DNA from: a virus
Virus record (IMG/VR): IMGVR_UViG_3300042464_000191
Coordinates: 1-64,000 of that record
DNA: 64,000 bases
Direction: 5' to 3' (one strand)
Shown: one piece after another, positions 1-64,000 of the stretch
Layout: each line of letters starts with the position of its first letter
Position numbering within the stretch: the first letter of the stretch is position 1
Program-made: the position numbers and the translations under genes
The notes under the pieces: model-generated
The model's input: the letters and a program-made list of their open reading frames with translations, nothing else
The model's database searches: none
Told to the model about the DNA's origin: nothing

Positions 1-2
1 TT

Positions 3-206
3 ATTGGCATCCAAAATGGCAGAGGATACAAAGTAAATCCATTGGCTGAAAAGGTTATTGCCAAATACCAAGCCATATTGGATAAGCAGCAAACTAAAAT
101 TGAAGTTAATCTTGAAGAAAATGTTGAAAGTAGACCAGTTGAAACTAGGGCTACGCAGAGCTATAATACAAAAAGGACTACCATGAACAAGTTGAGGAAT
201 CTATGA
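3..206 (+). CDS. C-terminal end of an unidentified protein (5' end outside window)
   Basis: The frame is open from the left edge for 67 codons and stops with TGA at 204-206. That stop overlaps the ATG of the recombinase gene in an ATGA junction, so the two are probably translationally coupled. The visible tail is rich in Lys, Glu and Asn, looks helical (a run resembling an amphipathic helix around AEKVIAKYQAILDK) and ends in a basic, probably disordered stretch. No family motif is visible. Its position directly upstream of a RecA-like gene suggests a replication or recombination protein, but this is only context. Confidence 0.7.
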   Translation: MGIQNGRGYKVNPLAEKVIAKYQAILDKQQTKIEVNLEENVESRPVETRATQSYNTKRTTMNKLRNL

Positions 207-1306
207 GCAAAACCAAAAAGCCCACAAAGTTTTCGGAAGATAGCGTAAGCAGTTCCATCATTTCCAAATATGGGGATGTTGTTAGAAGCGGAACTGAGGT
301 TCTAGAAAATATCAATAGCCTAAATGTAATTGGGGTATCTCCAGCGTTGGATATCGCACTTGGCGGTGGAATTAGAGAAGGTTCTGTTGTTGTTATGACA
401 GGAGATCCAAAGAGCGGAAAGACCACTACAGCACTACATTTTGCCTCCAAGTGTCAACAAAAGGGGAAGCGTGTTATTTATGTCAATACGGAGGGTAGGT
501 TATCAAGACAAAACTTTGATGGCATCAAGAACCTAAATGCAGACAACATTCTTATTATAGAGTCAACAGATGAAAGAGTATTATCAGCAGAAGACTTCCT
601 AAACATTATAGAGTATTATATCAATAATGATCCCGGCTGTCTGATTATAGCGGATTCTTTATCCAATATGGTTCCAGCCGTAGAGCTTGAGGGAGAAGTA
701 CGAACAGGAGTTAGAAATGCTCTACCAAGACTTTTATCTATGTTTTTCAAGAGAATTAGCGGAACCCTCATGAAGAACAAGGTGATGTTGATTTGTATCA
801 CACATAATATTGCAAATACTGGAGGATCTCCATACGCTCCTCAAAAGATGGCAGATTGTGGAAATATGTTGCAGTATCAAGCTGGTACAAATATGGTTAT
901 CACCCATCGTGGAAAGTGGCAGGTGCCAAAAGATACTGGTCCACACGTTGGACAAATCGCCAACTGGTCTATAAAAACTTCTAATGCTGGCGGTCGCCCG
1001 AATAGCACAGCAGAAGGGTGGATACGATATGGAATCGGAGTAGATGAAGTACAAGAAATCATCCAGATAGCTTGTGAATTTCGTCTAATTAAATCTGCCG
1101 GTGCTTGGTATACTATACAGTGTGCGGTAGATGAACCTTCCCATCCAATAGTCGCTAAAGTTATAGCCGACAATAACGTTGGATCTTCAACAGAAGAACT
1201 TGAGAAGTTCTTTAAGTTTCAAGGCGTAAATAACGTGGCGGAATATCTTAACTCCACACCATCTATAGCTGAATTTATATACCAAAAAATCAAGGAGCTA
1301 CATTGA
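203..1306 (+). CDS. uvsX: RecA/UvsX-like recombinase
   Basis: A 367-residue RecA-fold ATPase expected to form filaments on ssDNA and carry out strand exchange in recombination-dependent replication and repair. The ATPase core has a Walker A motif at residues 67-74 (GDPKSGKT), the RecA-type catalytic glutamate at about E97 in VNTEG, and a Walker B strand ending at D151 (CLIIADSLS). A segment near residues 190-230 (LICITHNI followed by a Gly/Asn-rich stretch) fits the RecA L1/L2 DNA-binding loop region. Length is close to bacterial RecA (about 350) and T4 UvsX (391). The ATG sits in an ATGA overlap with the upstream gene, and the stop overlaps the TTG start of the next. The first 40 residues are variable. 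Which RecA subfamily it belongs to (RecA proper, UvsX or a Sak4-like ATPase) is less certain than the fold. Confidence 0.88.
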   Translation: MSKTKKPTKFSEDSVSSSIISKYGDVVRSGTEVLENINSLNVIGVSPALDIALGGGIREGSVVVMTGDPKSGKTTTALHFASKCQQKGKRVIYVNTEGRLSRQNFDGIKNLNADNILIIESTDERVLSAEDFLNIIEYYINNDPGCLIIADSLSNMVPAVELEGEVRTGVRNALPRLLSMFFKRISGTLMKNKVMLICITHNIANTGGSPYAPQKMADCGNMLQYQAGTNMVITHRGKWQVPKDTGPHVGQIANWSIKTSNAGGRPNSTAEGWIRYGIGVDEVQEIIQIACEFRLIKSAGAWYTIQCAVDEPSHPIVAKVIADNNVGSSTEELEKFFKFQGVNNVAEYLNSTPSIAEFIYQKIKELH

Positions 1307-1725
1307 AAGTCGTTGGTATCAATGGAAAAGAATATACTTGGAATTTAACGGGCTACGATGTATTCAATGATGACAAACGCAAAAGATCAAAGTTTCATAT
1401 AAGAGCCAGAGTATTACTGAAAGAATTATTCAATAGCTATAGAATACTTGAAGAAGTAAAACTGCCGGGAAGCACAGAACTTCATAGAAAATCTGTACTG
1501 TACCTTGACTTTTACATACCTTCGATTAAACTAGCCATAGAGGTTCATGGTCAACAGCATTACGAGTTTTGTCCATTCTTCCACAAAAGTAAAGCAGATT
1601 TTCTCAAAGGCCAAACTAGAGATGATGATAAAATAGAGTGGTGCAGACTTAACGATATCAGATTAGTAACTCTTAAATACACAGAAAGCGACGATGAGTG
1701 GCGACAAAGAATTAAAAGCGTCTGA
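1303..1725 (+). CDS. Small PD-(D/E)XK / Vsr-like endonuclease
   Basis: A 140-residue protein resembling the DUF559/Vsr type of restriction-endonuclease-like fold. A helix with E41 is followed by a strand carrying D69 (LDFYIPSIK) and then E80-V-H-G with Q84, Q85 and H86, the usual layout of catalytic and metal-binding residues in this family. A distal Lys/Cys-containing segment (DKIEWCRLNDIRLV) resembles the last helix-strand of such nucleases. The start is TTG at 1303, overlapping the recombinase stop as TTGA, with GGAG 7 bases upstream. Between the recombinase and a possible mediator gene it could process recombination intermediates or act as a nicking enzyme. Substrate unknown. A second protein at 21743-22510 carries a recognisably related nuclease domain. 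Confidence 0.65.
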   Translation: MKVVGINGKEYTWNLTGYDVFNDDKRKRSKFHIRARVLLKELFNSYRILEEVKLPGSTELHRKSVLYLDFYIPSIKLAIEVHGQQHYEFCPFFHKSKADFLKGQTRDDDKIEWCRLNDIRLVTLKYTESDDEWRQRIKSV

Positions 1726-2170
1726 AAAACTAGCAGAACATATTGAAGCAATAAATGACTACATAAATAGTAGTAATACAAAATTCTCCTCGTTTAGAGA
1801 GGAATATTTATTAGTCTCTGATTTATCATCTGATCAACTTAAAAGACTTACTCAGCAAGAACTATTTGATGCCGCGTATCTTATTTATGGTTATGCAACC
1901 TATATTCAAGATGAAATCAATAAGAATAAGGTAGCACTGAGTTGGTGTCATGATCAAATGGAAAAACTAATAGTCAAGCACAGTCAGGATTTTGGTCAAT
2001 ATACCAAGCATGAATCCAAAAAGTATATTCTTTCACAGAACAATTCATATGCTTCATCTTTAGAAAACATGCGGGAAGTAGCAGAAGCTAGACTGCAATC
2101 TCTTGATGGCAAAGTTTATGAACTAAAAAGAAAAGCGGACATATTACTTGAGAGGGGCAAACGACAATGA
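1694..2170 (+). CDS. Helical protein, possible UvsY-like recombination mediator
   Basis: A 158-residue, highly charged and predicted all-helical protein without a clear catalytic motif. It begins with ATG inside the end of the nuclease gene (32-base overlap) and ends in an ATGA overlap with the next gene. The C-terminal half (YTKHESKKYILS, then a long helix ending in LLERGKRQ) resembles in layout the conserved part of T4 UvsY, where a helix pair leads into a basic helix with an R-G turn. Size is also close (UvsY is 137 residues). UvsY loads UvsX onto SSB-coated ssDNA, so a position two genes after the recombinase would make sense. This is analogy of layout and context, not a proven homology. 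It may be an unrelated coiled-coil protein. Confidence 0.55.
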   Translation: MSGDKELKASEKLAEHIEAINDYINSSNTKFSSFREEYLLVSDLSSDQLKRLTQQELFDAAYLIYGYATYIQDEINKNKVALSWCHDQMEKLIVKHSQDFGQYTKHESKKYILSQNNSYASSLENMREVAEARLQSLDGKVYELKRKADILLERGKRQ

Positions 2171-2604
2171 GTGACTTTGATGCATTTATCTCTTCCCTAT
2201 CGGAAGAACAAAAGACAGCACTGCTTAATATTCTAACATCTACTAAAAATGACACACCCGCCAAGTCGGCACCAAAAAGGGCTGTCAAGAAAACCAAGAA
2301 AAATAAAAGCACTAAACCATCTGAATCTACAGAATCCGCCGATGTAGATTCTGATTTCACAATGAAGAGGGCGGAAAGTTCCAATAATCGGAGAAGAGAA
2401 CCCGTGAAGGCTAAAAAGAATCAATGGGTAGACGAGGGTGAATTCAAAGACTTTGATACAAAGTATGGAGAAAGAACACCACGAAATAGACCCGCACCTA
2501 AGAAGGTGGATGTAGATTGTTCGGTTTGTGGAAGATCATTTAAGGTAGATCCGCGTTATGTCTATGGAGAATATCACCGCTGTAGCAGGTGTGCAGGAAA
2601 GTAA
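2167..2604 (+). CDS. Basic linker protein with C-terminal zinc ribbon
   Basis: A 145-residue protein in three parts. Residues 1-30 form a short acidic helix (SSLSEEQKTALLNIL). Residues 30-105 are Lys/Ser/Pro-rich and probably disordered, which would suit nucleic-acid contact. The C-terminus has two CxxC pairs (CSVC, then CSRC about 20 residues later), a four-cysteine zinc-ribbon pattern. ATGA overlap with the upstream gene; four bases before the helicase ATG. The family is not recognised. Its position suggests an accessory of replication or recombination. Confidence 0.6.
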   Translation: MSDFDAFISSLSEEQKTALLNILTSTKNDTPAKSAPKRAVKKTKKNKSTKPSESTESADVDSDFTMKRAESSNNRRREPVKAKKNQWVDEGEFKDFDTKYGERTPRNRPAPKKVDVDCSVCGRSFKVDPRYVYGEYHRCSRCAGK

Positions 2605-2607
2605 TAT

Positions 2608-4080
2608 ATGGAAACAAAACTAACCGATATTGGATCAGAACGTGCAGTTCTGGCTGGAGTACTACAGCATGGCATAGATGGATATGTTGCTATATCTGAT
2701 ATTATCAACAGCGAAAGCTTTGGTCATGTCAATAATCAAGTTCTCTACAAGTGCATAGAGAAAGTAATTAATAATGACCAAAAGGTTGATATACCAGCTA
2801 TATTAGCCGCTGCTGATCATTTGAATTTGGGCGACAGTATAAATACTCCACAGGAGTTGAAATACATAAAGTCTTTGTTTGATTTTCCAGTTAACAAAGA
2901 TAATATTTTTAGTTTTGCACTGCAAGTCAAAAAGTTTGAATTTGCACGTAAAATCAAAAAGCTAACCGCCAAGATTCATAAGGATGTAGATGATGTTACC
3001 GGATCAGAAACCATTAATGATATCATACAGATCCTAGAGAATCCCGTCACGGAATTTTTACGAGAAGATGACGGCGGGGATACGCCAGAAAAGATAGGAA
3101 AGGATATCGCAACTTATGTAGATTTCTTAGAAAATAACAAGTGCGATGTTATTGGTATTCCAACTGGATTTTCCCGTTACGATGAGGCTATCGGTGGAGG
3201 ATTAAGGAGAAAGTGCGTAGACCTTGTGGCTGCAAGACCAAAAGTTGGCAAAAGCGTATTTGCTGATAATGTAGCATTAAATGTAGCTACCAGAAATGTT
3301 CCAGTGTTGATGCTTGATACGGAAATGAGCAAAGAGGACCATCTTAATAGATTGTTATCTGGCATTAGTGGTATACCAATTAATGAAATTGCAACCGGTA
3401 AATTTGTTGACGATGATGAAAAAAGGTCTTGCGTTCGCGGGGCTATGGAAATTTTAAGCTCTATACCGTATTCATACATTAGCGTTGCTGGCAAACCATT
3501 TGATCAGATTTTGAATCTAATCAAAAGATGGATTGTGCAAGAAGTCAAAACAGATGATACTGGCAAAACTAATGACTGCCTTATCATATATGATTATTTA
3601 AAACTAATGTCATCTAGCTCCATTACTAACAATATACAAGAGTATCAAGCACTAGGTTTTCAGATTACATCTCTACATAATCTGTGTGTTAAGTTGGATA
3701 TTCCATGTCTTTCTTTCGTACAGCTAAATAGAGATGGCATTACAAAAGAAAGCACAGACGCTGTATCTGGTTCCGATAGATTAATCTGGTTATGCACATC
3801 TTTTTCCATTTTTAAGATCAAATCTCCAGAAGAATTAGCAGAGGATGGTCCCAATGCTGGTAACAGAAAATTAGTACCCATTGTTTCAAGACACGGTGGC
3901 GGATTAGACGATGGTGATTATATCAATATGATTATGCAAGGTTCCCATGCAAAACTAAGAGAGTTAAAAACAAGGAATGAGTTTAAGAATCAGCCAGTTG
4001 GCGATACAGGATTAATAGATAAAAATACACTAGATAAGGTAAACGATGGACTTGCAGAAGATCAAGAAGACTCTGAATGA
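2608..4080 (+). CDS. dnaB: Replicative DNA helicase, DnaB family
   Basis: A 490-residue hexameric-helicase homologue that should unwind DNA 5' to 3' at the fork. The N-terminal 130 residues match the DnaB N-terminal helical domain (SERAVLAGVL near the start; helices with FGHVNNQVLY). After a linker comes the RecA-like motor: Walker A at 209-216 (ARPKVGKS), a glutamate in LDTEMS, the Walker B-type strand CLIIYDYLKL, and a polar Q-N-R motif (SFVQLNRDG) as in DnaB motif H4. A Ser/Arg region near the C-terminus (VSRHGGG) fits the arginine-finger segment. Length is normal for the family. A Shine-Dalgarno-like GGAAAG precedes the ATG. The last 35 bases overlap the primase gene, so helicase and primase are likely made together. 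Confidence 0.9.
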   Translation: METKLTDIGSERAVLAGVLQHGIDGYVAISDIINSESFGHVNNQVLYKCIEKVINNDQKVDIPAILAAADHLNLGDSINTPQELKYIKSLFDFPVNKDNIFSFALQVKKFEFARKIKKLTAKIHKDVDDVTGSETINDIIQILENPVTEFLREDDGGDTPEKIGKDIATYVDFLENNKCDVIGIPTGFSRYDEAIGGGLRRKCVDLVAARPKVGKSVFADNVALNVATRNVPVLMLDTEMSKEDHLNRLLSGISGIPINEIATGKFVDDDEKRSCVRGAMEILSSIPYSYISVAGKPFDQILNLIKRWIVQEVKTDDTGKTNDCLIIYDYLKLMSSSSITNNIQEYQALGFQITSLHNLCVKLDIPCLSFVQLNRDGITKESTDAVSGSDRLIWLCTSFSIFKIKSPEELAEDGPNAGNRKLVPIVSRHGGGLDDGDYINMIMQGSHAKLRELKTRNEFKNQPVGDTGLIDKNTLDKVNDGLAEDQEDSE

Positions 4081-5065
4081 AAATGCAGAGAAGATATTCT
4101 CTAAGCTTGGAATGAAGTACGAGGTATTCGGGGATAATATTTATTCAACGTGTCCAGTTCATGAATCTAGCGACAACCCAAGAGCATTCTCATTCTCTGT
4201 AAATAAAGGCATCTGGAAATGCTGGACCAGAGATTGTCAGCATCAATATAAAAACGATCTATTTGGCTTGATCCGTGGGGCATTATCCCAATCTCGCGGA
4301 GAGGATGTTACCTTTGGAGATGCTCTCAAATGGGCCTGCGACACGATAGAATTGAAAAGATCAACAACAACCAGTACTCCACCACCAAATCAAATAACGG
4401 ATTTTGAACGCCTTGTGTCCTTTCTAAATCAGAAGGATGAAAAGGTAATACACCGATCTATTATTTTAGAAGAGGGAATACACTATCCATCTAAATATTT
4501 TCTAAGCCGTGGATTTGAGGCATCAACATTGAAATATTTTGAAGTTGGAGATTGCATAAACAAGAAGTCCAAAATGTATGATAGATCTATTATACCCATT
4601 CATGATGACGAGGGTAAACTGGTTGCTATGATAGGCAGAGCTATCAAAGAGTATAAGTCACCAAAGTTTTTGTTCGATCCAAAGGGTTTTAACAAGGCAG
4701 ACCTGTTTTATAACTACCACAGAGCTATAAATAAGATAGTAGAAACGCACTCTGTCTTTTTGGTCGAGGGTCAGGGGGATGTATGGAAGCTATATGAAGC
4801 TGGCATACATAACGCCTTGGGTCTATTTGGGAAAACCATCAGCAAAGAACAAGAACTAAAGCTGAATAAATTACCCATCACACACATTGTTGTGCTAACA
4901 GATAATGACCAAGCGGGCAGAGAATCAAAAATACAAATACAAAGACAGTTTAGCAGATTTTATAAACTAAGCTTCCCAAAGCTAAACAAAAAAGATATTG
5001 GCGATATGACAGTTGAACAGATTAAAACATTGATACTACCACAGATAAAAGGGTTATCTCTATGA
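4046..5065 (+). CDS. dnaG: DNA primase, DnaG type (CHC2 zinc finger plus Toprim)
   Basis: A 339-residue primase making RNA primers for lagging-strand synthesis. The N-terminal zinc-binding module is visible as C36-P-V-H39 and C59...C64 (WKCWTRDC), the CHC2-type pattern. The Toprim catalytic domain has the invariant glutamate E241 in FLVEGQGD and the paired aspartates D286 and D288 in LTDNDQAG. No C-terminal helicase-interaction domain is present, so it is shorter than bacterial DnaG (about 580 residues); phage primases are often short. The ATG is chosen because it sits within the helicase end and gives the full zinc motif. The stop overlaps the dNMP kinase start (ATGA). Confidence 0.88.
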   Translation: MDLQKIKKTLNENAEKIFSKLGMKYEVFGDNIYSTCPVHESSDNPRAFSFSVNKGIWKCWTRDCQHQYKNDLFGLIRGALSQSRGEDVTFGDALKWACDTIELKRSTTTSTPPPNQITDFERLVSFLNQKDEKVIHRSIILEEGIHYPSKYFLSRGFEASTLKYFEVGDCINKKSKMYDRSIIPIHDDEGKLVAMIGRAIKEYKSPKFLFDPKGFNKADLFYNYHRAINKIVETHSVFLVEGQGDVWKLYEAGIHNALGLFGKTISKEQELKLNKLPITHIVVLTDNDQAGRESKIQIQRQFSRFYKLSFPKLNKKDIGDMTVEQIKTLILPQIKGLSL

Positions 5066-5805
5066 AGATTATTGGCATAGCTGGCAGAAAGCAAGCTGGC
5101 AAGAATACGGTAGCAAATTATATCAATGGTCATGTGCTTAAGCATAAAAACATGATCAATGATTTTGCTATTGATTCCAACGGTATGCTTGTAGTAAACA
5201 CACAAGATATTACTGGTCAGTCTGGTTTTGGCATTTTTGACGTTACTAGAAAAGATAGTATCTTTGTAGATTATGCAGAAAGAGATTTATGGCCTTACGT
5301 CAAAGTTTATCATTTTGCAGACCCTCTTAAAGAAATGGCGGTAGGGTTATTTGGATTAAAACCATCTGAAGTTTATGGAAGCGATGATCAAAAGAATTTA
5401 GTAACGAATATTAATTGGGAATCAATGCCAGATTGTCCACCAGATAAAGCTGGGCCGATGACAAATAGAGAGTTCCTAGAACATTTTGGAACTAAGATAG
5501 TGCGTAAAATTAAAAGAGACGCTTGGTCAGAATATGCAATAAACAAGGTCGTGGCAGAACAATCAGAAATAGCTATTATACCAGATGTAAGATTTCCCAA
5601 CGAAGTAGAGTCAATACAAAAGAACGGTGGAGTAGTAATCAGATTGACACGCAATGCTTTTAACAGCAACGCAGAAGCAGAAAAAGCACTAGATAAAGAA
5701 AATTTTGATTGGAAGAAGTTCGATTTAGTAATCGACAATCATGCAATGTCATTAACAGATTTGTGTGATTATCTCAAGAACCATTCTCATTTTTGGGGGT
5801 ATTGA
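5062..5805 (+). CDS. Deoxynucleoside monophosphate kinase (T4 gp1-like)
   Basis: A 247-residue P-loop kinase predicted to phosphorylate dNMPs to dNDPs for phage DNA synthesis. The P-loop is G8-RKQA-G13-K14-N15-T16, the GxxxxGKN form typical of T4 gp1-like kinases. Other family marks are HFADPLKEM near residues 84-92 (nucleotide-handling region), the FGTKIVRK segment, and D175-V-R177-FPN180-E181, the conserved D-x-R-F-P-N-E motif. Coupled by ATGA to the primase and by TGATG to the next nuclease. Its presence in the replication operon points to host nucleotide takeover. Whether it acts on a modified dNMP cannot be told from sequence. Confidence 0.82.
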   Translation: MKIIGIAGRKQAGKNTVANYINGHVLKHKNMINDFAIDSNGMLVVNTQDITGQSGFGIFDVTRKDSIFVDYAERDLWPYVKVYHFADPLKEMAVGLFGLKPSEVYGSDDQKNLVTNINWESMPDCPPDKAGPMTNREFLEHFGTKIVRKIKRDAWSEYAINKVVAEQSEIAIIPDVRFPNEVESIQKNGGVVIRLTRNAFNSNAEAEKALDKENFDWKKFDLVIDNHAMSLTDLCDYLKNHSHFWGY

Positions 5806-6824
5806 TGTTAGTCACATATATTAGATCATCAAGTTACAATAATTACTCGTATTGTCAAATGCAATATTTTATTACCTATGTCCTTGGTCATCAGCCAGAC
5901 AGCGGTAAGAAAGCGGAGCTTGGTACAATTGTACACAAAGTAATGGAGACTCTAGCAAAATTAAAGAAATATCAACAAGATAATCCAAAAAAGACTAAGT
6001 TGATAATTACTGATGAAGCTGTTGGCGAAATTAATATCAAAAAGGCAGACCTCTTCACCGATGATTGCGTAAAGGATATTATACAAAAGAGTTTCAATTT
6101 TTATACCTCTGACTCAAAGCACAACTTTACAAAGGGCGATAATGAAAGCTGTGCAGATTTGGTATGGAATACTCTAAGCTATAATGACGGACAATTTGAT
6201 CCACGATATAGGAACATAGTTGCCGCAGAACCCCATTTCGATATTCCAATTGATGAAGATTGGGCGCATTTTGATTATAAGGTTGGAGATAAAACAATAA
6301 AGGGTCAATTGGCTATTAAAGGCACCATAGACCTAGTTACAGAATCCTCAGAGGGCATAATAGAGGTTATAGATTGGAAAACTGGTAGACGGCTGGATTG
6401 GGCAACGGGGGAGGAAAAAACATACGAAAAACTATGCTCAGATCCACAGCTATTACTTTATAATTATGCTATATCTAAGCTTTTTCCAGAGTATAAACAG
6501 TCGATAATGAGCATCTTTTTTATTAAGGACGGCGGTCCATTTTCTATGTGTTTTGACAGGGATGACGAGAAAAGATTTCTAAATATGCTTAAAAACAAGT
6601 TCGAAGATATCAAAAAGAACAATACTCCACAGCCAATCTCTCAGAATCGTGACAACTGGAAATGTACCAAATTATGCCACTATTGTAAGAATAACTGGCC
6701 GGGAACCGATACCAATATGTGTATATACATAGAGAATAGCCTCAAATCCAAAGGAATGGATGAGACTATCAAACATTGCACAAAACCCGGATTTGATATT
6801 GGGTTTTATTCCGCTCCCGGTTGA
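5805..6824 (+). CDS. Cas4/RecB-like exonuclease with Fe-S cluster cysteines
   Basis: A 339-residue PD-(D/E)XK nuclease of the Cas4/AddB/RecB type. From the ATG at 5805: C17 (SYCQMQY), H44 (GTIVHKVMETL), D176 (KGTIDLV), D190-W-K192 (EVIDWKTGR), then the QxxxY motif at Q215 (PQLLLYNYA). These are the metal-binding and catalytic residues of RecB-family nucleases. Near the end are C287, C291, C294 and C306, which with C17 give the spacing expected of the iron-sulfur staple in AddB and Cas4. A TTG at 5793 would also open this frame, but ATG overlaps the kinase stop as TGATG and follows a run of G that can act as ribosome-binding site. Likely role: 5' or 3' end resection for recombination. No cas genes are nearby, so no CRISPR link is implied. 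Confidence 0.82.
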   Translation: MLVTYIRSSSYNNYSYCQMQYFITYVLGHQPDSGKKAELGTIVHKVMETLAKLKKYQQDNPKKTKLIITDEAVGEINIKKADLFTDDCVKDIIQKSFNFYTSDSKHNFTKGDNESCADLVWNTLSYNDGQFDPRYRNIVAAEPHFDIPIDEDWAHFDYKVGDKTIKGQLAIKGTIDLVTESSEGIIEVIDWKTGRRLDWATGEEKTYEKLCSDPQLLLYNYAISKLFPEYKQSIMSIFFIKDGGPFSMCFDRDDEKRFLNMLKNKFEDIKKNNTPQPISQNRDNWKCTKLCHYCKNNWPGTDTNMCIYIENSLKSKGMDETIKHCTKPGFDIGFYSAPG

Positions 6825-6832
6825 GATATATC

Positions 6833-7687
6833 ATGGATAAACTATTAACTATAGGTATGGCTACGTATGATGATTTTGATGGAGTGTTTTTCTCCATCCA
6901 AGCACTACGTATGTATCATTCGATATGCAATACAAAATATGTAGAGTTTATTGTATTAGACGGTAATAGTACTAGCCCACACGGAAATGCCTGTAAAACA
7001 TTTGTCGAAGGTGCTGTGCATGGAAAATATATACCTTACACGGGACAACCTAGTTCCTTCAATAAGTATAAAATAGCTGATTATGCTACTGGTAAATATG
7101 TACTAATTATAGATTGTCACGTATTGATAGAAAATCGTGGCATAGATAATCTATTAAACTATTTTCATCAAAATCCTAATTGTAAAAATTTGGTTCAAGG
7201 CCCACTAATATATGATGATCTTGTAAATGTAAGCACCCATTTTGATCCAAAGTGGAGCGGTCATATGTATGGCGTTTGGTCTACAAACAAAGAGGCATAT
7301 GATAAGAATGAGCCTTTTGAAATACCAATGCAGGGCATGGGCTTATTGAGCTTTGAAAAAAGTGCTTGGCAAGGAATCAATCCACATTTTAAGGGGTTTG
7401 GTGGAGAAGAAGGATATATAGCTGAAAAATTTAGACGATGGGGAGGGAAGAATATATGCCTACCATCTCTTAAATGGAATCATAGATTTGGTAGACCTAA
7501 TGGGGTACACTATCCATTAATTCTAGAAGATAGAATTTGGAACTACTTCATTGGTTGGCTAGAAATTACACAAGATCCAGATCATGAAATGGTAAGATCA
7601 ACATATGATTATTTCAAAGACAAAATTCCACCAAACAGTATCGACAACATCTTGACACTAGCCCTACAACAAACTGGATTAAAATAA
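6833..7687 (+). CDS. Glycosyltransferase family 2-like protein
   Basis: A 284-residue GT-A-fold protein. It starts with the typical first strand LLTIGMATYDDF, has the nucleotide-sugar-binding FIVLDGNS strand, and a metal-site equivalent near residues 93-100 (IIDCHVLI) where DxD is replaced by D-C-H. A later MQGMGLLSFEK and GFGGEEGYIAEKFRR (Gly-rich plus E-E) fits the acceptor/catalytic region of GT2 enzymes. A TTG at 6821 overlapping the upstream stop is an alternative start, but ATG 6833 begins directly before the conserved first strand. It abuts the radical-SAM gene through a one-base TAATG overlap, suggesting a two-enzyme module. Donor and acceptor unknown. Confidence 0.75.
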   Translation: MDKLLTIGMATYDDFDGVFFSIQALRMYHSICNTKYVEFIVLDGNSTSPHGNACKTFVEGAVHGKYIPYTGQPSSFNKYKIADYATGKYVLIIDCHVLIENRGIDNLLNYFHQNPNCKNLVQGPLIYDDLVNVSTHFDPKWSGHMYGVWSTNKEAYDKNEPFEIPMQGMGLLSFEKSAWQGINPHFKGFGGEEGYIAEKFRRWGGKNICLPSLKWNHRFGRPNGVHYPLILEDRIWNYFIGWLEITQDPDHEMVRSTYDYFKDKIPPNSIDNILTLALQQTGLK

Positions 7688-8670
7688 TGGATATTCTTGA
7701 AAACATCAGAGGATTATTTAAGCAACACAAGATTAGAAATATGCAGCTTGATCCTAATGGATCGTGTAATGCCGGATGCTGGTTTTGTCCAGTAAGATAT
7801 GTTGGTAATCCAGAAGAAGCCAAAAATCAAATGGATCCAGAGTTGCTAGAAAAAATCTTCTACAACATTGTTCAAGAAAGAGATAATAATGGATTGGTAG
7901 ACCCTGCTTTTAATGGTTTCTATACTTCTCACTACAATGAAGTTCTTTTATATAGACACTTTGAAGATTTACTAAAAGTAGCCAGAAAGTACAAAATGAT
8001 TTTTATGGTACTTTCTAATGGTACAACTCTGACTCCACAAAAGACTGATCTTATATTAGAGTACCGCGATGTTATATCTGGCATATGCTTAAATGTTCCA
8101 TGTTTTGAAGATGAACTTTGGTCTAAAAGAGTAAATCTCCCAAAACAACTTTTCCCAAAGCTAATCAGTAATATTCAATACTTTTTAGATACTCATCCCA
8201 TGATGCTATCTATACAAGTAAATGGCTGGAGTGCAGACAACACATGGCTACAAAAGGGAGAAAATTTTCCTGTAGATTTGTCTGATGATGAAAACGAAAA
8301 ACAATTTCAATTAGCAAAATCAATGTTTCCAAAAGCTAATGTATTTAAAATGCCACACTTGGTAGATCGTGCTGGTGCTATTGGGGATGTAATAACCAAT
8401 CTACATGCTATAAAAACATATCATGCAAATAAAAAAGTTGTCGGCTGCTTAAACTCCAGAGAAACCGGTGGAAGACCGGTAGGCTGGATTCATGTTAATG
8501 CAAATGGAGAATGCTTTTTGTGCTGCAATGACTATGACATGGAAATAAAGTTTGGTGACTTCAAGACTCAATCTTTAAAAGATTTTTGGGGTAGTGAAGA
8601 TCATGTAAATAAAATTAAGGAATCTTACGAAGGAATCTGTACAAAGTGCGCTTCCGCACAGTTCGAATAA
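7687..8670 (+). CDS. Radical SAM enzyme with SPASM-like C-terminus
   Basis: A 327-residue radical S-adenosylmethionine enzyme. The CxxxCxxC cluster motif is C27-NAG-C31-WF-C34. The (beta/alpha) barrel continues through strands such as MIFMVLSNGTTL. The C-terminal part has a conserved Cys (VVGCLNSRE), a strand-turn with CFLCCND, FGDFKTQSLKDFW, and a terminal CTKC, which is the usual layout of a SPASM domain holding extra Fe-S clusters. SPASM enzymes commonly modify peptides or alcohol groups. Here the partner is a glycosyltransferase in a TAATG overlap, so a sugar or a glycosylated phage or host component is a possible substrate; this is inference. The C-terminal end is followed 12 bases later by the next gene with its own AGGAG site. 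Confidence 0.82.
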   Translation: MDILENIRGLFKQHKIRNMQLDPNGSCNAGCWFCPVRYVGNPEEAKNQMDPELLEKIFYNIVQERDNNGLVDPAFNGFYTSHYNEVLLYRHFEDLLKVARKYKMIFMVLSNGTTLTPQKTDLILEYRDVISGICLNVPCFEDELWSKRVNLPKQLFPKLISNIQYFLDTHPMMLSIQVNGWSADNTWLQKGENFPVDLSDDENEKQFQLAKSMFPKANVFKMPHLVDRAGAIGDVITNLHAIKTYHANKKVVGCLNSRETGGRPVGWIHVNANGECFLCCNDYDMEIKFGDFKTQSLKDFWGSEDHVNKIKESYEGICTKCASAQFE

Positions 8671-8682
8671 CAGGAGAAAAAT

Positions 8683-9702
8683 ATGCCTATTCCATCTAGA
8701 AAATCCGGTGAAGATAAAGATGCATTTGTGTCCAGATGCATGGGTAATGAAACCATGAAAAAAGACTATCCAGACCAACAACAGAGAGTAGCTATCTGTA
8801 TTGGTCAAGCAACAGCAGATTGCGATTGTGTAGAAGCTGCTGATTATGAATTACAGATGGAAGCTGGATATGCAGAAGAACTTACCGAAGATAATTTCTA
8901 TGTTCCACTAGAAGCAGAATATGAAGACTTTGGCGAAGAAACAGAACAGTGGGATGTAGCCACAGCAAAGCCCGGATTATGGGAAAATATTCGTAAGAAA
9001 AGAGAACGAGAAGGTAAGAATTATAAACCAGCAAAGCCGGGAGATCCAGATAGACCAAGCAAAGACGCTTGGAAAAAAGCTCAATCTGACGGCGGCGATG
9101 AAATGGCTTTAGAGCAAATCCAAAAGATGCATGATCAGCTTATGGAAATTGTTATGAAGCTTAAAGATATGTCTTTATCGGTTGAATTTCAAGATTGGAC
9201 AAAAGACATGATTTCTAAGGCTGAAATTTATATACAAAATGTATATGACTTTGTAAAGTATTATGAACCCGGTAAATATGAAGATGAATATACTGGCGAT
9301 GAAGAAGAACCATCAGATCCAGAGACAGAAGAACCAAAAATGGAAACAGAAGATGGAAGCTATGAATATCAAGATCCACAAACTGGTGAAATTTATACAT
9401 ATAGACGCAAGGGATATTATGAAAAGAACGGACGAGTTCTTATGTATATGGGACAAGCGGTTGAATATCAAGGACGCAAAGTGACATTGAATAAACCATT
9501 TAGAACATCAAATGGTCCAAAGAAGTTTGCAGTATACGTCAAGAACGAAAGTGGCAATGTTGTTATTGTAAGATTTGGTGACCCAAATATGAAGATAAAG
9601 AAGAATATTCCAGAGCGACGAAAGAGCTTTAGGGCTAGACACAACTGTGATAATCCGGGTCCAAAGTGGAAAGCTAGGTATTGGGCCTGTAAGAGTTGGT
9701 AA
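8683..9702 (+). CDS. Conserved acidic phage protein with RKSGE-type N-terminus and RARHNC-type C-terminus
   Basis: A 339-residue modular protein with a strong ribosome-binding site (CAGGAG). Residues 1-45 (PIPSRKSGEDKD, FVSRCMGNE, QQRVAIC) form a short module that recurs at the ends of many marine-phage structural or protease proteins. Residues 75-260 are acidic with a long helix and a Glu/Pro-rich linker. The C-terminal 90 residues include RFGDPNM and PERRKSFRARHNCD plus YWACKSW, another recurring phage module with Cys and aromatic residues. No enzymatic motif is seen. Membership of the head/prohead group is suggested by where such modules are known, but here it lies among replication genes, so the role is open. 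Last gene before the promoter region at 9.7 kb. Confidence 0.6.
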   Translation: MPIPSRKSGEDKDAFVSRCMGNETMKKDYPDQQQRVAICIGQATADCDCVEAADYELQMEAGYAEELTEDNFYVPLEAEYEDFGEETEQWDVATAKPGLWENIRKKREREGKNYKPAKPGDPDRPSKDAWKKAQSDGGDEMALEQIQKMHDQLMEIVMKLKDMSLSVEFQDWTKDMISKAEIYIQNVYDFVKYYEPGKYEDEYTGDEEEPSDPETEEPKMETEDGSYEYQDPQTGEIYTYRRKGYYEKNGRVLMYMGQAVEYQGRKVTLNKPFRTSNGPKKFAVYVKNESGNVVIVRFGDPNMKIKKNIPERRKSFRARHNCDNPGPKWKARYWACKSW

Positions 9703-9715
9703 TAATTTGTGTGCG

Positions 9716-9740
9716 ATGGGGGGAAATTGAGTACCCCCAT
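9716..9740 (+). terminator. G:C hairpin, possible terminator or attenuator
   Basis: ATGGGGG at 9716-9722 is matched by CCCCCAT at 9734-9740, giving a perfect 7-bp stem with an 11-base loop, 14 bases after the stop of the upstream gene. The following bases (TGTACTCTTT) are only a poor U-tract, so termination would be weak. The right arm touches the putative -35 element of the next promoter. Confidence 0.4.
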
Positions 9741-9768
9741 TGTACTCTTTGATCGTAGACGCTATAAT
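9740..9768 (+). promoter_or_regulatory. Putative sigma-70-type promoter for the polymerase operon
   Basis: TTGTAC (9740-9745) and a perfect TATAAT (9763-9768) are separated by 17 bases, 34 bases ahead of the polymerase start codon, in one of the few real gaps on this strand. The -10 lies in GCTATAATAC, nearly identical to GCTAAAATAC before the SSB gene. Confidence 0.55.
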
Positions 9769-9802
9769 ACATTGATTGAGTCTCTAGTTGCGAGGAAAAT
9801 AT

Positions 9803-11431
9803 ATGGCTTGGTTTCCATTGAAAAACTACACACACTATAGTCTATTAAAAGGCTATTCGAAGCCAGACGAACTGGCTTTTAAGTGCAAAGAAAATAATTA
9901 TTTAGCCTGCGGTATTTGTGACTATAAAACAATATCTGGTGCTGTGTCCTTCTACAAGGCTTGCAAGAAAGCTGGCATTAAGCCAATCATAGGCTGCTCA
10001 TTTGATAAATTCTCTCTATTCGCCAAGAATAAGGCGGGGTGGCACGATTTAATAGAATTAGTCTCATCACTTGATGAAAATGATAATGTCCCAGAATCTA
10101 TATTGTCTAATATTTTGAAGAAGAATAATCTTATCAAGTTGTCAGACTCTTATTCTAAGTCTATGCCTATTAGTTATTATACAAATAGGGCGGATGCCAA
10201 ACTACACAGAGTTTTACTTTGCTCTGATATGAAGACAACTCTGCCAAAAGTAACTAAATGTATCAGACAAGATAAAAATGGCAGCATAAATGTTGATTCC
10301 TATTTGGCACAAAATCATGCTGATAAAGTTCAATACTTCATGCATGATACTTATTATGTTCTGGATAAAGACGAATCCAAAGATTTGGACTCTACTGAAC
10401 TAGATAAGATCTATAGTCAATGCGAAGATTACGACATTTTAAACAAGCCAATGCTACCAAAGTTTAGCTGTCCAAACGGAGCCACAGAAGAAGATTATCT
10501 TAAAGAACTGTGCCGCGAGGGGTGGAAAAATCTTTTGATAGCACAAAATAAAGTATCTAATGAAGATGATAAACAAAGATATCTTGATAGATTCAAAGAA
10601 GAATTCGACGTTATTAAAAATGCTAACCTATTCGGTTATTTTTTGATTGTTCGTGATATCATAAACTATGTGAATAGCAGGGGATGGCTTTCTGGCCCCG
10701 GTAGAGGTTCAGCGGCTGGATGCTTAATCTCATATCTTGTCGGAATTACTAAAATCGATCCTCTAGAATTTGATCTTCTATTTGCTCGTTTTTATAATGC
10801 TGGACGAAATACTGCTGACCATATATCTTTACCAGATATTGATATGGACGTTCCCGGCAAGCATAGAGATGAAATTATTGGGTACATTAAGGACAAGTAT
10901 GGTCATGATCGCGTCAGTCAAATGTTAACGTTTGGTAGACTACAAGGAAAGAGTGCTATCAAAGAAGTTCTACGTATTAATGAGGCTTGTTCTTTTGCTG
11001 AAATGAATGCTATAAGCAATTGCATTCCAGATGAAGCTAAAATCTCAGATCAACTAGCAGAAATGGACGATGAAGATCGATCTATCATTAGATGGGCATT
11101 GATCAACAATGCTGATGAACTGAGGGACTTTTGTAGAATTAATGATAATGGTGAACTTGAGGGCGAATATGCTGATTATTTTGATCAAGCTATCAAAATC
11201 GAAGGCACATTTAAAACGCAAGGAAAACATGCCGCCGGTGTTGTGATCTCTGCCGAACCTTTACAAAAAGTTTGCCCAATGGTAAAACAGAAAGGATCGC
11301 ATGAAAAAATTGCTGGGTTAGAAATGAGTGATCTAGAGGCGTTGGGTCATGTAAAATTTGACGTTCTAGGAATCAATTTGCTAGATAAAATCATGAAGAT
11401 ACAAGAAATAACAGGAGTTGCAAATGGCTAA
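9803..11431 (+). CDS. dnaE: DNA polymerase III alpha subunit, N-terminal half (degenerate PHP plus catalytic palm)
   Basis: A 542-residue protein equal to the first half of a bacterial DnaE replicative polymerase. Residues 1-90 align in pattern with a PHP domain (YSLLKGYSKPDEL, KKAGIKPIIGC), but the usual His/Glu/Asp metal ligands are replaced and the domain is shortened. The polymerase motifs are intact: GPGRGSAAG at about 298-306, LPDIDMD with D345, D347 and D349, and the third palm aspartate in VKFDVLG at about D520, so all three catalytic aspartates lie in this half. The protein stops 20 or so residues after that aspartate; the matching fingers region starts in the gene at 12094. ATG 9803 follows GAGGA. 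The stop lies in an ATGGCTAA overlap with the exonuclease gene. Activity should need association with the C-terminal half. Confidence 0.88.
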   Translation: MAWFPLKNYTHYSLLKGYSKPDELAFKCKENNYLACGICDYKTISGAVSFYKACKKAGIKPIIGCSFDKFSLFAKNKAGWHDLIELVSSLDENDNVPESILSNILKKNNLIKLSDSYSKSMPISYYTNRADAKLHRVLLCSDMKTTLPKVTKCIRQDKNGSINVDSYLAQNHADKVQYFMHDTYYVLDKDESKDLDSTELDKIYSQCEDYDILNKPMLPKFSCPNGATEEDYLKELCREGWKNLLIAQNKVSNEDDKQRYLDRFKEEFDVIKNANLFGYFLIVRDIINYVNSRGWLSGPGRGSAAGCLISYLVGITKIDPLEFDLLFARFYNAGRNTADHISLPDIDMDVPGKHRDEIIGYIKDKYGHDRVSQMLTFGRLQGKSAIKEVLRINEACSFAEMNAISNCIPDEAKISDQLAEMDDEDRSIIRWALINNADELRDFCRINDNGELEGEYADYFDQAIKIEGTFKTQGKHAAGVVISAEPLQKVCPMVKQKGSHEKIAGLEMSDLEALGHVKFDVLGINLLDKIMKIQEITGVANG

Positions 11432-12104
11432 CAGAGACTTTATTATATTTGACTTTGAAACGGGATCAAGAAATCCACACAGAACACAACCAACACAAAT
11501 TGCCGCCATAGCACTAGATGGTAGAACGCTATCAATGAAGGGGCAATTCAATAGTGAGATAAAACCGATCTTTGATGAAGCGGAAGCCGTTGCCGCTGGT
11601 GTTGACCCAATCGAAGATGAAGCACTTAAGATTACTAAGAAGACAAGAGAACAGCTAGAAAAAGCTCCATCATTAAAATCTGTATGGTCCAAGTTTACTA
11701 AATTTGTTGATCAGTATAATTGGAAGGGCGACACATTTTTTAATCCAATTCCAGTTGGGTTTAATATTATTGGATTCGATATGATTATAGTCAATAGGCT
11801 ATGTAGAGAATTTGGGCCTTGGGATAAAGATCGTGAGCAACAAAAGTTATTCAGCAAGGTTTATAAGTTTGATATCATGGACTCTGTTTTTGCTTGGACA
11901 GAGAGCGATCCAAGTATTAGATCTATAAGCATGGATGCATTGAGAGAACGTATGGGCTTAAGTTTTGACAATGCACACGATGCTTTGCAGGACGTAAAAG
12001 ATGAAGCAAATATCTTTATCAAACTGATGAAAACACACAGAGCAGTATATCAAAATATTAAATTTGAGAAAGCCTTTGCAAATGGGGAATTGTATGTTAA
12101 ATGA
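11424..12104 (+). CDS. dnaQ: DnaQ-like DEDDh 3'-5' proofreading exonuclease
   Basis: A 226-residue DEDDh exonuclease, the type of the polymerase III epsilon subunit. Exo I is D10-F-E12-T in FDFETGS, Exo II is around D119 (IIGFDMIIVNRL), and Exo III is H185 with D190 (NAHDALQDVKDEA). It sits precisely between the two halves of the alpha subunit gene: its ATG overlaps the stop of the N-half and its last bases overlap the start of the C-half. AGGAG at 11412-11416 gives it its own ribosome site. A QQKLF string at about residues 139-143 resembles a clamp-binding pentapeptide but lies within the fold. Expected role: proofreading for the split polymerase, whose own PHP domain looks inactive. Confidence 0.88.
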   Translation: MANRDFIIFDFETGSRNPHRTQPTQIAAIALDGRTLSMKGQFNSEIKPIFDEAEAVAAGVDPIEDEALKITKKTREQLEKAPSLKSVWSKFTKFVDQYNWKGDTFFNPIPVGFNIIGFDMIIVNRLCREFGPWDKDREQQKLFSKVYKFDIMDSVFAWTESDPSIRSISMDALRERMGLSFDNAHDALQDVKDEANIFIKLMKTHRAVYQNIKFEKAFANGELYVK

Positions 12105-13665
12105 TTTGGATTATCACGACAAGCCCACTTGGCAATTGTTTGCAGATGGTAAGACCAAGGGTATCTTTCAGCTAGAAAGTAATCTTGGTAAGTCTTGGTC
12201 TAAAAAACTGGCTCCAACTAACATTGAGGAACTGTCTGCCTTAATTGCTATTATTAGGCCGGGAACATTAAAAGCATATGTCGATGGAAAGAGTATGACA
12301 CAGCACTATGTTGATAGAAAGCATGGTAGGGAAGAAGTTACATACTTACATCCAGCACTTGAAGAAATATTGAAGCCAACATATGGCGTTCTGGTTTATC
12401 AAGAGCAATCCATGCGTATAGCAGAAAAGATTGCCGGTTTTAATTTGCAAGAAGCCGACGTTCTTAGAAAAGCTATCGGTAAGAAAAAAGCAGACCTTAT
12501 GAACGAGGTTAAAAAGTCTTTTATTGCTGGTGCAGAAAAAGTTGGCATAGTAAACAAGGAAGAAGCAGAGCAAATCTTCGGATGGATCGAAAAGTCATCC
12601 AGATATGCCTTCAATAAGTCTCATAGCGTCTCTTATGCAATATGTTCTTATTGGAGTGCATATTTTAAGGCCCATTATCCACTTCAATTTTTCTTATCGT
12701 ATCTTTATTATGCTAACGAAAAACAAGACCCTCATCAAGAGATTTACGAATTAATTTCTGAGGCAAAACTGTTTGACATAGAAACAAAGACCCCAAATCT
12801 ATCTAATTTTGATAAGAAGTTCAATATCAAGAACAAGAAGATATATTTCGGTATTAAAGATGTCAAATCTCTTACTGGAGCAACTGGCGATAAATTGATT
12901 ACTGTTATAGACGAAGCCCAAAAAGAGTTGGGTAAGCCAATTAAGGACTTTACTTGGTTAGAAATTCTACTCTTTGTTTCGTCTAAGATTAGCTCTACTG
13001 CTTTTAAGTCATTAGCATCCATTGGATTTTTTAGAAACTTTAGTGGAAAGATCACTAGGAATAAAGCGCTATATGATTATGAGATCTATAGAACTTTGAC
13101 AAAGGCTGAACAAAATTGGATTATTGAGAATTATCCTACTAAGCAATGGTCTAGTTTCGTTGATTGTTTAAAGGACTTAGCACCAACTAAAAAAGAGGGT
13201 GGAGGAACTTCCAAAATAGATCGTAAGCAGGCAATCGAAAATGAGATTCAACTATTGATTAATCCGCCATACGATCTAGAAGACGATCCAAGCTGGGTCA
13301 TTGATCAAGAAGTAAAGTTCTTGGGGTGTCCAGTGAGTATGGCTAGAGTGGAAACGTCCGACACTTCGGCAGCAAATACAACATGTAGGGAAATCGTAAA
13401 TGGGAAACGCGGAAAAGATATTTGCGTTGTCGCCAACGTACAAAGGGTTTCTGATTATACTATCACCAAGGGTGAATCTAAGGGGCAATTGATGTCATTT
13501 TTAACAATAGAAGATGATTCATGTATGTTAGATAGCGTGATAGTATTTCCAAAAGTAAGGGAAAAGTATAAGTACGTCCTATACGAAGGAAACAATCTCA
13601 TATTTTGTGGATCGGTAGAAAAGAACGATAACTCTTTTATCGTCAATCAAATTCACGAAATCTAG
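12094..13665 (+). CDS. dnaE: DNA polymerase III alpha subunit, C-terminal half (fingers, HhH, OB fold)
   Basis: A 523-residue continuation of DnaE. It opens at the point where bacterial alpha subunits read GVFQLES (here GIFQLESN), then RPGTLKAYVD, YQEQSMRIAEKIAGF and LRKAIGKKK, which are the fingers-domain motifs that bind incoming nucleotide, followed by FNKSHSVSYA. Further on are a helix-hairpin-helix-like segment (about residues 250-310) and a terminal OB fold (GQLMSFLTIEDDS, DSVIVFPKV). No C-terminal tau-binding domain of the E. coli kind is apparent. ATG 12094 is preferred to the in-frame TTG 12064 because GGGGA lies just ahead and it overlaps the exonuclease end by 11 bases. Nothing of the family core seems lost between the two halves. 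Confidence 0.85.
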   Translation: MLNDLDYHDKPTWQLFADGKTKGIFQLESNLGKSWSKKLAPTNIEELSALIAIIRPGTLKAYVDGKSMTQHYVDRKHGREEVTYLHPALEEILKPTYGVLVYQEQSMRIAEKIAGFNLQEADVLRKAIGKKKADLMNEVKKSFIAGAEKVGIVNKEEAEQIFGWIEKSSRYAFNKSHSVSYAICSYWSAYFKAHYPLQFFLSYLYYANEKQDPHQEIYELISEAKLFDIETKTPNLSNFDKKFNIKNKKIYFGIKDVKSLTGATGDKLITVIDEAQKELGKPIKDFTWLEILLFVSSKISSTAFKSLASIGFFRNFSGKITRNKALYDYEIYRTLTKAEQNWIIENYPTKQWSSFVDCLKDLAPTKKEGGGTSKIDRKQAIENEIQLLINPPYDLEDDPSWVIDQEVKFLGCPVSMARVETSDTSAANTTCREIVNGKRGKDICVVANVQRVSDYTITKGESKGQLMSFLTIEDDSCMLDSVIVFPKVREKYKYVLYEGNNLIFCGSVEKNDNSFIVNQIHEI

Positions 13666-13666
13666 A

Positions 13667-13695
13667 TTGTTTTTTGGACTTGTTGTTGCTAAAAT
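13667..13695 (+). promoter_or_regulatory. Putative promoter for SSB and glycosyltransferase genes
   Basis: TTGTTT (13667-13672) and TAAAAT (13690-13695) are 17 bases apart in the 51-base gap before the SSB gene. The -10 context GCTAAAATAC differs at one base from that of the promoter at 9740-9768. Confidence 0.42.
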
Positions 13696-13716
13696 ACTAA
13701 GATCAAGGAGAATGAT

Positions 13717-14028
13717 ATGAATGTGTGTTCTTTTACGGGGTATCTTGTTGAAAACCCTAGGATATCAATGGAAGGCGATGTGGTGAAAGCTGAGTTTACG
13801 ATGGTGGTATATACTTATCGTAAAACAAGAAGCGGTGAGAAGAATAGAATACCTACCTATTTACAGTGCGAAGCGTGGCATACTGGTGCAGAAACTTTAG
13901 AAAAATATGCTACAAAAGGAACTAAATTGAACGTTCACGCTTCTGCTAAAAATGTATCTAAAGATAATAAGTCAGTTATTTTTAGAATAAACGAGTTTGA
14001 CTTCTGCAACCAAGAGTACGACTATTAA
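13717..14028 (+). CDS. ssb: Single-stranded DNA-binding protein
   Basis: A 103-residue OB-fold protein with the bacterial SSB layout: opening strand CSFTGYLVENPRI, then VKAEFTMVVYTYR, a flexible basic loop, LQCEAWHTGAETLEKYATKG (the conserved W and helix), and TKLNVHASAKN. It is shorter than E. coli SSB (178) and lacks the long Gly/Pro-rich linker and the DDDIPF-type tip, ending instead in QEYDY, which is acidic. It should coat ssDNA at the fork and in recombination. A strong AAGGAG lies 8 bases before the ATG. The gene has its own putative promoter, consistent with high demand. Confidence 0.85.
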   Translation: MNVCSFTGYLVENPRISMEGDVVKAEFTMVVYTYRKTRSGEKNRIPTYLQCEAWHTGAETLEKYATKGTKLNVHASAKNVSKDNKSVIFRINEFDFCNQEYDY

Positions 14029-14029
14029 T

Positions 14030-15694
14030 ATGAGAAAAAAACGCATACTATTTTGTAGCGAAGCTACATTTTTAAATACTGGATATGCTACTTATACCAG
14101 AGAGATATTGAACTATCTACACAATACTGGTAAATATGAACTAGCAGAAATGGCATCATATGGTGAGCGAAAAGACAAGCGGGCCGCTTCTATACCTTGG
14201 AAATATTACGGAGTAGTACCGGATAGTTCTTGCTCAGAAGATGAAAAGAAGCAATATGCAGAACATCCAATAGCACAATTCGGTGAACTATTATTTGAAT
14301 CTGTTTGCTTAGATTTTCAGCCAGATGTCGTGTGCGATATCAGAGATTTCTGGATGTTGGACTTTCAAGAGCGTTCTCCGTTTAGGCCATTTTACAAATG
14401 GTGCATTATGCCAACCGTTGATGCTAAACCACAGGCTAGGCAATGGATTGCAACATACGAGTCTGCTGATGCTTGTCTAACATACTCTGAGTGGGCTGGA
14501 GAAGTAATCAAAGAACAATCTGGTGGTAAAATAAAATATTTGGGAATAGCACCACCCTCTGCACATCCAGCATATCAACCCATTGATGACAAGTTATCTT
14601 TGAGACAATCTTTTGGCATTAATCCAAATGCAAAGATAGTTGGCACCGTAATGAGAAATCAAAGGCGCAAATTATATCCAGATCTATTTTCAGCATTTAG
14701 GTTATTATTGGATAAGACTAATAATGATCCAGACTTAATGTTATATTGTCACACAAGTTATCCAGACCTTGGTTGGGATATACCGGAGCTATTACAAGAA
14801 TACGGTCTTTCTTCTAGAGTTTTATTTACATATATCTGTGGTCAAACTGGTAAGCCCTTCGTTTCTTTATTTAGGGGTGCGGTAGCACAGTCACCTTATT
14901 CAAATAAATATGGTGCCGTATTATCAAATGTTAAGAACGGTCTAGAGTATGAGGATCTTGCAAAGATTATCAACTTATTCGATCTATATGTTCAGTATGC
15001 AAACTGTGAAGGCTTTGGGTTGCCACAAGTAGAAGCTGCTGCATGTGGCGTTCCAGTAATGTCAACGGATTATTCTGCTATGGAAAGTGTTGTTAGAAAC
15101 TTAGGTGGAATACCGATTACACCAAAAGCTCTGTATAAAGAACTAGAAACCGGATGTCTAAGAGCAGTGCCAGACAATGAATTGGCATCTAGTCTAATGT
15201 TAGCATTCTTCAATATGCCAAAAGATCAACGGCTTAATTGGGGTGCAAAAACAAGAGAATCTTTCTTAAAGCATTATAGGTGGGAACAAAGCGGGAAAAT
15301 GTGGGAAGATTATTTTGATAGTGTCGAGATTATACCTGACCACTTGGGCTGGAAATCTCCATCTAGAATCAGAAAACCACAAGCTAAACCAGAGAATATA
15401 AATAAGCAATTTTCTCATGAAGATTTGGCCCGCTGGTTGATAACGTCTGTATTGTGTGAGCCAGAAAAGATAAATTCATTTATGGAAGCTAGGCTTGTAC
15501 GAGATTTGATGTATAAGAGTACAACTTCTACAACGGGCGGAATGTATTTTAATGAAAGTTCAGCCGCCTTTGATGGTAAACAGGGAAGATCATTTTTTGA
15601 TTTTGATATGGCATACAACCAGATGTTAGCACTATGCAATAGAAGAAATTATTGGGAACAAAAGCGATTAGACGCTATAAGGAATATTAAATGA
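14030..15694 (+). CDS. Large GT-B glycosyltransferase (GT4-like)
   Basis: A 554-residue glycosyltransferase. After the opening strand RILFCSEATFLNTGYATY (Gly-loop of the acceptor domain), the donor domain starts near GTVMRNQRRKLYPD and has the E-x7-E-type motif at about 325-340 (EGFGLPQVEAAACG), where the first glutamate normally contacts the nucleotide sugar. The C-terminal 120 residues carry no recognised domain. ATG 14030 lies one base after the SSB stop; an upstream in-frame ATG inside SSB is less likely. It ends in an ATGA overlap with another glycosyltransferase, starting the sugar cassette. Donor and acceptor unknown. Confidence 0.8.
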   Translation: MRKKRILFCSEATFLNTGYATYTREILNYLHNTGKYELAEMASYGERKDKRAASIPWKYYGVVPDSSCSEDEKKQYAEHPIAQFGELLFESVCLDFQPDVVCDIRDFWMLDFQERSPFRPFYKWCIMPTVDAKPQARQWIATYESADACLTYSEWAGEVIKEQSGGKIKYLGIAPPSAHPAYQPIDDKLSLRQSFGINPNAKIVGTVMRNQRRKLYPDLFSAFRLLLDKTNNDPDLMLYCHTSYPDLGWDIPELLQEYGLSSRVLFTYICGQTGKPFVSLFRGAVAQSPYSNKYGAVLSNVKNGLEYEDLAKIINLFDLYVQYANCEGFGLPQVEAAACGVPVMSTDYSAMESVVRNLGGIPITPKALYKELETGCLRAVPDNELASSLMLAFFNMPKDQRLNWGAKTRESFLKHYRWEQSGKMWEDYFDSVEIIPDHLGWKSPSRIRKPQAKPENINKQFSHEDLARWLITSVLCEPEKINSFMEARLVRDLMYKSTTSTTGGMYFNESSAAFDGKQGRSFFDFDMAYNQMLALCNRRNYWEQKRLDAIRNIK

Positions 15695-16809
15695 AAGCAT
15701 TATTCATATCACACTACAATGAAGGTAGCGGGTGGTCAAATTGCGGAATCGATCTAATCAAATCTATGCACAGGTCAGGAATAGACACTGTATGTAGAAG
15801 CATTAGGCTTGGAGCGGCAAGGCCACTAGCAGACGAAGAAATAAGTACCTTAGAATCAAAATCTCTATCTAATATAGATGTGTGCATACAGCATGTTTTG
15901 CCACATCATTTTGTAAAGACAAATAAGTTCAAAAAGAATATAGGATATTTTGTTGCTGAATCAACCAATATCAATTCTGTTTCTTGGTTTAATAACCTAG
16001 AGCTTATGGATGAAATATGGGTTCCTAATCAAACGCTACAACAGTCATTAGTATCTAGCGGTTTTAAGAAAAAGATTAGAGTTATCCCACATGCTTTTGA
16101 TTTGTCAAAATACTCCAAAAATTATGGCAAGGTGGACTTTGGAAACAATAAGCATAAATTCAAGTTTTATTTCATAGGTGATCTCAATGATCGCAAAAAT
16201 ATAGTATCTATTATTAGATCTTTTCATTCTGAGTTTCATGCGTCCGAACAAGTTGCTCTTGTGCTAAAAATCAAAAGACATGGAACGAATCCACAGGATG
16301 TTCAAAAGTATATTGGCAATTTATGTCGAAGCATTAAAGAGCAGATGAGATTATATCCTAATATAAACCAGTACCACAAAGAGTTGGTTATAACAGAAGA
16401 AATAGACAATAATCACATTAATATGCTGCATTCATCATGTGATTGTTTTATTGGTCCAACCCACGGAGAGGGCTGGTTTATACCAGCATTTGACGCCATG
16501 TGCTTTGGAAAAACACCAATATGTAGCAATGAGGGTGGTCCAAAAGAATTCATAGATCTACATAATACCAGCACTGGCTGGCTCGTAAATGGAGTATATG
16601 GAGTTTGTAATCATGGCGATCCAGCGTTTCCAGAATTATTTACTGGTACTGACGAATGGTTTATACCAAGTGAATCAATAATTAAAAAAGCCATGAGATT
16701 CTATTATGAAAATAGGGGTTCTGTAGATAGAGCCGCTGGACTAAAAAGAGCCTCATTATTTTCTTATGAATCCGTTGGGAACATGATAAAGGAAGCACTC
16801 AATGATTAA
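15691..16809 (+). CDS. GT-B glycosyltransferase (GT4-like)
   Basis: A 372-residue glycosyltransferase. N-terminal strand KALFISHYNEGSGWSNCG, a central FKFYFIGDLNDRKN strand that opens the donor domain (the usual G/N-R-K contact), and the E-x7-E region at about 258-276 (HGEGWFIPAFDAM). Lys/His-rich helices between match GT4 folds. It overlaps both neighbours (ATGA upstream, 8 bases downstream) so the three GT4-like genes from 14030 to 17800 look like one translational unit. The short spacing and different acceptor domains suggest they act in sequence on one glycan. Specificity cannot be read from sequence. Confidence 0.78.
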   Translation: MKALFISHYNEGSGWSNCGIDLIKSMHRSGIDTVCRSIRLGAARPLADEEISTLESKSLSNIDVCIQHVLPHHFVKTNKFKKNIGYFVAESTNINSVSWFNNLELMDEIWVPNQTLQQSLVSSGFKKKIRVIPHAFDLSKYSKNYGKVDFGNNKHKFKFYFIGDLNDRKNIVSIIRSFHSEFHASEQVALVLKIKRHGTNPQDVQKYIGNLCRSIKEQMRLYPNINQYHKELVITEEIDNNHINMLHSSCDCFIGPTHGEGWFIPAFDAMCFGKTPICSNEGGPKEFIDLHNTSTGWLVNGVYGVCNHGDPAFPELFTGTDEWFIPSESIIKKAMRFYYENRGSVDRAAGLKRASLFSYESVGNMIKEALND

Positions 16810-17800
16810 TAACTCTGTAAAAAGATTGATATCTATGGCTAATAGTACCAAGCCAGAGAAGTTTAATATTTTGACATTTCCAACTCACGAAAGATATGAG
16901 TCTCAGCTTTGTAAAACAGGGCATAATTTCTTCTCTTTCACGGTTCCAAATGCCAAGAAATGGAATACAAATCAATTAGCACCCCCAGAAAATTACTATA
17001 GTTTGCCAGAATCAAATCCTTGCGGGTTTCTAAATTACGACATGATTCTGGTGCAAAGTAAATTTTGGCAATTCCAAGTTGCTCAACAAATCAACCAGCA
17101 ACTAAGTCTACCAATAATATGCTTAGAGCATACTTTACCAACCCCACAAACATTAAGTCAACAAAATATAGAAGCTATGAAAAACATGCTTGGAGATATT
17201 AATATTTTTATCTCAGAGTATTCCAAAAAGTCTTGGGGTGTTGAGTATAACTCTTTGGTGATTCATCACGGAATAGACTCAGAAACATTTGCTCCGCTTG
17301 ACATAGAAAAGAAACCATATGTATTAACGGTTGCTAATGATTTTGTTAATCGTGACTATTGTTTAAATTATTCTGGATGGAAGAGAGTAACAGACGGCCT
17401 TACCACTAGATTAGTTGGGGATACAGATGGCCTGTCAAAATCAGCATCCTCAACAGAAGAACTGGTAAAAGAATATAATAGCTGCGGAGTATATTTTAAT
17501 AGCTCCACACTTAGTCCAATACCAACATCTTTACTTGAAGCAATGTCTTGTGGGTGTGCTATTGTATCGACAGCCACCTGTATGATTCCAGAAATAATCA
17601 CTAATGGTTATAATGGTTATATTTCTAATGACGAAGAAGAATTGAAAAAATATTTGCAGACTGTACTTAATGACGAAAAAGTGAGACAAGAGCTTGGGGC
17701 TAATGCGAGAAAGACTATTGTAGAGAGGTTCTCACAAGATAAGTTTCTTTCACAATGGAACGGTATATTCAATATGGTATATGAGGTTTCTACACGATGA
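16802..17800 (+). CDS. GT-B glycosyltransferase (GT4-like)
   Basis: A 332-residue glycosyltransferase with a reduced acceptor domain. The donor domain shows YVLTVANDFVNRDY and the signature TSLLEAMSCGCAIVST at about 242-257, followed by IITNGYNGYIS and a helix of the form ELGANARKTIVERFS, all standard for GT4 enzymes. The usual upstream glutamate of E-x7-E is replaced by a Pro/Thr segment (LSPIPTS), so the donor pocket may be atypical. Start ATG 16802 lies within the previous gene; the stop overlaps the next start in ATGA. Confidence 0.78.
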   Translation: MINNSVKRLISMANSTKPEKFNILTFPTHERYESQLCKTGHNFFSFTVPNAKKWNTNQLAPPENYYSLPESNPCGFLNYDMILVQSKFWQFQVAQQINQQLSLPIICLEHTLPTPQTLSQQNIEAMKNMLGDINIFISEYSKKSWGVEYNSLVIHHGIDSETFAPLDIEKKPYVLTVANDFVNRDYCLNYSGWKRVTDGLTTRLVGDTDGLSKSASSTEELVKEYNSCGVYFNSSTLSPIPTSLLEAMSCGCAIVSTATCMIPEIITNGYNGYISNDEEELKKYLQTVLNDEKVRQELGANARKTIVERFSQDKFLSQWNGIFNMVYEVSTR

Positions 17801-18225
17801 ATATTCAAATTACAGAAAAACTAGATAAAACAATCGACGGGTTTGTAACTATTCCTATTCTATATGGTAAAATAGATCTTGGGGTTGTGCCAGACAACGC
17901 CGCATTTAATATAGTCGCGGCTAATGCGTTAGATAGCATCCCGCATAATCTTCTAAATGAATTCGTCTCATCAGTTTGTAAAAAGATGAGATTTGGTGCT
18001 AGATTATTTTTAGGCGGCGTAGAGCTATCTTCTGTAGCAAGAGATGTAACAAGCGGAAAAATGCCTAGTGCAGCTTTTAATGAGCTTATCTTTACAAAAC
18101 GTGGACTATATAATGTGAGGGACATTGTAGAGTTACTAGAATCACACGGATTAAATATTGAACAAGCAAACATACAAGGACATATTTATGAAATCACAGC
18201 TTCAAGACCGAAGGCTACAAACTAG
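17797..18225 (+). CDS. Small methyltransferase-like protein (degenerate)
   Basis: A 142-residue protein whose second half resembles the C-terminal half of a class I SAM-dependent methyltransferase: ANALDSIPHNLL (post-motif II acidic strand-helix), MRFGARLFLGG (the motif equivalent to 'kpgG.l.l'), then a helix and the final strand pair with IVELLESHGL. The N-terminal Gly-rich SAM-binding loop is absent, so catalysis is doubtful. It may be a truncated or regulatory relic, or a domain that pairs with a neighbour. Lies inside the glycosyltransferase cassette, overlapped on both sides. Confidence 0.5.
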   Translation: MNIQITEKLDKTIDGFVTIPILYGKIDLGVVPDNAAFNIVAANALDSIPHNLLNEFVSSVCKKMRFGARLFLGGVELSSVARDVTSGKMPSAAFNELIFTKRGLYNVRDIVELLESHGLNIEQANIQGHIYEITASRPKATN

Positions 18226-18928
18226 TTGTAAAAGTTGCGTCTTTGCAACCTATGATGATAAAACGCAAGTTGGGTGCTTACACGAAAGAATAGAAAAATT
18301 TAGACCCAACGTTATAGAAGCGTATGACGAAGAAAAAGAATTCTACGTCATTAATGGCCTATGCAATCTGTATCGTAATAGTAAATGGAATGATGGTGAA
18401 CCAGATATCGATAAATCTATGGCCGAATCCAGCCTATCATTCGATTGTTTTATTGATTGCTCAAATATAAATGATGAAGCAACCGACACTATCATCAATT
18501 TTGTATCAAATGCAACATATTATGATAAAAAGATAAACTGGTATTTGTTTCACCTAGACTCAGAAACTCAGGCGGTAAAGAATAATGTGCTACGTATTTT
18601 CATGAGCTTGCACAAAATTTCACCGAAAATATCTGTTTGTATTCATAAAAGCATTTATCTAAACGAGTTTGTTACTAAATCGAATAGTACATATCATGCC
18701 GTATTAAATGCAACAAATATGCATGATTTAGGCATCTTTACCTCTGTAAATAATGCAATAAATAGGGATATCAAAAAGTTCATTATAGGACACATACACA
18801 ATACCGATTTCATATCGAATATAGCTTATAGAATAGAATTCATCAAGAATCAAAACATCGATTATTATGCTAACGTGAATAGTATAATAGAACAATCCAA
18901 AAATGTGGGGATGTATTTTGAAATCTAA
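18188..18928 (+). CDS. Four-cysteine protein of the glycosylation cassette, unknown function
   Basis: A 246-residue protein. The N-terminal 60 residues carry four cysteines: C-x2-C (SCKSCVFA), then GCLHERI about 12 residues on, and GLCNLYR later, a plausible zinc or Fe-S site. The remainder alternates strands and helices (FDCFIDCSN, INWYLFHLDSE, KISVCIHKSIYL, INRDIKKFI), reminiscent of a glycosyltransferase GT-A core but without a DxD. ATG 18188 is preferred because AAGGA lies 7 bases upstream; an in-frame ATG at 18158 lies deeper in the previous gene. Function not recognised; context suggests sugar-related work. Confidence 0.5.
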   Translation: MKSQLQDRRLQTSCKSCVFATYDDKTQVGCLHERIEKFRPNVIEAYDEEKEFYVINGLCNLYRNSKWNDGEPDIDKSMAESSLSFDCFIDCSNINDEATDTIINFVSNATYYDKKINWYLFHLDSETQAVKNNVLRIFMSLHKISPKISVCIHKSIYLNEFVTKSNSTYHAVLNATNMHDLGIFTSVNNAINRDIKKFIIGHIHNTDFISNIAYRIEFIKNQNIDYYANVNSIIEQSKNVGMYFEI

Positions 18929-19679
18929 GATAAAAAGTAAACGAACGGTTGCTATCAAAAGAGGTCCGAAGGCGACCGTCGTTGATGCACCAGATTTAAT
19001 TACTATTGTGCTATTGTGTGATTCACCGGGATATAGAATGAAATCTTACGGTGCGTTGCCTCTTATTGCAATTAATGAAAAATACAAACTGATAGATTTG
19101 CAGATACATGCTATTCAACAAGCATTCAAAAATTTTGAAATTATACTGTGCATTGGATTTGATGCAGAAAAAATATGTAAATACGTGAGATCTAAGTATA
19201 ATAAACTGAATATTCGTATAGTAGAGAATCAATTGTTTGAATCTTCTAATTCGTGCGAGTCTACCAGAGTAGCTATCAATAATACTTTTAACCATAAACT
19301 ATTGATTTGTGATGGTAATCTACTATTGAATAAGCAGGTGCTATCTTTAATAGATGACAAGGATTCATGCATATTGGTAGAAAACAAGCCATCAGACAAC
19401 CTAGAAATTAAGGTTAATGTTGATGATAAGCATCAAGCACAATATTTTTCATTTGGCGCTCATAGAACTTGGTCCGAAATAGTATTCCTAAATACTCAAG
19501 AATCGATAGAGATATTTAGAAAATTTTTATCGTCACATGATAATAAAAATAAGTTTATATTTGAAGCATTAAATGAGCTTGTTAGATCCAGAGTATCTCT
19601 TAGATGCATATATAATGAAAATACATTACACAAGATAAGCAACATTAAAACATATAGATCTATAAAGGAATTAACATGA
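18918..19679 (+). CDS. Nucleotidyltransferase-like protein (sugar-nucleotide type)
   Basis: About 253 residues with the layout of sugar-1-phosphate nucleotidyltransferases: opening strand ITIVLLCDSPGYRMKSYG, where the Gly-rich signature loop is partly degenerate, then ALPLIAINEKYKLIDLQI (like 'K.L..i.gkplid..i'), a second strand FEIILCIGF, and an aspartate in LLICDGNLLL near residue 130, the usual metal position. It may make a nucleotide-sugar for the neighbouring glycosyltransferases, or be a non-catalytic relative. The start is uncertain: TTG 18918 has GGGGA ahead and overlaps the previous stop, while ATG 18903 is also in frame. Coupled by ATGA to the next gene. Confidence 0.6.
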   Translation: MKSKIKSKRTVAIKRGPKATVVDAPDLITIVLLCDSPGYRMKSYGALPLIAINEKYKLIDLQIHAIQQAFKNFEIILCIGFDAEKICKYVRSKYNKLNIRIVENQLFESSNSCESTRVAINNTFNHKLLICDGNLLLNKQVLSLIDDKDSCILVENKPSDNLEIKVNVDDKHQAQYFSFGAHRTWSEIVFLNTQESIEIFRKFLSSHDNKNKFIFEALNELVRSRVSLRCIYNENTLHKISNIKTYRSIKELT

Positions 19680-20560
19680 AATTTGTCATATTGAATTACG
19701 GATCACGCACCCAAACAGAACCATATTACTTGAATATGGCATTCAATCTTTTGGGAGGTTGTAAGTCTATGATATGGGATCCAAAAGAGGTAAGTGCTTA
19801 TGATTTATTTGACACTGTTAAACCAGACGTATTTATAACACATATTTCTGGAGTAACGACAGACGCTGTGTCCTACTTGAAAGAAAACAAGCACATACAA
19901 ATGATTGTTAATATTACAGGTGGAAATGCAGCCGCAGTATCTTCTCTGGAACAAATATTTTTAGAAGCCAAGCTTAATTGTCCATTCTTTTTTCTCAACG
20001 GAGATTCCGCTACAGAATCTAAAAAAATCAAGGTTCTAAACCTAGGCTTTGGTAGCGATGTATTTTTAAATGAAGGATCTCTGAAGTATAATATAGAGAA
20101 TGGAATTTTTGTGAGTGATTATAATGAAATCAAATCGATTGGAAACACATACCACACCATTTCTTCTAAAGAAAAACTAGAAAGCAAGGTGGACATTGTA
20201 TTGCCAATTACTCAACTTGCTAACATCTACAAAAACTATAACAATTTTATTTTTAGATCGGGTTTTGAATTTATACCACAGGTTTTATTAGACGCAATTT
20301 TCTATGGAAATAGAGTCTGGTTCGATATAGATAGCGAAGAAGAAAGAAAGATAGTATCAGATAAAATAAAGAAGTCATTTAGAACAGATATGGACATAAC
20401 TGATCCTAGTGGTATTGACCCAACTCAACTTAAAAAGTGCGTTATAAAGAGACATACATGTTTGCATAAGGCCAAGTCTTTACTATCTCAGTTTTCATGC
20501 AAAGATCAACTTGGGGAACTTGACAAATTAATAGAACTATACACAAAGGATAAAGTATGA
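19676..20560 (+). CDS. Glycosyltransferase-like protein, family uncertain
   Basis: A 294-residue protein. The first half (KFVILNYGSRTQTEPYYL, WDPKEVSAYDLFD, PDVFITHISGV) resembles the N-terminal Rossmann domain of CgeB-type or GT-B proteins, and the second half has SGFEFIPQVLLDAIFYGNRVW, which sits where GT-B enzymes have their donor helix, but no E-x7-E is seen. A Lys/Cys-rich helical tail follows. Coupled on both sides by ATGA overlaps. Assignment rests on overall layout and the cassette context. Confidence 0.5.
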   Translation: MKFVILNYGSRTQTEPYYLNMAFNLLGGCKSMIWDPKEVSAYDLFDTVKPDVFITHISGVTTDAVSYLKENKHIQMIVNITGGNAAAVSSLEQIFLEAKLNCPFFFLNGDSATESKKIKVLNLGFGSDVFLNEGSLKYNIENGIFVSDYNEIKSIGNTYHTISSKEKLESKVDIVLPITQLANIYKNYNNFIFRSGFEFIPQVLLDAIFYGNRVWFDIDSEEERKIVSDKIKKSFRTDMDITDPSGIDPTQLKKCVIKRHTCLHKAKSLLSQFSCKDQLGELDKLIELYTKDKV

Positions 20561-21312
20561 GCGTAACAATGGTTATGAGCGGATTCAAAAGACCGCACAC
20601 TTTACGAGAGCAATTCAACGCGATCAAGAATCAAACATATCAAGATCTAGAAATTATTCTTTGGGTTAATCTAGTCGATGATTTAGCCAAATTTGATCCA
20701 GAAGTAATCAATTCTTGTAGAAGCATTATATCTAATTCTGATTACGGAAGCTGGGGAAGATTTTCAGCCGCACTAAATGCTAGAACGCAATATGTGTGCG
20801 TAATAGATGATGATACTATCCCCGGTAAAAAGTGGATAGAGAACTGCATGAATACTATGAAGACCCACGCTGGCGTATTAAGCACAAGGGGCGTATTAGC
20901 CCATAAGGAACACGATCTGACCTATCCAGCACCAAAGAGCTATACAGCGATTGGTTGGTGTAATCCAAATGAAACCACCACTAGGGTAGACATGGGATGC
21001 CATTCATGGTTTTTTGAAAAAGTTTGGCTAAGAGCATTTTGGGCTGAGATGCCAGATGTTATCCCAATGAGATACGGTGAAGATACCCACCTATCATATG
21101 CTGTCAAAAAGCATTTTGGATTAAATACTTATGTTCCTCCACATCCAAAAGAAGATATGGATCTTTGGGGATCTATGCCAGATACTGCAATTAGATATGG
21201 CGAAGAGCCTGTAGCTATATCTATGGATTATATGGCAAACGTTGGCATGAATCGTTATTGGAATTATGTTAGACAAAATGGATACAAGATAGTAGAGGAA
21301 GAACAATCATGA
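20557..21312 (+). CDS. Glycosyltransferase family 2-like protein
   Basis: A 251-residue GT-A-type glycosyltransferase. It has the GT2 opening strand TMVMSGFKRPHTLREQF, a clear metal motif at D84-D85-D86 (VIDDDTIPG), CHSWFFEKVWL as acceptor-side strand, and RYGEDTHLSYAVKK, where the E-D pair fits the catalytic base. This is the best-preserved metal-dependent transferase in the cassette. ATGA overlaps with both neighbours. Target unknown; it may cap or initiate a virion or host-surface glycan. Confidence 0.76.
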   Translation: MSVTMVMSGFKRPHTLREQFNAIKNQTYQDLEIILWVNLVDDLAKFDPEVINSCRSIISNSDYGSWGRFSAALNARTQYVCVIDDDTIPGKKWIENCMNTMKTHAGVLSTRGVLAHKEHDLTYPAPKSYTAIGWCNPNETTTRVDMGCHSWFFEKVWLRAFWAEMPDVIPMRYGEDTHLSYAVKKHFGLNTYVPPHPKEDMDLWGSMPDTAIRYGEEPVAISMDYMANVGMNRYWNYVRQNGYKIVEEEQS

Positions 21313-21746
21313 ATATAGGGATTTATATAGACAGTTTATCAGACACAAAGCAACTTGAAGCTATAAATAACTTTGTTGCCAACTCGCTCCAGCATAATGG
21401 TGTTCACGATGTTAGCTTATTCTATAACGGAATAGGGTTTAACCCATTTAACATCAAGTGCGGAATGTTTAATAGCACAGATTTGTGGAATTTCAAAGGT
21501 AAGTTAGTTGTATCCTCTTTAAATTGTTTGGTTAGCTCCAAAAATATAGTCAATAATTTAGAACTATATTACTATTACGGATGGGAACAAAATATAAAGG
21601 TGCTGGATATTTTGCAGATTATGCAGGACAAAATACCTATTATATGTAGGTCAGTAGCGGATCAAGAGTTTATCTATAGGGTTACTGGTGTCAATCCACT
21701 CGCGGTTTCTAATAACTTCGACAATTTACTGGAACACATATTATGA
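21309..21746 (+). CDS. Small protein of the glycosylation cassette, unknown
   Basis: A 145-residue alpha/beta protein (MNIGIYIDSLSD, KLVVSSLNCLVSS, YYYYGWEQN, PIICRSVADQEFI). Alternating strands and helices suggest a single Rossmann-like domain, possibly a shortened GT-B half. No catalytic motif is seen. Tyr-rich centre. Coupled on both sides by ATGA, which is the main evidence that it is real and belongs with the transferases. Confidence 0.5.
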   Translation: MNIGIYIDSLSDTKQLEAINNFVANSLQHNGVHDVSLFYNGIGFNPFNIKCGMFNSTDLWNFKGKLVVSSLNCLVSSKNIVNNLELYYYYGWEQNIKVLDILQIMQDKIPIICRSVADQEFIYRVTGVNPLAVSNNFDNLLEHIL

Positions 21747-22510
21747 ATGCCGAAAAAATAGTAAGAATGTATGTTGAAGAGAACAAAAGTACATACGAAA
21801 TTGCGGAGGCTATGGGAACTTATCCAAATAAGATAAGACGTATTCTCATCAAGAACGGTGTGAATCTGAAAAATAAAAGTGAAGCACAAAAAAATGCCAT
21901 CGAAAGCGGAAATGCAAAACATCCCACGTTGGGCAAAGAAAGAACTTATGAGGAAAAAATCAAGATCAGTTCTGGCTTAAAAAATTATTGGGAAAATATG
22001 GACGATGCGGAATACCAAAAGAAAATTAAGCAAGCAAAAAAACGATGGGAAGAAATGTCAGAGATTGATAAGAGCAATATGTTGGAGTCTGCTATCAAAA
22101 GCATTCAATTAGCTGGTAAAGAAGGATCAAAGTTAGAAAAGTTTATATACGAAGCCTTAGAAGCTAGCGGATATAAAGTAGATTATCATAAAAAATATCT
22201 TATCCAAAATGAAAATCTTGAAATCGATATGTACGTGCCGTCGATCAAGACTATAATAGAAGTAGACGGACCATCCCACTTCTTGCCCATATGGGGAGAG
22301 GAAAAACTACAAAAACAAATCAAGGCAGATTTTCATAAAACTGGTTTGATTCTAAGCAAGGGTATGGTAATAGTCAGAATAAAACATTTAGCTGACTCCA
22401 TGTGTTTGGCCGATAAAGAAAAATTGAGGGTTGACATTCTGAAATGTTTGGATACAATCAAGAAGAAGTTTCCCAAAGAATCAGAAAGGTATATTGAGAT
22501 AGAAACATGA
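21743..22510 (+). CDS. HTH plus NUMOD-like plus Vsr/PD-(D/E)XK endonuclease (homing-type architecture)
   Basis: A 255-residue protein in three parts. Residues 1-40 form a helix-turn-helix (STYEIAEAMGTYPNKIRRIL). Residues 60-125 contain a NUMOD-like piece (GKERTYEEKIKISSGLKNYW), typical of DNA-contacting parts of homing endonucleases. The C-terminal nuclease has D162 (IDMYVPSIK) and E173-V-D175-G-P-S-H179, the same layout as the small nuclease at 1303-1725. Vsr-like homing enzymes are known, and the modular N-terminus favours that reading over a repair nuclease. It lies at the end of the sugar cassette, coupled by ATGA on both sides, so it is free-standing rather than in an intron. Confidence 0.65.
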   Translation: MNAEKIVRMYVEENKSTYEIAEAMGTYPNKIRRILIKNGVNLKNKSEAQKNAIESGNAKHPTLGKERTYEEKIKISSGLKNYWENMDDAEYQKKIKQAKKRWEEMSEIDKSNMLESAIKSIQLAGKEGSKLEKFIYEALEASGYKVDYHKKYLIQNENLEIDMYVPSIKTIIEVDGPSHFLPIWGEEKLQKQIKADFHKTGLILSKGMVIVRIKHLADSMCLADKEKLRVDILKCLDTIKKKFPKESERYIEIET

Positions 22511-23277
22511 ATATGAATACAATAGAAGTAACAGAAAACTTGTTTGAAGAAGTAGAACTTGCAACACCTAGTAATACAAATACCAAGACCAAAGACGTTA
22601 TAAACTCTAATATGCCGTCTATGCTTTCGCCAGAATGGCATGATTATGCCATGACTTTGTTCCATGAATCAGAAATGGTTGATGGTCATCCTCTGGTTGC
22701 TGGTCTTCGTAGAGTATCAGAAGTTGTTTTAGGACCAATTGTTTTTAGTGGTCCGACTCAAGTATTCCCTGTGCAACGTGAAGATCATCACGGTCGTGCT
22801 ACCGTGGTATTTACAGTAGAATTTGCTAACGGCATGAGATATTCCGAAGTAGCAGATTCTTGGGAGGGTAATACTGACGATATGTTCTGCGCTTTTGCCG
22901 TAGCTATTGCTAGCACAAGGGCAGAAGCTAGAGCTTTGAGAAAGGCACTTAAGATTAAGGGTGTCGCGGCAGAAGAACTCACAAAGAAAGATACTGCTAA
23001 GATTGTCCGTGATATTTCATCAACAAAGACTAGCAGTGAAGGTGAATATAATGAGCAAAGCCGAATGAGTGATGCTCAACTAAACTTTATCGATGTTAAG
23101 TGTAAGCAGCTTAATATTGATGGACAGAAACTATTTAAGCAATTTAATGCTGATAGTGCGAAGAAAGTATCTAAGAAAGTCGCTAGTGATATTATTGATG
23201 CTCTCAATGATTACCAGCGGGACAAGAGTGTAATTCCAAAAGAAATCCTTGGCTACCAACAGGAGTGGCGTAATTAA
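22507..23277 (+). CDS. Putative ssDNA-annealing protein (Erf/Rad52-like)
   Basis: A 256-residue protein. After a variable 35-residue leader comes a domain with HPLVAGLRRVSEVVLG, VVFTVEFANGMRYSEVAD and then IASTRAEARALRKALKIKG. The combination of a two-strand core and a T-R-A-E-A-R-A-L helix is typical of phage annealing proteins such as Erf and Rad52-like families. The C-terminal 70 residues (MSDAQLNFIDVKCKQL, then KKVASDIIDALNDYQ) look like the small helical module often fused to such proteins. Predicted role: annealing of complementary ssDNA in recombination. Family choice is tentative. ATGA start, and the stop abuts the next ATG. Confidence 0.5.
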   Translation: MNMNTIEVTENLFEEVELATPSNTNTKTKDVINSNMPSMLSPEWHDYAMTLFHESEMVDGHPLVAGLRRVSEVVLGPIVFSGPTQVFPVQREDHHGRATVVFTVEFANGMRYSEVADSWEGNTDDMFCAFAVAIASTRAEARALRKALKIKGVAAEELTKKDTAKIVRDISSTKTSSEGEYNEQSRMSDAQLNFIDVKCKQLNIDGQKLFKQFNADSAKKVSKKVASDIIDALNDYQRDKSVIPKEILGYQQEWRN

Positions 23278-23613
23278 ATGAAACTTACATATACTACAAA
23301 AAATGGCAGAATTACTGGAGAAATTGAAGGAGAATCCCAAAAGGATCTATTTGCTGAACTAAGCAAGTTCCAAGAGGTCTTTGAAGAAGGGGTTTGTGGA
23401 AAATGTGGCTGCGACGATATCAAGTTTGTGGTCCGAACGGTCGATGATAATCAGTACTACGAGCTTCGCTGCTCTAAGTGTGGTGCTAGATTAGCATTTG
23501 GCGTTCACAAGAAGGGTGGCGGGCTTTTCCCAAAGCGTAAAGATAATGATGGCAAGTGGTTGCCAGACAACGGTTGGGTAAAGTGGAATCCTAAAACGGA
23601 GCAATCTGAATGA
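23278..23613 (+). CDS. Zinc-ribbon protein, probable partner of the annealing protein
   Basis: A 111-residue protein. It begins with a short two-strand segment and a helix (SQKDLFAELSKFQEVFE), then a CxxC pair plus Cys (CGKCGCDD) and a second CxxC (CSKCG), a complete zinc ribbon. The tail is basic, Gly- and Trp-rich (FGVHKKGGG, WLPDNGWVKW). Starts directly after the upstream stop. The family is not named here. Adjacent to the putative annealing protein, so a DNA-binding accessory role is likely. Confidence 0.6.
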   Translation: MKLTYTTKNGRITGEIEGESQKDLFAELSKFQEVFEEGVCGKCGCDDIKFVVRTVDDNQYYELRCSKCGARLAFGVHKKGGGLFPKRKDNDGKWLPDNGWVKWNPKTEQSE

Positions 23614-23927
23614 CTAATTTAGTTAAGTATATTGTATTTGCCTGTATAATGTTTGTTATGGTAGATCAAGGATATGCACAGGAAACATATGTACAAAATA
23701 ATTATGCGTATGTTTCTGCACCGGCTGTACCGCAGCCAGTTCCTTATCTACAAGTAATGGTGTACCAAGCACCATACTATACAGTAACGGTTCCTGTCGT
23801 GGTGAATCCGTTGGTAGCTGAAACTAGGGTTGTTTGGGGATATCCCTATGTTCCAGTGACAGTTCCAGTACAACAATATAGGTACTGGGGATATGATAGG
23901 AGATGTTGGCCTCTGAATAGATATTAA
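23610..23927 (+). CDS. Small secreted Val/Pro/Tyr-rich protein
   Basis: A 105-residue protein with a good signal peptide: basic start (MTNLVK), hydrophobic core (YIVFACIMFVMV) and a likely cleavage after GYA. The mature part is rich in Val, Pro and Tyr with near-repeats (YTVTVPVVV, then YVPVTVPV) and ends in an aromatic/basic segment (YRYWGYDRRCW). No enzymatic motif is visible. It is exported from the host cell or sits in the envelope; roles such as blocking superinfection or changing the cell surface are possible but untested. Last gene of the + strand block, ATGA-coupled to the zinc-ribbon gene and 22 bases before the convergent terminator. Confidence 0.6.
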   Translation: MTNLVKYIVFACIMFVMVDQGYAQETYVQNNYAYVSAPAVPQPVPYLQVMVYQAPYYTVTVPVVVNPLVAETRVVWGYPYVPVTVPVQQYRYWGYDRRCWPLNRY

Positions 23928-23948
23928 TAGAGGCTAAGATAGTAATAG

Positions 23949-23976
23949 CCCGTGGGCCGCATATGTAGCCCACGGG
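23949..23976. terminator. Strong convergent (bidirectional) hairpin terminator
   Basis: CCCGTGGGC (23949-23957) pairs perfectly with GCCCACGGG (23968-23976): a 9-bp G:C-rich stem with a 10-base loop. It lies between the last + strand gene and the last - strand gene. Downstream on + is TCTTACTGTTTT, a broken U-tract; the - side lacks one, so termination may be stronger for the + transcript. Confidence 0.72.
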
Positions 23977-23986
23977 TCTTACTGTT

Positions 23987-24091
23987 TTACCAACTTCTAC
24001 CGTTAATTAAAAACCAAGATAAGAATCCAGCCAAGCCAAAAGCGGCTGCTGACATTGCTAGTATAAATAATCTTATATGCTTTTCTGGCAT
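23987..24091 (-). CDS. 34-residue single-span membrane peptide
   Basis: A small gene whose ATG overlaps the stop of the upstream virion gene as TAATG and whose stop lies 10 bases before the convergent terminator. The product begins MPEKHIRLFILAMSA and ends FLINGRSW: a basic start, about 20 hydrophobic residues rich in Ala/Gly/Leu/Phe, then a polar basic end, a single transmembrane helix. Coupling, placement and membrane character support a real gene. At the end of a late operon, a holin-like, antiholin or lysis-accessory role is possible; size alone cannot decide this. Confidence 0.6.
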   Translation of the reverse strand: MPEKHIRLFILAMSAAAFGLAGFLSWFLINGRSW

Positions 24092-24807
24092 TATAGGTAT
24101 TCTAAAGTAAAGTATAGACCGTACTGAGTCTTACTTCCAACAGTGATTGGTTCCGAACTGAGAGCAACATACCAATCGTGTCTGGCGGATTGATGTAAAC
24201 TGCCTTCTGTAGAAGTAAAGCCTAAACTGGTAGCTCCAGCGTCCTGAGTGTTTGTGTTCTTTCCGCTAGCACCGGGAGAGGCTGTAAATGCCATATCTGT
24301 CATAGCATCTACTGGATCAAATTCATACCAGCTAGTTTCTGATCTAGCTCTATGGCTTAAATTAAGAACAGACTGAACTGTGGCTGGATGTCTAGCTTCA
24401 TAAACATATGTTACAACACCGCTAGCATGATTATTGATATTATTTCTATCAAATATTCTTAGGCGGCAGTTTTGAACACGTACTGGTTCTGAGTGTGTGA
24501 ATCTAATATTAAGTGGGCATAGATAATTGGGTAATTTATCTAGATCAACAGCACTAGCACTATTAACGCTGACTGTGCCTTTTGTATTTAGGTTTCCACT
24601 TGATGCCCAAGCTGTATTGTTGAGTCTTGGGCCTTCATTTGTACCAAGAGCATTGGTTACGAATGTTGTGGTTTGCTTGGCACCGATTGGTACTGAAATA
24701 CCAAAACCGTTACCATAAAAGCCAACGCCGGAACCGGCTGAATGATTGATCAATTCGCCGTCGCCGCTCTGATCTTTAATATTAGCGTAAAATTTGAGTT
24801 CAGCCAT
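24091..24807 (-). CDS. Probable virion protein, unknown
   Basis: A 238-residue, soluble, beta-rich protein with many Ser, Thr, Asn and Gly. It contains FYANIKDQSG, RFTHSEPVRVQNCRLRIFD (central strands) and a C-terminal YGLYFTLEYL, the look of a small decoration, collar or tail-tip protein. It has GGGAG 8 bases before the ATG and a TTTCGTGTATA-type element upstream, suggesting strong late expression. It follows a large virion-like gene after a 46-base gap and is coupled to the 34-residue membrane peptide. No family is recognised. Confidence 0.65.
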   Translation of the reverse strand: MAELKFYANIKDQSGDGELINHSAGSGVGFYGNGFGISVPIGAKQTTTFVTNALGTNEGPRLNNTAWASSGNLNTKGTVSVNSASAVDLDKLPNYLCPLNIRFTHSEPVRVQNCRLRIFDRNNINNHASGVVTYVYEARHPATVQSVLNLSHRARSETSWYEFDPVDAMTDMAFTASPGASGKNTNTQDAGATSLGFTSTEGSLHQSARHDWYVALSSEPITVGSKTQYGLYFTLEYL

Positions 24808-24842
24808 AAATTTCTCCCTATTTTAAGATAGTTCCACTATAT

Positions 24843-24853
24843 TATACACGAAA
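24843..24853 (-). promoter_or_regulatory. Putative late promoter element
   Basis: On the - strand the bases read TTTCGTGTATA, directly after the TAA stop of the upstream gene and continuing into a TATAAT-like sequence (24841-24846), 34 bases before the next start. An identical 11-mer in the same position lies at 58641-58651. Confidence 0.5.
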
Positions 24854-27800
24854 TTAGCCTGCACTTATGGTTAATGTAACGTATTGTGCAAATCCGGGTA
24901 CGAACGCATCTATTCCCTGACCTACGGTGTGTAGGATGTCATTATGGAAAAAGTAAAAAGCATCGTATTTTCCAGTTGTGTTTTCAGTGCCTAAATTGAT
25001 ATTAGTTACTAATCCGGCCTCTATAGCCCCAACGCCACCTCTTTGGCTACTAGAAGTAACTCTTATTGGGCCACTTGTTCTTTCTAATGGGCCAGCATCT
25101 GTGGCTAATTTATCCCAAATTATACCATTTAGAATCAAAATAGAGGCACTTTCTCCACCTTCTCCAGAGTTTGGAATAGATAATAAATATCCATATTGAT
25201 TTTGATTATCTACCTTTTGAACTGTAGCAAAATCTGATGGCATAAATCCTTCGCCACGATTAGTAAATGTGAAGCTAGTAATGCCACCACCGCTAGCAAT
25301 GCCAGTTATTTTAATTTTGACACCCTTGGCAAGTTCTAGTTCTTCATTTGCCACAAACCCTTTACCAGCTTTAACTACCACTTTATTATCCGACAAGCCG
25401 ATTGACCTCTTATAGTATCTAAATCCACCCATAGTTAAGAGTTGTCCTCTTCTGATTGGATTTATTCTCCATTCATTTACCGGTCTTAGTGCTTTATTGT
25501 TGCATCCAAATCTATTTACAACAGCGTCAAGAGGAATAACTTTATTATCTATTGATGTGTCAGACGGATGACCAAAAGTTGGGACTCTAAAATCAACAGG
25601 GGTTTGTTGAACATCTACTTGTCTTTCATATTTATAATTGTTTAATACTGACACATTTTCTGGTTTTTCCCAATTTGGAATTCTCTCTCCAGCATTGAGA
25701 GTCTTAGTAAGAATAGTGTTAGGATCGCCACTGCTTACGATAGGATTGAAATGCAGAACAGAAAAATATCTACCATCATAGATTGTCTGATCATCGGGCC
25801 ACTGATCAAATATTCTAACATGTAAAGCAGTTGTTCCAAAACTATTGTATTTGTCATCTGATGAACCCCACTGTGGACTAGAATTAACCCTACTAGGAGT
25901 AGATGGACCTACCCATCCAATTCCTCCACCAATTGGCAGAATAGTTACTCCACCAGTTTGACCACCACTTACTGTTGATTTAGCTGGTAATCCAAAATAT
26001 TGATCAACAGTTAAAACAATAGAACCAAAAGCAGAAAACTTATTTTTAGCAGCAATGATACCAACAAAATTAGACTTATAATCAAAACCGCTAGTATCTG
26101 CTGCTGGTAATACATCTAGAGGAAATCCGATAGGACCAGAAGCATTATATTTTGTATCTGGGCCTATTTTTGGAAAACTACTTTCTCTATTAGTCATATT
26201 GCCCCAAGCTGGACCAGTAACACCTTCTCTAAGATAAGATTTGAATGCATTTTTAAGTTCATCCCATTCTTTTGATGCTGTTGTTGGGGTATAATCATGG
26301 GTAGTAAATTCTACCTGTAATGGAGAAAATTGAATTTTTGATGGCTGGGTCGGACTCAATCCGTATACGTTACCACTATCTTGTACCTTATAAAGCCAAT
26401 GATATCTTTGATTTGATAGTAAAAAATCACGACAAGCATCCATCATGTTGACAGAGCCTACATTTTTAAATGATGAAACCCACTCTATAGGAGAACTAGA
26501 TAATCCACTTAAAGATCCGTTTATTCCTATCTCGGCTGGAAGCTGTAATAGATTAGCCTCGGTTTCGGCGCTATCAAACATTTTGTATCTAGATAATCCA
26601 TTCTCGGCATCGTCTTTCGATAAAATTTTTGACCCATCATTTGATTTAACAAACACGCCCTCTACCGATGCTTTCATTGGCCGAACTTTTTTAAGTGCTT
26701 GAGTTTGTTGAGAACCAAATCCGTCTGGAAATAATGGTCCCCAAAAGATTGGTAAATTATCTACATAAATAAAACCATCAGAAGCATCCGGTTCACCATT
26801 GGTTTCATATGCTACATTGGTTCTACCAAGAAAATTGGTGGAACTAGTACCACCCATATGATTACCAACTTGATCAAATGCACTGCTTTGTACATATCCA
26901 TCGCTAGTTTCAAAGTCATACGAAGTTTCGCTAGGTGTAGAAGCTCTTAAAGCTTCAACCTCGTCAGTTTCATCGAATGTATACTTTGGCTTATCTGGTT
27001 TTTCAGAAGGAGTATATAGATTAAGTTGTGCGATTTTACCAAGATCATTCATAGACTCTGTGGTTAAAAATGTCTTGTATGGGTCACTTAACTGTGGGAC
27101 ATTACCAAATGGATACATATGTCTATAGTATCTAGTTCTGCTAATAGTTTCATATTTATCTGGAGTATATAATGTTATGTATCTATTATTGTCATTGTCA
27201 AATCGTTTATCTCTGAAGAAAGAATCAGAATTAACCAAGAACTTATTAAATGACCATTTTCCAACTTTGATGGATGTGTTCAACTTAGTTTCAGCTATGT
27301 CGAAACCCTGTATAATCCATTCGCTATCAATTAGGCTACACATAACCGTGTCACCCTTTTTAAATGATCTTGGCGCTCTGTTGACAACTCTAATGCGTTC
27401 TTTCTTTTCTGTTTCTTTGATGGTATTTGGGCCAAAAGTGTGTGGATTTCCACCATGAACAGTCATTGGTAAGGCTATGCCTGTTTTAAATTGACCCATA
27501 TAATTAGTAGATTCTACATTGAATATTTCATCATTAGAAATACTGTCTATTCCATCATAGTTTACAGAATTGACAAGCTTGGCAGCATCTATATCAGTTA
27601 ATAGTTTAGCTAAAATTTGCTGCGATCCAGATTCCCAGCATCCTAATGCCCTATTATATGAGACTCTAAGTGGGCCTGTTATGTCATTAAGTGGATTACT
27701 ATTGTCATCTTGTGCTGGCTTGGCAATAATACCTATACCAGAAGACATTACATCTTGAGTCTCTTGCCAACCGTATTTTCTACCCGTTGGAAGCCTAGGT

Positions 27801-28330
27801 ATATCTGTAATAACAGGTGCGCCCTTGACAGTGATAACTCTTTCATTCTTGTTGTCTTCTTTATTTTTTAAAAACAGATGTACTATAGGGGTTCTTTCAG
27901 AACCAAATATGCTAACCGTTGGCCTAAAAGTAATGCATCCAGATAAACTGTTTTGCACACTTGCTACAATATCAGAAATAGTCTCATCTTCTAGTTGACC
28001 AGACTGTATCTGATCATTACCATCTATGACTTCTGTCAGAGTTTTTCCAAGCAAAAAATCATTGCTAGACAAAGAGTATGAGTTATTATTTAAATCAAAT
28101 AATATGATAGATGGCTCTTCAGCAAAAGATGAGGCTCCGGTTAAAGAGTCTATTGCTTGATCTGGATTCCCAAAGTATGCTTCTAGTTCTTTTTTATTAC
28201 TCTCTATATACTCTTTGAGTGAATTTTGGGTAAAATAGCTTAACCCAATATCTTCAAAAGCCTCGTCTTTCACGAAGAAAGAGTGGTAATCCGCACCAGA
28301 ATGATTTAATAATCCTTTAAATGTTGCCAT
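24854..28330 (-). CDS. Large tail/baseplate-like virion protein
   Basis: A 1158-residue protein, mostly polar and beta-rich with many Asn, Ser, Gly and Pro, as in phage tail-tip or baseplate proteins. Near residues 977-1030 it has the Gly-rich repeat motif of virion proteins (VVVKAGKGFVANEELE, then ITSFTFTNRGEGF). No catalytic site is visible. It begins two bases after the stop of the 1615-residue gene and ends just before the putative late element. Its position after the tape measure, adhesin and other large proteins fits the tail tip; the exact part is unknown. Confidence 0.6.
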   Translation of the reverse strand: MATFKGLLNHSGADYHSFFVKDEAFEDIGLSYFTQNSLKEYIESNKKELEAYFGNPDQAIDSLTGASSFAEEPSIILFDLNNNSYSLSSNDFLLGKTLTEVIDGNDQIQSGQLEDETISDIVASVQNSLSGCITFRPTVSIFGSERTPIVHLFLKNKEDNKNERVITVKGAPVITDIPRLPTGRKYGWQETQDVMSSGIGIIAKPAQDDNSNPLNDITGPLRVSYNRALGCWESGSQQILAKLLTDIDAAKLVNSVNYDGIDSISNDEIFNVESTNYMGQFKTGIALPMTVHGGNPHTFGPNTIKETEKKERIRVVNRAPRSFKKGDTVMCSLIDSEWIIQGFDIAETKLNTSIKVGKWSFNKFLVNSDSFFRDKRFDNDNNRYITLYTPDKYETISRTRYYRHMYPFGNVPQLSDPYKTFLTTESMNDLGKIAQLNLYTPSEKPDKPKYTFDETDEVEALRASTPSETSYDFETSDGYVQSSAFDQVGNHMGGTSSTNFLGRTNVAYETNGEPDASDGFIYVDNLPIFWGPLFPDGFGSQQTQALKKVRPMKASVEGVFVKSNDGSKILSKDDAENGLSRYKMFDSAETEANLLQLPAEIGINGSLSGLSSSPIEWVSSFKNVGSVNMMDACRDFLLSNQRYHWLYKVQDSGNVYGLSPTQPSKIQFSPLQVEFTTHDYTPTTASKEWDELKNAFKSYLREGVTGPAWGNMTNRESSFPKIGPDTKYNASGPIGFPLDVLPAADTSGFDYKSNFVGIIAAKNKFSAFGSIVLTVDQYFGLPAKSTVSGGQTGGVTILPIGGGIGWVGPSTPSRVNSSPQWGSSDDKYNSFGTTALHVRIFDQWPDDQTIYDGRYFSVLHFNPIVSSGDPNTILTKTLNAGERIPNWEKPENVSVLNNYKYERQVDVQQTPVDFRVPTFGHPSDTSIDNKVIPLDAVVNRFGCNNKALRPVNEWRINPIRRGQLLTMGGFRYYKRSIGLSDNKVVVKAGKGFVANEELELAKGVKIKITGIASGGGITSFTFTNRGEGFMPSDFATVQKVDNQNQYGYLLSIPNSGEGGESASILILNGIIWDKLATDAGPLERTSGPIRVTSSSQRGGVGAIEAGLVTNINLGTENTTGKYDAFYFFHNDILHTVGQGIDAFVPGFAQYVTLTISAG

Positions 28331-28332
28331 TT

Positions 28333-31300
28333 TTATCCTTCATATAGTGAGATATCTAATTGAGAAAAGTCTTCGTCATCTTGTTTTTGATAAATCTCTT
28401 GTTTAGCTTTGATAAATGCCGGATGCTTATGCGACATATTGTGATGATAATAATCTAATGATGCTGGTGTTTGATTATCTGATAGTGCGCTTCCAGCAGA
28501 ATTATAATAGTTAACAGCGGCTTGCATTTTGGTAGCAAAGTTTTGAGCAGCTATGCCAAGACTTTCTTGAGACTGCATAGCCATTTCTACCCCATATTTT
28601 TTAACCTGTACTTCGGTTGAGAGTGTACTACTATACATATCCTTGTCTTGTTTTTTAACAGATGCTACAACGTATGTTGGAGTTAAAGCTCTTGATTGAA
28701 GATCATTGTATAAAGCCAAAGCGTCCTCAGATGCCTTGATGGCGTTGTTCATATCTTCTATCATTTTATGATAGTTCTCTGATCTCTGATTTTTCCCCAT
28801 ATTCTTACGAATAAGAGAGTTTCTCTCGTCTTTTAACTTTTGCCTTTCTCTACTCGCTTTAGAAATTTCATCAGCTTTTTGTTTCTGGAGTTTACCAAAA
28901 CTAGATGTATATAATTCTAGCTGATATGTGCTTCGTATTCCATTCTCAGAAATATCTACATTAATATTTGTAATTAATGGACCATTATTTAATAATGCCT
29001 TACCTAATGAAACACCGGATGGTTCTGCTGGTACTGTAAATCCGCCCCTCTCTGCAAATAATAATAAGCTATTTGAGAAAGCGGCTTGTAAATTACCAGC
29101 CTCATTCATACCCTTGTATCCAGCATAATTCCAAGGTGCTAGATTTTCATCTTTAATAAACTCTATTCTTCCACCAATATTAGCATATGCTGTAGCTTGG
29201 ACATCGCCAACTCTACTAATAGATGTATCTGGATCTTGTCGATCAATTTGCGATGAAATCCAAGGCCCATAACACCTTTCTTTTGACATTAGCGGTATGG
29301 CTACTAAGTCAGGATACACAGGAGATGGCATAGCCATATTTATTTGTTGTGGAAATGCAAATGATAGAGTATCAAGAACTTTCTGATAAGCTAAATTAGC
29401 ATTGAATTTAGCGTCATCACTGACACCATTGTACTTTGCTAATAAATTGGTATACTCTGCTGGATCTGCATCATTTTTATATGGAGGTGTTGAAAATTCA
29501 TTCAGCCCCTTAACAACGTCCATACTTAATAAGTGTTTCAATGCTTCTGCATTAGCATTTTGAAAAGGACCGTCTCTAAATCTGGCATCTTGTATCGGTA
29601 TGACTCTTCCCGGTAAAGTGATAAGAGCATATACATGATCTGTATCAAGGTATTCCAAAGATGATTCTATGATTCCGCTAGATAATCCAAGATTAGCATC
29701 TGACCTTACACTACCATCTGTAGAGACATCAAATTTACGTTTGAAATCTAATACAGTGGCGGTAGTTGATCCAGTATCACCAGAAGCATTTGGCACCCAA
29801 TGGGCTTTATAGTATGGAATAGCGTCAACCATTTGTCCGGTATTTTTGTCTAAAATTTTGTTTGGTTTGACAATTTTACCAATATCTTTGATTTCTATAC
29901 CATATACTTTCATTTCTCTAGAAACGGTTTGTGGAGGCATATATAATTTTTCATCCACCTGACACTTAACAAATGCCATCGTATCTGGTTTTTTATTTTG
30001 TTCGTCTTCATCGTCTTCGCTTGGCGGCTTGGGAAAACTAGTGAACTCATTACCTGCTGCCGTTGTATTGTCTAAATTTTCTGCAATATCTGGTATTAAG
30101 AAGTTGCCGTTTATTTCTTGCTGAGTAAAGTTGTCATTATTCATAGTGTCAAAAGCTAATTTTTGACTATGATCAAACCTTACATACGCATTTACTCTTC
30201 CATTTTCATTTATAAAGTTCGTTAGATCTAGAGGAATAATTCCCTGTTTAATTCCCAGAGGAAGGTTATCAAACCCCTCCGACTGAACAGCGTTTTGCTT
30301 ACTCTTTGGTAATAAATTGGATAGTAGATCAAAATTAAAAAATCCACCATAATTTACTGGCTCATAGTTAAATTCATATTGATCGGCTATAGGATTAAAG
30401 TTTACTCTAAGCGCGCCGGTAAAATCATCTAGAGTTTCGGCATGATCTTCCACCAAAAATGATCTTATTGAGTTATCTTGGATACTAGATCTTGCATCTC
30501 GTTTTTCTCTATAAAATTCTGATGAGAATTCATATCCAACGCCGGAATTTGCTGGCCTAGGTTTAAATCCAAATGGACCGAATTCATATTCTCCAGAATC
30601 CTCCGAGTCTTTGAACCCAATTTTATTTCTATGCCATAGGTTAACATGTTTTGGTATTTTGACTAAGAATTTTTTACCAAGACATTCTTCTGCTACGTTC
30701 TTTACAAAATTATAAACTCGTAACGCATTTTCTGTAGCTTTTTTGGCAGTTCTAGGTAAAGATGATAGTTGCTTAGTTATGCCCTCAAATTGCTCCTCCA
30801 CAAAACCTATAACATCTGCTGTGGATATATCATTATTAGCTAATACGCCTTCAACATATTCTATGATTTGCTTCTCAATTGGCGAGTCTATATCTAATTG
30901 AGATTTAATTTGAGTCCACTGATTATTCAGTAGTATTTTTACATCTTGTTCGTTTGCAGCATTTTTTATCTTGGCTAAATTGGTAATAATTTGGGTATAT
31001 TTATTAGAAACATTTGTTAAACCAGCCTCTGGAATACCTATCTTAGTAGCTCTCTTATAATAAAGAGGATATCCATACGGTGGATTGCAGGCGCTCTTTG
31101 GTAAGCCATCGTCACCATATGGTGCTTCTTGATTATCAGTTGGGAATACAGATCGCGGTACAGTTACTGCATAATGATTAGATATATCTTCTATGGGCCA
31201 ATCTTCTAAACCAGCTAACGGAGTAGCGGCTAATGCTGAACCTTCTATAGCGTCATCTGTTTCGATAGATTCAAGATATGCATCATTGTATCTTACTAAA

Positions 31301-33180
31301 AAGTCTTTCCATCTTTCAAATGATATCAATGCGCATCTTAATTCCATTTCCGTTGCAACATAATATTGACCAACACCATTAGCATTAACATTGCTAGCAT
31401 CCAATAATATCTGTTGGTACGCTCCGAAGCCTTTTGGAATAGTTACTGCGTCTTTACCAATTTTTCCATAATATGGCAATATTTGTTGTTCTAGCGAAGT
31501 TTCTAATTTCCATTGTCTTCCAAGGTCTAGATCGCTTGTTTGACCGCTTCTTTGTTTTCTGATTTCAAGACTATCTCTATCATTATTAGATGAGAAATAA
31601 TACATGTCAATCTCTTGCCCACCAACAATAAATTTGTCAGTAGTAACATTGGACAATTCAAAGCCTAAGTCTCTATTCTCAACATATACGCCGCTACTTG
31701 CTAAACCTTCTACGAACGACTTTATCGCTCCATAATTTGGTTGCTTGGTTCTGTCTATTGTATCTAATCTTATGATACCGGCGACCAACTTCTCCTTATC
31801 ATTATTAGCAATTTGTTCTTTATTCCAAGTGTATAAAAATTGACAAGAAGGATGATCTATGATCGGTAATAACGTCACAAATAAATCTCTACTTGTTATA
31901 TCACAAATTTCTAATGCTAAATCAAGTAGTGATATTTGATCAAAATCTAGATAATAGAATTTGGGTAGTTTTGGTAAACCGCCAAGATCAACTACATAAT
32001 GAAAACCACGAAAATTGATGAAGCCACCAAATCCCATTTCTTCATATTCTTCTGGTAAAATACCATCAAATTTAAATAATGATCTAAGAGCTTGATTTAC
32101 TCTATAATAAGGTATGCCTTGACTGCACCTTCTAGCAAAGCCTGTGCCAGTGATTGGAAACTTTGGTGGCAATTCTGTTGCGCTTGGATCTTGTAAATTA
32201 TCGTCTGAATCAGAAGATGGTGTAAAGAATTCATCATATCCAAGGTCTTCATCAACAATAGCTCCGGTGGTTGGGTTAACACCGGAAAACAATACTTGAC
32301 CATTCGCTTGGACGAATCTTTGAACTATTCCACTTTCTGGATAGTGTCCAGTTAATTCATCAGTAGTAGCATCTGTGGGGTTGTACTCTAAAAAGCCATA
32401 AATATTATACATGTTGTTATTATTGTATGTGGTGCCAGCGTAATTGTTAAGCACCAAAACAACATTGGATAAAATTTCTCTTGGGTCAATTACTTGAACA
32501 GAGTACAATGGGTCGCCCGCTGGACTTCTATTTTCTACAACTGACTGAAGAATACCTCCAAATACTAAGTGATTTCTTCCCCTATCTGGACCAGTAACTA
32601 CACTAGTATAGTCTTTAATTTTCTTAGAGGCTAAATCTACATATTGATTATTACCAATAGAAGTGAAATTATCTATATTGAAATCACCAGCATCAGTTGG
32701 TTGATTTGTGCCTTGATCTGTTCCTCCAGATGGTCCACCTCCACTATCGCTATCATCGGAGCCAACCAAGCTATTAACACCATATAAATCATCAAAAGTT
32801 TGTAAATAGGCTTCTTGAACCGTTGCAAAATTCTTGCCAAATTTAAAAAATACCGGCGCTCCCATGATGGGAGGAACAAATGTGTCTCTGAATCCAGCGT
32901 GATAAACATCATCACCCGTACCTTGGCCGGTTTCATCTGACTTATTGTATTCATCATTAACTAGATCAATACTTAGGGTTGAGCTTGTATCTCCAAAGCC
33001 GCCATTCATATTAAAATTACGAATAGAAGCCCCAAGAAAAGTCTGTTGTGCAAAACCTCTAGCATCTGTTGTCCATCCAGCACTAGAAAAGCTAGTTGGA
33101 ATAGCACCACTGTTGGGCCAAGTTTCTCCAAAGTATCCAGATGCTGGAACTATTGAATGCTCACCAAGAACTATGGTCAT
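28333..33180 (-). CDS. Very large tail/baseplate protein with C-terminal coiled coil
   Basis: A 1615-residue virion-like protein. The N-terminus (FGETWPNSGAIPTSF, GDTSSTLSIDLVNDEY) looks like the tail-hub or distal-tail type, and the long middle is beta-rich. Around residues 1427-1497 is a Lys/Glu/Arg-rich helix (KQKADEISKASRERQKLKDE) typical of a coiled coil, followed by a Gln/Tyr-containing helical end (SLGIAAQNFATKMQAAV). No peptidase or lysozyme motif was found by eye. Overlaps the 134-residue gene in ATGA. Best guess: central tail-hub or spike scaffold. Confidence 0.58.
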   Translation of the reverse strand: MTIVLGEHSIVPASGYFGETWPNSGAIPTSFSSAGWTTDARGFAQQTFLGASIRNFNMNGGFGDTSSTLSIDLVNDEYNKSDETGQGTGDDVYHAGFRDTFVPPIMGAPVFFKFGKNFATVQEAYLQTFDDLYGVNSLVGSDDSDSGGGPSGGTDQGTNQPTDAGDFNIDNFTSIGNNQYVDLASKKIKDYTSVVTGPDRGRNHLVFGGILQSVVENRSPAGDPLYSVQVIDPREILSNVVLVLNNYAGTTYNNNNMYNIYGFLEYNPTDATTDELTGHYPESGIVQRFVQANGQVLFSGVNPTTGAIVDEDLGYDEFFTPSSDSDDNLQDPSATELPPKFPITGTGFARRCSQGIPYYRVNQALRSLFKFDGILPEEYEEMGFGGFINFRGFHYVVDLGGLPKLPKFYYLDFDQISLLDLALEICDITSRDLFVTLLPIIDHPSCQFLYTWNKEQIANNDKEKLVAGIIRLDTIDRTKQPNYGAIKSFVEGLASSGVYVENRDLGFELSNVTTDKFIVGGQEIDMYYFSSNNDRDSLEIRKQRSGQTSDLDLGRQWKLETSLEQQILPYYGKIGKDAVTIPKGFGAYQQILLDASNVNANGVGQYYVATEMELRCALISFERWKDFLVRYNDAYLESIETDDAIEGSALAATPLAGLEDWPIEDISNHYAVTVPRSVFPTDNQEAPYGDDGLPKSACNPPYGYPLYYKRATKIGIPEAGLTNVSNKYTQIITNLAKIKNAANEQDVKILLNNQWTQIKSQLDIDSPIEKQIIEYVEGVLANNDISTADVIGFVEEQFEGITKQLSSLPRTAKKATENALRVYNFVKNVAEECLGKKFLVKIPKHVNLWHRNKIGFKDSEDSGEYEFGPFGFKPRPANSGVGYEFSSEFYREKRDARSSIQDNSIRSFLVEDHAETLDDFTGALRVNFNPIADQYEFNYEPVNYGGFFNFDLLSNLLPKSKQNAVQSEGFDNLPLGIKQGIIPLDLTNFINENGRVNAYVRFDHSQKLAFDTMNNDNFTQQEINGNFLIPDIAENLDNTTAAGNEFTSFPKPPSEDDEDEQNKKPDTMAFVKCQVDEKLYMPPQTVSREMKVYGIEIKDIGKIVKPNKILDKNTGQMVDAIPYYKAHWVPNASGDTGSTTATVLDFKRKFDVSTDGSVRSDANLGLSSGIIESSLEYLDTDHVYALITLPGRVIPIQDARFRDGPFQNANAEALKHLLSMDVVKGLNEFSTPPYKNDADPAEYTNLLAKYNGVSDDAKFNANLAYQKVLDTLSFAFPQQINMAMPSPVYPDLVAIPLMSKERCYGPWISSQIDRQDPDTSISRVGDVQATAYANIGGRIEFIKDENLAPWNYAGYKGMNEAGNLQAAFSNSLLLFAERGGFTVPAEPSGVSLGKALLNNGPLITNINVDISENGIRSTYQLELYTSSFGKLQKQKADEISKASRERQKLKDERNSLIRKNMGKNQRSENYHKMIEDMNNAIKASEDALALYNDLQSRALTPTYVVASVKKQDKDMYSSTLSTEVQVKKYGVEMAMQSQESLGIAAQNFATKMQAAVNYYNSAGSALSDNQTPASLDYYHHNMSHKHPAFIKAKQEIYQKQDDEDFSQLDISLYEG

Positions 33181-33581
33181 GGTTGTCCTCCGGTGTCATC
33201 TTCTTCTTGAAATTGATCTCTGTATTGTTTGCTATATATGTTGAATTTATCAGCAACTTCGTTGAACTGTGTAGAAAAATCTATTTTGAATGGCATACCG
33301 CCATTATCAATATAGTGTATGTATGGGTTAAAAATATCTATCCCAATAACAGCATTGTCCCTAGATCTCTTTGCATTAGATAATTTGTCATTTTGTAAAA
33401 ACTCTAAACCGCTAGGTTCAATAATAGATGTCGATGCAACGACTGATGTATTAAATGTTGGAACTTGCAAAAAATCAAAATAATTTGCTTCACCAGAAGC
33501 CACAATGCTAACTGGTCTAGTGATACTGATGTGGCTTCCACTTTCAATCGGAGTCAGTGGTCTATAAAGAGTATTATCCAT
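33177..33581 (-). CDS. Small tail-region protein, unknown
   Basis: A 134-residue protein: strand-rich start (SHISITRPVSIVASGEANYF), a Ser/Pro linker and an acidic helical end (FNEVADKFNIYSKQYRDQFQEED). It lies between two large virion genes, with a one-base gap upstream and an ATGA overlap downstream, so it is part of the same late operon. Possibly an assembly or connector component; no motif recognised. Confidence 0.55.
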   Translation of the reverse strand: MDNTLYRPLTPIESGSHISITRPVSIVASGEANYFDFLQVPTFNTSVVASTSIIEPSGLEFLQNDKLSNAKRSRDNAVIGIDIFNPYIHYIDNGGMPFKIDFSTQFNEVADKFNIYSKQYRDQFQEEDDTGGQP

Positions 33582-33582
33582 A

Positions 33583-35253
33583 TTAATGATCCAATTCGTA
33601 TGTCCAACTTAAATTAATACTATATCTTCCCTCTTTTGGTGTCCAGCTTTCGCTTGGTGGATTAAGAAAATACTTTCTAACTCCCGGCTCGTATGCTGGA
33701 CTCAACTGTTTGATTAAAGTATTTAGCTGTGATCTAATTGGTTCTCTTAAACTTGGCTTAGATAATAGCAATGGGTTACGACCACTAGAATATGGTACAT
33801 CGGTGTAATCTAATAGAATTTCTATACCAACGTCTCGTCTATATTCTGTTCTGCCTCCGATATATTGTAAAACTGGTCCGGTTGTTCTACCAAGAACTGG
33901 TATAATAGCAAATACGTCGCCGGGATAGGTATCATTAACATTGATGCTTTCAGATAGTACCCCGCTGATGAAATTAGTTGGACGATTATCAAATTCTACA
34001 TTATATGTGATTTCGCCAGTAAATTCATTCGTTGCTAAAGCTATAGACTTTGGTTGACTATTTAGAGTTGTATTTGCAGCATTACAGGCTCTTTTATAAA
34101 TGTACGAGGTGATGCCATATGTTCCATTGTTACTTACTTCAAAGTATTTTGTTTTAGCGTTATCAAATGGGCTTGGTGTGCCAGTTGATGGAGTTATACC
34201 ATTGTATAGACTTCCACTTGCTGGTATTACTGATAAGCCTTTGATGGTTCCATTGATACTAGCAGATATAAATGGACTGTCTATACTAGCATTAATAGAT
34301 AGATTGTAATTCTCATAAGCAATTCCACTAGTAAGCAACCATGTATCTGTGATGCTAAAAGTGCCAGCGGTTTTATCAATATTTTCGGTACGTGTGTGGT
34401 TGGTTGCCGAATATACGCCAGTTAAAGATATAACATAATCGGATAAAGAAACCCCTAAAGTATGATTAGGATATTTAGCATATCCGCCATTACTATCATT
34501 TTGTATAACCGATTTTTTAAGAAAGTTTCTAGCCTCAAGCCAGCCGTATAATCTACTGGTAGCAGCATTGCCACTTGGGATAAAACCGTCTCTCCCTGTA
34601 GCTGTCAAGTTTCTAGTTAATCTATAGGTGCGTGGATTATGTGGCCCCAAATCTCCTCTAGTTTCTCCAATGCCCTCATCTACTTCCATAGACCAAGTTT
34701 CAGAAAAATCTTCCACCAATCCGCCAAATTCAGCAATTAATTCTATTTCTGTTTTGTTGCCAACATTATAGCCATCAGGCGCATATGAACTATCGATATA
34801 AACTTGATTGTTGTTTTTAAGAATAGAATCTGCTCTGAGATTAACAGTATATCTACATAGATCTACATAAACACCTTCTTCGAATGAGATACTAACTAGC
34901 TTGGGATAAAATACTATCGGTGGAGTATTGGCTGGAGCAAATTCGAATCTAGATGCTTCTAGTGCAAATAATTCTCGCAAAGCATTTTGCTTGGCAAAAA
35001 TAGATCCTAATCTTGGCAGATCACCACCACCTCCGTAGCTAATAGTTTCGCCTAATGGTCTATTGTAATTATTGTGGTGCAAACCAGTAGAAAATGGTGA
35101 ACCTTCATCTGCTAATATTGTTCCAGTTAATACAATATCATAAGATGAACCTAGTGTTCCGGTTTTATTTTTAATTGGTGTGCATGTTATAGACACAAGA
35201 GGTGTTGGTCGAATAACAGCCTGTAAACCATTACTTGTAGTAATTAATAGCAT
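33583..35253 (-). CDS. Tail protein, unknown family
   Basis: A 556-residue beta-rich protein. The N-terminal third (LLITTSNGLQAVIRPTP, YDIVLTGTILADEG) and the end (YSINLSWTYELDH) have the repeating strand pattern of tail or baseplate structural proteins; the middle is rich in Ser, Thr and Asn. No enzymatic motif. Its ATG overlaps the adhesin stop as TAATG, so expression is coupled to that giant gene, which points to a shared tail-tip assembly. Confidence 0.55.
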   Translation of the reverse strand: MLLITTSNGLQAVIRPTPLVSITCTPIKNKTGTLGSSYDIVLTGTILADEGSPFSTGLHHNNYNRPLGETISYGGGGDLPRLGSIFAKQNALRELFALEASRFEFAPANTPPIVFYPKLVSISFEEGVYVDLCRYTVNLRADSILKNNNQVYIDSSYAPDGYNVGNKTEIELIAEFGGLVEDFSETWSMEVDEGIGETRGDLGPHNPRTYRLTRNLTATGRDGFIPSGNAATSRLYGWLEARNFLKKSVIQNDSNGGYAKYPNHTLGVSLSDYVISLTGVYSATNHTRTENIDKTAGTFSITDTWLLTSGIAYENYNLSINASIDSPFISASINGTIKGLSVIPASGSLYNGITPSTGTPSPFDNAKTKYFEVSNNGTYGITSYIYKRACNAANTTLNSQPKSIALATNEFTGEITYNVEFDNRPTNFISGVLSESINVNDTYPGDVFAIIPVLGRTTGPVLQYIGGRTEYRRDVGIEILLDYTDVPYSSGRNPLLLSKPSLREPIRSQLNTLIKQLSPAYEPGVRKYFLNPPSESWTPKEGRYSINLSWTYELDH

Positions 35254-38200
35254 TATTTTCCTCTGATACTCAGATTAATGGTGTCAGTATTTAATCCTAT
35301 CCCGCTGGCAGTATACAATATCAAGCCGGATTCGGAAACAATGGTTGCATCTGGCGTATGCACATAAAGCATCAAGCCGGATGGATCGTTAGAAACGATG
35401 TCCATAACACTGCCGGTGTACATTCCTAGAGTATTATACACATTTGCTACGTCATCAACATGTGTAAATAAGTTCATATTATTATCAACGTCGATCTTTC
35501 CATCTATAAATAGTGGCATAATACCGCTATTTTGCGTACCATAAACATATTGACCATTTACCGAAGAAATATAGGGTCTATGGGAAATTAGACCCTTTGA
35601 CACTGGATCTTGCCCAGATGCTTCGATAAATATTTCGCCTTGATTGTTAGTGTAAACTATACCGCTGGCAAAATGCTTGAAATTAGCATTATTTTCATTA
35701 CTAAATCTTAACTGTACCGTTGGTACTCCAGATTCATTTCGTTCCCCAAAAATCTTTGCATCTATGTAGGCATCTGGGCTTTGAACGGCTGGAGCAACGC
35801 CACGTAACATAATATCATATGTATATGCCGCACCTGCATATTCTACATATTCATTGTCTACAGATCCACTAGCTGAGTATCCGTGATTCATGGCTCCGAT
35901 GCCAATAACGTAATCAGAATCTGATCTTCTTGCTCTATCTATAGATACTGACCTTCCGAACGCATCGTTTTCACTATAAGCTTGAGCGTTTGCTTTATAT
36001 CCCTGTGGTACAATTTTCTCTACCTTCGTCCATTTTTGTCTCTTAGTGGGCCAATCCACAATCTTGTTTTCAAATGTGAATGCGGCTCCGCGATTAAGTA
36101 CAGCTATACCACTATTTTCCATTGATGATCTTATGCCAGAACTTCCTAAATCAATTACGGTTCTGGATGGAATATCAAACTCGGGATTAAAGCACTTTCT
36201 TATGAAAGACCCAGAGGCGTAGGTATTAATGGAATAGTTCTCAAAGTCATGACCGGGAGCGCCAACTAGTAAAATATCTCCATCGATACTAACGTCGTAG
36301 CCGAACTGATCGGTTACAAAGCTATTAGCAGTTAAAAATTCATCGGTATAACTATTTGTGCCTAACTTAGATTCTGCTTGAGATTCGATACCATTAGTTA
36401 AGTCTTGACCAACATTTATATCTTCTGGTCTAAGCTTCTGAGTAAATTCCCAAGGTACTGTTCTTCCAGCAATTCCACTACCCATATAAGTTTTTTCAAA
36501 GATATAAACAGATCCAGCGCCACCATTATATGATGCTCTAATTCCAGACTGTGATCCACCTTCGATAAAGTATGACCAAGGCTTGTATTCATTTAAAGAA
36601 TACGCTGACAGTGGTGATCCAACTATTAGTTTATCTCCCTGTAAATCTATAGAGTATCCGAACAAGTCTCCCTTGAAGCCAGACGGAACTCTATCAAAAT
36701 CCAAGTAATCGTACCCCTTATCTTTCATAAGTTGTGGCATACCACCTTCTCTACCAGCATCTTCATACATAACACCTTCTATAATTCCACTAAATCTTGG
36801 CATAGCGCCAGCTTCAGATGCTAAAGATATAAATTCTGCAATCTTTGCTCTTTTCTTTCGTTCTACGGTTTCTGGGTCATCAAATTGACTCCAAGGATTA
36901 TCGGTGCGCTTAACATAAATGGGGTTGTATAGGGACTCTTTGTCAGTCAAAGATGATAAAGGAGTTTGATTTAAATTACCATTGAATAGGGTTGTTAATC
37001 CACTATTTGGAATAACACTATTGTATCTTATTGGACTTCCTCTTTCTGGAGACATTAATTTGGTTCTTTGATTGAACTGTCTTCCAGAATTTACTCCAGC
37101 AAAAAATGTTGGAGGATATAGGCTTCTTATAAATGCGACGGTATTAGCAGACATTCTTCCTTGATCGTCTACCATGCATCTACCTTGAACCAAACTTGAA
37201 TCACTGATAACAGTAATTCTAGATCTTTCATATCCAGAAGTAAACGAAGATGTTATCTCTTGTTCTTGTGCTGCTACAACTGGTCCGTCTTTAATAAGTT
37301 GACCACCCATGCCATTATCTAGGCATGTTTGTTCATTATTACAATACTTGGTATTGTCATTAGCTAATTCTTGAAACTTGATATTATAGTTTACAATTTC
37401 TGGCCTAGCAGCAGATATTAAATATGGTTCCCATCTATCAATAACGTCTTTGGTGGTAAATCTCTGTACTATTGGCATAGCCACGCCAGAAATAGCATGT
37501 AGTCTAATAGAGTGTGGTCTATAATCTATATTAGTATTATCTATAGCATAGTTGTTATATAGGTAAATTGAAATACTTGTAGCACCAGCAGTTGCTTGAC
37601 AATTAATTGTTTGAGTCTTTATTTTGTTGTTGGAGTCATTTCGTAGTTCGCCAACAAATCCAATGCTTGCTGTCTCAACCACAAACTTTGTTTCACTATC
37701 TGGAGGAGTATCATATATACTTGAATCTAAACCACTATTTAAATCTGGAAATGGAGACTTGGGGTTGGATCCAACATTGCTAATAGAAAAGTATAGTGGT
37801 CGATTTTCTGAAGGTAATTCAGACACTGTGTCAATGAAAATCTTATAACCAGAACCCTCTACAACCGGGAATGTAACCTTTGTTACTCCGGTTCTCATCT
37901 TCCAATATCCTAGCGTATCATACTTTGTATCATATATTGGTACATTATTAGCACAAACATTAACTGCATTTTCTCCTAAAGCCAATGGAACATAGTTAAC
38001 AGTTCCATTATAAGAAAATACGTCTATGGACGAGTTGACATTAAAGCCTTGAGAAATAAATGTATTGCCATTGAACAGTAGAGATCTAGCACTAGCACTG
38101 GCATATTTATTATCGACATTGAGATACAGTGGTTTAATATTGCAGAAATTGCTAAGTAAAGATGCTATGAAATTCATCTTAATATCGATTTCATTTTCTA

Positions 38201-41200
38201 TTAAACTATCAGTATTATATGTTATTACTAATCTCTTGTTGCCAAAATTTAACCAATTAAATAGATCTAATAGTTCTGTTTGATTTGGTAGATTAGTTGG
38301 ATCGGCTATCCAGCATACATCATCTGTAGAATATAGCTTGTTAGCATATCTGACTTCATTACCAGTATTCGTGAATAGCTCTGCTAAAATAGAATCTGGA
38401 TCAGCATCTGTAAAAGATGATCTTCCTGTCCAAGTGCCAGATCCTAAGAAAGCAACTAAAGATTCGCCATACCTTGTTCTTGCAACAGTATTTACATAGA
38501 AGTTAAGATTTTCGTCTCCCGTTCCAGAATATACAGCGGATTCAGATTCTGTTTTTGTTCCAGCAATGACAATGATTCTTGATGATGTGTTATTGAATTG
38601 TTGCGTAGCGCAATATACGCCATTTTCAGCAACCATCTGACGAGAAGTAATTAATCTTTCATCAGAAATGGCTTTTCCTTGTAAGACTGATTGTCTATCT
38701 GCAAATTGTTCTGGCTCAAAAAATACGCCAGCGGATTGATTATTACCGATATTGGTATTTAAAGAAATATAGTTATTACCACTGGCACTCCAATAGAACT
38801 GTGTGCCACTAGCCATATTGCCTTCGTCGAAAACATCTATGGTTCGATCAAATACTGTCTTGTAAATTGGATAATATCCAGATGAGTCTGGAGTAGCTGG
38901 TATAACAGTTTTTTCAACAATATAGTCAGCGGTCGATAGAATTGGAATTGGTTCAAATCCGGGTAGATCAAATCTATCCTCATCCTCAATTGGTTCGCAG
39001 CAAGACGGTTCGAATGTTTTGAATACATAAGGCCAGTTAACTGGATAAGTTAGCGGATATCCTCTGCAATCGGCGCAATAATCTTTCCATTCGGCTCTTA
39101 AGTCGCCATTGTGAACAAGTGGTAATTCGCATTTAGTATTTACTAATGCCCCCGGCTCACCATCATAACTAGGATATCGTCTATCGCAAGGCATGTATCG
39201 ATAATAATCCGGCATATGCATACGAATATCACCAACGCCATAACCCTTAAGTGGAACACCATAAGTAAATGTTGATGTGATACGTTCCGGCTTAGTAGAT
39301 GGTATAATGTGTCCTTCTACCATACAGCCAGAAACCAGAGCTTCATATTGATTTCTTGCTCCGTGAATACGCATCCTAGACTTTAATCTATCTAGAATTT
39401 TATTGATGATCTCGTTAGACTTAGCATATATGCCATCTTTTTCCCAAACAGGATCATTGCCAACTAATACTAGATTTCTATCACCAAGAGCAAGCCATTG
39501 TGCGATATTATCACCAACTTCTTCACTCAATGCATCTACTTCTGGAGTAATGATAAAGGCTAGTCCAGCATCCTGTGGAATATCTACTTCTGTAAACTCT
39601 GTCTTTCTGAAATTTTTATCAGAGAATATACCACTTAAGTAATTAAAGTGACCAGAATCAATTGGATCATTCAAGCTTTCTTGTAGATTACCAAACTTAG
39701 TATATTCTACAACTGAATTATGAGGGTAGTATTTGCGAGATTCAAATACGCGAACCGCACCGGCGTTGACATAAGACTTCCAAGTTGGATGAACATTACC
39801 AGTATTTAGATTGTAAATATTGTTTGGATCATCGTATCCATCATTCTTGTAGTATATATTGTTATCTTCCCACTCGTTTGTGCTATCAGTTGGCGCGCCG
39901 AAAGCAACAATACTGCCATCTTCATTGACGGCTGTACTATATCCAAGTCGTGATGTAGGAACAAATCTTTCGGTAATAAAGTCCCAAGTACCAATAGAAG
40001 AAATATCTCCATATCCATAAGATAAGATATTTTGATATTCTTGAATATTTAGATATTTTCTTGCTTCAAATTTTTCTGTTGATGTTAGGCTAACATATAA
40101 TTCTTGTCCAGCAACTATTGCCCCACGGTTTTGAATAGTTGTATTATAGATTTCTTTTAGGTTCGTGTATCTAGAATCTAAACCGCCAGTGGCAGAGATT
40201 TTATAATCAAGCCACCTAGAAATAGTTTGATAAAGTCGCTGCTTTTCTGCGGATTTATATTCATAGACCCTACAAGAATCTGAAATATATGGCGATCCTA
40301 CGGCGATAACTTCAGCATTATCACTAATAGAAACAGAGTGTCCGAATCTATCTGGAATACCATAAGCGGTGATGGGTGTAGGAATTTCTTGTGTAAGATT
40401 CCAAGAGCCACTTTCTTTTTCAAACACATATACTCTACCACCGCTATCTGGTGGGAAATTAAATTGTGTGAGATTTGGGTTAAAGTATTGTTCTCCAACC
40501 CCAGATGTTAGGAATCTAACTTGATCATTAGCAACTAATCTTCCTGTATCTAAAACATGGTCGAGAATATCTATACTCATTGACACCCAATTTTCGGCAG
40601 CGCCAAAGTTTGGAGTAAATTCTGAAAATGCTCCAGATGCTGGTGTGTTATAGAAATCTTTCAATCCACTAGCAAAGCTATATTCTTTGTAGTATTGGAT
40701 GAATTGATCTATTGCTGGAGAAAGAGCATCCCTACCCAATGACCTTGAATTATCTACATATAATCCAAGAATAACTGGGATATTGTTGTTTAATTTAGTC
40801 TCATCAATCGGGAAAGCTTTATGAAACGCTTCCTTGATTCCACTCAAACATTTTGCAGTCTGAGAAATAAATAGATCCGATCCCGGTCTACCTTGATTTC
40901 GGCTAACTTTTTGCTTGATTATAAAGTTGGGCTTGGGATCTGGAAAATCTGGCGTGGTTCTATTGGTAGAATCAGCGATTGGCTCGCATATTATTAGCTT
41001 TACATCAAAATTAATTGGTGGATTTGCGAAGTATTTGTATAGTATATCTTTATTGCGAATACTAGATAGTACAGTCCTGTAATCTGTTGTGTTTTGACCG
41101 GTGCCATATGATGGTGCGAACTCGTCTGTGAAAATCACTAATCCAATCTGCACCCCAGATGTTTGTATACCTTCGAATGTTCTGCTCCACTTGGCGTTTG

Positions 41201-44200
41201 GCCCACCAACAACCAGAACCTGTCTTGAATCTTCTCCAAGTGACTTTTCACCGGATGTAGATAAAGCTAAATCCAAAGAATGTCCAAGTTGTCTTCCTTC
41301 TTGACCAACTGTCCAATACCTTTCTTTGGCTGGTAATGGTAAAGATACATTATCAATAGAATACTTTTCTACTTCTCTGTAATAATCTTTGATAAAGCCA
41401 GATGGTAATGTTAATTTAGTCTCTAGTTTCCAATCGGACTTGTCTTGTCCAGAGGGCCAAGTATAAGATGTTGGCCTTGGATCTCTCTTGTAAATAAATA
41501 CCGCACCGGCTTCTTCAAGATTATAAGACTGTTCACCATCATCATAAGAAATTGAATGAAATGGAGCGCCAACGGCCATAACATCTCGTTTAATGGCAAC
41601 AGATTTTCCAAACTTGTCATTGGCTTGTCTATAATCATCTCCAAATTTATCGGCAACTAATTTGATTCCAGAGTAATCTACTGATTCATTAGTGCCATAT
41701 TCCATCTCAATGAATTCAACTGGAAGAGGGACGCTTTCATTATTTCCTGTTTGTCCGTCAACAATTATTTGATATGGTGAATTTGGTAATAGTCCAGTAT
41801 ATTTTCTAATACCGTAGAAGTGACCGCTATATCCTATTTCAGTCTTGAATCCACTTGCTTCAAGATTAGTATAAGTATTTTTTGCTCTAAAAATTCCACC
41901 ATCTATGCAAGAATATGGAACACTCCATAGCTGCTCATGCATATAAACGCTATCTTCTTTGCAGGCATGGCTACTGTTGCAGTTTCCATAGCATAATAAA
42001 TCTACGCCGCGAATTTCATCATTAGCTTCTAAGAAAGCGTAGTCATTATCATCGACATTGATGTTTGAGCCGGTATTGTCGGAATCCCATACTATAGCCT
42101 GTCTAGCACCAAACACTTGATTAAATGGGCTATAGTTTATAGTAAATAGATTACATGTTCCACTTGCAAATGTGCGTGGCTCAACAGTATTAATATATAA
42201 CCTAAGTACATTGTCACCGCCGTCATATGTATAAGCAATTGATCCGGCTGGCTGTGTCTCTAAATGTAATGGTAAAGAACCCTTTGCAAACACTGACGAA
42301 AGCTGTGGAGAAGCTGTCAATGAGAAATTTAAAGATGCATTATTGAAATCAGTCTGAATAATATTTTGAGTAAATAATCTTAGAGATCCACTAGCAGACT
42401 GACTAGTGATATCATTAATAGTAACAAGTGGTAGTATTTCATCGTTGAATTTATTGCTCCTACCAGCAACATACAGATTCGGTCCAAGATAATATTCTGA
42501 TCCAAAGAAATCGCCAAAATTGCCGCCACCGGTTGAACTATCTAGTGATGATTTGTTGAATGTAACTAATCTTAGACTTGAACTGTCATAATATGCACCA
42601 GATGCAAACAAATTAAATACAGAAGAAGATACTGGTAGGTAATCTCCTTCTACGAAAAGGTCAAAGTTGGTAGAGTAAATACCATAGGTATCAACAAACA
42701 AATTAAGATTGTCTAGCCATTTCTTTTCACCACTGGTACTCAATCCTAGTTGAGTATTGTGATCCTGCGAGGTCAGTAAAGCATTTTCTAAACGAACATT
42801 GGCGGTGTGTATTTTGATTATCGATTCAAATGGAGAGCCAGATGGATATACTAAATCATACTGCAAGAACATATCATTTATATCCTTGGAGTAGTATTTT
42901 TCAGTAAATTCAGTCACATTCCTTTCTGGGTCAAAATTAGCCCACGGCTCTGACTTATCAAACAAATCACCGGGAGTAAATGTACTACTTATTTTTTGCC
43001 AACATCCAGATGGTTCCAAGAAATGGATGGAGCGATTAATTAAACCCCAATTTTTCTTGCTTGGTCTATCTGTTGGATTTTGATTTGTAGTATATAAACT
43101 AACAATTACCTTTGGACCGATCTTACCATCGTTCCATACAATATTATTGTATGTGTCATGTTGTAAAACCGTATCTACAACTATAGCATCTTCAACAAAC
43201 TCATATCCTCTTGGTAAGGTCTTAGAGATTCTTGGATGTGCCGAGTAAAATCTAGAATTGTTCTCAGAATCCTCTACGTTATCTAGATAGAATCTTAAGA
43301 AATCATTCTCTATTTGGGTATGATATGCCAAGCCGGAAGCGTAGACGTTGGATGGCAGCGGTTGATTTGTAATATCAGAGTATGGTCTGCCATCGTGCTT
43401 AAGTCTATGGATTATGAAATCCTTACCTTCTCGCTTTGTAAAACCATCAAAGTCTGCCGAGAAAGAACAAATTTTAAAGTCACCAAGCTTCCAAGAAGAA
43501 ATATCTTCATCAATATAAGAATGTAATTCGTAGTTTGATCGCAAGAAACTATAAGCAGTTGTTTGCTTTAAATATCTATCGGGATTTGAATGTACAATAT
43601 TCCCACTTGTAGATACGCCTACTTCGTGAACAAATATATTTGAATTTATTAATGTTGTATTATTGTATCCTATTATAAGATCGCCTGTGCTATCTACTAA
43701 ATTAATGGGGCCAATAGATAAAATATCTATAACATCACCATTTGCTGAAGCAGCATAAAGACGTATAATACCACTCGGGTTTTTATCATATGTGAATAGC
43801 AACGATAAAGGATATTGGTAATTATCATATTCTTGACCATAATCCGCGTATATATTGAGATTTTCATCAACTGCGGAAATATATAATCTATTATCTTGAC
43901 TTCCATCAAAGCCAACAATTATACCGGCGTTGGTAAAACTTTGCACTTTAGATATTAATAGATTATCTCCAGTATTATAATCAACACCCGGAGTGAAGTT
44001 GAGATAAATTGCAAATCCATTATCGATTGAGATATTTCTAAAATTTATATTGTCAATGCCAGATAAAGCAATCGCTGAATCAAATGAGTCGATCAAGTGT
44101 CCATATAGTGGGTTATCGTCTTGTGTCCAATCTATAGTAGTATAGTCTGTTGGATTGCTAAATAACTGTGTGTTACTGAATCTCCATCCTAAATTTTTGA

Positions 44201-46595
44201 GAATATTGTTCGACCCAGTGTAATAACCACTGTTTGCAAAATCGCTAGATATAATCCAGTTTCCACTTGAATTAGTGAAATCATAATAACCGTTTAAGAA
44301 TGGGTGGTTCGCTTCTGGATTGAAGAAGGAAAAATCAAATTGATTGGGGTTGTATGGACCATTTACAATATTGCCATCTACGCCTCTCCATCTTCTAGCG
44401 TAGTTATTCTTGGACTCTACTGTAAATGCACTTGGTATATTTTCGATTAATAATGATTCTGAATCAAATATTGGATCAGATATTTTCTTAGGAGATGGCT
44501 TTAGATTGATAGTTCTTAAAGCAATATCTGTGGCTATAGGTCTACCAAATGTAGAGAGCATTAGACCATTTGCGGGCTTGTATGTTATAACAAGCTGTGC
44601 TGTAGCAATGGTTGCTCCACTTGGAAGTGGATATAGATCTAAATATAGATTCTCAAAATATGAGCTATTGGAATAGTCGATAGAACTTCCTACGTCAACA
44701 TTATCTTTATAAATAGCTAGGGGTATTGTGTATTCTTGAAATTGAATGCTGTTTACTACTGGCGTACTTGATAAAGCATAGTGATCTTTAGCTGGATTAA
44801 GTGTGATATCACGCACATAGTATTGTGATTTATCGCTAAGTGTTTCAGATGATATACCTAAGTCATCAATGTGTTTAAATCCAGACACATCTGGAACATC
44901 TCCATTTTGAGATTCTGAATTTTGTAAGAAAGCCCCAATTTTAGGAGTAATATTGAGCAAACCATCATCGCTATAACCAACAACATCTAAGGCATAATCA
45001 CGACTACCAACAGCTTTCTTAGCTATTACCTTGAGTGAAATATCTTGGATAGTAAAGAAGTGATCAACTTGTTCAAGGGATTGAAGTCTAGCAACATCGA
45101 ACTGATTTTTTCTTCCAAATGCGAACGGGCCTTCTGAATATCCGGTTACATTTCTTGGTGAGCTATGTCCAAACTTTAATGTTAATCTTCCACTATCATT
45201 AAGTGGTGTGCTATTAATAAGTGTCACATAATCGTATATAGCTGTGTTCTGTAATTTTGATGCCAAGTATTTACTACCACTAGCAGAAGTGTTATAAGCA
45301 GTATTATCAAAGGAATCTGGAGAAGATTCCCATAAGCTATATGTTTCTGGATATACATCAATATCTTCATTGTATTGAATAACATCAATGGGTACTAGAT
45401 TTCGGGTTAATAAAAGACCCTCTTGATTGATTTCGGTGACTACTGGTAAATAAGCATTTCTGACGATGCCAAAGCCGCCACTATTAGCAATTTCAATAGC
45501 AGAAATACGAATAGCATTATCTGGATTAAGCGAAAAATTTTGGGTTTGAGTTGATAGCGGCGACCCGTCTACTGATAGATAGTCATTATTACTAGCAAGC
45601 AATACATCTATCTTGCATGTATCTTCGTATCCCTTATCAAACCCTTCTGCGAATGGATCGTCTAAACACTGAATATTAAAATCAATATTGAGTGTATATC
45701 CGCTAGCTTCCTCCATGAGAGGATAGTTATCTTCCCAAGTATTTAGAAGTAGATTGTTGATCTCTGGTTCAGAAATATATGTTGTAAAGTTTACATAGTC
45801 TTTGGAGTAATCGGCATCTCCGCGAATAACTATATCCTTATATTTAATGATCAGATTACCAGATGGATCTTCTAACCTAATATTATGTAATCTATACTGT
45901 GGTGGAATATCAGAAAAATATGTTGATACTGGCGCAGCGGCTCTTATGAATAAGAAACTATTTTCAGCATGGAATAAAGGCGTAGTAACTTCGCACTTAT
46001 ATCTAAAGTTTCCACTAGTAAACACAGATGACGGTTGTATAAACGAATCTTTTTCATCAGATATAGTTTTGCCACTTTTACCATGCTTTGTGAAGTTTCC
46101 AATGCTAACGCCCTCATCGATGTTTGTATAAAGCTCTGATTGATTAGAGTACTTATCTACAAAGAAACTATTATTTAATGAAGATGAGATATCTTGAATG
46201 GGATATAGTTTTTCTGATGCTATGAAATTATCAAAGCTATTGATTTGAGTTAAATATCCACCAAATTTTTCTGTCTTTACATCATCGATCTCTGAGCTTG
46301 ATTGTACTCTTGCTCTGATAACGCCTTTAACTTGAAGTTTGGCACGAATATTTCCTTCGGCAGATTCTGATAAATCAAATAAGCCGTGGGATAATAGATA
46401 TTTGCCTTTGAGTTTTGATACTCCAGCAACTTTGGCCTTCACTCCCGGCCTTAATGAGTTACTTGGATTTATGTCACTATTTCCAGCGATTCTTATATAT
46501 GGATTGCTGGTGACTGTGGCTCTGGCGGTAAACTTACTAACGCCAGATGTTCTAGACGAATGTCTAGTTGTGCAAAGTAAACAAATATCAGACAT
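35253..46595 (-). CDS. Giant FG-GAP adhesin with VWA-like insert and lectin-like domain
   Basis: About 3780 residues, probably a tail-tip adhesin. Residues about 846-989 resemble a LamG/ConA-type lectin domain. Seven FG-GAP repeats (FG-x-S core, then V-G-A/S-P) lie near 1657, 1765, 2081, 2213, 3310, 3428 and 3544; examples are FGKSVAIKRDVMAVGAP and FGYDVSIDGDILLVGAP. Between repeats 2 and 3 lies a VWA-like insert with hydrophobic strand VILGLYVDNSRSLG and a DxSxS site at D1948, S1950, S1952. A second insert of about 1000 residues between repeats 4 and 5 holds two similar Rossmann-like units. FG-GAP repeats fold as beta-propeller blades and bind surfaces, so host attachment is likely. ATG 46595, 17 bases after the tape-measure stop, is preferred; GTG 46649 would add 18 residues overlapping it. 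Confidence 0.7.
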   Translation of the reverse strand: MSDICLLCTTRHSSRTSGVSKFTARATVTSNPYIRIAGNSDINPSNSLRPGVKAKVAGVSKLKGKYLLSHGLFDLSESAEGNIRAKLQVKGVIRARVQSSSEIDDVKTEKFGGYLTQINSFDNFIASEKLYPIQDISSSLNNSFFVDKYSNQSELYTNIDEGVSIGNFTKHGKSGKTISDEKDSFIQPSSVFTSGNFRYKCEVTTPLFHAENSFLFIRAAAPVSTYFSDIPPQYRLHNIRLEDPSGNLIIKYKDIVIRGDADYSKDYVNFTTYISEPEINNLLLNTWEDNYPLMEEASGYTLNIDFNIQCLDDPFAEGFDKGYEDTCKIDVLLASNNDYLSVDGSPLSTQTQNFSLNPDNAIRISAIEIANSGGFGIVRNAYLPVVTEINQEGLLLTRNLVPIDVIQYNEDIDVYPETYSLWESSPDSFDNTAYNTSASGSKYLASKLQNTAIYDYVTLINSTPLNDSGRLTLKFGHSSPRNVTGYSEGPFAFGRKNQFDVARLQSLEQVDHFFTIQDISLKVIAKKAVGSRDYALDVVGYSDDGLLNITPKIGAFLQNSESQNGDVPDVSGFKHIDDLGISSETLSDKSQYYVRDITLNPAKDHYALSSTPVVNSIQFQEYTIPLAIYKDNVDVGSSIDYSNSSYFENLYLDLYPLPSGATIATAQLVITYKPANGLMLSTFGRPIATDIALRTINLKPSPKKISDPIFDSESLLIENIPSAFTVESKNNYARRWRGVDGNIVNGPYNPNQFDFSFFNPEANHPFLNGYYDFTNSSGNWIISSDFANSGYYTGSNNILKNLGWRFSNTQLFSNPTDYTTIDWTQDDNPLYGHLIDSFDSAIALSGIDNINFRNISIDNGFAIYLNFTPGVDYNTGDNLLISKVQSFTNAGIIVGFDGSQDNRLYISAVDENLNIYADYGQEYDNYQYPLSLLFTYDKNPSGIIRLYAASANGDVIDILSIGPINLVDSTGDLIIGYNNTTLINSNIFVHEVGVSTSGNIVHSNPDRYLKQTTAYSFLRSNYELHSYIDEDISSWKLGDFKICSFSADFDGFTKREGKDFIIHRLKHDGRPYSDITNQPLPSNVYASGLAYHTQIENDFLRFYLDNVEDSENNSRFYSAHPRISKTLPRGYEFVEDAIVVDTVLQHDTYNNIVWNDGKIGPKVIVSLYTTNQNPTDRPSKKNWGLINRSIHFLEPSGCWQKISSTFTPGDLFDKSEPWANFDPERNVTEFTEKYYSKDINDMFLQYDLVYPSGSPFESIIKIHTANVRLENALLTSQDHNTQLGLSTSGEKKWLDNLNLFVDTYGIYSTNFDLFVEGDYLPVSSSVFNLFASGAYYDSSSLRLVTFNKSSLDSSTGGGNFGDFFGSEYYLGPNLYVAGRSNKFNDEILPLVTINDITSQSASGSLRLFTQNIIQTDFNNASLNFSLTASPQLSSVFAKGSLPLHLETQPAGSIAYTYDGGDNVLRLYINTVEPRTFASGTCNLFTINYSPFNQVFGARQAIVWDSDNTGSNINVDDNDYAFLEANDEIRGVDLLCYGNCNSSHACKEDSVYMHEQLWSVPYSCIDGGIFRAKNTYTNLEASGFKTEIGYSGHFYGIRKYTGLLPNSPYQIIVDGQTGNNESVPLPVEFIEMEYGTNESVDYSGIKLVADKFGDDYRQANDKFGKSVAIKRDVMAVGAPFHSISYDDGEQSYNLEEAGAVFIYKRDPRPTSYTWPSGQDKSDWKLETKLTLPSGFIKDYYREVEKYSIDNVSLPLPAKERYWTVGQEGRQLGHSLDLALSTSGEKSLGEDSRQVLVVGGPNAKWSRTFEGIQTSGVQIGLVIFTDEFAPSYGTGQNTTDYRTVLSSIRNKDILYKYFANPPINFDVKLIICEPIADSTNRTTPDFPDPKPNFIIKQKVSRNQGRPGSDLFISQTAKCLSGIKEAFHKAFPIDETKLNNNIPVILGLYVDNSRSLGRDALSPAIDQFIQYYKEYSFASGLKDFYNTPASGAFSEFTPNFGAAENWVSMSIDILDHVLDTGRLVANDQVRFLTSGVGEQYFNPNLTQFNFPPDSGGRVYVFEKESGSWNLTQEIPTPITAYGIPDRFGHSVSISDNAEVIAVGSPYISDSCRVYEYKSAEKQRLYQTISRWLDYKISATGGLDSRYTNLKEIYNTTIQNRGAIVAGQELYVSLTSTEKFEARKYLNIQEYQNILSYGYGDISSIGTWDFITERFVPTSRLGYSTAVNEDGSIVAFGAPTDSTNEWEDNNIYYKNDGYDDPNNIYNLNTGNVHPTWKSYVNAGAVRVFESRKYYPHNSVVEYTKFGNLQESLNDPIDSGHFNYLSGIFSDKNFRKTEFTEVDIPQDAGLAFIITPEVDALSEEVGDNIAQWLALGDRNLVLVGNDPVWEKDGIYAKSNEIINKILDRLKSRMRIHGARNQYEALVSGCMVEGHIIPSTKPERITSTFTYGVPLKGYGVGDIRMHMPDYYRYMPCDRRYPSYDGEPGALVNTKCELPLVHNGDLRAEWKDYCADCRGYPLTYPVNWPYVFKTFEPSCCEPIEDEDRFDLPGFEPIPILSTADYIVEKTVIPATPDSSGYYPIYKTVFDRTIDVFDEGNMASGTQFYWSASGNNYISLNTNIGNNQSAGVFFEPEQFADRQSVLQGKAISDERLITSRQMVAENGVYCATQQFNNTSSRIIVIAGTKTESESAVYSGTGDENLNFYVNTVARTRYGESLVAFLGSGTWTGRSSFTDADPDSILAELFTNTGNEVRYANKLYSTDDVCWIADPTNLPNQTELLDLFNWLNFGNKRLVITYNTDSLIENEIDIKMNFIASLLSNFCNIKPLYLNVDNKYASASARSLLFNGNTFISQGFNVNSSIDVFSYNGTVNYVPLALGENAVNVCANNVPIYDTKYDTLGYWKMRTGVTKVTFPVVEGSGYKIFIDTVSELPSENRPLYFSISNVGSNPKSPFPDLNSGLDSSIYDTPPDSETKFVVETASIGFVGELRNDSNNKIKTQTINCQATAGATSISIYLYNNYAIDNTNIDYRPHSIRLHAISGVAMPIVQRFTTKDVIDRWEPYLISAARPEIVNYNIKFQELANDNTKYCNNEQTCLDNGMGGQLIKDGPVVAAQEQEITSSFTSGYERSRITVISDSSLVQGRCMVDDQGRMSANTVAFIRSLYPPTFFAGVNSGRQFNQRTKLMSPERGSPIRYNSVIPNSGLTTLFNGNLNQTPLSSLTDKESLYNPIYVKRTDNPWSQFDDPETVERKKRAKIAEFISLASEAGAMPRFSGIIEGVMYEDAGREGGMPQLMKDKGYDYLDFDRVPSGFKGDLFGYSIDLQGDKLIVGSPLSAYSLNEYKPWSYFIEGGSQSGIRASYNGGAGSVYIFEKTYMGSGIAGRTVPWEFTQKLRPEDINVGQDLTNGIESQAESKLGTNSYTDEFLTANSFVTDQFGYDVSIDGDILLVGAPGHDFENYSINTYASGSFIRKCFNPEFDIPSRTVIDLGSSGIRSSMENSGIAVLNRGAAFTFENKIVDWPTKRQKWTKVEKIVPQGYKANAQAYSENDAFGRSVSIDRARRSDSDYVIGIGAMNHGYSASGSVDNEYVEYAGAAYTYDIMLRGVAPAVQSPDAYIDAKIFGERNESGVPTVQLRFSNENNANFKHFASGIVYTNNQGEIFIEASGQDPVSKGLISHRPYISSVNGQYVYGTQNSGIMPLFIDGKIDVDNNMNLFTHVDDVANVYNTLGMYTGSVMDIVSNDPSGLMLYVHTPDATIVSESGLILYTASGIGLNTDTINLSIRGK

Positions 46596-46611
46596 ATTTA
46601 ATCCATTAATA

Positions 46612-49600
46612 TTAAATTGGGGCAGATGGACTGCCGGGTAATGATCCACTACTTAACTTTAATTTACCATCATTTCCAATGCTAGCATTTTGAAGCTTGT
46701 TGGACACCTCTGTGAGTACAGCCTGTTGAACGTCTTTGGTGAGCTTGGCTAGGAAATCTCCACCACTTAAATTTACATTAATATTGGTGGCATCTAATTT
46801 GATACTAAGATTAGTGTTAGCTAGTTTATCTATATTAGCCGATAGATCAACATTAAACTTATCTAATGTTGCCATTAATTTATTGACAATTTCTGGATCT
46901 ATTCCACCGGAAGCCTGTATTGGAGTAGTTGTTCCTGCGGTCTGGTTGGTAAGAGTACCGCCACTTAGAGTTTGTTGACTAGCTCTTCCCGGCTGAGTTT
47001 GACTAACTTGCATGGCTTGTACACCAGATTGATTGAGTAGTTCATTTGCTTTTTCTGGAGTTACTAGCGATGCTGGTGGTATATTACTCATCGGGGTTGC
47101 GACGGCTTCTGCCGTTGCCTTTGCTTGAGCTTCTTGCTGTGCGGCAGCTTCTGTTTGTGCTTGTTGTGCAGCCTTTTGTTGCTCAACATATTGCTTGTAT
47201 TCTTGAGTATCTGTTCCAGCGCCACTTAACATACTTGGCAACCAATCGTTGGCGGTTCTTTCTTGAATTCTTCTAGCCTCTAAATCTTTGAGTTCTTTTT
47301 GTGCTGTGGCAACACCAGTTTGATCACCCTTGGCTTGTGCTGCGGCTAATTGATTTTCTCTCATGGCCTGCTCTTTGGCCCATGTTCTTTCTTGTACATT
47401 TAATCCAGTAGCATCTACTGTGGCAGCTTTCATCTTTTCTGTTTTTGCTGCGGCTTGTGATGCCGCCATAGCATCCTTAGTAAAGTCCTTCATTACATAG
47501 CCAGCTTCTACAAGTTTACCAACTGGATCAACGAATCCTTCTAATGCGCCAGCGGCAGAATCGTAAGCAAATCCAGCAGTATCTCTTGTTTGCGCCCTTG
47601 CTAATCCAGCATCAGACTTGCCTTGCATTTTAGCATTATAAGCAGATGGATCATAGGCAAATTCTGCAAGATTAGTAACACCACTGATGGCGGTTCCAAG
47701 ACCTAAACCTCCACCCTTTGTTAATAAACTTCCAGCGAATTTACCAACACCACTTCCAGCAACCTTTGCTAAAGTTTGACCGCCAAGTAAACCCGCCCTA
47801 CCAGCCAACGTTGAACCGGCAGTCTTGGCTGCTTGCTGACCAAACATTCCGCCAGCATTTGCTAAACCGCTGCGTCCTACATTGAAGCCTTTAAGTAAAT
47901 TGCCACCTGCGGTTCCAGCGGCACTTAATCCTCTTTGTGCCATAGGTAATGCTCTTAGTCCTAATCTTTGAGCTTGAATACCAACCGCTCTACCCTGAGT
48001 AGCTAAAGAGCCACCAAGTTTACTTATTGCAGACGGAGCGCGTAATCCAAGTCTTTGAGCTTGAATACTAGCGGCTCTAACGCCGGTTCCAACTTTATTA
48101 CCTAGTCTTTGTGCGCCAACTCCAGCTTTTTGTGCTAATGTAAATGCCTCATCTTCCATACCACTGCCAACAAGACCTCTACCAAAACCAAAGTCTTTTA
48201 CTAAGTTAGATGCTCCAGAAACTAAACCTCGACCACCAACAGCGTTAATGCCTCTTTGTGCTAAACTAGATGCTCCAGAAGCTAATGGTGATAATCTATT
48301 ACCAATTGCTCCAACTCTTTGACCAAGAGCCATTGCTTTGCTACCGAATGTGGGTGCGGTTGTGCGAGACAGGCCAGTTCTAAAGTTTTGGAAACCTTGA
48401 ACTCCCTTTTCAATTAAAGCGCCAGCTTTTCCAGCCCTAGTAGAAGGAGTTAATCCTTGTCTTTGTAAACTTCGTCCAGATTGTAAATAATTGTATTGCT
48501 GTGCTGTATTAGCTGGTAAATTCTGTGCAAAATTTTGAGCTTTAACACTAAATCTGCCAAGTCTAGCAGGAGCAGTTTCACCAGCCTGTGCTGCAAAGCC
48601 AGCTTGTTCTAAACCTCTACCTATTCCAAAACTTGCGGCACCATTTCTTATGGCCGTTGTTGTATTTTGTACGCCGTATCCAAGTTTGCCAACCCTGCTT
48701 AATCCACCGCTACTCATTCCGATCTTGGCAACGTCCATGCCAGCCCTAAATCTACCGGCGGCACCACCAACGGCATTAACGGCTGATGGTCCAACTGCAT
48801 ATCCTGTGGCTGCTAATCCGGTGCCTCTTCTTATTGATCCGAATATATCTCTATTAACCGGCTCTCCAGCCGCAGCTACAGTGGCAGCACTAACTCCACC
48901 GGCAACACCAGCAGCAACTCGACCGCCAGTTCCACCGGTTCCACCAACTCCACCAGCACCTCCACCACCAGCTACGCGACCGGCTGTTCCAGCGGCGGCT
49001 GTAGCAGCGGCATTGGTTGTTGCAGCACCACCAGTACCGCCAGCACCGCCAGATGTTGCTGGAGTAGATGGACCGCCAAGCTTTAATGTTTCACCGCCAG
49101 CAAGCTTGATTTCTGCTTGTTCTACATTAATCTTAGCTGTTCGAAGCTTCATGGCTGCTAAATCAGCTTGTACTTGACCAGCGTCAGCTAGCTCATTTGA
49201 TAATCCACGAATATTAGCATTTATTCTTTCTTCTTCAGCGGTTGTTCTGGCCGTTAATTGTGCGGCTCTTGGATCAGTTACACCTCTGGCTGCTAATGAT
49301 GCTCCTGCGGCTCTTTCTGTTAAGCCGCCAGCGCCAGCAAGTCTTACGCCATAAAGTTCTTGTACTCCAGCCTCTTGTTGTCTTTGAATATCAGTATAAG
49401 CAGCACCAAGAGCTTTGGCACCGAATTGATTCATTAATGTTTCATTACCAGTAGCGATAGCGGCAGTAGCACCAACTGCGGCTTGTTGTTCAAAGAATTT
49501 GTCAACATCGCCAGCTATAAGAGCGTCTAACGAATCTTTTTCAAGTTTATTCTTTTCTTGAATAAGCTTTAATTCGTCTTCTTGTATCTTGATCAACTCT

Positions 49601-52600
49601 CTGATGGTGCTGATCTGGTCTTTACTTGCTTTTTCTAGATCAGCTTGAATAGCATCATCTACAACGCCCTGTGTACCAGCCATTCCTCCTTCAACGGTTC
49701 TTTTTCCTTCTATTCCAGCGAATTGTTGTCGTATCTCGTCATTTCTGCGTCTTAATTGATCTACACCGCCACCTTGTAGGTTAGAAAGTCTCATTCTTTC
49801 TGCACCAGCGTTAGCCCTAGCAATAACGTTAGCTTGACGTTCAGCATTTGTAACAGCTTTACCGCCATATTTACCTTGAAGTTCTCTAGCTTCCATTTGG
49901 ATGGATAGAGCTTCTTTTTGGGCTTCAATGTAGTTGCGTTCAGCTTCTATTCTACGCTTAGTAAGTTCGATTAATTGTTGATGTATCTTAGCATAATTAT
50001 CAACAATCTCTTGCATTACTTTACTAGCTTCTTGACTTACACCCTCTAGAGTTTCTCCAAGTTTATCATAATCTCCTCTATCTATGGCATCAATAATATC
50101 TTGATCAATTGCTCCCATTGAATCAAGAATTCTGTTACGCACATCTTCACCAACTCCGCTAGCGTCTAATTGGGCGGCAACCTCTTTTTTAAATACATCA
50201 GCAATACTATTGGCTTCCATTCCCCTTAAATCTTGAGACTGAAGGTTACGCTTAATATTCTCAAATATGGTTGGGAAGTTACGTTGTACAGTTGCGGCAG
50301 CACCAATGTTTTCTCTAAACTTAGTGATCTCGGCTTCGGATGCTCCAAATTGTTTGAAGACACCGCTTACTTCATCTAATGCTGAATTAACTTCGTTTTC
50401 ACTAATCGCTTGACCGGCCTTAGTAAGTGATGCCTCTAATGTTGCTACTGCTTGTTGTGCAGGAACAGCCCCAACTTCAAGATTCGCTACGAAATTATTT
50501 AGCCTTAAAGCAGCAGCTTCTGAAGTAGCACTAACGGTTCTAAATCCAAGATTAATAGCAGCAAATCTCTTTCTTGCAAGTTCTATCTCAGTAGATAGAT
50601 TCTTAAAGCTTTGTTCTAAGAAATTTATTTCATCATCTATTTGTGCTATATCTAAACCAATAGTTTCGGCCTGTTGCTTATTGCCAGATTTTTCAGCGGC
50701 TGCTTGTTGTGCCTTAAGATTGTCTCTTTGCTGTTTAAGCTCTGTAGGAGTTAATATTTGTCTAGATCCATCTGGACCTCTAGTAGCGTTACTAATAGTA
50801 GTGTATACATCCGATTCTGATCTACCGCGATAAATGTTCTCACGCATAGCTTGAGAAATATTACCTCTCATAGATTCAAGATTTTGATTTCTAAATGCTC
50901 GCCTCTGCTTGGATGTATCCGCTATTTCTCTATCAATACGCTCATTTCTACCAGCACCAGACTCAACGCCCAATAATCCAGCTATACCTAAAGTACCAAC
51001 TCGTAATGCCCCTCTACCAAAACCGCTGAGAGTACCACTCCTACTATTTTCTTGTGCAGCAATAGCTCTATCATATGCGGCAGATTGTGCAGCCATTTGG
51101 GCTGCTCCAGATGCAGCTAATCTCTTTAATGCTTCTGTAGCAGAAATAGATCCAGTTTCTAGATCTTTCATAATTTGAGCAGAATCTTTTGTTCTCTGCT
51201 CAAAGGCTTTGGTGGTCTTAGATGCATTTGCTTGGGCGTCAGCTAATGCTATGGCTGATGCCCTGTTTCTACCTCCAAATAGTTCGCTTACGGCATCAGT
51301 AAGATAACTGGCGATTGGTAAATTAGCAAACACTCTACCTACACCAGCACCAATTGCGGCACCTATTGGGCCACCAACTATTAATCCAATAATTGCTCCA
51401 GCGGAAGTACCAACATTAGCACCCTCAAGATTGGTTTGACCACGGGCAGCTTTTCTAGCACCCTCAACGTCTCCAAGTTCAATAGCTTTATTTAGTTTTG
51501 CTGTTTGGTCGAATAGTGCTTTGAATATTGTATTGATAGAATAAACAGCTAATGTAACACCAGCTAATGAACCAGCAAATTTAGCCAATCCTCTGGTTAC
51601 TGTAGCGATTTCTGGTCCAAATTTAGCTAATCCGGGTATTTGTTCAGCACCTAATCTCGCATAAGTGCCAGCACGATTAGCAAACTTACCACCTTTACCA
51701 GATAATAAGTCAAAAATACTACTTAAATTTTGTTTATCAAGTTGTATTTTAAAAGCTTCTAAAGCAAACCCAACGCTAGCTAATGTTGTTGTAAGACCTA
51801 GCATACCGTGAGTGAGTTTTAATATTACGCCAGAGCTTTCGTCTACTGCTGGTAAAAATCCTTGTGCTAAACTCGATATAGTTGATGCAGCAAAGAATTT
51901 ATTACTATTTATAACCTCACCAATGCTACGTCTTTGATCGTCTTGAGCGTCACTAATTCTATCTGTTGTATCAACAAATCTTGCTACAGATTGAGTAGCG
52001 GCTGTCATATTTGGTAATGAGCCGGGAGCGCCCATTGGTAAAGTAGCTCCACCGGCTGCAAATTTTTGAACACCAACAACTCCACCCTTTGCATATTTGC
52101 CAACCTTGTTCATGCGGTGTAATGAACTATATCCGATCTTTTGGGCAGAAGCACGATTAATAACAAACTCACCGGGAGTTAATAATGCTGGAACAGTATC
52201 AGTACCAACATTTCCACCAGTAGCAAATCTAGCAACTCTAGTCGATCTTGGACCCTTGGTTCGTAAAGCGTCCATCGCTGGTTGCTTGCTGCCACCCTGA
52301 GTAAAGATCATATTAGCAAGTGGAATGCCAAATAATTGACTTAGATATTCTGCAACTCCCGGCACTCTTTGAGACTTACTAAGAATAGATAATTTTCCGG
52401 GTTGTAATTGTCCAGACTTAATTGCTGCTTGTAGTTCTTTTCCGAATGCTGTTAAAGGTGCTGATGTAACATCTTTTAATCTAGCCTGTGGATCGCGGAA
52501 ATATTTTTCTAATGCAGCTGATTGTTGACCAGATGTTTTAGCCATACCATAAGCTTTATCGCCAATTGTACGCTTGATAGTTCTGTCGATGTCGATAGCT

Positions 52601-55122
52601 CCACCGCCAGCACGGATTAAACTAGCAATAGCAGAACTTGGACGAGGCATCATGGTGCCACTGGCATTTACAATATCGTCAATTAGTGGGGCTTTTGCGA
52701 TACCGCCAGATGCTAATCTCATAACCCCATCTAAATTATTTTTTTGTATATCTTGACGTAGTTTATCGATTATACTCTTATTAGTTTTAGAGGTTTTGCT
52801 TCTTTTGGCATCCGCTTTAATTAAAGGGGTTAGTGAAGAAATATCTGTTGTAAACATTGCAGCTAATTTAGCTTTATTATTAGCTACATTGGGAAAATCA
52901 AAACTTTCTCTGCCTCCAAGCAGTTTGGAACCAGTAATACCCTGTATGATACCTTCAAATAAATATCCACCAACAGTAGAATATACTTGTTTATCTTGAG
53001 CAATTGCGTTTGCCGCATCATTCAATGTATTTTCATCAAAATTTATTTGAGGCATGTCTAAGAAGGCATTTACTTTTGGTAAAGCTTTCTTGACTCCCAA
53101 TCTTAATCCTCCACGGGCAGAAGAATCTATTATCTTATTGAGTGCAGCATTTTTCTTAATATCTGTTCTATATGGAACAAAGTTTGAGATTGTTGATCCG
53201 GGTGCTATTGCTGCTTTTTGACCATTTAAATCAAATGGATACGGGGCTGATAATACATAAGGAGAATCTGTGCCGCTCTCTGGTGTTAAAAAGAATCCAC
53301 CGATTGCTCCCGGTATTGTTCTAAATACGCCACCGGGATATTTAGACTTTAGGGCATCATCTGTTGGAATTTTTGAAGATTTTCTTTTTCTGGTTTTTGA
53401 TCTTTCTTTAGAGGCATTTGCAGATGCCGCTGTGCCTAAAACTTGATCGATTGCTTCCTTACCATAACCTTTAGATAATTGCTGTCTACTGAGTTTACCA
53501 GAAGCAATGGCTTCTTCTAAAGTCATATTCGCTGTAGCTTTAGTCATACCGCGAGGTGGTAAAGATCCATATAGATGCTTAGACTGTTTAACTACACCAC
53601 CAGCTTCGTACTTATTTTCATTCATAGCAGCAAGATTACCAGCACCTAATCTCTTGACGCTACTCTTTCTGATAACAAATTCTCCCGGCTGTAACATTGC
53701 TGGTACAGTGTCTCTATTTCCAGAACCGGGAACCATTCCACCTCTAGCAAATTTATGAACTTTGCCGCCTTGGTTGAAAGTGCGACTAGACTGTAAACCG
53801 CCAGCAACGCTACCAACGAATGTTCCAAAACCTCTAGCGATTTTAAGGGCTGCTAGAGAAGCTAATAATGGAAGCAATGGCTTGATTGCTTCAGAGATTT
53901 TCAACAAAGCAGAAGCAAGAGATAAGGCAGTATTTGCCATAACTTGGAACGTAGAGGTTTCAGTTATACCTCTAACTAAAGCTAAGAATTCTTCTTTGAC
54001 CTTAATAATTCTAATAGCTAACGCTTGCTGTGCTGTTGCAGCATCTTGGGCCAAAGAGTTGCCAGCCTTTGTTGCAACATTGAGGGCGGCTTGTGCGGTA
54101 GAAAATTGCTGTAGCAATGGTAATACTTTACCAATCTGTCGGAATCCACCAAGTTCTTCAGCAATTCTAATGAATGTGATATCGCCTTCACCAAGTCCAG
54201 ACAAAGCTGCACTTAATCTTCTAACAGCTTCGAACGGTCCAACGAATTTACCTTCAAGATCAACAAGTTCAACGCCGAACTGTTTCAAATATTCAATAGT
54301 CTTTGGTCGTTGAATACGAGTAAAGATAGTTCGTAAACCAGTACCAATACTTTCAGCACTTTCACGGGTTGTGGCTCTTACTGATGTAAATAAAGCAAGT
54401 AGTTCATTTAAACTACCGCCAGAAGATTTGAACACACCGCCAGTTCTACGAATAACGTCGATTAAGTCGCCAGCTTCTACGGCAAACGCGCCAGCAACAG
54501 CATTAATAGATCCTAACTGACCCTCTAATGCTCCAACTCCTTTTTGGAATTGTGCTAAAATAGCAATGGCACCTTCAGCAGTTTCGGTAATGCTGTCGAA
54601 GTTAGGAGCAAGAGCCGCTTTTGCTAAAGACTTAAGAGCAACCTCTGTATCTTTAGCAGAAAGACCAGCCTGTAATAATACAGTAGAAACTTCTAATAAT
54701 GAACCGGATGAAACACCAAGGCCGGTTGCTAATCCCGTGATTGTTTTAGTCAATCCACGCAATTTAACTAAACTATCACCAGTTACCTGAGAAACTTTAA
54801 CCATCTGTCGTTCAAAATCAATAGCTGTTTGAACGGCATCGCTTAAAGTACTAGTGAATAATCCTACTGCTCTGGTAGCAATAGAGAATGCAGCAAAGCG
54901 ACGAACGGATACAGCAAAAGCTTTACCCATCCTCTCGGCTGCACTGGCAGCTTGATTGGTTTGGGCGGCTATTTGCTGTATCTGTCGTTGAGCTTGTGGA
55001 GCGCCTTGAACTTGCACATTTACACTAACCCCATTCAGTTGACTCTGAATTTGGCTAACTACTTGTGCTACATTCGTTGGTGCTTGTAATTGTAGTTGTG
55101 CTGTCAGTACAAATCTTGACAT
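46612..55122 (-). CDS. Tail tape-measure protein (TP901 family) with embedded nuclease-like and HAD-like motifs
   Basis: A 2836-residue tape measure, setting tail length and likely delivered with the DNA. Residues 70-330 match the TP901 core (FERQMVKVSQVTGDSL, TAEGAIAILAQF). Two PGE motifs (DTVPAMLQPGEFVIRK near 467-484; DTVPALLTPGEFVIN near 973-989) are typical of large tape measures. Between them are E723 (LFEGIIQG), D742 (FDFPN) and D771-A-K773 (KADAKRS), like a PD-(D/E)XK site, then D844-I-D846-R-T848 with Ser in ILSKSQR and Lys in GGSKQPAMDAL, like the three HAD motifs. The rest is coiled coil and Ala/Gly-rich, with a Gly/Thr/Ala linker near residue 2040 and a repeated IQAQRLGLRA. At about 0.15 nm per residue the tail could approach 400 nm, which ignores folded parts. 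The start lacks a strong ribosome site. Confidence 0.88.
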   Translation of the reverse strand: MSRFVLTAQLQLQAPTNVAQVVSQIQSQLNGVSVNVQVQGAPQAQRQIQQIAAQTNQAASAAERMGKAFAVSVRRFAAFSIATRAVGLFTSTLSDAVQTAIDFERQMVKVSQVTGDSLVKLRGLTKTITGLATGLGVSSGSLLEVSTVLLQAGLSAKDTEVALKSLAKAALAPNFDSITETAEGAIAILAQFQKGVGALEGQLGSINAVAGAFAVEAGDLIDVIRRTGGVFKSSGGSLNELLALFTSVRATTRESAESIGTGLRTIFTRIQRPKTIEYLKQFGVELVDLEGKFVGPFEAVRRLSAALSGLGEGDITFIRIAEELGGFRQIGKVLPLLQQFSTAQAALNVATKAGNSLAQDAATAQQALAIRIIKVKEEFLALVRGITETSTFQVMANTALSLASALLKISEAIKPLLPLLASLAALKIARGFGTFVGSVAGGLQSSRTFNQGGKVHKFARGGMVPGSGNRDTVPAMLQPGEFVIRKSSVKRLGAGNLAAMNENKYEAGGVVKQSKHLYGSLPPRGMTKATANMTLEEAIASGKLSRQQLSKGYGKEAIDQVLGTAASANASKERSKTRKRKSSKIPTDDALKSKYPGGVFRTIPGAIGGFFLTPESGTDSPYVLSAPYPFDLNGQKAAIAPGSTISNFVPYRTDIKKNAALNKIIDSSARGGLRLGVKKALPKVNAFLDMPQINFDENTLNDAANAIAQDKQVYSTVGGYLFEGIIQGITGSKLLGGRESFDFPNVANNKAKLAAMFTTDISSLTPLIKADAKRSKTSKTNKSIIDKLRQDIQKNNLDGVMRLASGGIAKAPLIDDIVNASGTMMPRPSSAIASLIRAGGGAIDIDRTIKRTIGDKAYGMAKTSGQQSAALEKYFRDPQARLKDVTSAPLTAFGKELQAAIKSGQLQPGKLSILSKSQRVPGVAEYLSQLFGIPLANMIFTQGGSKQPAMDALRTKGPRSTRVARFATGGNVGTDTVPALLTPGEFVINRASAQKIGYSSLHRMNKVGKYAKGGVVGVQKFAAGGATLPMGAPGSLPNMTAATQSVARFVDTTDRISDAQDDQRRSIGEVINSNKFFAASTISSLAQGFLPAVDESSGVILKLTHGMLGLTTTLASVGFALEAFKIQLDKQNLSSIFDLLSGKGGKFANRAGTYARLGAEQIPGLAKFGPEIATVTRGLAKFAGSLAGVTLAVYSINTIFKALFDQTAKLNKAIELGDVEGARKAARGQTNLEGANVGTSAGAIIGLIVGGPIGAAIGAGVGRVFANLPIASYLTDAVSELFGGRNRASAIALADAQANASKTTKAFEQRTKDSAQIMKDLETGSISATEALKRLAASGAAQMAAQSAAYDRAIAAQENSRSGTLSGFGRGALRVGTLGIAGLLGVESGAGRNERIDREIADTSKQRRAFRNQNLESMRGNISQAMRENIYRGRSESDVYTTISNATRGPDGSRQILTPTELKQQRDNLKAQQAAAEKSGNKQQAETIGLDIAQIDDEINFLEQSFKNLSTEIELARKRFAAINLGFRTVSATSEAAALRLNNFVANLEVGAVPAQQAVATLEASLTKAGQAISENEVNSALDEVSGVFKQFGASEAEITKFRENIGAAATVQRNFPTIFENIKRNLQSQDLRGMEANSIADVFKKEVAAQLDASGVGEDVRNRILDSMGAIDQDIIDAIDRGDYDKLGETLEGVSQEASKVMQEIVDNYAKIHQQLIELTKRRIEAERNYIEAQKEALSIQMEARELQGKYGGKAVTNAERQANVIARANAGAERMRLSNLQGGGVDQLRRRNDEIRQQFAGIEGKRTVEGGMAGTQGVVDDAIQADLEKASKDQISTIRELIKIQEDELKLIQEKNKLEKDSLDALIAGDVDKFFEQQAAVGATAAIATGNETLMNQFGAKALGAAYTDIQRQQEAGVQELYGVRLAGAGGLTERAAGASLAARGVTDPRAAQLTARTTAEEERINANIRGLSNELADAGQVQADLAAMKLRTAKINVEQAEIKLAGGETLKLGGPSTPATSGGAGGTGGAATTNAAATAAAGTAGRVAGGGGAGGVGGTGGTGGRVAAGVAGGVSAATVAAAGEPVNRDIFGSIRRGTGLAATGYAVGPSAVNAVGGAAGRFRAGMDVAKIGMSSGGLSRVGKLGYGVQNTTTAIRNGAASFGIGRGLEQAGFAAQAGETAPARLGRFSVKAQNFAQNLPANTAQQYNYLQSGRSLQRQGLTPSTRAGKAGALIEKGVQGFQNFRTGLSRTTAPTFGSKAMALGQRVGAIGNRLSPLASGASSLAQRGINAVGGRGLVSGASNLVKDFGFGRGLVGSGMEDEAFTLAQKAGVGAQRLGNKVGTGVRAASIQAQRLGLRAPSAISKLGGSLATQGRAVGIQAQRLGLRALPMAQRGLSAAGTAGGNLLKGFNVGRSGLANAGGMFGQQAAKTAGSTLAGRAGLLGGQTLAKVAGSGVGKFAGSLLTKGGGLGLGTAISGVTNLAEFAYDPSAYNAKMQGKSDAGLARAQTRDTAGFAYDSAAGALEGFVDPVGKLVEAGYVMKDFTKDAMAASQAAAKTEKMKAATVDATGLNVQERTWAKEQAMRENQLAAAQAKGDQTGVATAQKELKDLEARRIQERTANDWLPSMLSGAGTDTQEYKQYVEQQKAAQQAQTEAAAQQEAQAKATAEAVATPMSNIPPASLVTPEKANELLNQSGVQAMQVSQTQPGRASQQTLSGGTLTNQTAGTTTPIQASGGIDPEIVNKLMATLDKFNVDLSANIDKLANTNLSIKLDATNINVNLSGGDFLAKLTKDVQQAVLTEVSNKLQNASIGNDGKLKLSSGSLPGSPSAPI

Positions 55123-55164
55123 ATTCTAAGATGACCTTTACTGATTATGCACAACACTATCTAA

Positions 55165-56067
55165 TCAACTTTCCGTTGCTGCCTTGGGTTTTTTGGTACG
55201 CCTTGGTTCTTCCGATTCTTTAGCTTCTTCAGTTGATTCATCTGGCTTTAATTCGTTATCCTTATCGTCCATGTAAGTAACGGTAGGAATATAATTGCCA
55301 AATTCATCTAGAATATTGCCATCTTTATCTACTCTCTTGCCTTCGCTATTGATGTAATAACCATTCTTATCTATACGTCTGCCGTCTAGATCTACAGTTT
55401 CCCCTTTATCGTTTACTAAACTGAGGTTATCATCAACAAAGTGGAACATTTTAAGGAACTTATTCTCTGGTAACTTTGCTTCAAAGTCCTTATCCACAGA
55501 ATAAAGCATAGATGCCAAAGCAGTAGCAGCAGTAAAACCTATCTCGCTATCTGCCTTTTCCTTATATTCGTCCAAATTAGTATACACTTTCTGACCATTT
55601 TCATAAAATGTGCAGCTTGATACTAGGAAGTCAAATCTGGCATTATCAGATATAGATTCTGCTGTATTTTGCTCTAAACTCATTCTTTCAGCAATAAGAT
55701 CCCTGAGTTCATTTCTCTTAATTCTCATATCCACGGCGATCTTTTTGCCTTCGGAAGCCCTCATTTTACCATCTTTGTGAGTTCCGCTAACGTATAGCTT
55801 CTTTTCCAAAGAACTAATATCTTCTACTATCTTCTTTTGCTCTGCGTCCTTACCATCATCCCAGATACCATGCTCTTTCATGAACTTTTCTAGTTCTTTT
55901 TTGGTCATGATACCGTCACGAACGCAATCTGTCCAAGCCTTTGCCCCAACTCGCTGTGCCTGTGACATAATAACGTTATTTGGACGCTTGATTACAAGCG
56001 TAACCTTTTCTTCTCTATCACCATTCTTAACGGTAACTTCTACTTTCTTTTCCTTATCCTGTGACAT
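55165..56067 (-). CDS. Probable tail-assembly chaperone, paralogue of the 56430-57476 protein
   Basis: A 300-residue, highly charged protein directly upstream of the tape-measure gene, the usual place of tail-assembly chaperones. It opens with a short basic strand pair (KVEVTVKNGDREEKVTLVIKR), then AWTDCVRDGIMTKKELEKFMKEHGIWDD, matching the 348-residue neighbour (YIDGIMDEDEMNQWMIEHGLW). SSCTFYENGQKVYTNL likewise matches STFCDNALYDFSD. The C-terminal half has repeated Asp/Gly turns (DKDGNILDE, DKNGYYIN), then a Lys-rich end. The AAGGAGG site is strong. Likely role: coating the tape measure before tube polymerisation. Confidence 0.6.
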   Translation of the reverse strand: MSQDKEKKVEVTVKNGDREEKVTLVIKRPNNVIMSQAQRVGAKAWTDCVRDGIMTKKELEKFMKEHGIWDDGKDAEQKKIVEDISSLEKKLYVSGTHKDGKMRASEGKKIAVDMRIKRNELRDLIAERMSLEQNTAESISDNARFDFLVSSCTFYENGQKVYTNLDEYKEKADSEIGFTAATALASMLYSVDKDFEAKLPENKFLKMFHFVDDNLSLVNDKGETVDLDGRRIDKNGYYINSEGKRVDKDGNILDEFGNYIPTVTYMDDKDNELKPDESTEEAKESEEPRRTKKPKAATES

Positions 56068-56077
56068 AGGTTCCTCC

Positions 56078-56428
56078 TTAGTTCTGTGGTTTTTGAATCA
56101 CGGGCATCTTTATAGAATATCTAAGCCATTCTACTTCGTATTGAGCCAACTCAGCATCAATGTTTCTAGCTTGATTGTTTCCCTTATCTAATATATCTGA
56201 TCTAATTTTATTATAGATCTCTTTCATCTGCTCTTGTTCTTTTGTCAAATTTCCGCTAGGATTATTCCACAAAAAACCAAGATTTTCTTCAATAGTGCTT
56301 AAAGCACCTATCATAGTAGTCTGTATTTTCTTTTTAAGAATCTTTGAGAGTCTATCTTTGGAGTCTGCTTTATATTTTGACTCCCTCATTTTTTTGTATT
56401 CTGAATGCTGCTGCCTAATTTCATCCAT
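56078..56428 (-). CDS. Small helical protein of the tail-chaperone region
   Basis: A 116-residue charged helical protein. IQTTMIGALSTIEENLGFLW, followed by EQEQMKEIYNKIRSDILDKGNNQ and ELAQYEVEWLRY, is a conserved pattern seen in proteins of this position in T4-like marine phages as far as can be recalled. An AGGAGG site 7 bases before the ATG is among the strongest in the window. It starts one base after the 348-residue gene's stop and lies 10 bases before the 300-residue gene. Probably a tail-assembly factor or chaperone subunit. The other two genes in this trio are paralogues; this one is not. Confidence 0.6.
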   Translation of the reverse strand: MDEIRQQHSEYKKMRESKYKADSKDRLSKILKKKIQTTMIGALSTIEENLGFLWNNPSGNLTKEQEQMKEIYNKIRSDILDKGNNQARNIDAELAQYEVEWLRYSIKMPVIQKPQN

Positions 56429-56429
56429 A

Positions 56430-57476
56430 TTATCCTCCTCTTATTTTTCCTCGGTATTGATTGGTTTGTTGCATCTGTATATTTAATCGCTCGTCTGCAA
56501 AATTCTGTTGCTCTACTGATCCTCGTTCTTTTATTGTGTTTGCTCTTTGCTGTTTGATCTTTAGTGCCTGCAAAGAATTCATGCTATTAATCTTCTCTGC
56601 TGTTTTCTTATCTTTACTTACTATGAACACTTCGGATGAGTTTTTAATTTTGTCACTCTTTGTTCCATTATCAAACTCTTGAGCTATTCTATCATTCTCC
56701 CTCTTCTTTGCCTGTATTATAAACCATCCATCTAAAAGATCGTCATCGTCAATAACTTCTTTAGAAGGACACTCTGGTGACTCTTGTATGTTATCATACA
56801 TCTGTGACCAAATTACCAAATTTTTTTGATTGTATGTTAGTTCGCACGTATCAGAATTATCAAATAGTTTGGCTTTAGTGTTTTCTCTAATAACCCATAG
56901 CGACTTCCACGGTTCATTTCTAGCTAATTCGCGGGACTGAGTGTCGCCTAAGAATGAACTTTGCCATTCATCTGTAACATAGTTAATACTAATGTCACTA
57001 AAGTCATAAAGGGCATTATCACAAAAAGTAGAATTTTTGATAATCCAAGTAACTTTTTCAGTTGTTGCAAATCCCTCCCTAGTATTCTGATGATATAGGT
57101 TTTTACGAGACAGATGTTGAGCAAACTGTTTCTCGCCTATCCTTAAATATAGTCTGATTTTTTCTCTTAGCTCTGCATTAGCTCTGGAGTTATAAATTTC
57201 TATTTTGAGTTTTTCAAGATCTTTTTTGAATCGCTCGGTTTTTGCATCGTCTTCTTCTGTCCATAAACCATGTTCTATCATCCACTGATTCATTTCATCT
57301 TCATCCATAATACCATCTATATATGCTTGCTCGTATGCCGAATTGTATACTTCGCAAGACTCTACAGATTGATCGAATGTTAATGGTTTTATGATCAGTT
57401 TTTTGCTATTTTGACGAATAATAACCTTACCGGATCGTATTTGTGCAATAAAAAACTCCCGCTCATGTTGTTTCAT
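56430..57476 (-). CDS. Probable tail-assembly chaperone, paralogue of the 55165-56067 protein
   Basis: A 348-residue, highly charged protein. It shares with its 300-residue paralogue an opening strand pair (KVIIRQNSKKLIIKPL), the segment YIDGIMDEDEMNQWMIEHGLWTEED, long charged helices, and the STFCDNALYDFSD region. The end is Gln/Arg-rich and probably disordered (QQNFADERLNIQMQQTN). It follows the probable tail-tube gene by 73 bases. Its start codon and GAGG ribosome site lie in the loop of a strong terminator hairpin, so expression should be far below that of the tube protein. Chaperones are needed in small amounts relative to the tube, which fits. Confidence 0.6.
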   Translation of the reverse strand: MKQHEREFFIAQIRSGKVIIRQNSKKLIIKPLTFDQSVESCEVYNSAYEQAYIDGIMDEDEMNQWMIEHGLWTEEDDAKTERFKKDLEKLKIEIYNSRANAELREKIRLYLRIGEKQFAQHLSRKNLYHQNTREGFATTEKVTWIIKNSTFCDNALYDFSDISINYVTDEWQSSFLGDTQSRELARNEPWKSLWVIRENTKAKLFDNSDTCELTYNQKNLVIWSQMYDNIQESPECPSKEVIDDDDLLDGWFIIQAKKRENDRIAQEFDNGTKSDKIKNSSEVFIVSKDKKTAEKINSMNSLQALKIKQQRANTIKERGSVEQQNFADERLNIQMQQTNQYRGKIRGG

Positions 57477-57495
57477 AAAAACCTCATGGCGGGAG
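57450..57495 (-). terminator. Rho-independent-type terminator spanning the start of the chaperone gene
   Basis: In transcript sense, CTCCCGC plus CATG pairs with CATG, a one-base bulge and GCGGGAG (right arm 57456-57467, left arm 57485-57495), giving an 11-bp stem followed by six T (57455-57450). The loop of about 17 bases contains the ATG at 57476. This places a terminator inside the first codons of the 348-residue gene. It would cut most transcripts after the tail-tube gene and let a fraction pass. Confidence 0.65.
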
Positions 57496-57549
57496 TCTAA
57501 TATTTTTGTGTCCTTTTAAGTCCTAGTAACAAGTTTTAATTAACGATCA

Positions 57550-58602
57550 TCATGTTCCGTGAGGACCAAGAATTTCAAGATCATTAAATGTACTATAGCT
57601 GTAAGTCATACTGACGTTACCACCACCAGCATCACCACCGCCGTATGTAACAGACGATAGTCTATTCTTGCTACCAAGGTCGAAAGTTGTGCCATCCTGT
57701 AGAACGACTTCGATGGTTTCTTCGCCAGTGTTGTTGCCTTCATCTACGGTTCCAACATAAGCTGGCTTACCTTCTTCATAGGCACTAACGAAGTCACCCG
57801 AAACGGCAATAACTTCAAACTCACATGTAACTTCGATTGGGAAGTTTGGAGCGCGATAATATGGAGCTTTTCTTCCAAGCTCTAGAATATCTTCACGACC
57901 CATATCAGCACTAATGCTAATATTTTGAATGTGAGCTTTTGGTGAACTTGTAGCAGAATTCCAGTTGTTACCAGCACTAGTACTCTGTGTAACACCGTAG
58001 ATTGATTTTGGTAATGTCGAAGATGACATATCAACATTTTCTCTACGCTGAATACCACCAGCAATCGTGCCAGCCTGTAGATTCTTTGGAGTATCTGTGC
58101 CGAATTCGGAAGCCAAGGTTGATGTAAACTTTGTAGCTGGAGTGTTCCATACCTTGTGATTACCAACCAATGTTACAGACTCTGTGCAGTTTCCGTCAAC
58201 AGGGAGAGTATAGCTAACATTGTTGATGTAAAGGCCAGATAGATAAATTTCTACTGGGGCTGTTCCAGTTACAGCGTCTTGATCGTCAGCGAAAATGGCT
58301 AAAGCGGCACAGCATCGTTGCTTAGTTCTATTTACTAGTGTGTCTTCTGTAGCGTCCGATGTTGCTAATCTATAAACTAGAGGATAGCCATCAAGAACCT
58401 TTTCGATTGTGAGTTCAACGTCTGGAAGACCTTCGATGTTTTCATAAATTGAAATTTGACCTAATTCGAAGGCTTGTTCTAGATTGAATGTGGTGTTAAC
58501 ACCAACGCTCTGTACGCCGTGAACCTCAACAAAGTTATTATTGTCGGGGTATGGGCTAATCGCTACGGCCTGACAGGCGTAAAAAATTCGATTATTTGCC
58601 AT
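57550..58602 (-). CDS. Probable major tail (tube) protein
   Basis: A 350-residue protein. Strand patterns (VEVHGVQSVGVNTTFNLEQAFELG, GLPDVELTIEKVLDGYPLVYRL) and a terminal beta-sheet region (VSMTYSYSTFNDLEILG) resemble tube proteins, which form hexameric rings of the tail. A Gly/Asp-rich loop (GGGDAGGG) sits near the end. AGGAG before the ATG, a TTTCGTGTATA element 38 bases upstream and a terminator shortly after the gene all fit a highly expressed virion protein. Position just before the chaperones and tape measure agrees. A sheath identity is less likely because of size and lack of sheath motifs. Confidence 0.68.
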   Translation of the reverse strand: MANNRIFYACQAVAISPYPDNNNFVEVHGVQSVGVNTTFNLEQAFELGQISIYENIEGLPDVELTIEKVLDGYPLVYRLATSDATEDTLVNRTKQRCCAALAIFADDQDAVTGTAPVEIYLSGLYINNVSYTLPVDGNCTESVTLVGNHKVWNTPATKFTSTLASEFGTDTPKNLQAGTIAGGIQRRENVDMSSSTLPKSIYGVTQSTSAGNNWNSATSSPKAHIQNISISADMGREDILELGRKAPYYRAPNFPIEVTCEFEVIAVSGDFVSAYEEGKPAYVGTVDEGNNTGEETIEVVLQDGTTFDLGSKNRLSSVTYGGGDAGGGNVSMTYSYSTFNDLEILGPHGT

Positions 58603-58640
58603 TATATCTCTCCTGTTTAGTTGGGGAAACTCTAATTAGA

Positions 58641-58651
58641 TATACACGAAA
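58641..58651 (-). promoter_or_regulatory. Putative late promoter element
   Basis: TTTCGTGTATA on the - strand, 38 bases before the tube-protein ATG and directly after the TAA of the upstream gene (58653). Identical to the element at 24843-24853, with similar A/T-rich bases on both sides. Confidence 0.5.
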
Positions 58652-58652
58652 A

Positions 58653-59630
58653 TTATATTGTAGGCTCAATTGTTTCGACCGTTAACCTAACAATACCAGC
58701 GTAAAAATTGGTATTTATCAGATCCATACCTTGCACGGTAGTATTTTTAAGCCTTAATCCTCCCCTATAATGCTTGGATATTAAATCTGGGTATCTTAAA
58801 GCCCCAGAAACGGGAACACCACGATAATCAAGGGGAAAATCTCCACTGCTAGCAATAGAATTACTATTGAACATTAGTATTGTTTTTTCATTCTGTAGCG
58901 AAATAATATCTACTAATTTATTTCTTGTAAATTCATCTTCAGCTAAACAGTGAAAAATAACGTCGGTGTCAACAAACTGACCACCTCCAAGCTGATAGCC
59001 TCTAAGGGTTCTTCGTGGAACAACTTCTATGGCTATTGCCGGTAATTGAACCCTAGATTCTGGAGGAACATCAAATTCACCACGATCATTGTTATTAAAA
59101 GATAGAGGAAAATCCAGAGATCGATATTGTATTTCTCGTATCCAAGGTAAATTATTAGCATATATTATATTGATATATTTATAGCTATATTCTGCTTGTA
59201 CTTTGGAGCCGCTTGGAATAGGATTATCAAATATTATGCGGCCATGAAAATAATCTACTTTATGAGAATATACGCCTGTGGTTGATGCGGGATAAAAAGT
59301 ATCATTTACATAAATTCCAGAGATGCCGGGAATGGCATTATTATTGCTTACTATGGGAGAAGGAGTGTGACTAATACCGCTTTGCCATATCCAATTTTTT
59401 CGAAATCCTTCCCACACAGTTCCAGTGGAAGCATTATTATCATCGTCGGCCATTCTCAATTTCGAATAGTCTTGACCGTTTGGAGATAATTCTCCCAATG
59501 TTACATTTTGGTAATTGCCCTTCTCCATTAAGGCCCAATCCAAAAATTCAACAAGATTATCTTGTATCTCATTATTGAGAGTTGTGTCGAATACGCTGTT
59601 GAATCCTTTAAGGTTGAGGTAATTTGACAT
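58653..59630 (-). CDS. Tail/neck structural protein, unknown
   Basis: A 325-residue protein. Aromatic and strand-rich (VQAEYSYKYINIIYANNLPW, SRVQLPAIAIEVVPRRTL, AEDEFTRNKLVDIISLQ), with an early helix (EIQDNLVEFLDWALMEKG). It sits between the connector-like genes and the tube protein, where head-tail joining or tail-terminator proteins usually lie. The gene ends with the TAA next to the late element. No recognisable motif. Confidence 0.58.
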   Translation of the reverse strand: MSNYLNLKGFNSVFDTTLNNEIQDNLVEFLDWALMEKGNYQNVTLGELSPNGQDYSKLRMADDDNNASTGTVWEGFRKNWIWQSGISHTPSPIVSNNNAIPGISGIYVNDTFYPASTTGVYSHKVDYFHGRIIFDNPIPSGSKVQAEYSYKYINIIYANNLPWIREIQYRSLDFPLSFNNNDRGEFDVPPESRVQLPAIAIEVVPRRTLRGYQLGGGQFVDTDVIFHCLAEDEFTRNKLVDIISLQNEKTILMFNSNSIASSGDFPLDYRGVPVSGALRYPDLISKHYRGGLRLKNTTVQGMDLINTNFYAGIVRLTVETIEPTI

Positions 59631-59633
59631 ATT

Positions 59634-60269
59634 CTACCTCAATATTTTTTTGAAAGAGTATGCCAAATCAATTTCTTGTTGTGGGCCGATAAATGCTCTA
59701 GTAATAAAATTGTCTGTTTCGGTTCCAGAGAATTGTGGTGGAACTCTGAAAGACCCTCCACCAACCATGTGTCCTAATCCAGACCTACCTATTCCTGACT
59801 CTGGACTATATTGATAATTAGTAACAATAATGTTATCGCCACGCTTGAGCAACCAATCTAGCCAATGTAAGTCACCGCCGTTGTATATGGTGTGACCTTG
59901 TGGTAAAGATAGTAAATTGCTAAAATTGCTGGGCTGAAACTGTAATTCTAACCCACCCTTAAGATTTGGCGAGAATTTAACTATTTTAATCACCGTAGCG
60001 TCCACTACTGCTTGAATGATAGCATTTACTATCGACATAGTTTCGCCGGGAATGCCAAATTGCCCTTTTAAAGAATAAGCCGGATCTGTTGATAAAAGTG
60101 CAGATATTTCTGGTTGTCTATGAATCCATATTGGTATAAGGGTTTTAACCTCGCTAAGTATTTCGCCTTGTTTTCTATTCATTACAGAATTCATATGATC
60201 GGCTATTGCTTTATTAACATTTTTTTCAATAGCGCGAATAGAGTCTGTAATTTTAATAGATAGTGTCAT
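59634..60269 (-). CDS. Probable tail-completion/head-tail connector protein
   Basis: A 211-residue protein counted from ATG 60269. The start has amphipathic helices (TDSIRAIEKNVNKAIADHM), then a strand-rich second half with Gly-rich loops (GLGHMVGGGSFRVPP) and a helical end (QQEIDLAYSFKKIL). This helix-then-beta order is common in minor tail or tail-completion proteins of the gp10 type. An upstream in-frame TTG (60290) exists, but ATG 60269 overlaps the previous stop in a TAATG junction and has GGAAGAG ahead. Position before the tube protein supports the role. Confidence 0.55.
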   Translation of the reverse strand: MTLSIKITDSIRAIEKNVNKAIADHMNSVMNRKQGEILSEVKTLIPIWIHRQPEISALLSTDPAYSLKGQFGIPGETMSIVNAIIQAVVDATVIKIVKFSPNLKGGLELQFQPSNFSNLLSLPQGHTIYNGGDLHWLDWLLKRGDNIIVTNYQYSPESGIGRSGLGHMVGGGSFRVPPQFSGTETDNFITRAFIGPQQEIDLAYSFKKILR

Positions 60270-60751
60270 TATATTCTCTTCCACAAGCAAGAAAAATATC
60301 TATCATTTTTAAATGTCACTGGAGCGTACTCGCCCATCATCTCGTATCTAAGTTCTTTTATGTCTTTTATATCTTTGTGAATAATCATAGCTTTGGCTTG
60401 TAAAATCTTTGGTAGATCAGACATAAAACCAACGGTTTGTACAGAACCTTCTGGAGCTTTTATATTACCGCCAACATTTACCCATTGTCTAGGGTCATAA
60501 TATACCTTAAGTTTAATATCAGTTAAAACTTCTACTTCTTTGATAATCTTATTGGCTCGTTCATAATCACCGCCGCGTATTCTATGTGCATTAATAGAAT
60601 TTTTCTCTGGTATATTATTATTGGGTGTATGTACAATTTCTTCAACCTTGTTGATAGATACTAATTGACATGTAACACCAAATATTTCTATGGTATAGTC
60701 GATAGCTTCATTATATTTATCAAATACGCTTTGTGGAATATTGATAGGCAT
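60269..60751 (-). CDS. Probable head-tail adaptor protein
   Basis: A 160-residue protein. Starts with a helix (QSVFDKYNEAIDYTIE), then strands (FGVTCQLVSINKV) and a segment of strand-turn (LKVYYDPRQWVNVGG), ending in FSCLWKRI. Mixed alpha/beta and size fit adaptors that join portal and tail, placed near the completion protein. Overlaps the next gene in TAATG; ATG 60751 is ten bases after the DUF4376-like gene's stop. Function by context only. Confidence 0.52.
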   Translation of the reverse strand: MPINIPQSVFDKYNEAIDYTIEIFGVTCQLVSINKVEEIVHTPNNNIPEKNSINAHRIRGGDYERANKIIKEVEVLTDIKLKVYYDPRQWVNVGGNIKAPEGSVQTVGFMSDLPKILQAKAMIIHKDIKDIKELRYEMMGEYAPVTFKNDRYFSCLWKRI

Positions 60752-60761
60752 TAAGTTAACC

Positions 60762-61274
60762 TTATATTGTTACATTTACCATTTGAACTTCTTCTATGGT
60801 ATCCGCATCTTCTATGGCTCTTGCTTTTTCTGCATAAATGCCACTTAATTCTGATCTAGCCTGACCATAAGCTAGCATGATGCCAGTAAAATCAGATAAA
60901 CTGATTAGATGAGATTGACCAGATAAATCTACTATAGATACTGGAGCGTCTACGCCAATATTTGATGCTTCTTTAGCTAATAAAAATGCACCCGTTAATA
61001 GGCTTACATCTTGAACCGTAAGGCCGAGTTTCCAGCCGGATGGAGTTTCCCATCCCTGACTTAATCTATCGCTCCATTTTTGATCTAGTATTTGTTTTTT
61101 AACTACTTTTTCGCTTTCTAATCTCCATAAAACGACCAACTCGTTCATTTCAATTAGTTTGTCTGCTGGAATTTCTAATTCAGAATGAAAAATATATTGA
61201 TTGTTTTCATCTATAGAAATACCATCTATTGGAAAGATAGCTGAAATTTTTGCGTGTAGGTTAGAAAGATTCAT
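60762..61274 (-). CDS. DUF4376-like tail-fibre-associated protein
   Basis: A 170-residue protein. Its second half (PSGWKLGLTVQDVSLLTGAF, then a VDLSGQSHLISLSDF segment and a helix GIMLAYGQARSEL) matches the DUF4376 pattern found in phage fibre or fibre-assembly proteins: a Trp-containing turn, helix, strand, G-rich turn, helix. The first half is a helix with acidic residues. It begins one base after the stop of the large fibre-like gene. Likely an accessory or chaperone for the fibre. Confidence 0.6.
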   Translation of the reverse strand: MNLSNLHAKISAIFPIDGISIDENNQYIFHSELEIPADKLIEMNELVVLWRLESEKVVKKQILDQKWSDRLSQGWETPSGWKLGLTVQDVSLLTGAFLLAKEASNIGVDAPVSIVDLSGQSHLISLSDFTGIMLAYGQARSELSGIYAEKARAIEDADTIEEVQMVNVTI

Positions 61275-61275
61275 A

Positions 61276-63168
61276 TTAGCACTCCCAAGTTCCTAAAATA
61301 CCACCAAAATAACCAGCCGCTCTACTATCTCCACCATAAACAGTAGCGGTTCCAGCTAGAACGGATTCCATAGTATAGTAATAATTAATGCCAACATCGG
61401 GACCATTATCGAAAGAGAAATACATTGAGTGATGACCGGGAACGCCAGTAAGACGCCTCATGCTATACAAAGGATTAAAGTGTGTAGTTGGATTATCAAC
61501 AAAAGATTTAACAACGCCAAAATTATAGTTAACGGTGGTAGTTCCTTCATTAACAAATAATATCTGAGCGGATAATTCCACAAAACTATTTGTTAAAGAG
61601 AATCCGCCGTTTAAGATTTCTACAGGTGAGAATGTATTATTGATTGGCCTCCAAGCAGAATTGGCATATGTCCAAGGACCATTAGCGGAGAATCTACTAA
61701 CGGGCTTGATAAGCTTATTGTGTTGATTGTATAGTCCTCTTCTCGTTGAAGAATCTTCTGTTTGAGTAGAAGAAATAGCTTTGAAACTTCCTATATATCT
61801 TCTGGTAAGATCAGCAGCTTTGCACCAAACGCCATTAAGGTTGGTCATAGCATTAGCAAATCTTTCCGAATTTGTCTGCCAAGAATCATAAATTTCTAAA
61901 GCTGGGGTGCCATTGTTATTATAGATCATAATATCATAAATCTTATTTGCGGTTAAGCTACTAAGATTTAGCGATAATGTTCCAAAGTTTACAACATCCC
62001 AGAATGTACCATTATAGATAGCTATGGAGTTACCAGAGTGAGGACCGTAAAAAATTGTTGATGATATATCGCTACCTAGATAAAGTCTGCCACCAGCTAT
62101 GTGAGCTACAGAAAAAGATAGTCTATCCGGTTTGATTCCACTAAGAGCTATTTTGGTATTAGTAACTGCACCGTTATCAATAGACCATATTGTACCATTA
62201 CCACCAACGCTGATATCACCCTTATCTCCATCTCCAAGTTTTTGAATACCGCTGTTTAAAACTCCAGAAACATTATTAATGACAGCGATTGAAGAATTGT
62301 AGAAAGAAACAATACGAGTATTTAATATACCAGAAACATTTTCGATATCATTGTATGATGAGTAGGTATCTGATAAATCTGGTATATCTTCTGAAACTAA
62401 TTGTCTAAATGCCGGATAACCGGGAGAACAGGGTGGAGTGCAGCCACTTGGCGGTCCAGCAAAAACAGTTCCAGCATTTTGTTGCTTGAATAAAAAGTTC
62501 TGGTTAACTACTCCGCTTAACTCTAAAACATAGCTTGCGCCGCTTAGTGTATCGACTGAATTTGGGACGAAGTGAGCTAATTGTCTACCACCAACATAGC
62601 CACTGTCGCCATTATTGCCAGAAGGAAAATATAATCCCGAAGATCCACAAATAAAACCAGAAGCTTTAATTATAGATTGATATCCATCACCACCAAGATC
62701 TACTCCGTAGGCTGGAGAAGTGTTATTTATACCTAATCTAGAATTAGCAGAATCCCATACAAGATTATTACTGTAATTTAAATGATTAGACGATTCCCAT
62801 ATAGCAATGCCGCTTTTTTGAGGTAAACTAAAATCAGATATTCCAGAACAATTTGAAATAGCGTGTGTTGCGGGATAAGTTACGAATACTTCTTTGATGC
62901 CTTCTGGAAAATTTACTTTAGAATTACTATTACTACTTTTGAATGGAAATCTAACTAATGAGTTCTGAACGCCAGTAACATATATGCCAGAACCTACTTC
63001 ATAACTTGTGCCATCTGTAGCTGCGTAGAAAACATTGTCGTTGTTTTGATACGAAGATCCAAATGAGCTAAAGCCAATAACAGGACCGTTCAATAAAAAG
63101 TTGCCGGTGCCTAGTGTATAGCTAATTTCTTTTATACGATCAGAAACATAAATAACTTTTTCTGGCAT
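61276..63168 (-). CDS. Tail-fibre-like protein with Ser-Gly-rich shaft
   Basis: A 630-residue fibre-like protein. Residues about 55-385 hold 15 Ser-Gly dipeptides in short strand-turn units (KSGIAIW, SSGLYFPSG, LSGVVNQ); the last roughly 245 residues hold none and look like a compact globular head (GTWEC end). A middle part (NSRLGINNTSPAYGVDLGG) is typical of fibre repeats. No depolymerase motif is evident. Two Cys (CTPPC) sit in the centre. Probably a trimeric fibre with a host-binding tip. ATG is preceded by a small gap after the neighbouring fibre gene. Confidence 0.66.
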   Translation of the reverse strand: MPEKVIYVSDRIKEISYTLGTGNFLLNGPVIGFSSFGSSYQNNDNVFYAATDGTSYEVGSGIYVTGVQNSLVRFPFKSSNSNSKVNFPEGIKEVFVTYPATHAISNCSGISDFSLPQKSGIAIWESSNHLNYSNNLVWDSANSRLGINNTSPAYGVDLGGDGYQSIIKASGFICGSSGLYFPSGNNGDSGYVGGRQLAHFVPNSVDTLSGASYVLELSGVVNQNFLFKQQNAGTVFAGPPSGCTPPCSPGYPAFRQLVSEDIPDLSDTYSSYNDIENVSGILNTRIVSFYNSSIAVINNVSGVLNSGIQKLGDGDKGDISVGGNGTIWSIDNGAVTNTKIALSGIKPDRLSFSVAHIAGGRLYLGSDISSTIFYGPHSGNSIAIYNGTFWDVVNFGTLSLNLSSLTANKIYDIMIYNNNGTPALEIYDSWQTNSERFANAMTNLNGVWCKAADLTRRYIGSFKAISSTQTEDSSTRRGLYNQHNKLIKPVSRFSANGPWTYANSAWRPINNTFSPVEILNGGFSLTNSFVELSAQILFVNEGTTTVNYNFGVVKSFVDNPTTHFNPLYSMRRLTGVPGHHSMYFSFDNGPDVGINYYYTMESVLAGTATVYGGDSRAAGYFGGILGTWEC

Positions 63169-63184
63169 GTTGTGTTACTCCAAT

Positions 63185-64000
63185 TTATTGAACGACGGTT
63201 GGTGGAACACCACTTACTGCTCCAACACTTCTGCCGAAAACAACAAGATCATTCATAGCCGCGTCAACATATTCACCGGCATCGTTGATTACATGAAATG
63301 ACAACTTGCGTAACATAGAAGCATCGTCGCCATATCTTCGAACAACGCCAACAGTATTAACGCTAAAGTCTTCACCGGCATCGTTATCACTTCTAGCATT
63401 TGAATTAGCCATAGCAACGTAGTCATTGTTTGCTAAAACGCCAGAAACAAATGTTATAAGGAATTTACCAGCACCGCCATCTCTTTCAATTTGACGAATA
63501 TTGTATGAATCACGAACTTGAATTATGCCACCGCTAGCACTAAAGTTAATCCAAGCTTGAGCAACACCCTTGCCAGAACTAAAGCTGCTACCATCAGCAT
63601 CAAACTTAACAGTTGTGCCACTTCCAACAATCATATTTTCTTTGGTGGAAGAAACATATTGAAATCTAATTCCATGATTATCACTTAAGCCATTATTACC
63701 GCTAGAATTAATCCAATTATTACCTACTCCTAAGTTATCTTGCATAACTCTAGTACCATTAAGATGCATATACTGAGTATGTGGATCGCCAACTGTCAAA
63801 CCAGCTAGCGTATTATGCTGTATTCCACTTGCGCCGGGATATGGTTCATATTGAACACCTCCACCGGGAGAATTAGGAAAAGAAATTCCAGATTCTGCTA
63901 TAAACATGCCGTACTGATTGTTTACTATCTTAGCTCTGACGTTGCTACCAGTAAATGGTGTGCTTACATCAAAGTCTCCACTAGCAACAATTTGATTAAT
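63185..64000 (-). CDS. Tail-fibre-like protein, N-terminus outside window
   Basis: The - strand frame is open from the right edge of the window for 271 codons, ending at 63185; the ATG at 63907 is internal because the reading frame continues upstream as protein-like sequence (SGDFDVSTPFTGSNVRAKIV). Like its neighbour it has Ser-Gly units (ESGIS, SASGG, VSGVL) and a fibre-like turn pattern (GLTVGDPHTQYMHLNG). The C-terminus reads VSGVPPTVVQ. Probably a fibre or fibre-linker protein. The start lies beyond the window. Confidence 0.6.
   Translation of the reverse strand: MNQIVASGDFDVSTPFTGSNVRAKIVNNQYGMFIAESGISFPNSPGGGVQYEPYPGASGIQHNTLAGLTVGDPHTQYMHLNGTRVMQDNLGVGNNWINSSGNNGLSDNHGIRFQYVSSTKENMIVGSGTTVKFDADGSSFSSGKGVAQAWINFSASGGIIQVRDSYNIRQIERDGGAGKFLITFVSGVLANNDYVAMANSNARSDNDAGEDFSVNTVGVVRRYGDDASMLRKLSFHVINDAGEYVDAAMNDLVVFGRSVGAVSGVPPTVVQ

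What the first reader, a model, noticed from the sequence alone, without database searches (positions are those of the whole stretch)
35253..46595. Integrin-alpha-like layout in a phage adhesin: seven FG-GAP repeats with a VWA-like insert between 2 and 3
Seven FG-GAP repeats can be read near residues 1657, 1765, 2081, 2213, 3310, 3428 and 3544. Between repeats 2 and 3 lies a segment with a hydrophobic strand and a D-x-S-x-S metal-site motif (D1948, S1950, S1952), like a VWA/I domain. Integrin alpha chains with an I domain also have a seven-bladed FG-GAP propeller with the I domain between blades 2 and 3. A phage with the same topology would be a striking convergence or transfer. A LamG-like domain at 846-989 adds a second binding module.
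Basis: partly seen in the sequence, partly recalled or inferred. Interest (0 to 1): 0.8.

Follow-up and report, generated by a model that had tools for sequence, protein, structure and literature searches.

The report
Integrin-type propeller in giant phage protein
A very large tail-region protein of an uncultured phage appears to carry the same kind of seven-bladed propeller that integrins use to grip other cells, with an α/β domain bearing a VWA-like metal-site motif plugged into it, but the plug sits inside blade 2 rather than between blades 2 and 3, so it is an independent arrangement and not a phage integrin.

Summary
The core observation holds. The gene is on the minus strand (46649→35253, 3798 aa), directly downstream of the tape-measure gene. 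FG-GAP_2 matches at E=6.7e-20, and an independent repeat HMM finds the seven claimed sites across 23 homologues and none elsewhere. AlphaFold2 models of blades 1-4 (own protein) and 5-7 (homologue) both match integrin α-chains best (Z 16.4 and 12.5, above WD40 propellers). The two arcs could not be modelled together, so closure into one ring is inferred. D1966-x-S-x-S is kept in 22 of 23 homologues and follows a strand in a confidently predicted α/β domain.

The strict integrin-αI layout fails. The insert lies inside blade 2 (between strands 2 and 3), whereas integrin αI follows the end of blade 2. DxSxS sits on a late strand, not the first, so the domain is either a circularly permuted VWA or another Rossmann-like domain; my tests do not settle which. 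Integrin Ca2+ loops are missing. LamG was not confirmed.

New here: a DUF4350/IFT52-like domain between blades 4 and 5 is itself split by about 660 variable residues. The propeller and its α/β inserts are conserved; the variable parts are likelier host-recognition sites.

The parts
35253..46649 (-). Gene for the 3798-aa protein (GTG 46649; alternative ATG 46595)
   Evidence: full-length homologues in viral contigs
41970..46649 (-). N-terminal module, residues 1-1560; a separate ORF in several relatives
41400..41639 (-). Blade 1 (residues 1671-1750)
   Evidence: FG-GAP_2 best stretch, HMM, model
41175..41297 (-). Blade 2, strands 1 and 2 (residues 1785-1825)
   Evidence: weakest in the window protein; HMM hit in 10 of 23 homologues
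40470..41174 (-). Alpha/beta domain inserted inside blade 2 (residues 1826-2060)
   Evidence: pLDDT about 90; alignment
41121..41129 (-). T-D-E at the end of the first strand of the insert (residues 1841-1843)
   Evidence: T/S-D-E-F in 20 of 23 homologues
40740..40754 (-). D-x-S-x-S motif (residues 1966-1970)
   Evidence: 22 of 23 homologues
40374..40448 (-). Blade 2, strands 3 and 4 (residues 2068-2092)
39960..40358 (-). Blade 3 (residues 2098-2230) with a helical insertion at 2136-2215
39645..39959 (-). Blade 4 (residues 2231-2335)
39300..39632 (-). DUF4350/IFT52-like domain, first half (residues 2340-2450)
   Evidence: PF14258 in 9 of 23 homologues
37320..39299 (-). Variable insertion in the DUF4350-like domain (residues 2451-3110): second alpha/beta domain and beta domains
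37095..37319 (-). DUF4350/IFT52-like domain, second half (residues 3111-3185)
   Evidence: IFT52 match spans model residues 1..816
35775..36719 (-). Blades 5-7 (residues 3311-3625)
46612..55122 (-). Tape measure gene directly upstream
   Evidence: PhageMin_Tail E=2.2e-23; PHROG tape measure
33583..35253 (-). Next gene (556 aa, unknown); an ORF of 524-626 aa lies in the same place in relatives

Best explanation
It is a giant tail-tip or baseplate-region protein of a tailed phage whose C-terminal module is built on a seven-bladed integrin-type (FG-GAP) beta-propeller. Three insertions grow out of the propeller: a conserved alpha/beta domain with a DxSxS motif inside blade 2, a helical insert in blade 3, and between blades 4 and 5 a DUF4350/IFT52-like domain that itself holds a large variable insertion. 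The likely working is that the propeller and its two alpha/beta domains form a conserved platform near the end of the tail tube, and that the variable domains held out from it contact the host. The DxSxS and TDE residues probably bind a divalent metal and mediate a conserved protein or glycan contact. Shown by computation: repeat number, conserved residues, predicted folds of the arcs, gene neighbourhood, conservation pattern. Inferred: closure of the seven blades into one ring, virion location, metal binding, adhesion.
For: Seven sites by an independent HMM, none elsewhere; FG-GAP_2 in 23 of 23 proteins; integrin alpha-chains fill the top rows for both arcs, Z 16.4 against 13.3 for the best other propeller and 12.5 against about 10.4; blades 5-7 align to the C-terminal blades of integrin alpha5; insert at pLDDT about 90; DxSxS in 22 of 23; split DUF4350/IFT52 domain; tape measure gene directly upstream, same order in relatives; conserved core against variable modules.
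Against: No model spans all seven blades (1200 aa limit), and blades 5-7 were modelled in a homologue with pTM 0.38, so ring closure is not shown. Foldseek alone gave no PDB match below E 0.001. The adhesin role rests on gene position only; the DxSxS domain is about as conserved as the propeller, unlike a typical host-range determinant.
Confidence: 0.6

Rival explanations
1. True integrin-alpha analogue: the blade-2 insert is a circularly permuted VWA domain with a working metal site that binds the host receptor directly, so the protein works like an I-domain integrin.
For: DxSxS in 22 of 23 and T/S-D-E-F in 20 of 23; order of strands and helices fits a VWA entered at strand 4; first Foldseek PDB match is ArnB, a VWA protein, at E 1.3e-3, probability 0.44; the best rotation in HHalign joins the two halves as expected.
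Against: No VWA hit by HMMER in native or permuted order; local HHalign aligns only the motif; the junction test is noisy; the domain is conserved, not variable.
Confidence: 0.25
2. Structural hub: the propeller and its inserts only assemble the tail tip or baseplate; other proteins recognise the host. The DxSxS domain is an unrelated Rossmann-like fold.
For: Propeller and insert are well conserved across the family; Foldseek also gives generic Rossmann and alpha/beta-hydrolase matches; the gene sits next to the tape measure gene.
Against: The protein also carries large variable segments; conservation of D-x-S-x-S beyond fold needs suggests a site.
Confidence: 0.25
3. The seven repeats do not form one propeller: two separate arcs belong to different assemblies or pair between subunits.
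For: About 1000 residues separate repeats 4 and 5, and no single model covers both arcs.
Against: The number is seven in the family; both arcs match integrin-type propellers, the second one its C-terminal three blades.
Confidence: 0.15

Closest known systems
Integrin alpha subunit N-terminal seven-bladed propeller with alphaI domain (alphaL, alphaM, alphaX)
   Same: Seven FG-GAP blades; best structural match for both arcs; an alpha/beta domain inserted at the second blade
   Different: Insert is inside blade 2, not after its end; DxSxS not on the first strand; no Ca2+ loops in the window protein; about 1000-residue insertion between blades 4 and 5; phage gene
Bacterial integrin-type beta-propeller proteins (PMC3192720)
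   Same: Seven FG-GAP repeats outside animals
   Different: Those are described with conserved Ca2+-binding sites; here the blades are FG-GAP_2 type with short loops and giant insertions
FG-GAP proteins of giant viruses and uncultured Caudovirales (e.g. A0A5J6VJ74, A0A6J5S3H5)
   Same: Foldseek matches (E 1.8e-6 and 4.8e-4)
   Different: Shared blade fold; whether any has the same insertions was not examined
DUF4350 / IFT52 N-terminal domain
   Same: Pfam match in 9 of 23 proteins; IFT52 5fmr_C Z 10.5
   Different: Inserted between propeller blades and split by about 660 residues

Membership tests
Integrin-type seven-bladed FG-GAP propeller | Seven FG-GAP repeats | tested here: met
Integrin-type seven-bladed FG-GAP propeller | Blade fold closest to integrin alpha among propellers | tested here: met
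   top 35 rows and top 42 rows are integrin alpha-chains
Integrin-type seven-bladed FG-GAP propeller | Blades close into one seven-bladed ring | tested here: inconclusive
   only separate 4-blade and 3-blade models were possible
Integrin-type seven-bladed FG-GAP propeller | Ca2+-binding loops in blades 5-7 (and 4 in some) | tested here: not met
   D-x-[DN]-x-[DNS]-G between strands 1 and 2 is absent from the seven blades of the window protein; a degenerate form in blade 4 of 10 and blade 6 of 2 proteins of the family
Integrin alphaI arrangement | Domain inserted at the end of blade 2, before blade 3 | tested here: not met
   insert lies between strands 2 and 3 of blade 2; alphaI site from PMC12422189
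VWA / I domain | D-x-S-x-S motif after a hydrophobic strand | tested here: met
   22 of 23 proteins; strand in model
VWA / I domain | Motif on the first strand of the domain | tested here: not met
   strands at model residues 207-216, 255-265 and 286-290 precede strand 336-341; a circular permutation would explain it
VWA / I domain | Rossmann fold with strand order 3-2-1-4-5-6 and complete MIDAS (T and D motifs) | tested here: inconclusive
   alpha/beta fold predicted, strand order not visible; profile tests weak
VWA / I domain | Recognised by VWA sequence profiles | tested here: inconclusive
   no Pfam or PDB profile hit, native or permuted
   no LamG match in 16 proteins; not modelled
DUF4350/IFT52-like domain | Pfam profile and fold | tested here: met
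   PF14258 in 9 of 23, best E 9.7e-5; 5fmr_C Z 10.5
Phage tail adhesin | Present in the virion and binds the host | not testable with these tools
   gene position next to the tape measure gene only

The most novel reading that the evidence does not exclude
A phage tail protein independently evolved an integrin-alpha-like adhesive head: a closed seven-bladed FG-GAP propeller carrying a circularly permuted VWA domain with a working metal site inside blade 2, and a second plug-in platform between blades 4 and 5 that displays variable host-binding domains.
Probability: 0.25. Interest if true: 0.82.

Novelty: new variant of a known kind. Interest (0 to 1): 0.6.

Why it matters
Integrins gained their I domain early in chordate evolution (PMC12422189). 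A phage family that plugged a DxSxS α/β domain into the second blade of the same propeller type would be an independent test of why that part of the propeller tolerates and exploits insertions. It also points to a large, uncharacterised family of tail proteins (about 22 distinct homologues here, no match in 50,697 phage records) whose likely host-recognition parts can now be located: the variable segments held by the conserved propeller.

Tried and rejected
Named relatives: no DNA or protein match in the phage records for the propeller region or the N-module, and none for the neighbouring 1615-aa gene. A scan of viral contigs with the single protein found nothing; going through the tape measure gene and then an alignment worked. 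PF01839 (classic FG-GAP) found nothing in the record; PF14312 did. HMMER with the insert, native and permuted, gave no VWA in PDB or Pfam. HHalign rotation and junction tests for a circular permutation are suggestive but not significant: the expected piece ranks first of 222, but the same strand in neighbouring frames ranks 11th, 62nd and 112th. Integrin α6 appeared by sequence only at E 0.78. Cyanophage host tested through psbA-type genes: none in 21 records. Bacterial MAG contigs with homologues (SAR202, Verrucomicrobiales) are probably misbinned phage contigs and were not taken as a host. VWA domains did not appear among the 50 rows of the structural second look, which propellers filled. 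Literature: no paper in the held library was found that describes an FG-GAP phage tail adhesin.

Full report
What is there. The window is part of a 71,623-base IMG/VR record. The gene follows the tape measure gene (46612-55122; PhageMin_Tail E=2.2e-23; PHROG tape measure families). In relatives the gene again lies next to the tape measure gene, with an ORF of 524-626 aa after it.

Relatives. No phage record in the annotated collection has a similar protein. Through the tape measure gene and then an alignment I found about 22 distinct homologues in viral contigs of up to 167 kb, 35-51% identical. In five of them the protein is encoded by two ORFs, four split near residue 1560 and one near 1300, so the N-terminal part and the propeller-bearing part are separable modules.

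Repeats. FG-GAP_2 matches the window protein at E=6.7e-20 and all 23 proteins of the family alignment. An HMM made from FG-GAP repeats of two other phage proteins hits the seven sites (21, 10, 23, 25, 28, 23 and 9 hits over 23 proteins) and nothing else in them; shuffled controls gave no hit at i-E<=0.01. Sites 2 and 7 are the weakest, and site 2 of the window protein itself is seen only through its homologues and the model.

Fold. Two AlphaFold2 jobs were allowed. Model 1, window residues 1625-2460 with 23 sequences, has mean pLDDT 77.5. Its 35 best structural matches are all integrin α-chains, led by a chain at Z 16.4 over 209 residues; the best other propeller is at 13.3. Foldseek alone gave no PDB match below E 0.001. 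Model 2, homologue L080 over the equivalent of 2346-3632, has mean pLDDT 73.7 and pTM 0.38. Blades 5-7 match residues 272-452 of integrin α5, its C-terminal blades, at Z 12.5 against about 10.4 for other propellers. Four plus three makes seven, but no single model closes the ring.

The insert in blade 2. Blade 2 strands 1 and 2 (QLGHSLDL, RQVLVVGG) precede residues 1826-2060, and strands 3 and 4 (GGRVYVFEK, SWNLTQEIP) follow them. [quoted passage not shown] So 'between repeats 2 and 3' is right for the motifs and wrong for the blades. The domain is predicted at about 90 pLDDT as β-α-β-β-α-β-α-β-α. D-x-S/T-x-S follows the strand at 1960-1965 and is kept in 22 of 23; the first strand ends in T/S-D-E-F in 20 of 23. 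In a canonical VWA the DxSxS follows strand 1 and an acidic residue follows strand 4 (established knowledge of the family), so the order here would fit a VWA entered at strand 4. Profile tests lean that way without reaching significance: local HHalign aligns only the motif, the best rotation joins the two halves as expected, but the junction test is noisy. HMMER finds no VWA in either order. The first Foldseek PDB match is ArnB, a VWA protein, but at probability 0.44. The fold is therefore α/β with a VWA-like motif; VWA proper is unproven.

The other insertions. A helical insertion (2136-2215) interrupts blade 3. Between blades 4 and 5 lies a DUF4350-like domain: nine of 23 proteins match PF14258, and the IFT52 N-terminal domain matches model residues 1 to 816 at Z 10.5 with 166 aligned. 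That span contains about 650 other residues, so the domain is split; the segment within it holds a second α/β region and β-domains.

How it may work. Conservation separates core from variable parts. Identity over aligned residues is 65% in the first half of the DUF4350-like domain, about 60% in blade 2 strands 3-4 with blade 3 and in blade 4, 49% in the DxSxS domain and 49% in blades 5-7; against 29-37% in the segment inside the DUF4350-like domain, 35% in the LamG-like region and 32% in 1300-1560. The propeller with its α/β domains looks like a conserved platform, and the variable segments are better candidates for host-specific binding. That the protein is at the tail tip, binds metal and binds hosts is inference from gene order, motif and this pattern.

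Kinship. Integrin-type propellers occur in bacteria (PMC3192720), and FG-GAP proteins of giant viruses and an uncultured phage match by fold. Nothing suggests transfer from animals. The window protein lacks the integrin Ca2+ loops. I file it as a new variant of the FG-GAP propeller rather than a phage integrin; that it works like an integrin head remains possible and untested.

Noticed in passing
window 9788-13665 (+): The DNA polymerase III alpha-like gene is in two ORFs (9788-11431 and 12064-13665) matching successive parts of phrog_405, with a DnaQ-type exonuclease ORF (11418-12104; RNase_T E=1.7e-14) between them.
   Followed up: partly
L051 2530-5835 (contig IMGVR_UViG_3300040856_003409): A contig with a related tape measure gene but no match to this protein encodes a 1102-aa ORF with seven nearly identical tandem FG-GAP repeats without inserts, a plain propeller.
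   Followed up: partly
L056, L065, L071, L077, L081: In these relatives the giant protein is encoded by two ORFs, split near residue 1560 (near 1300 in L077), so module fusion or fission has happened in the family.
   Followed up: partly
L082, L083, L084: Homologues lie on contigs binned into a SAR202 MAG (two different contigs) and a Verrucomicrobiales MAG; probably misbinned phage, possibly a host clue.
   Followed up: no
window 13997-17800 (+): Three successive ORFs match the same phage glycosyltransferase family, phrog_2170.
   Followed up: no
window 37320-39299 (-): Conserved cysteines and a second alpha/beta region lie in the variable insertion of the DUF4350-like domain; not identified.
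   Followed up: no
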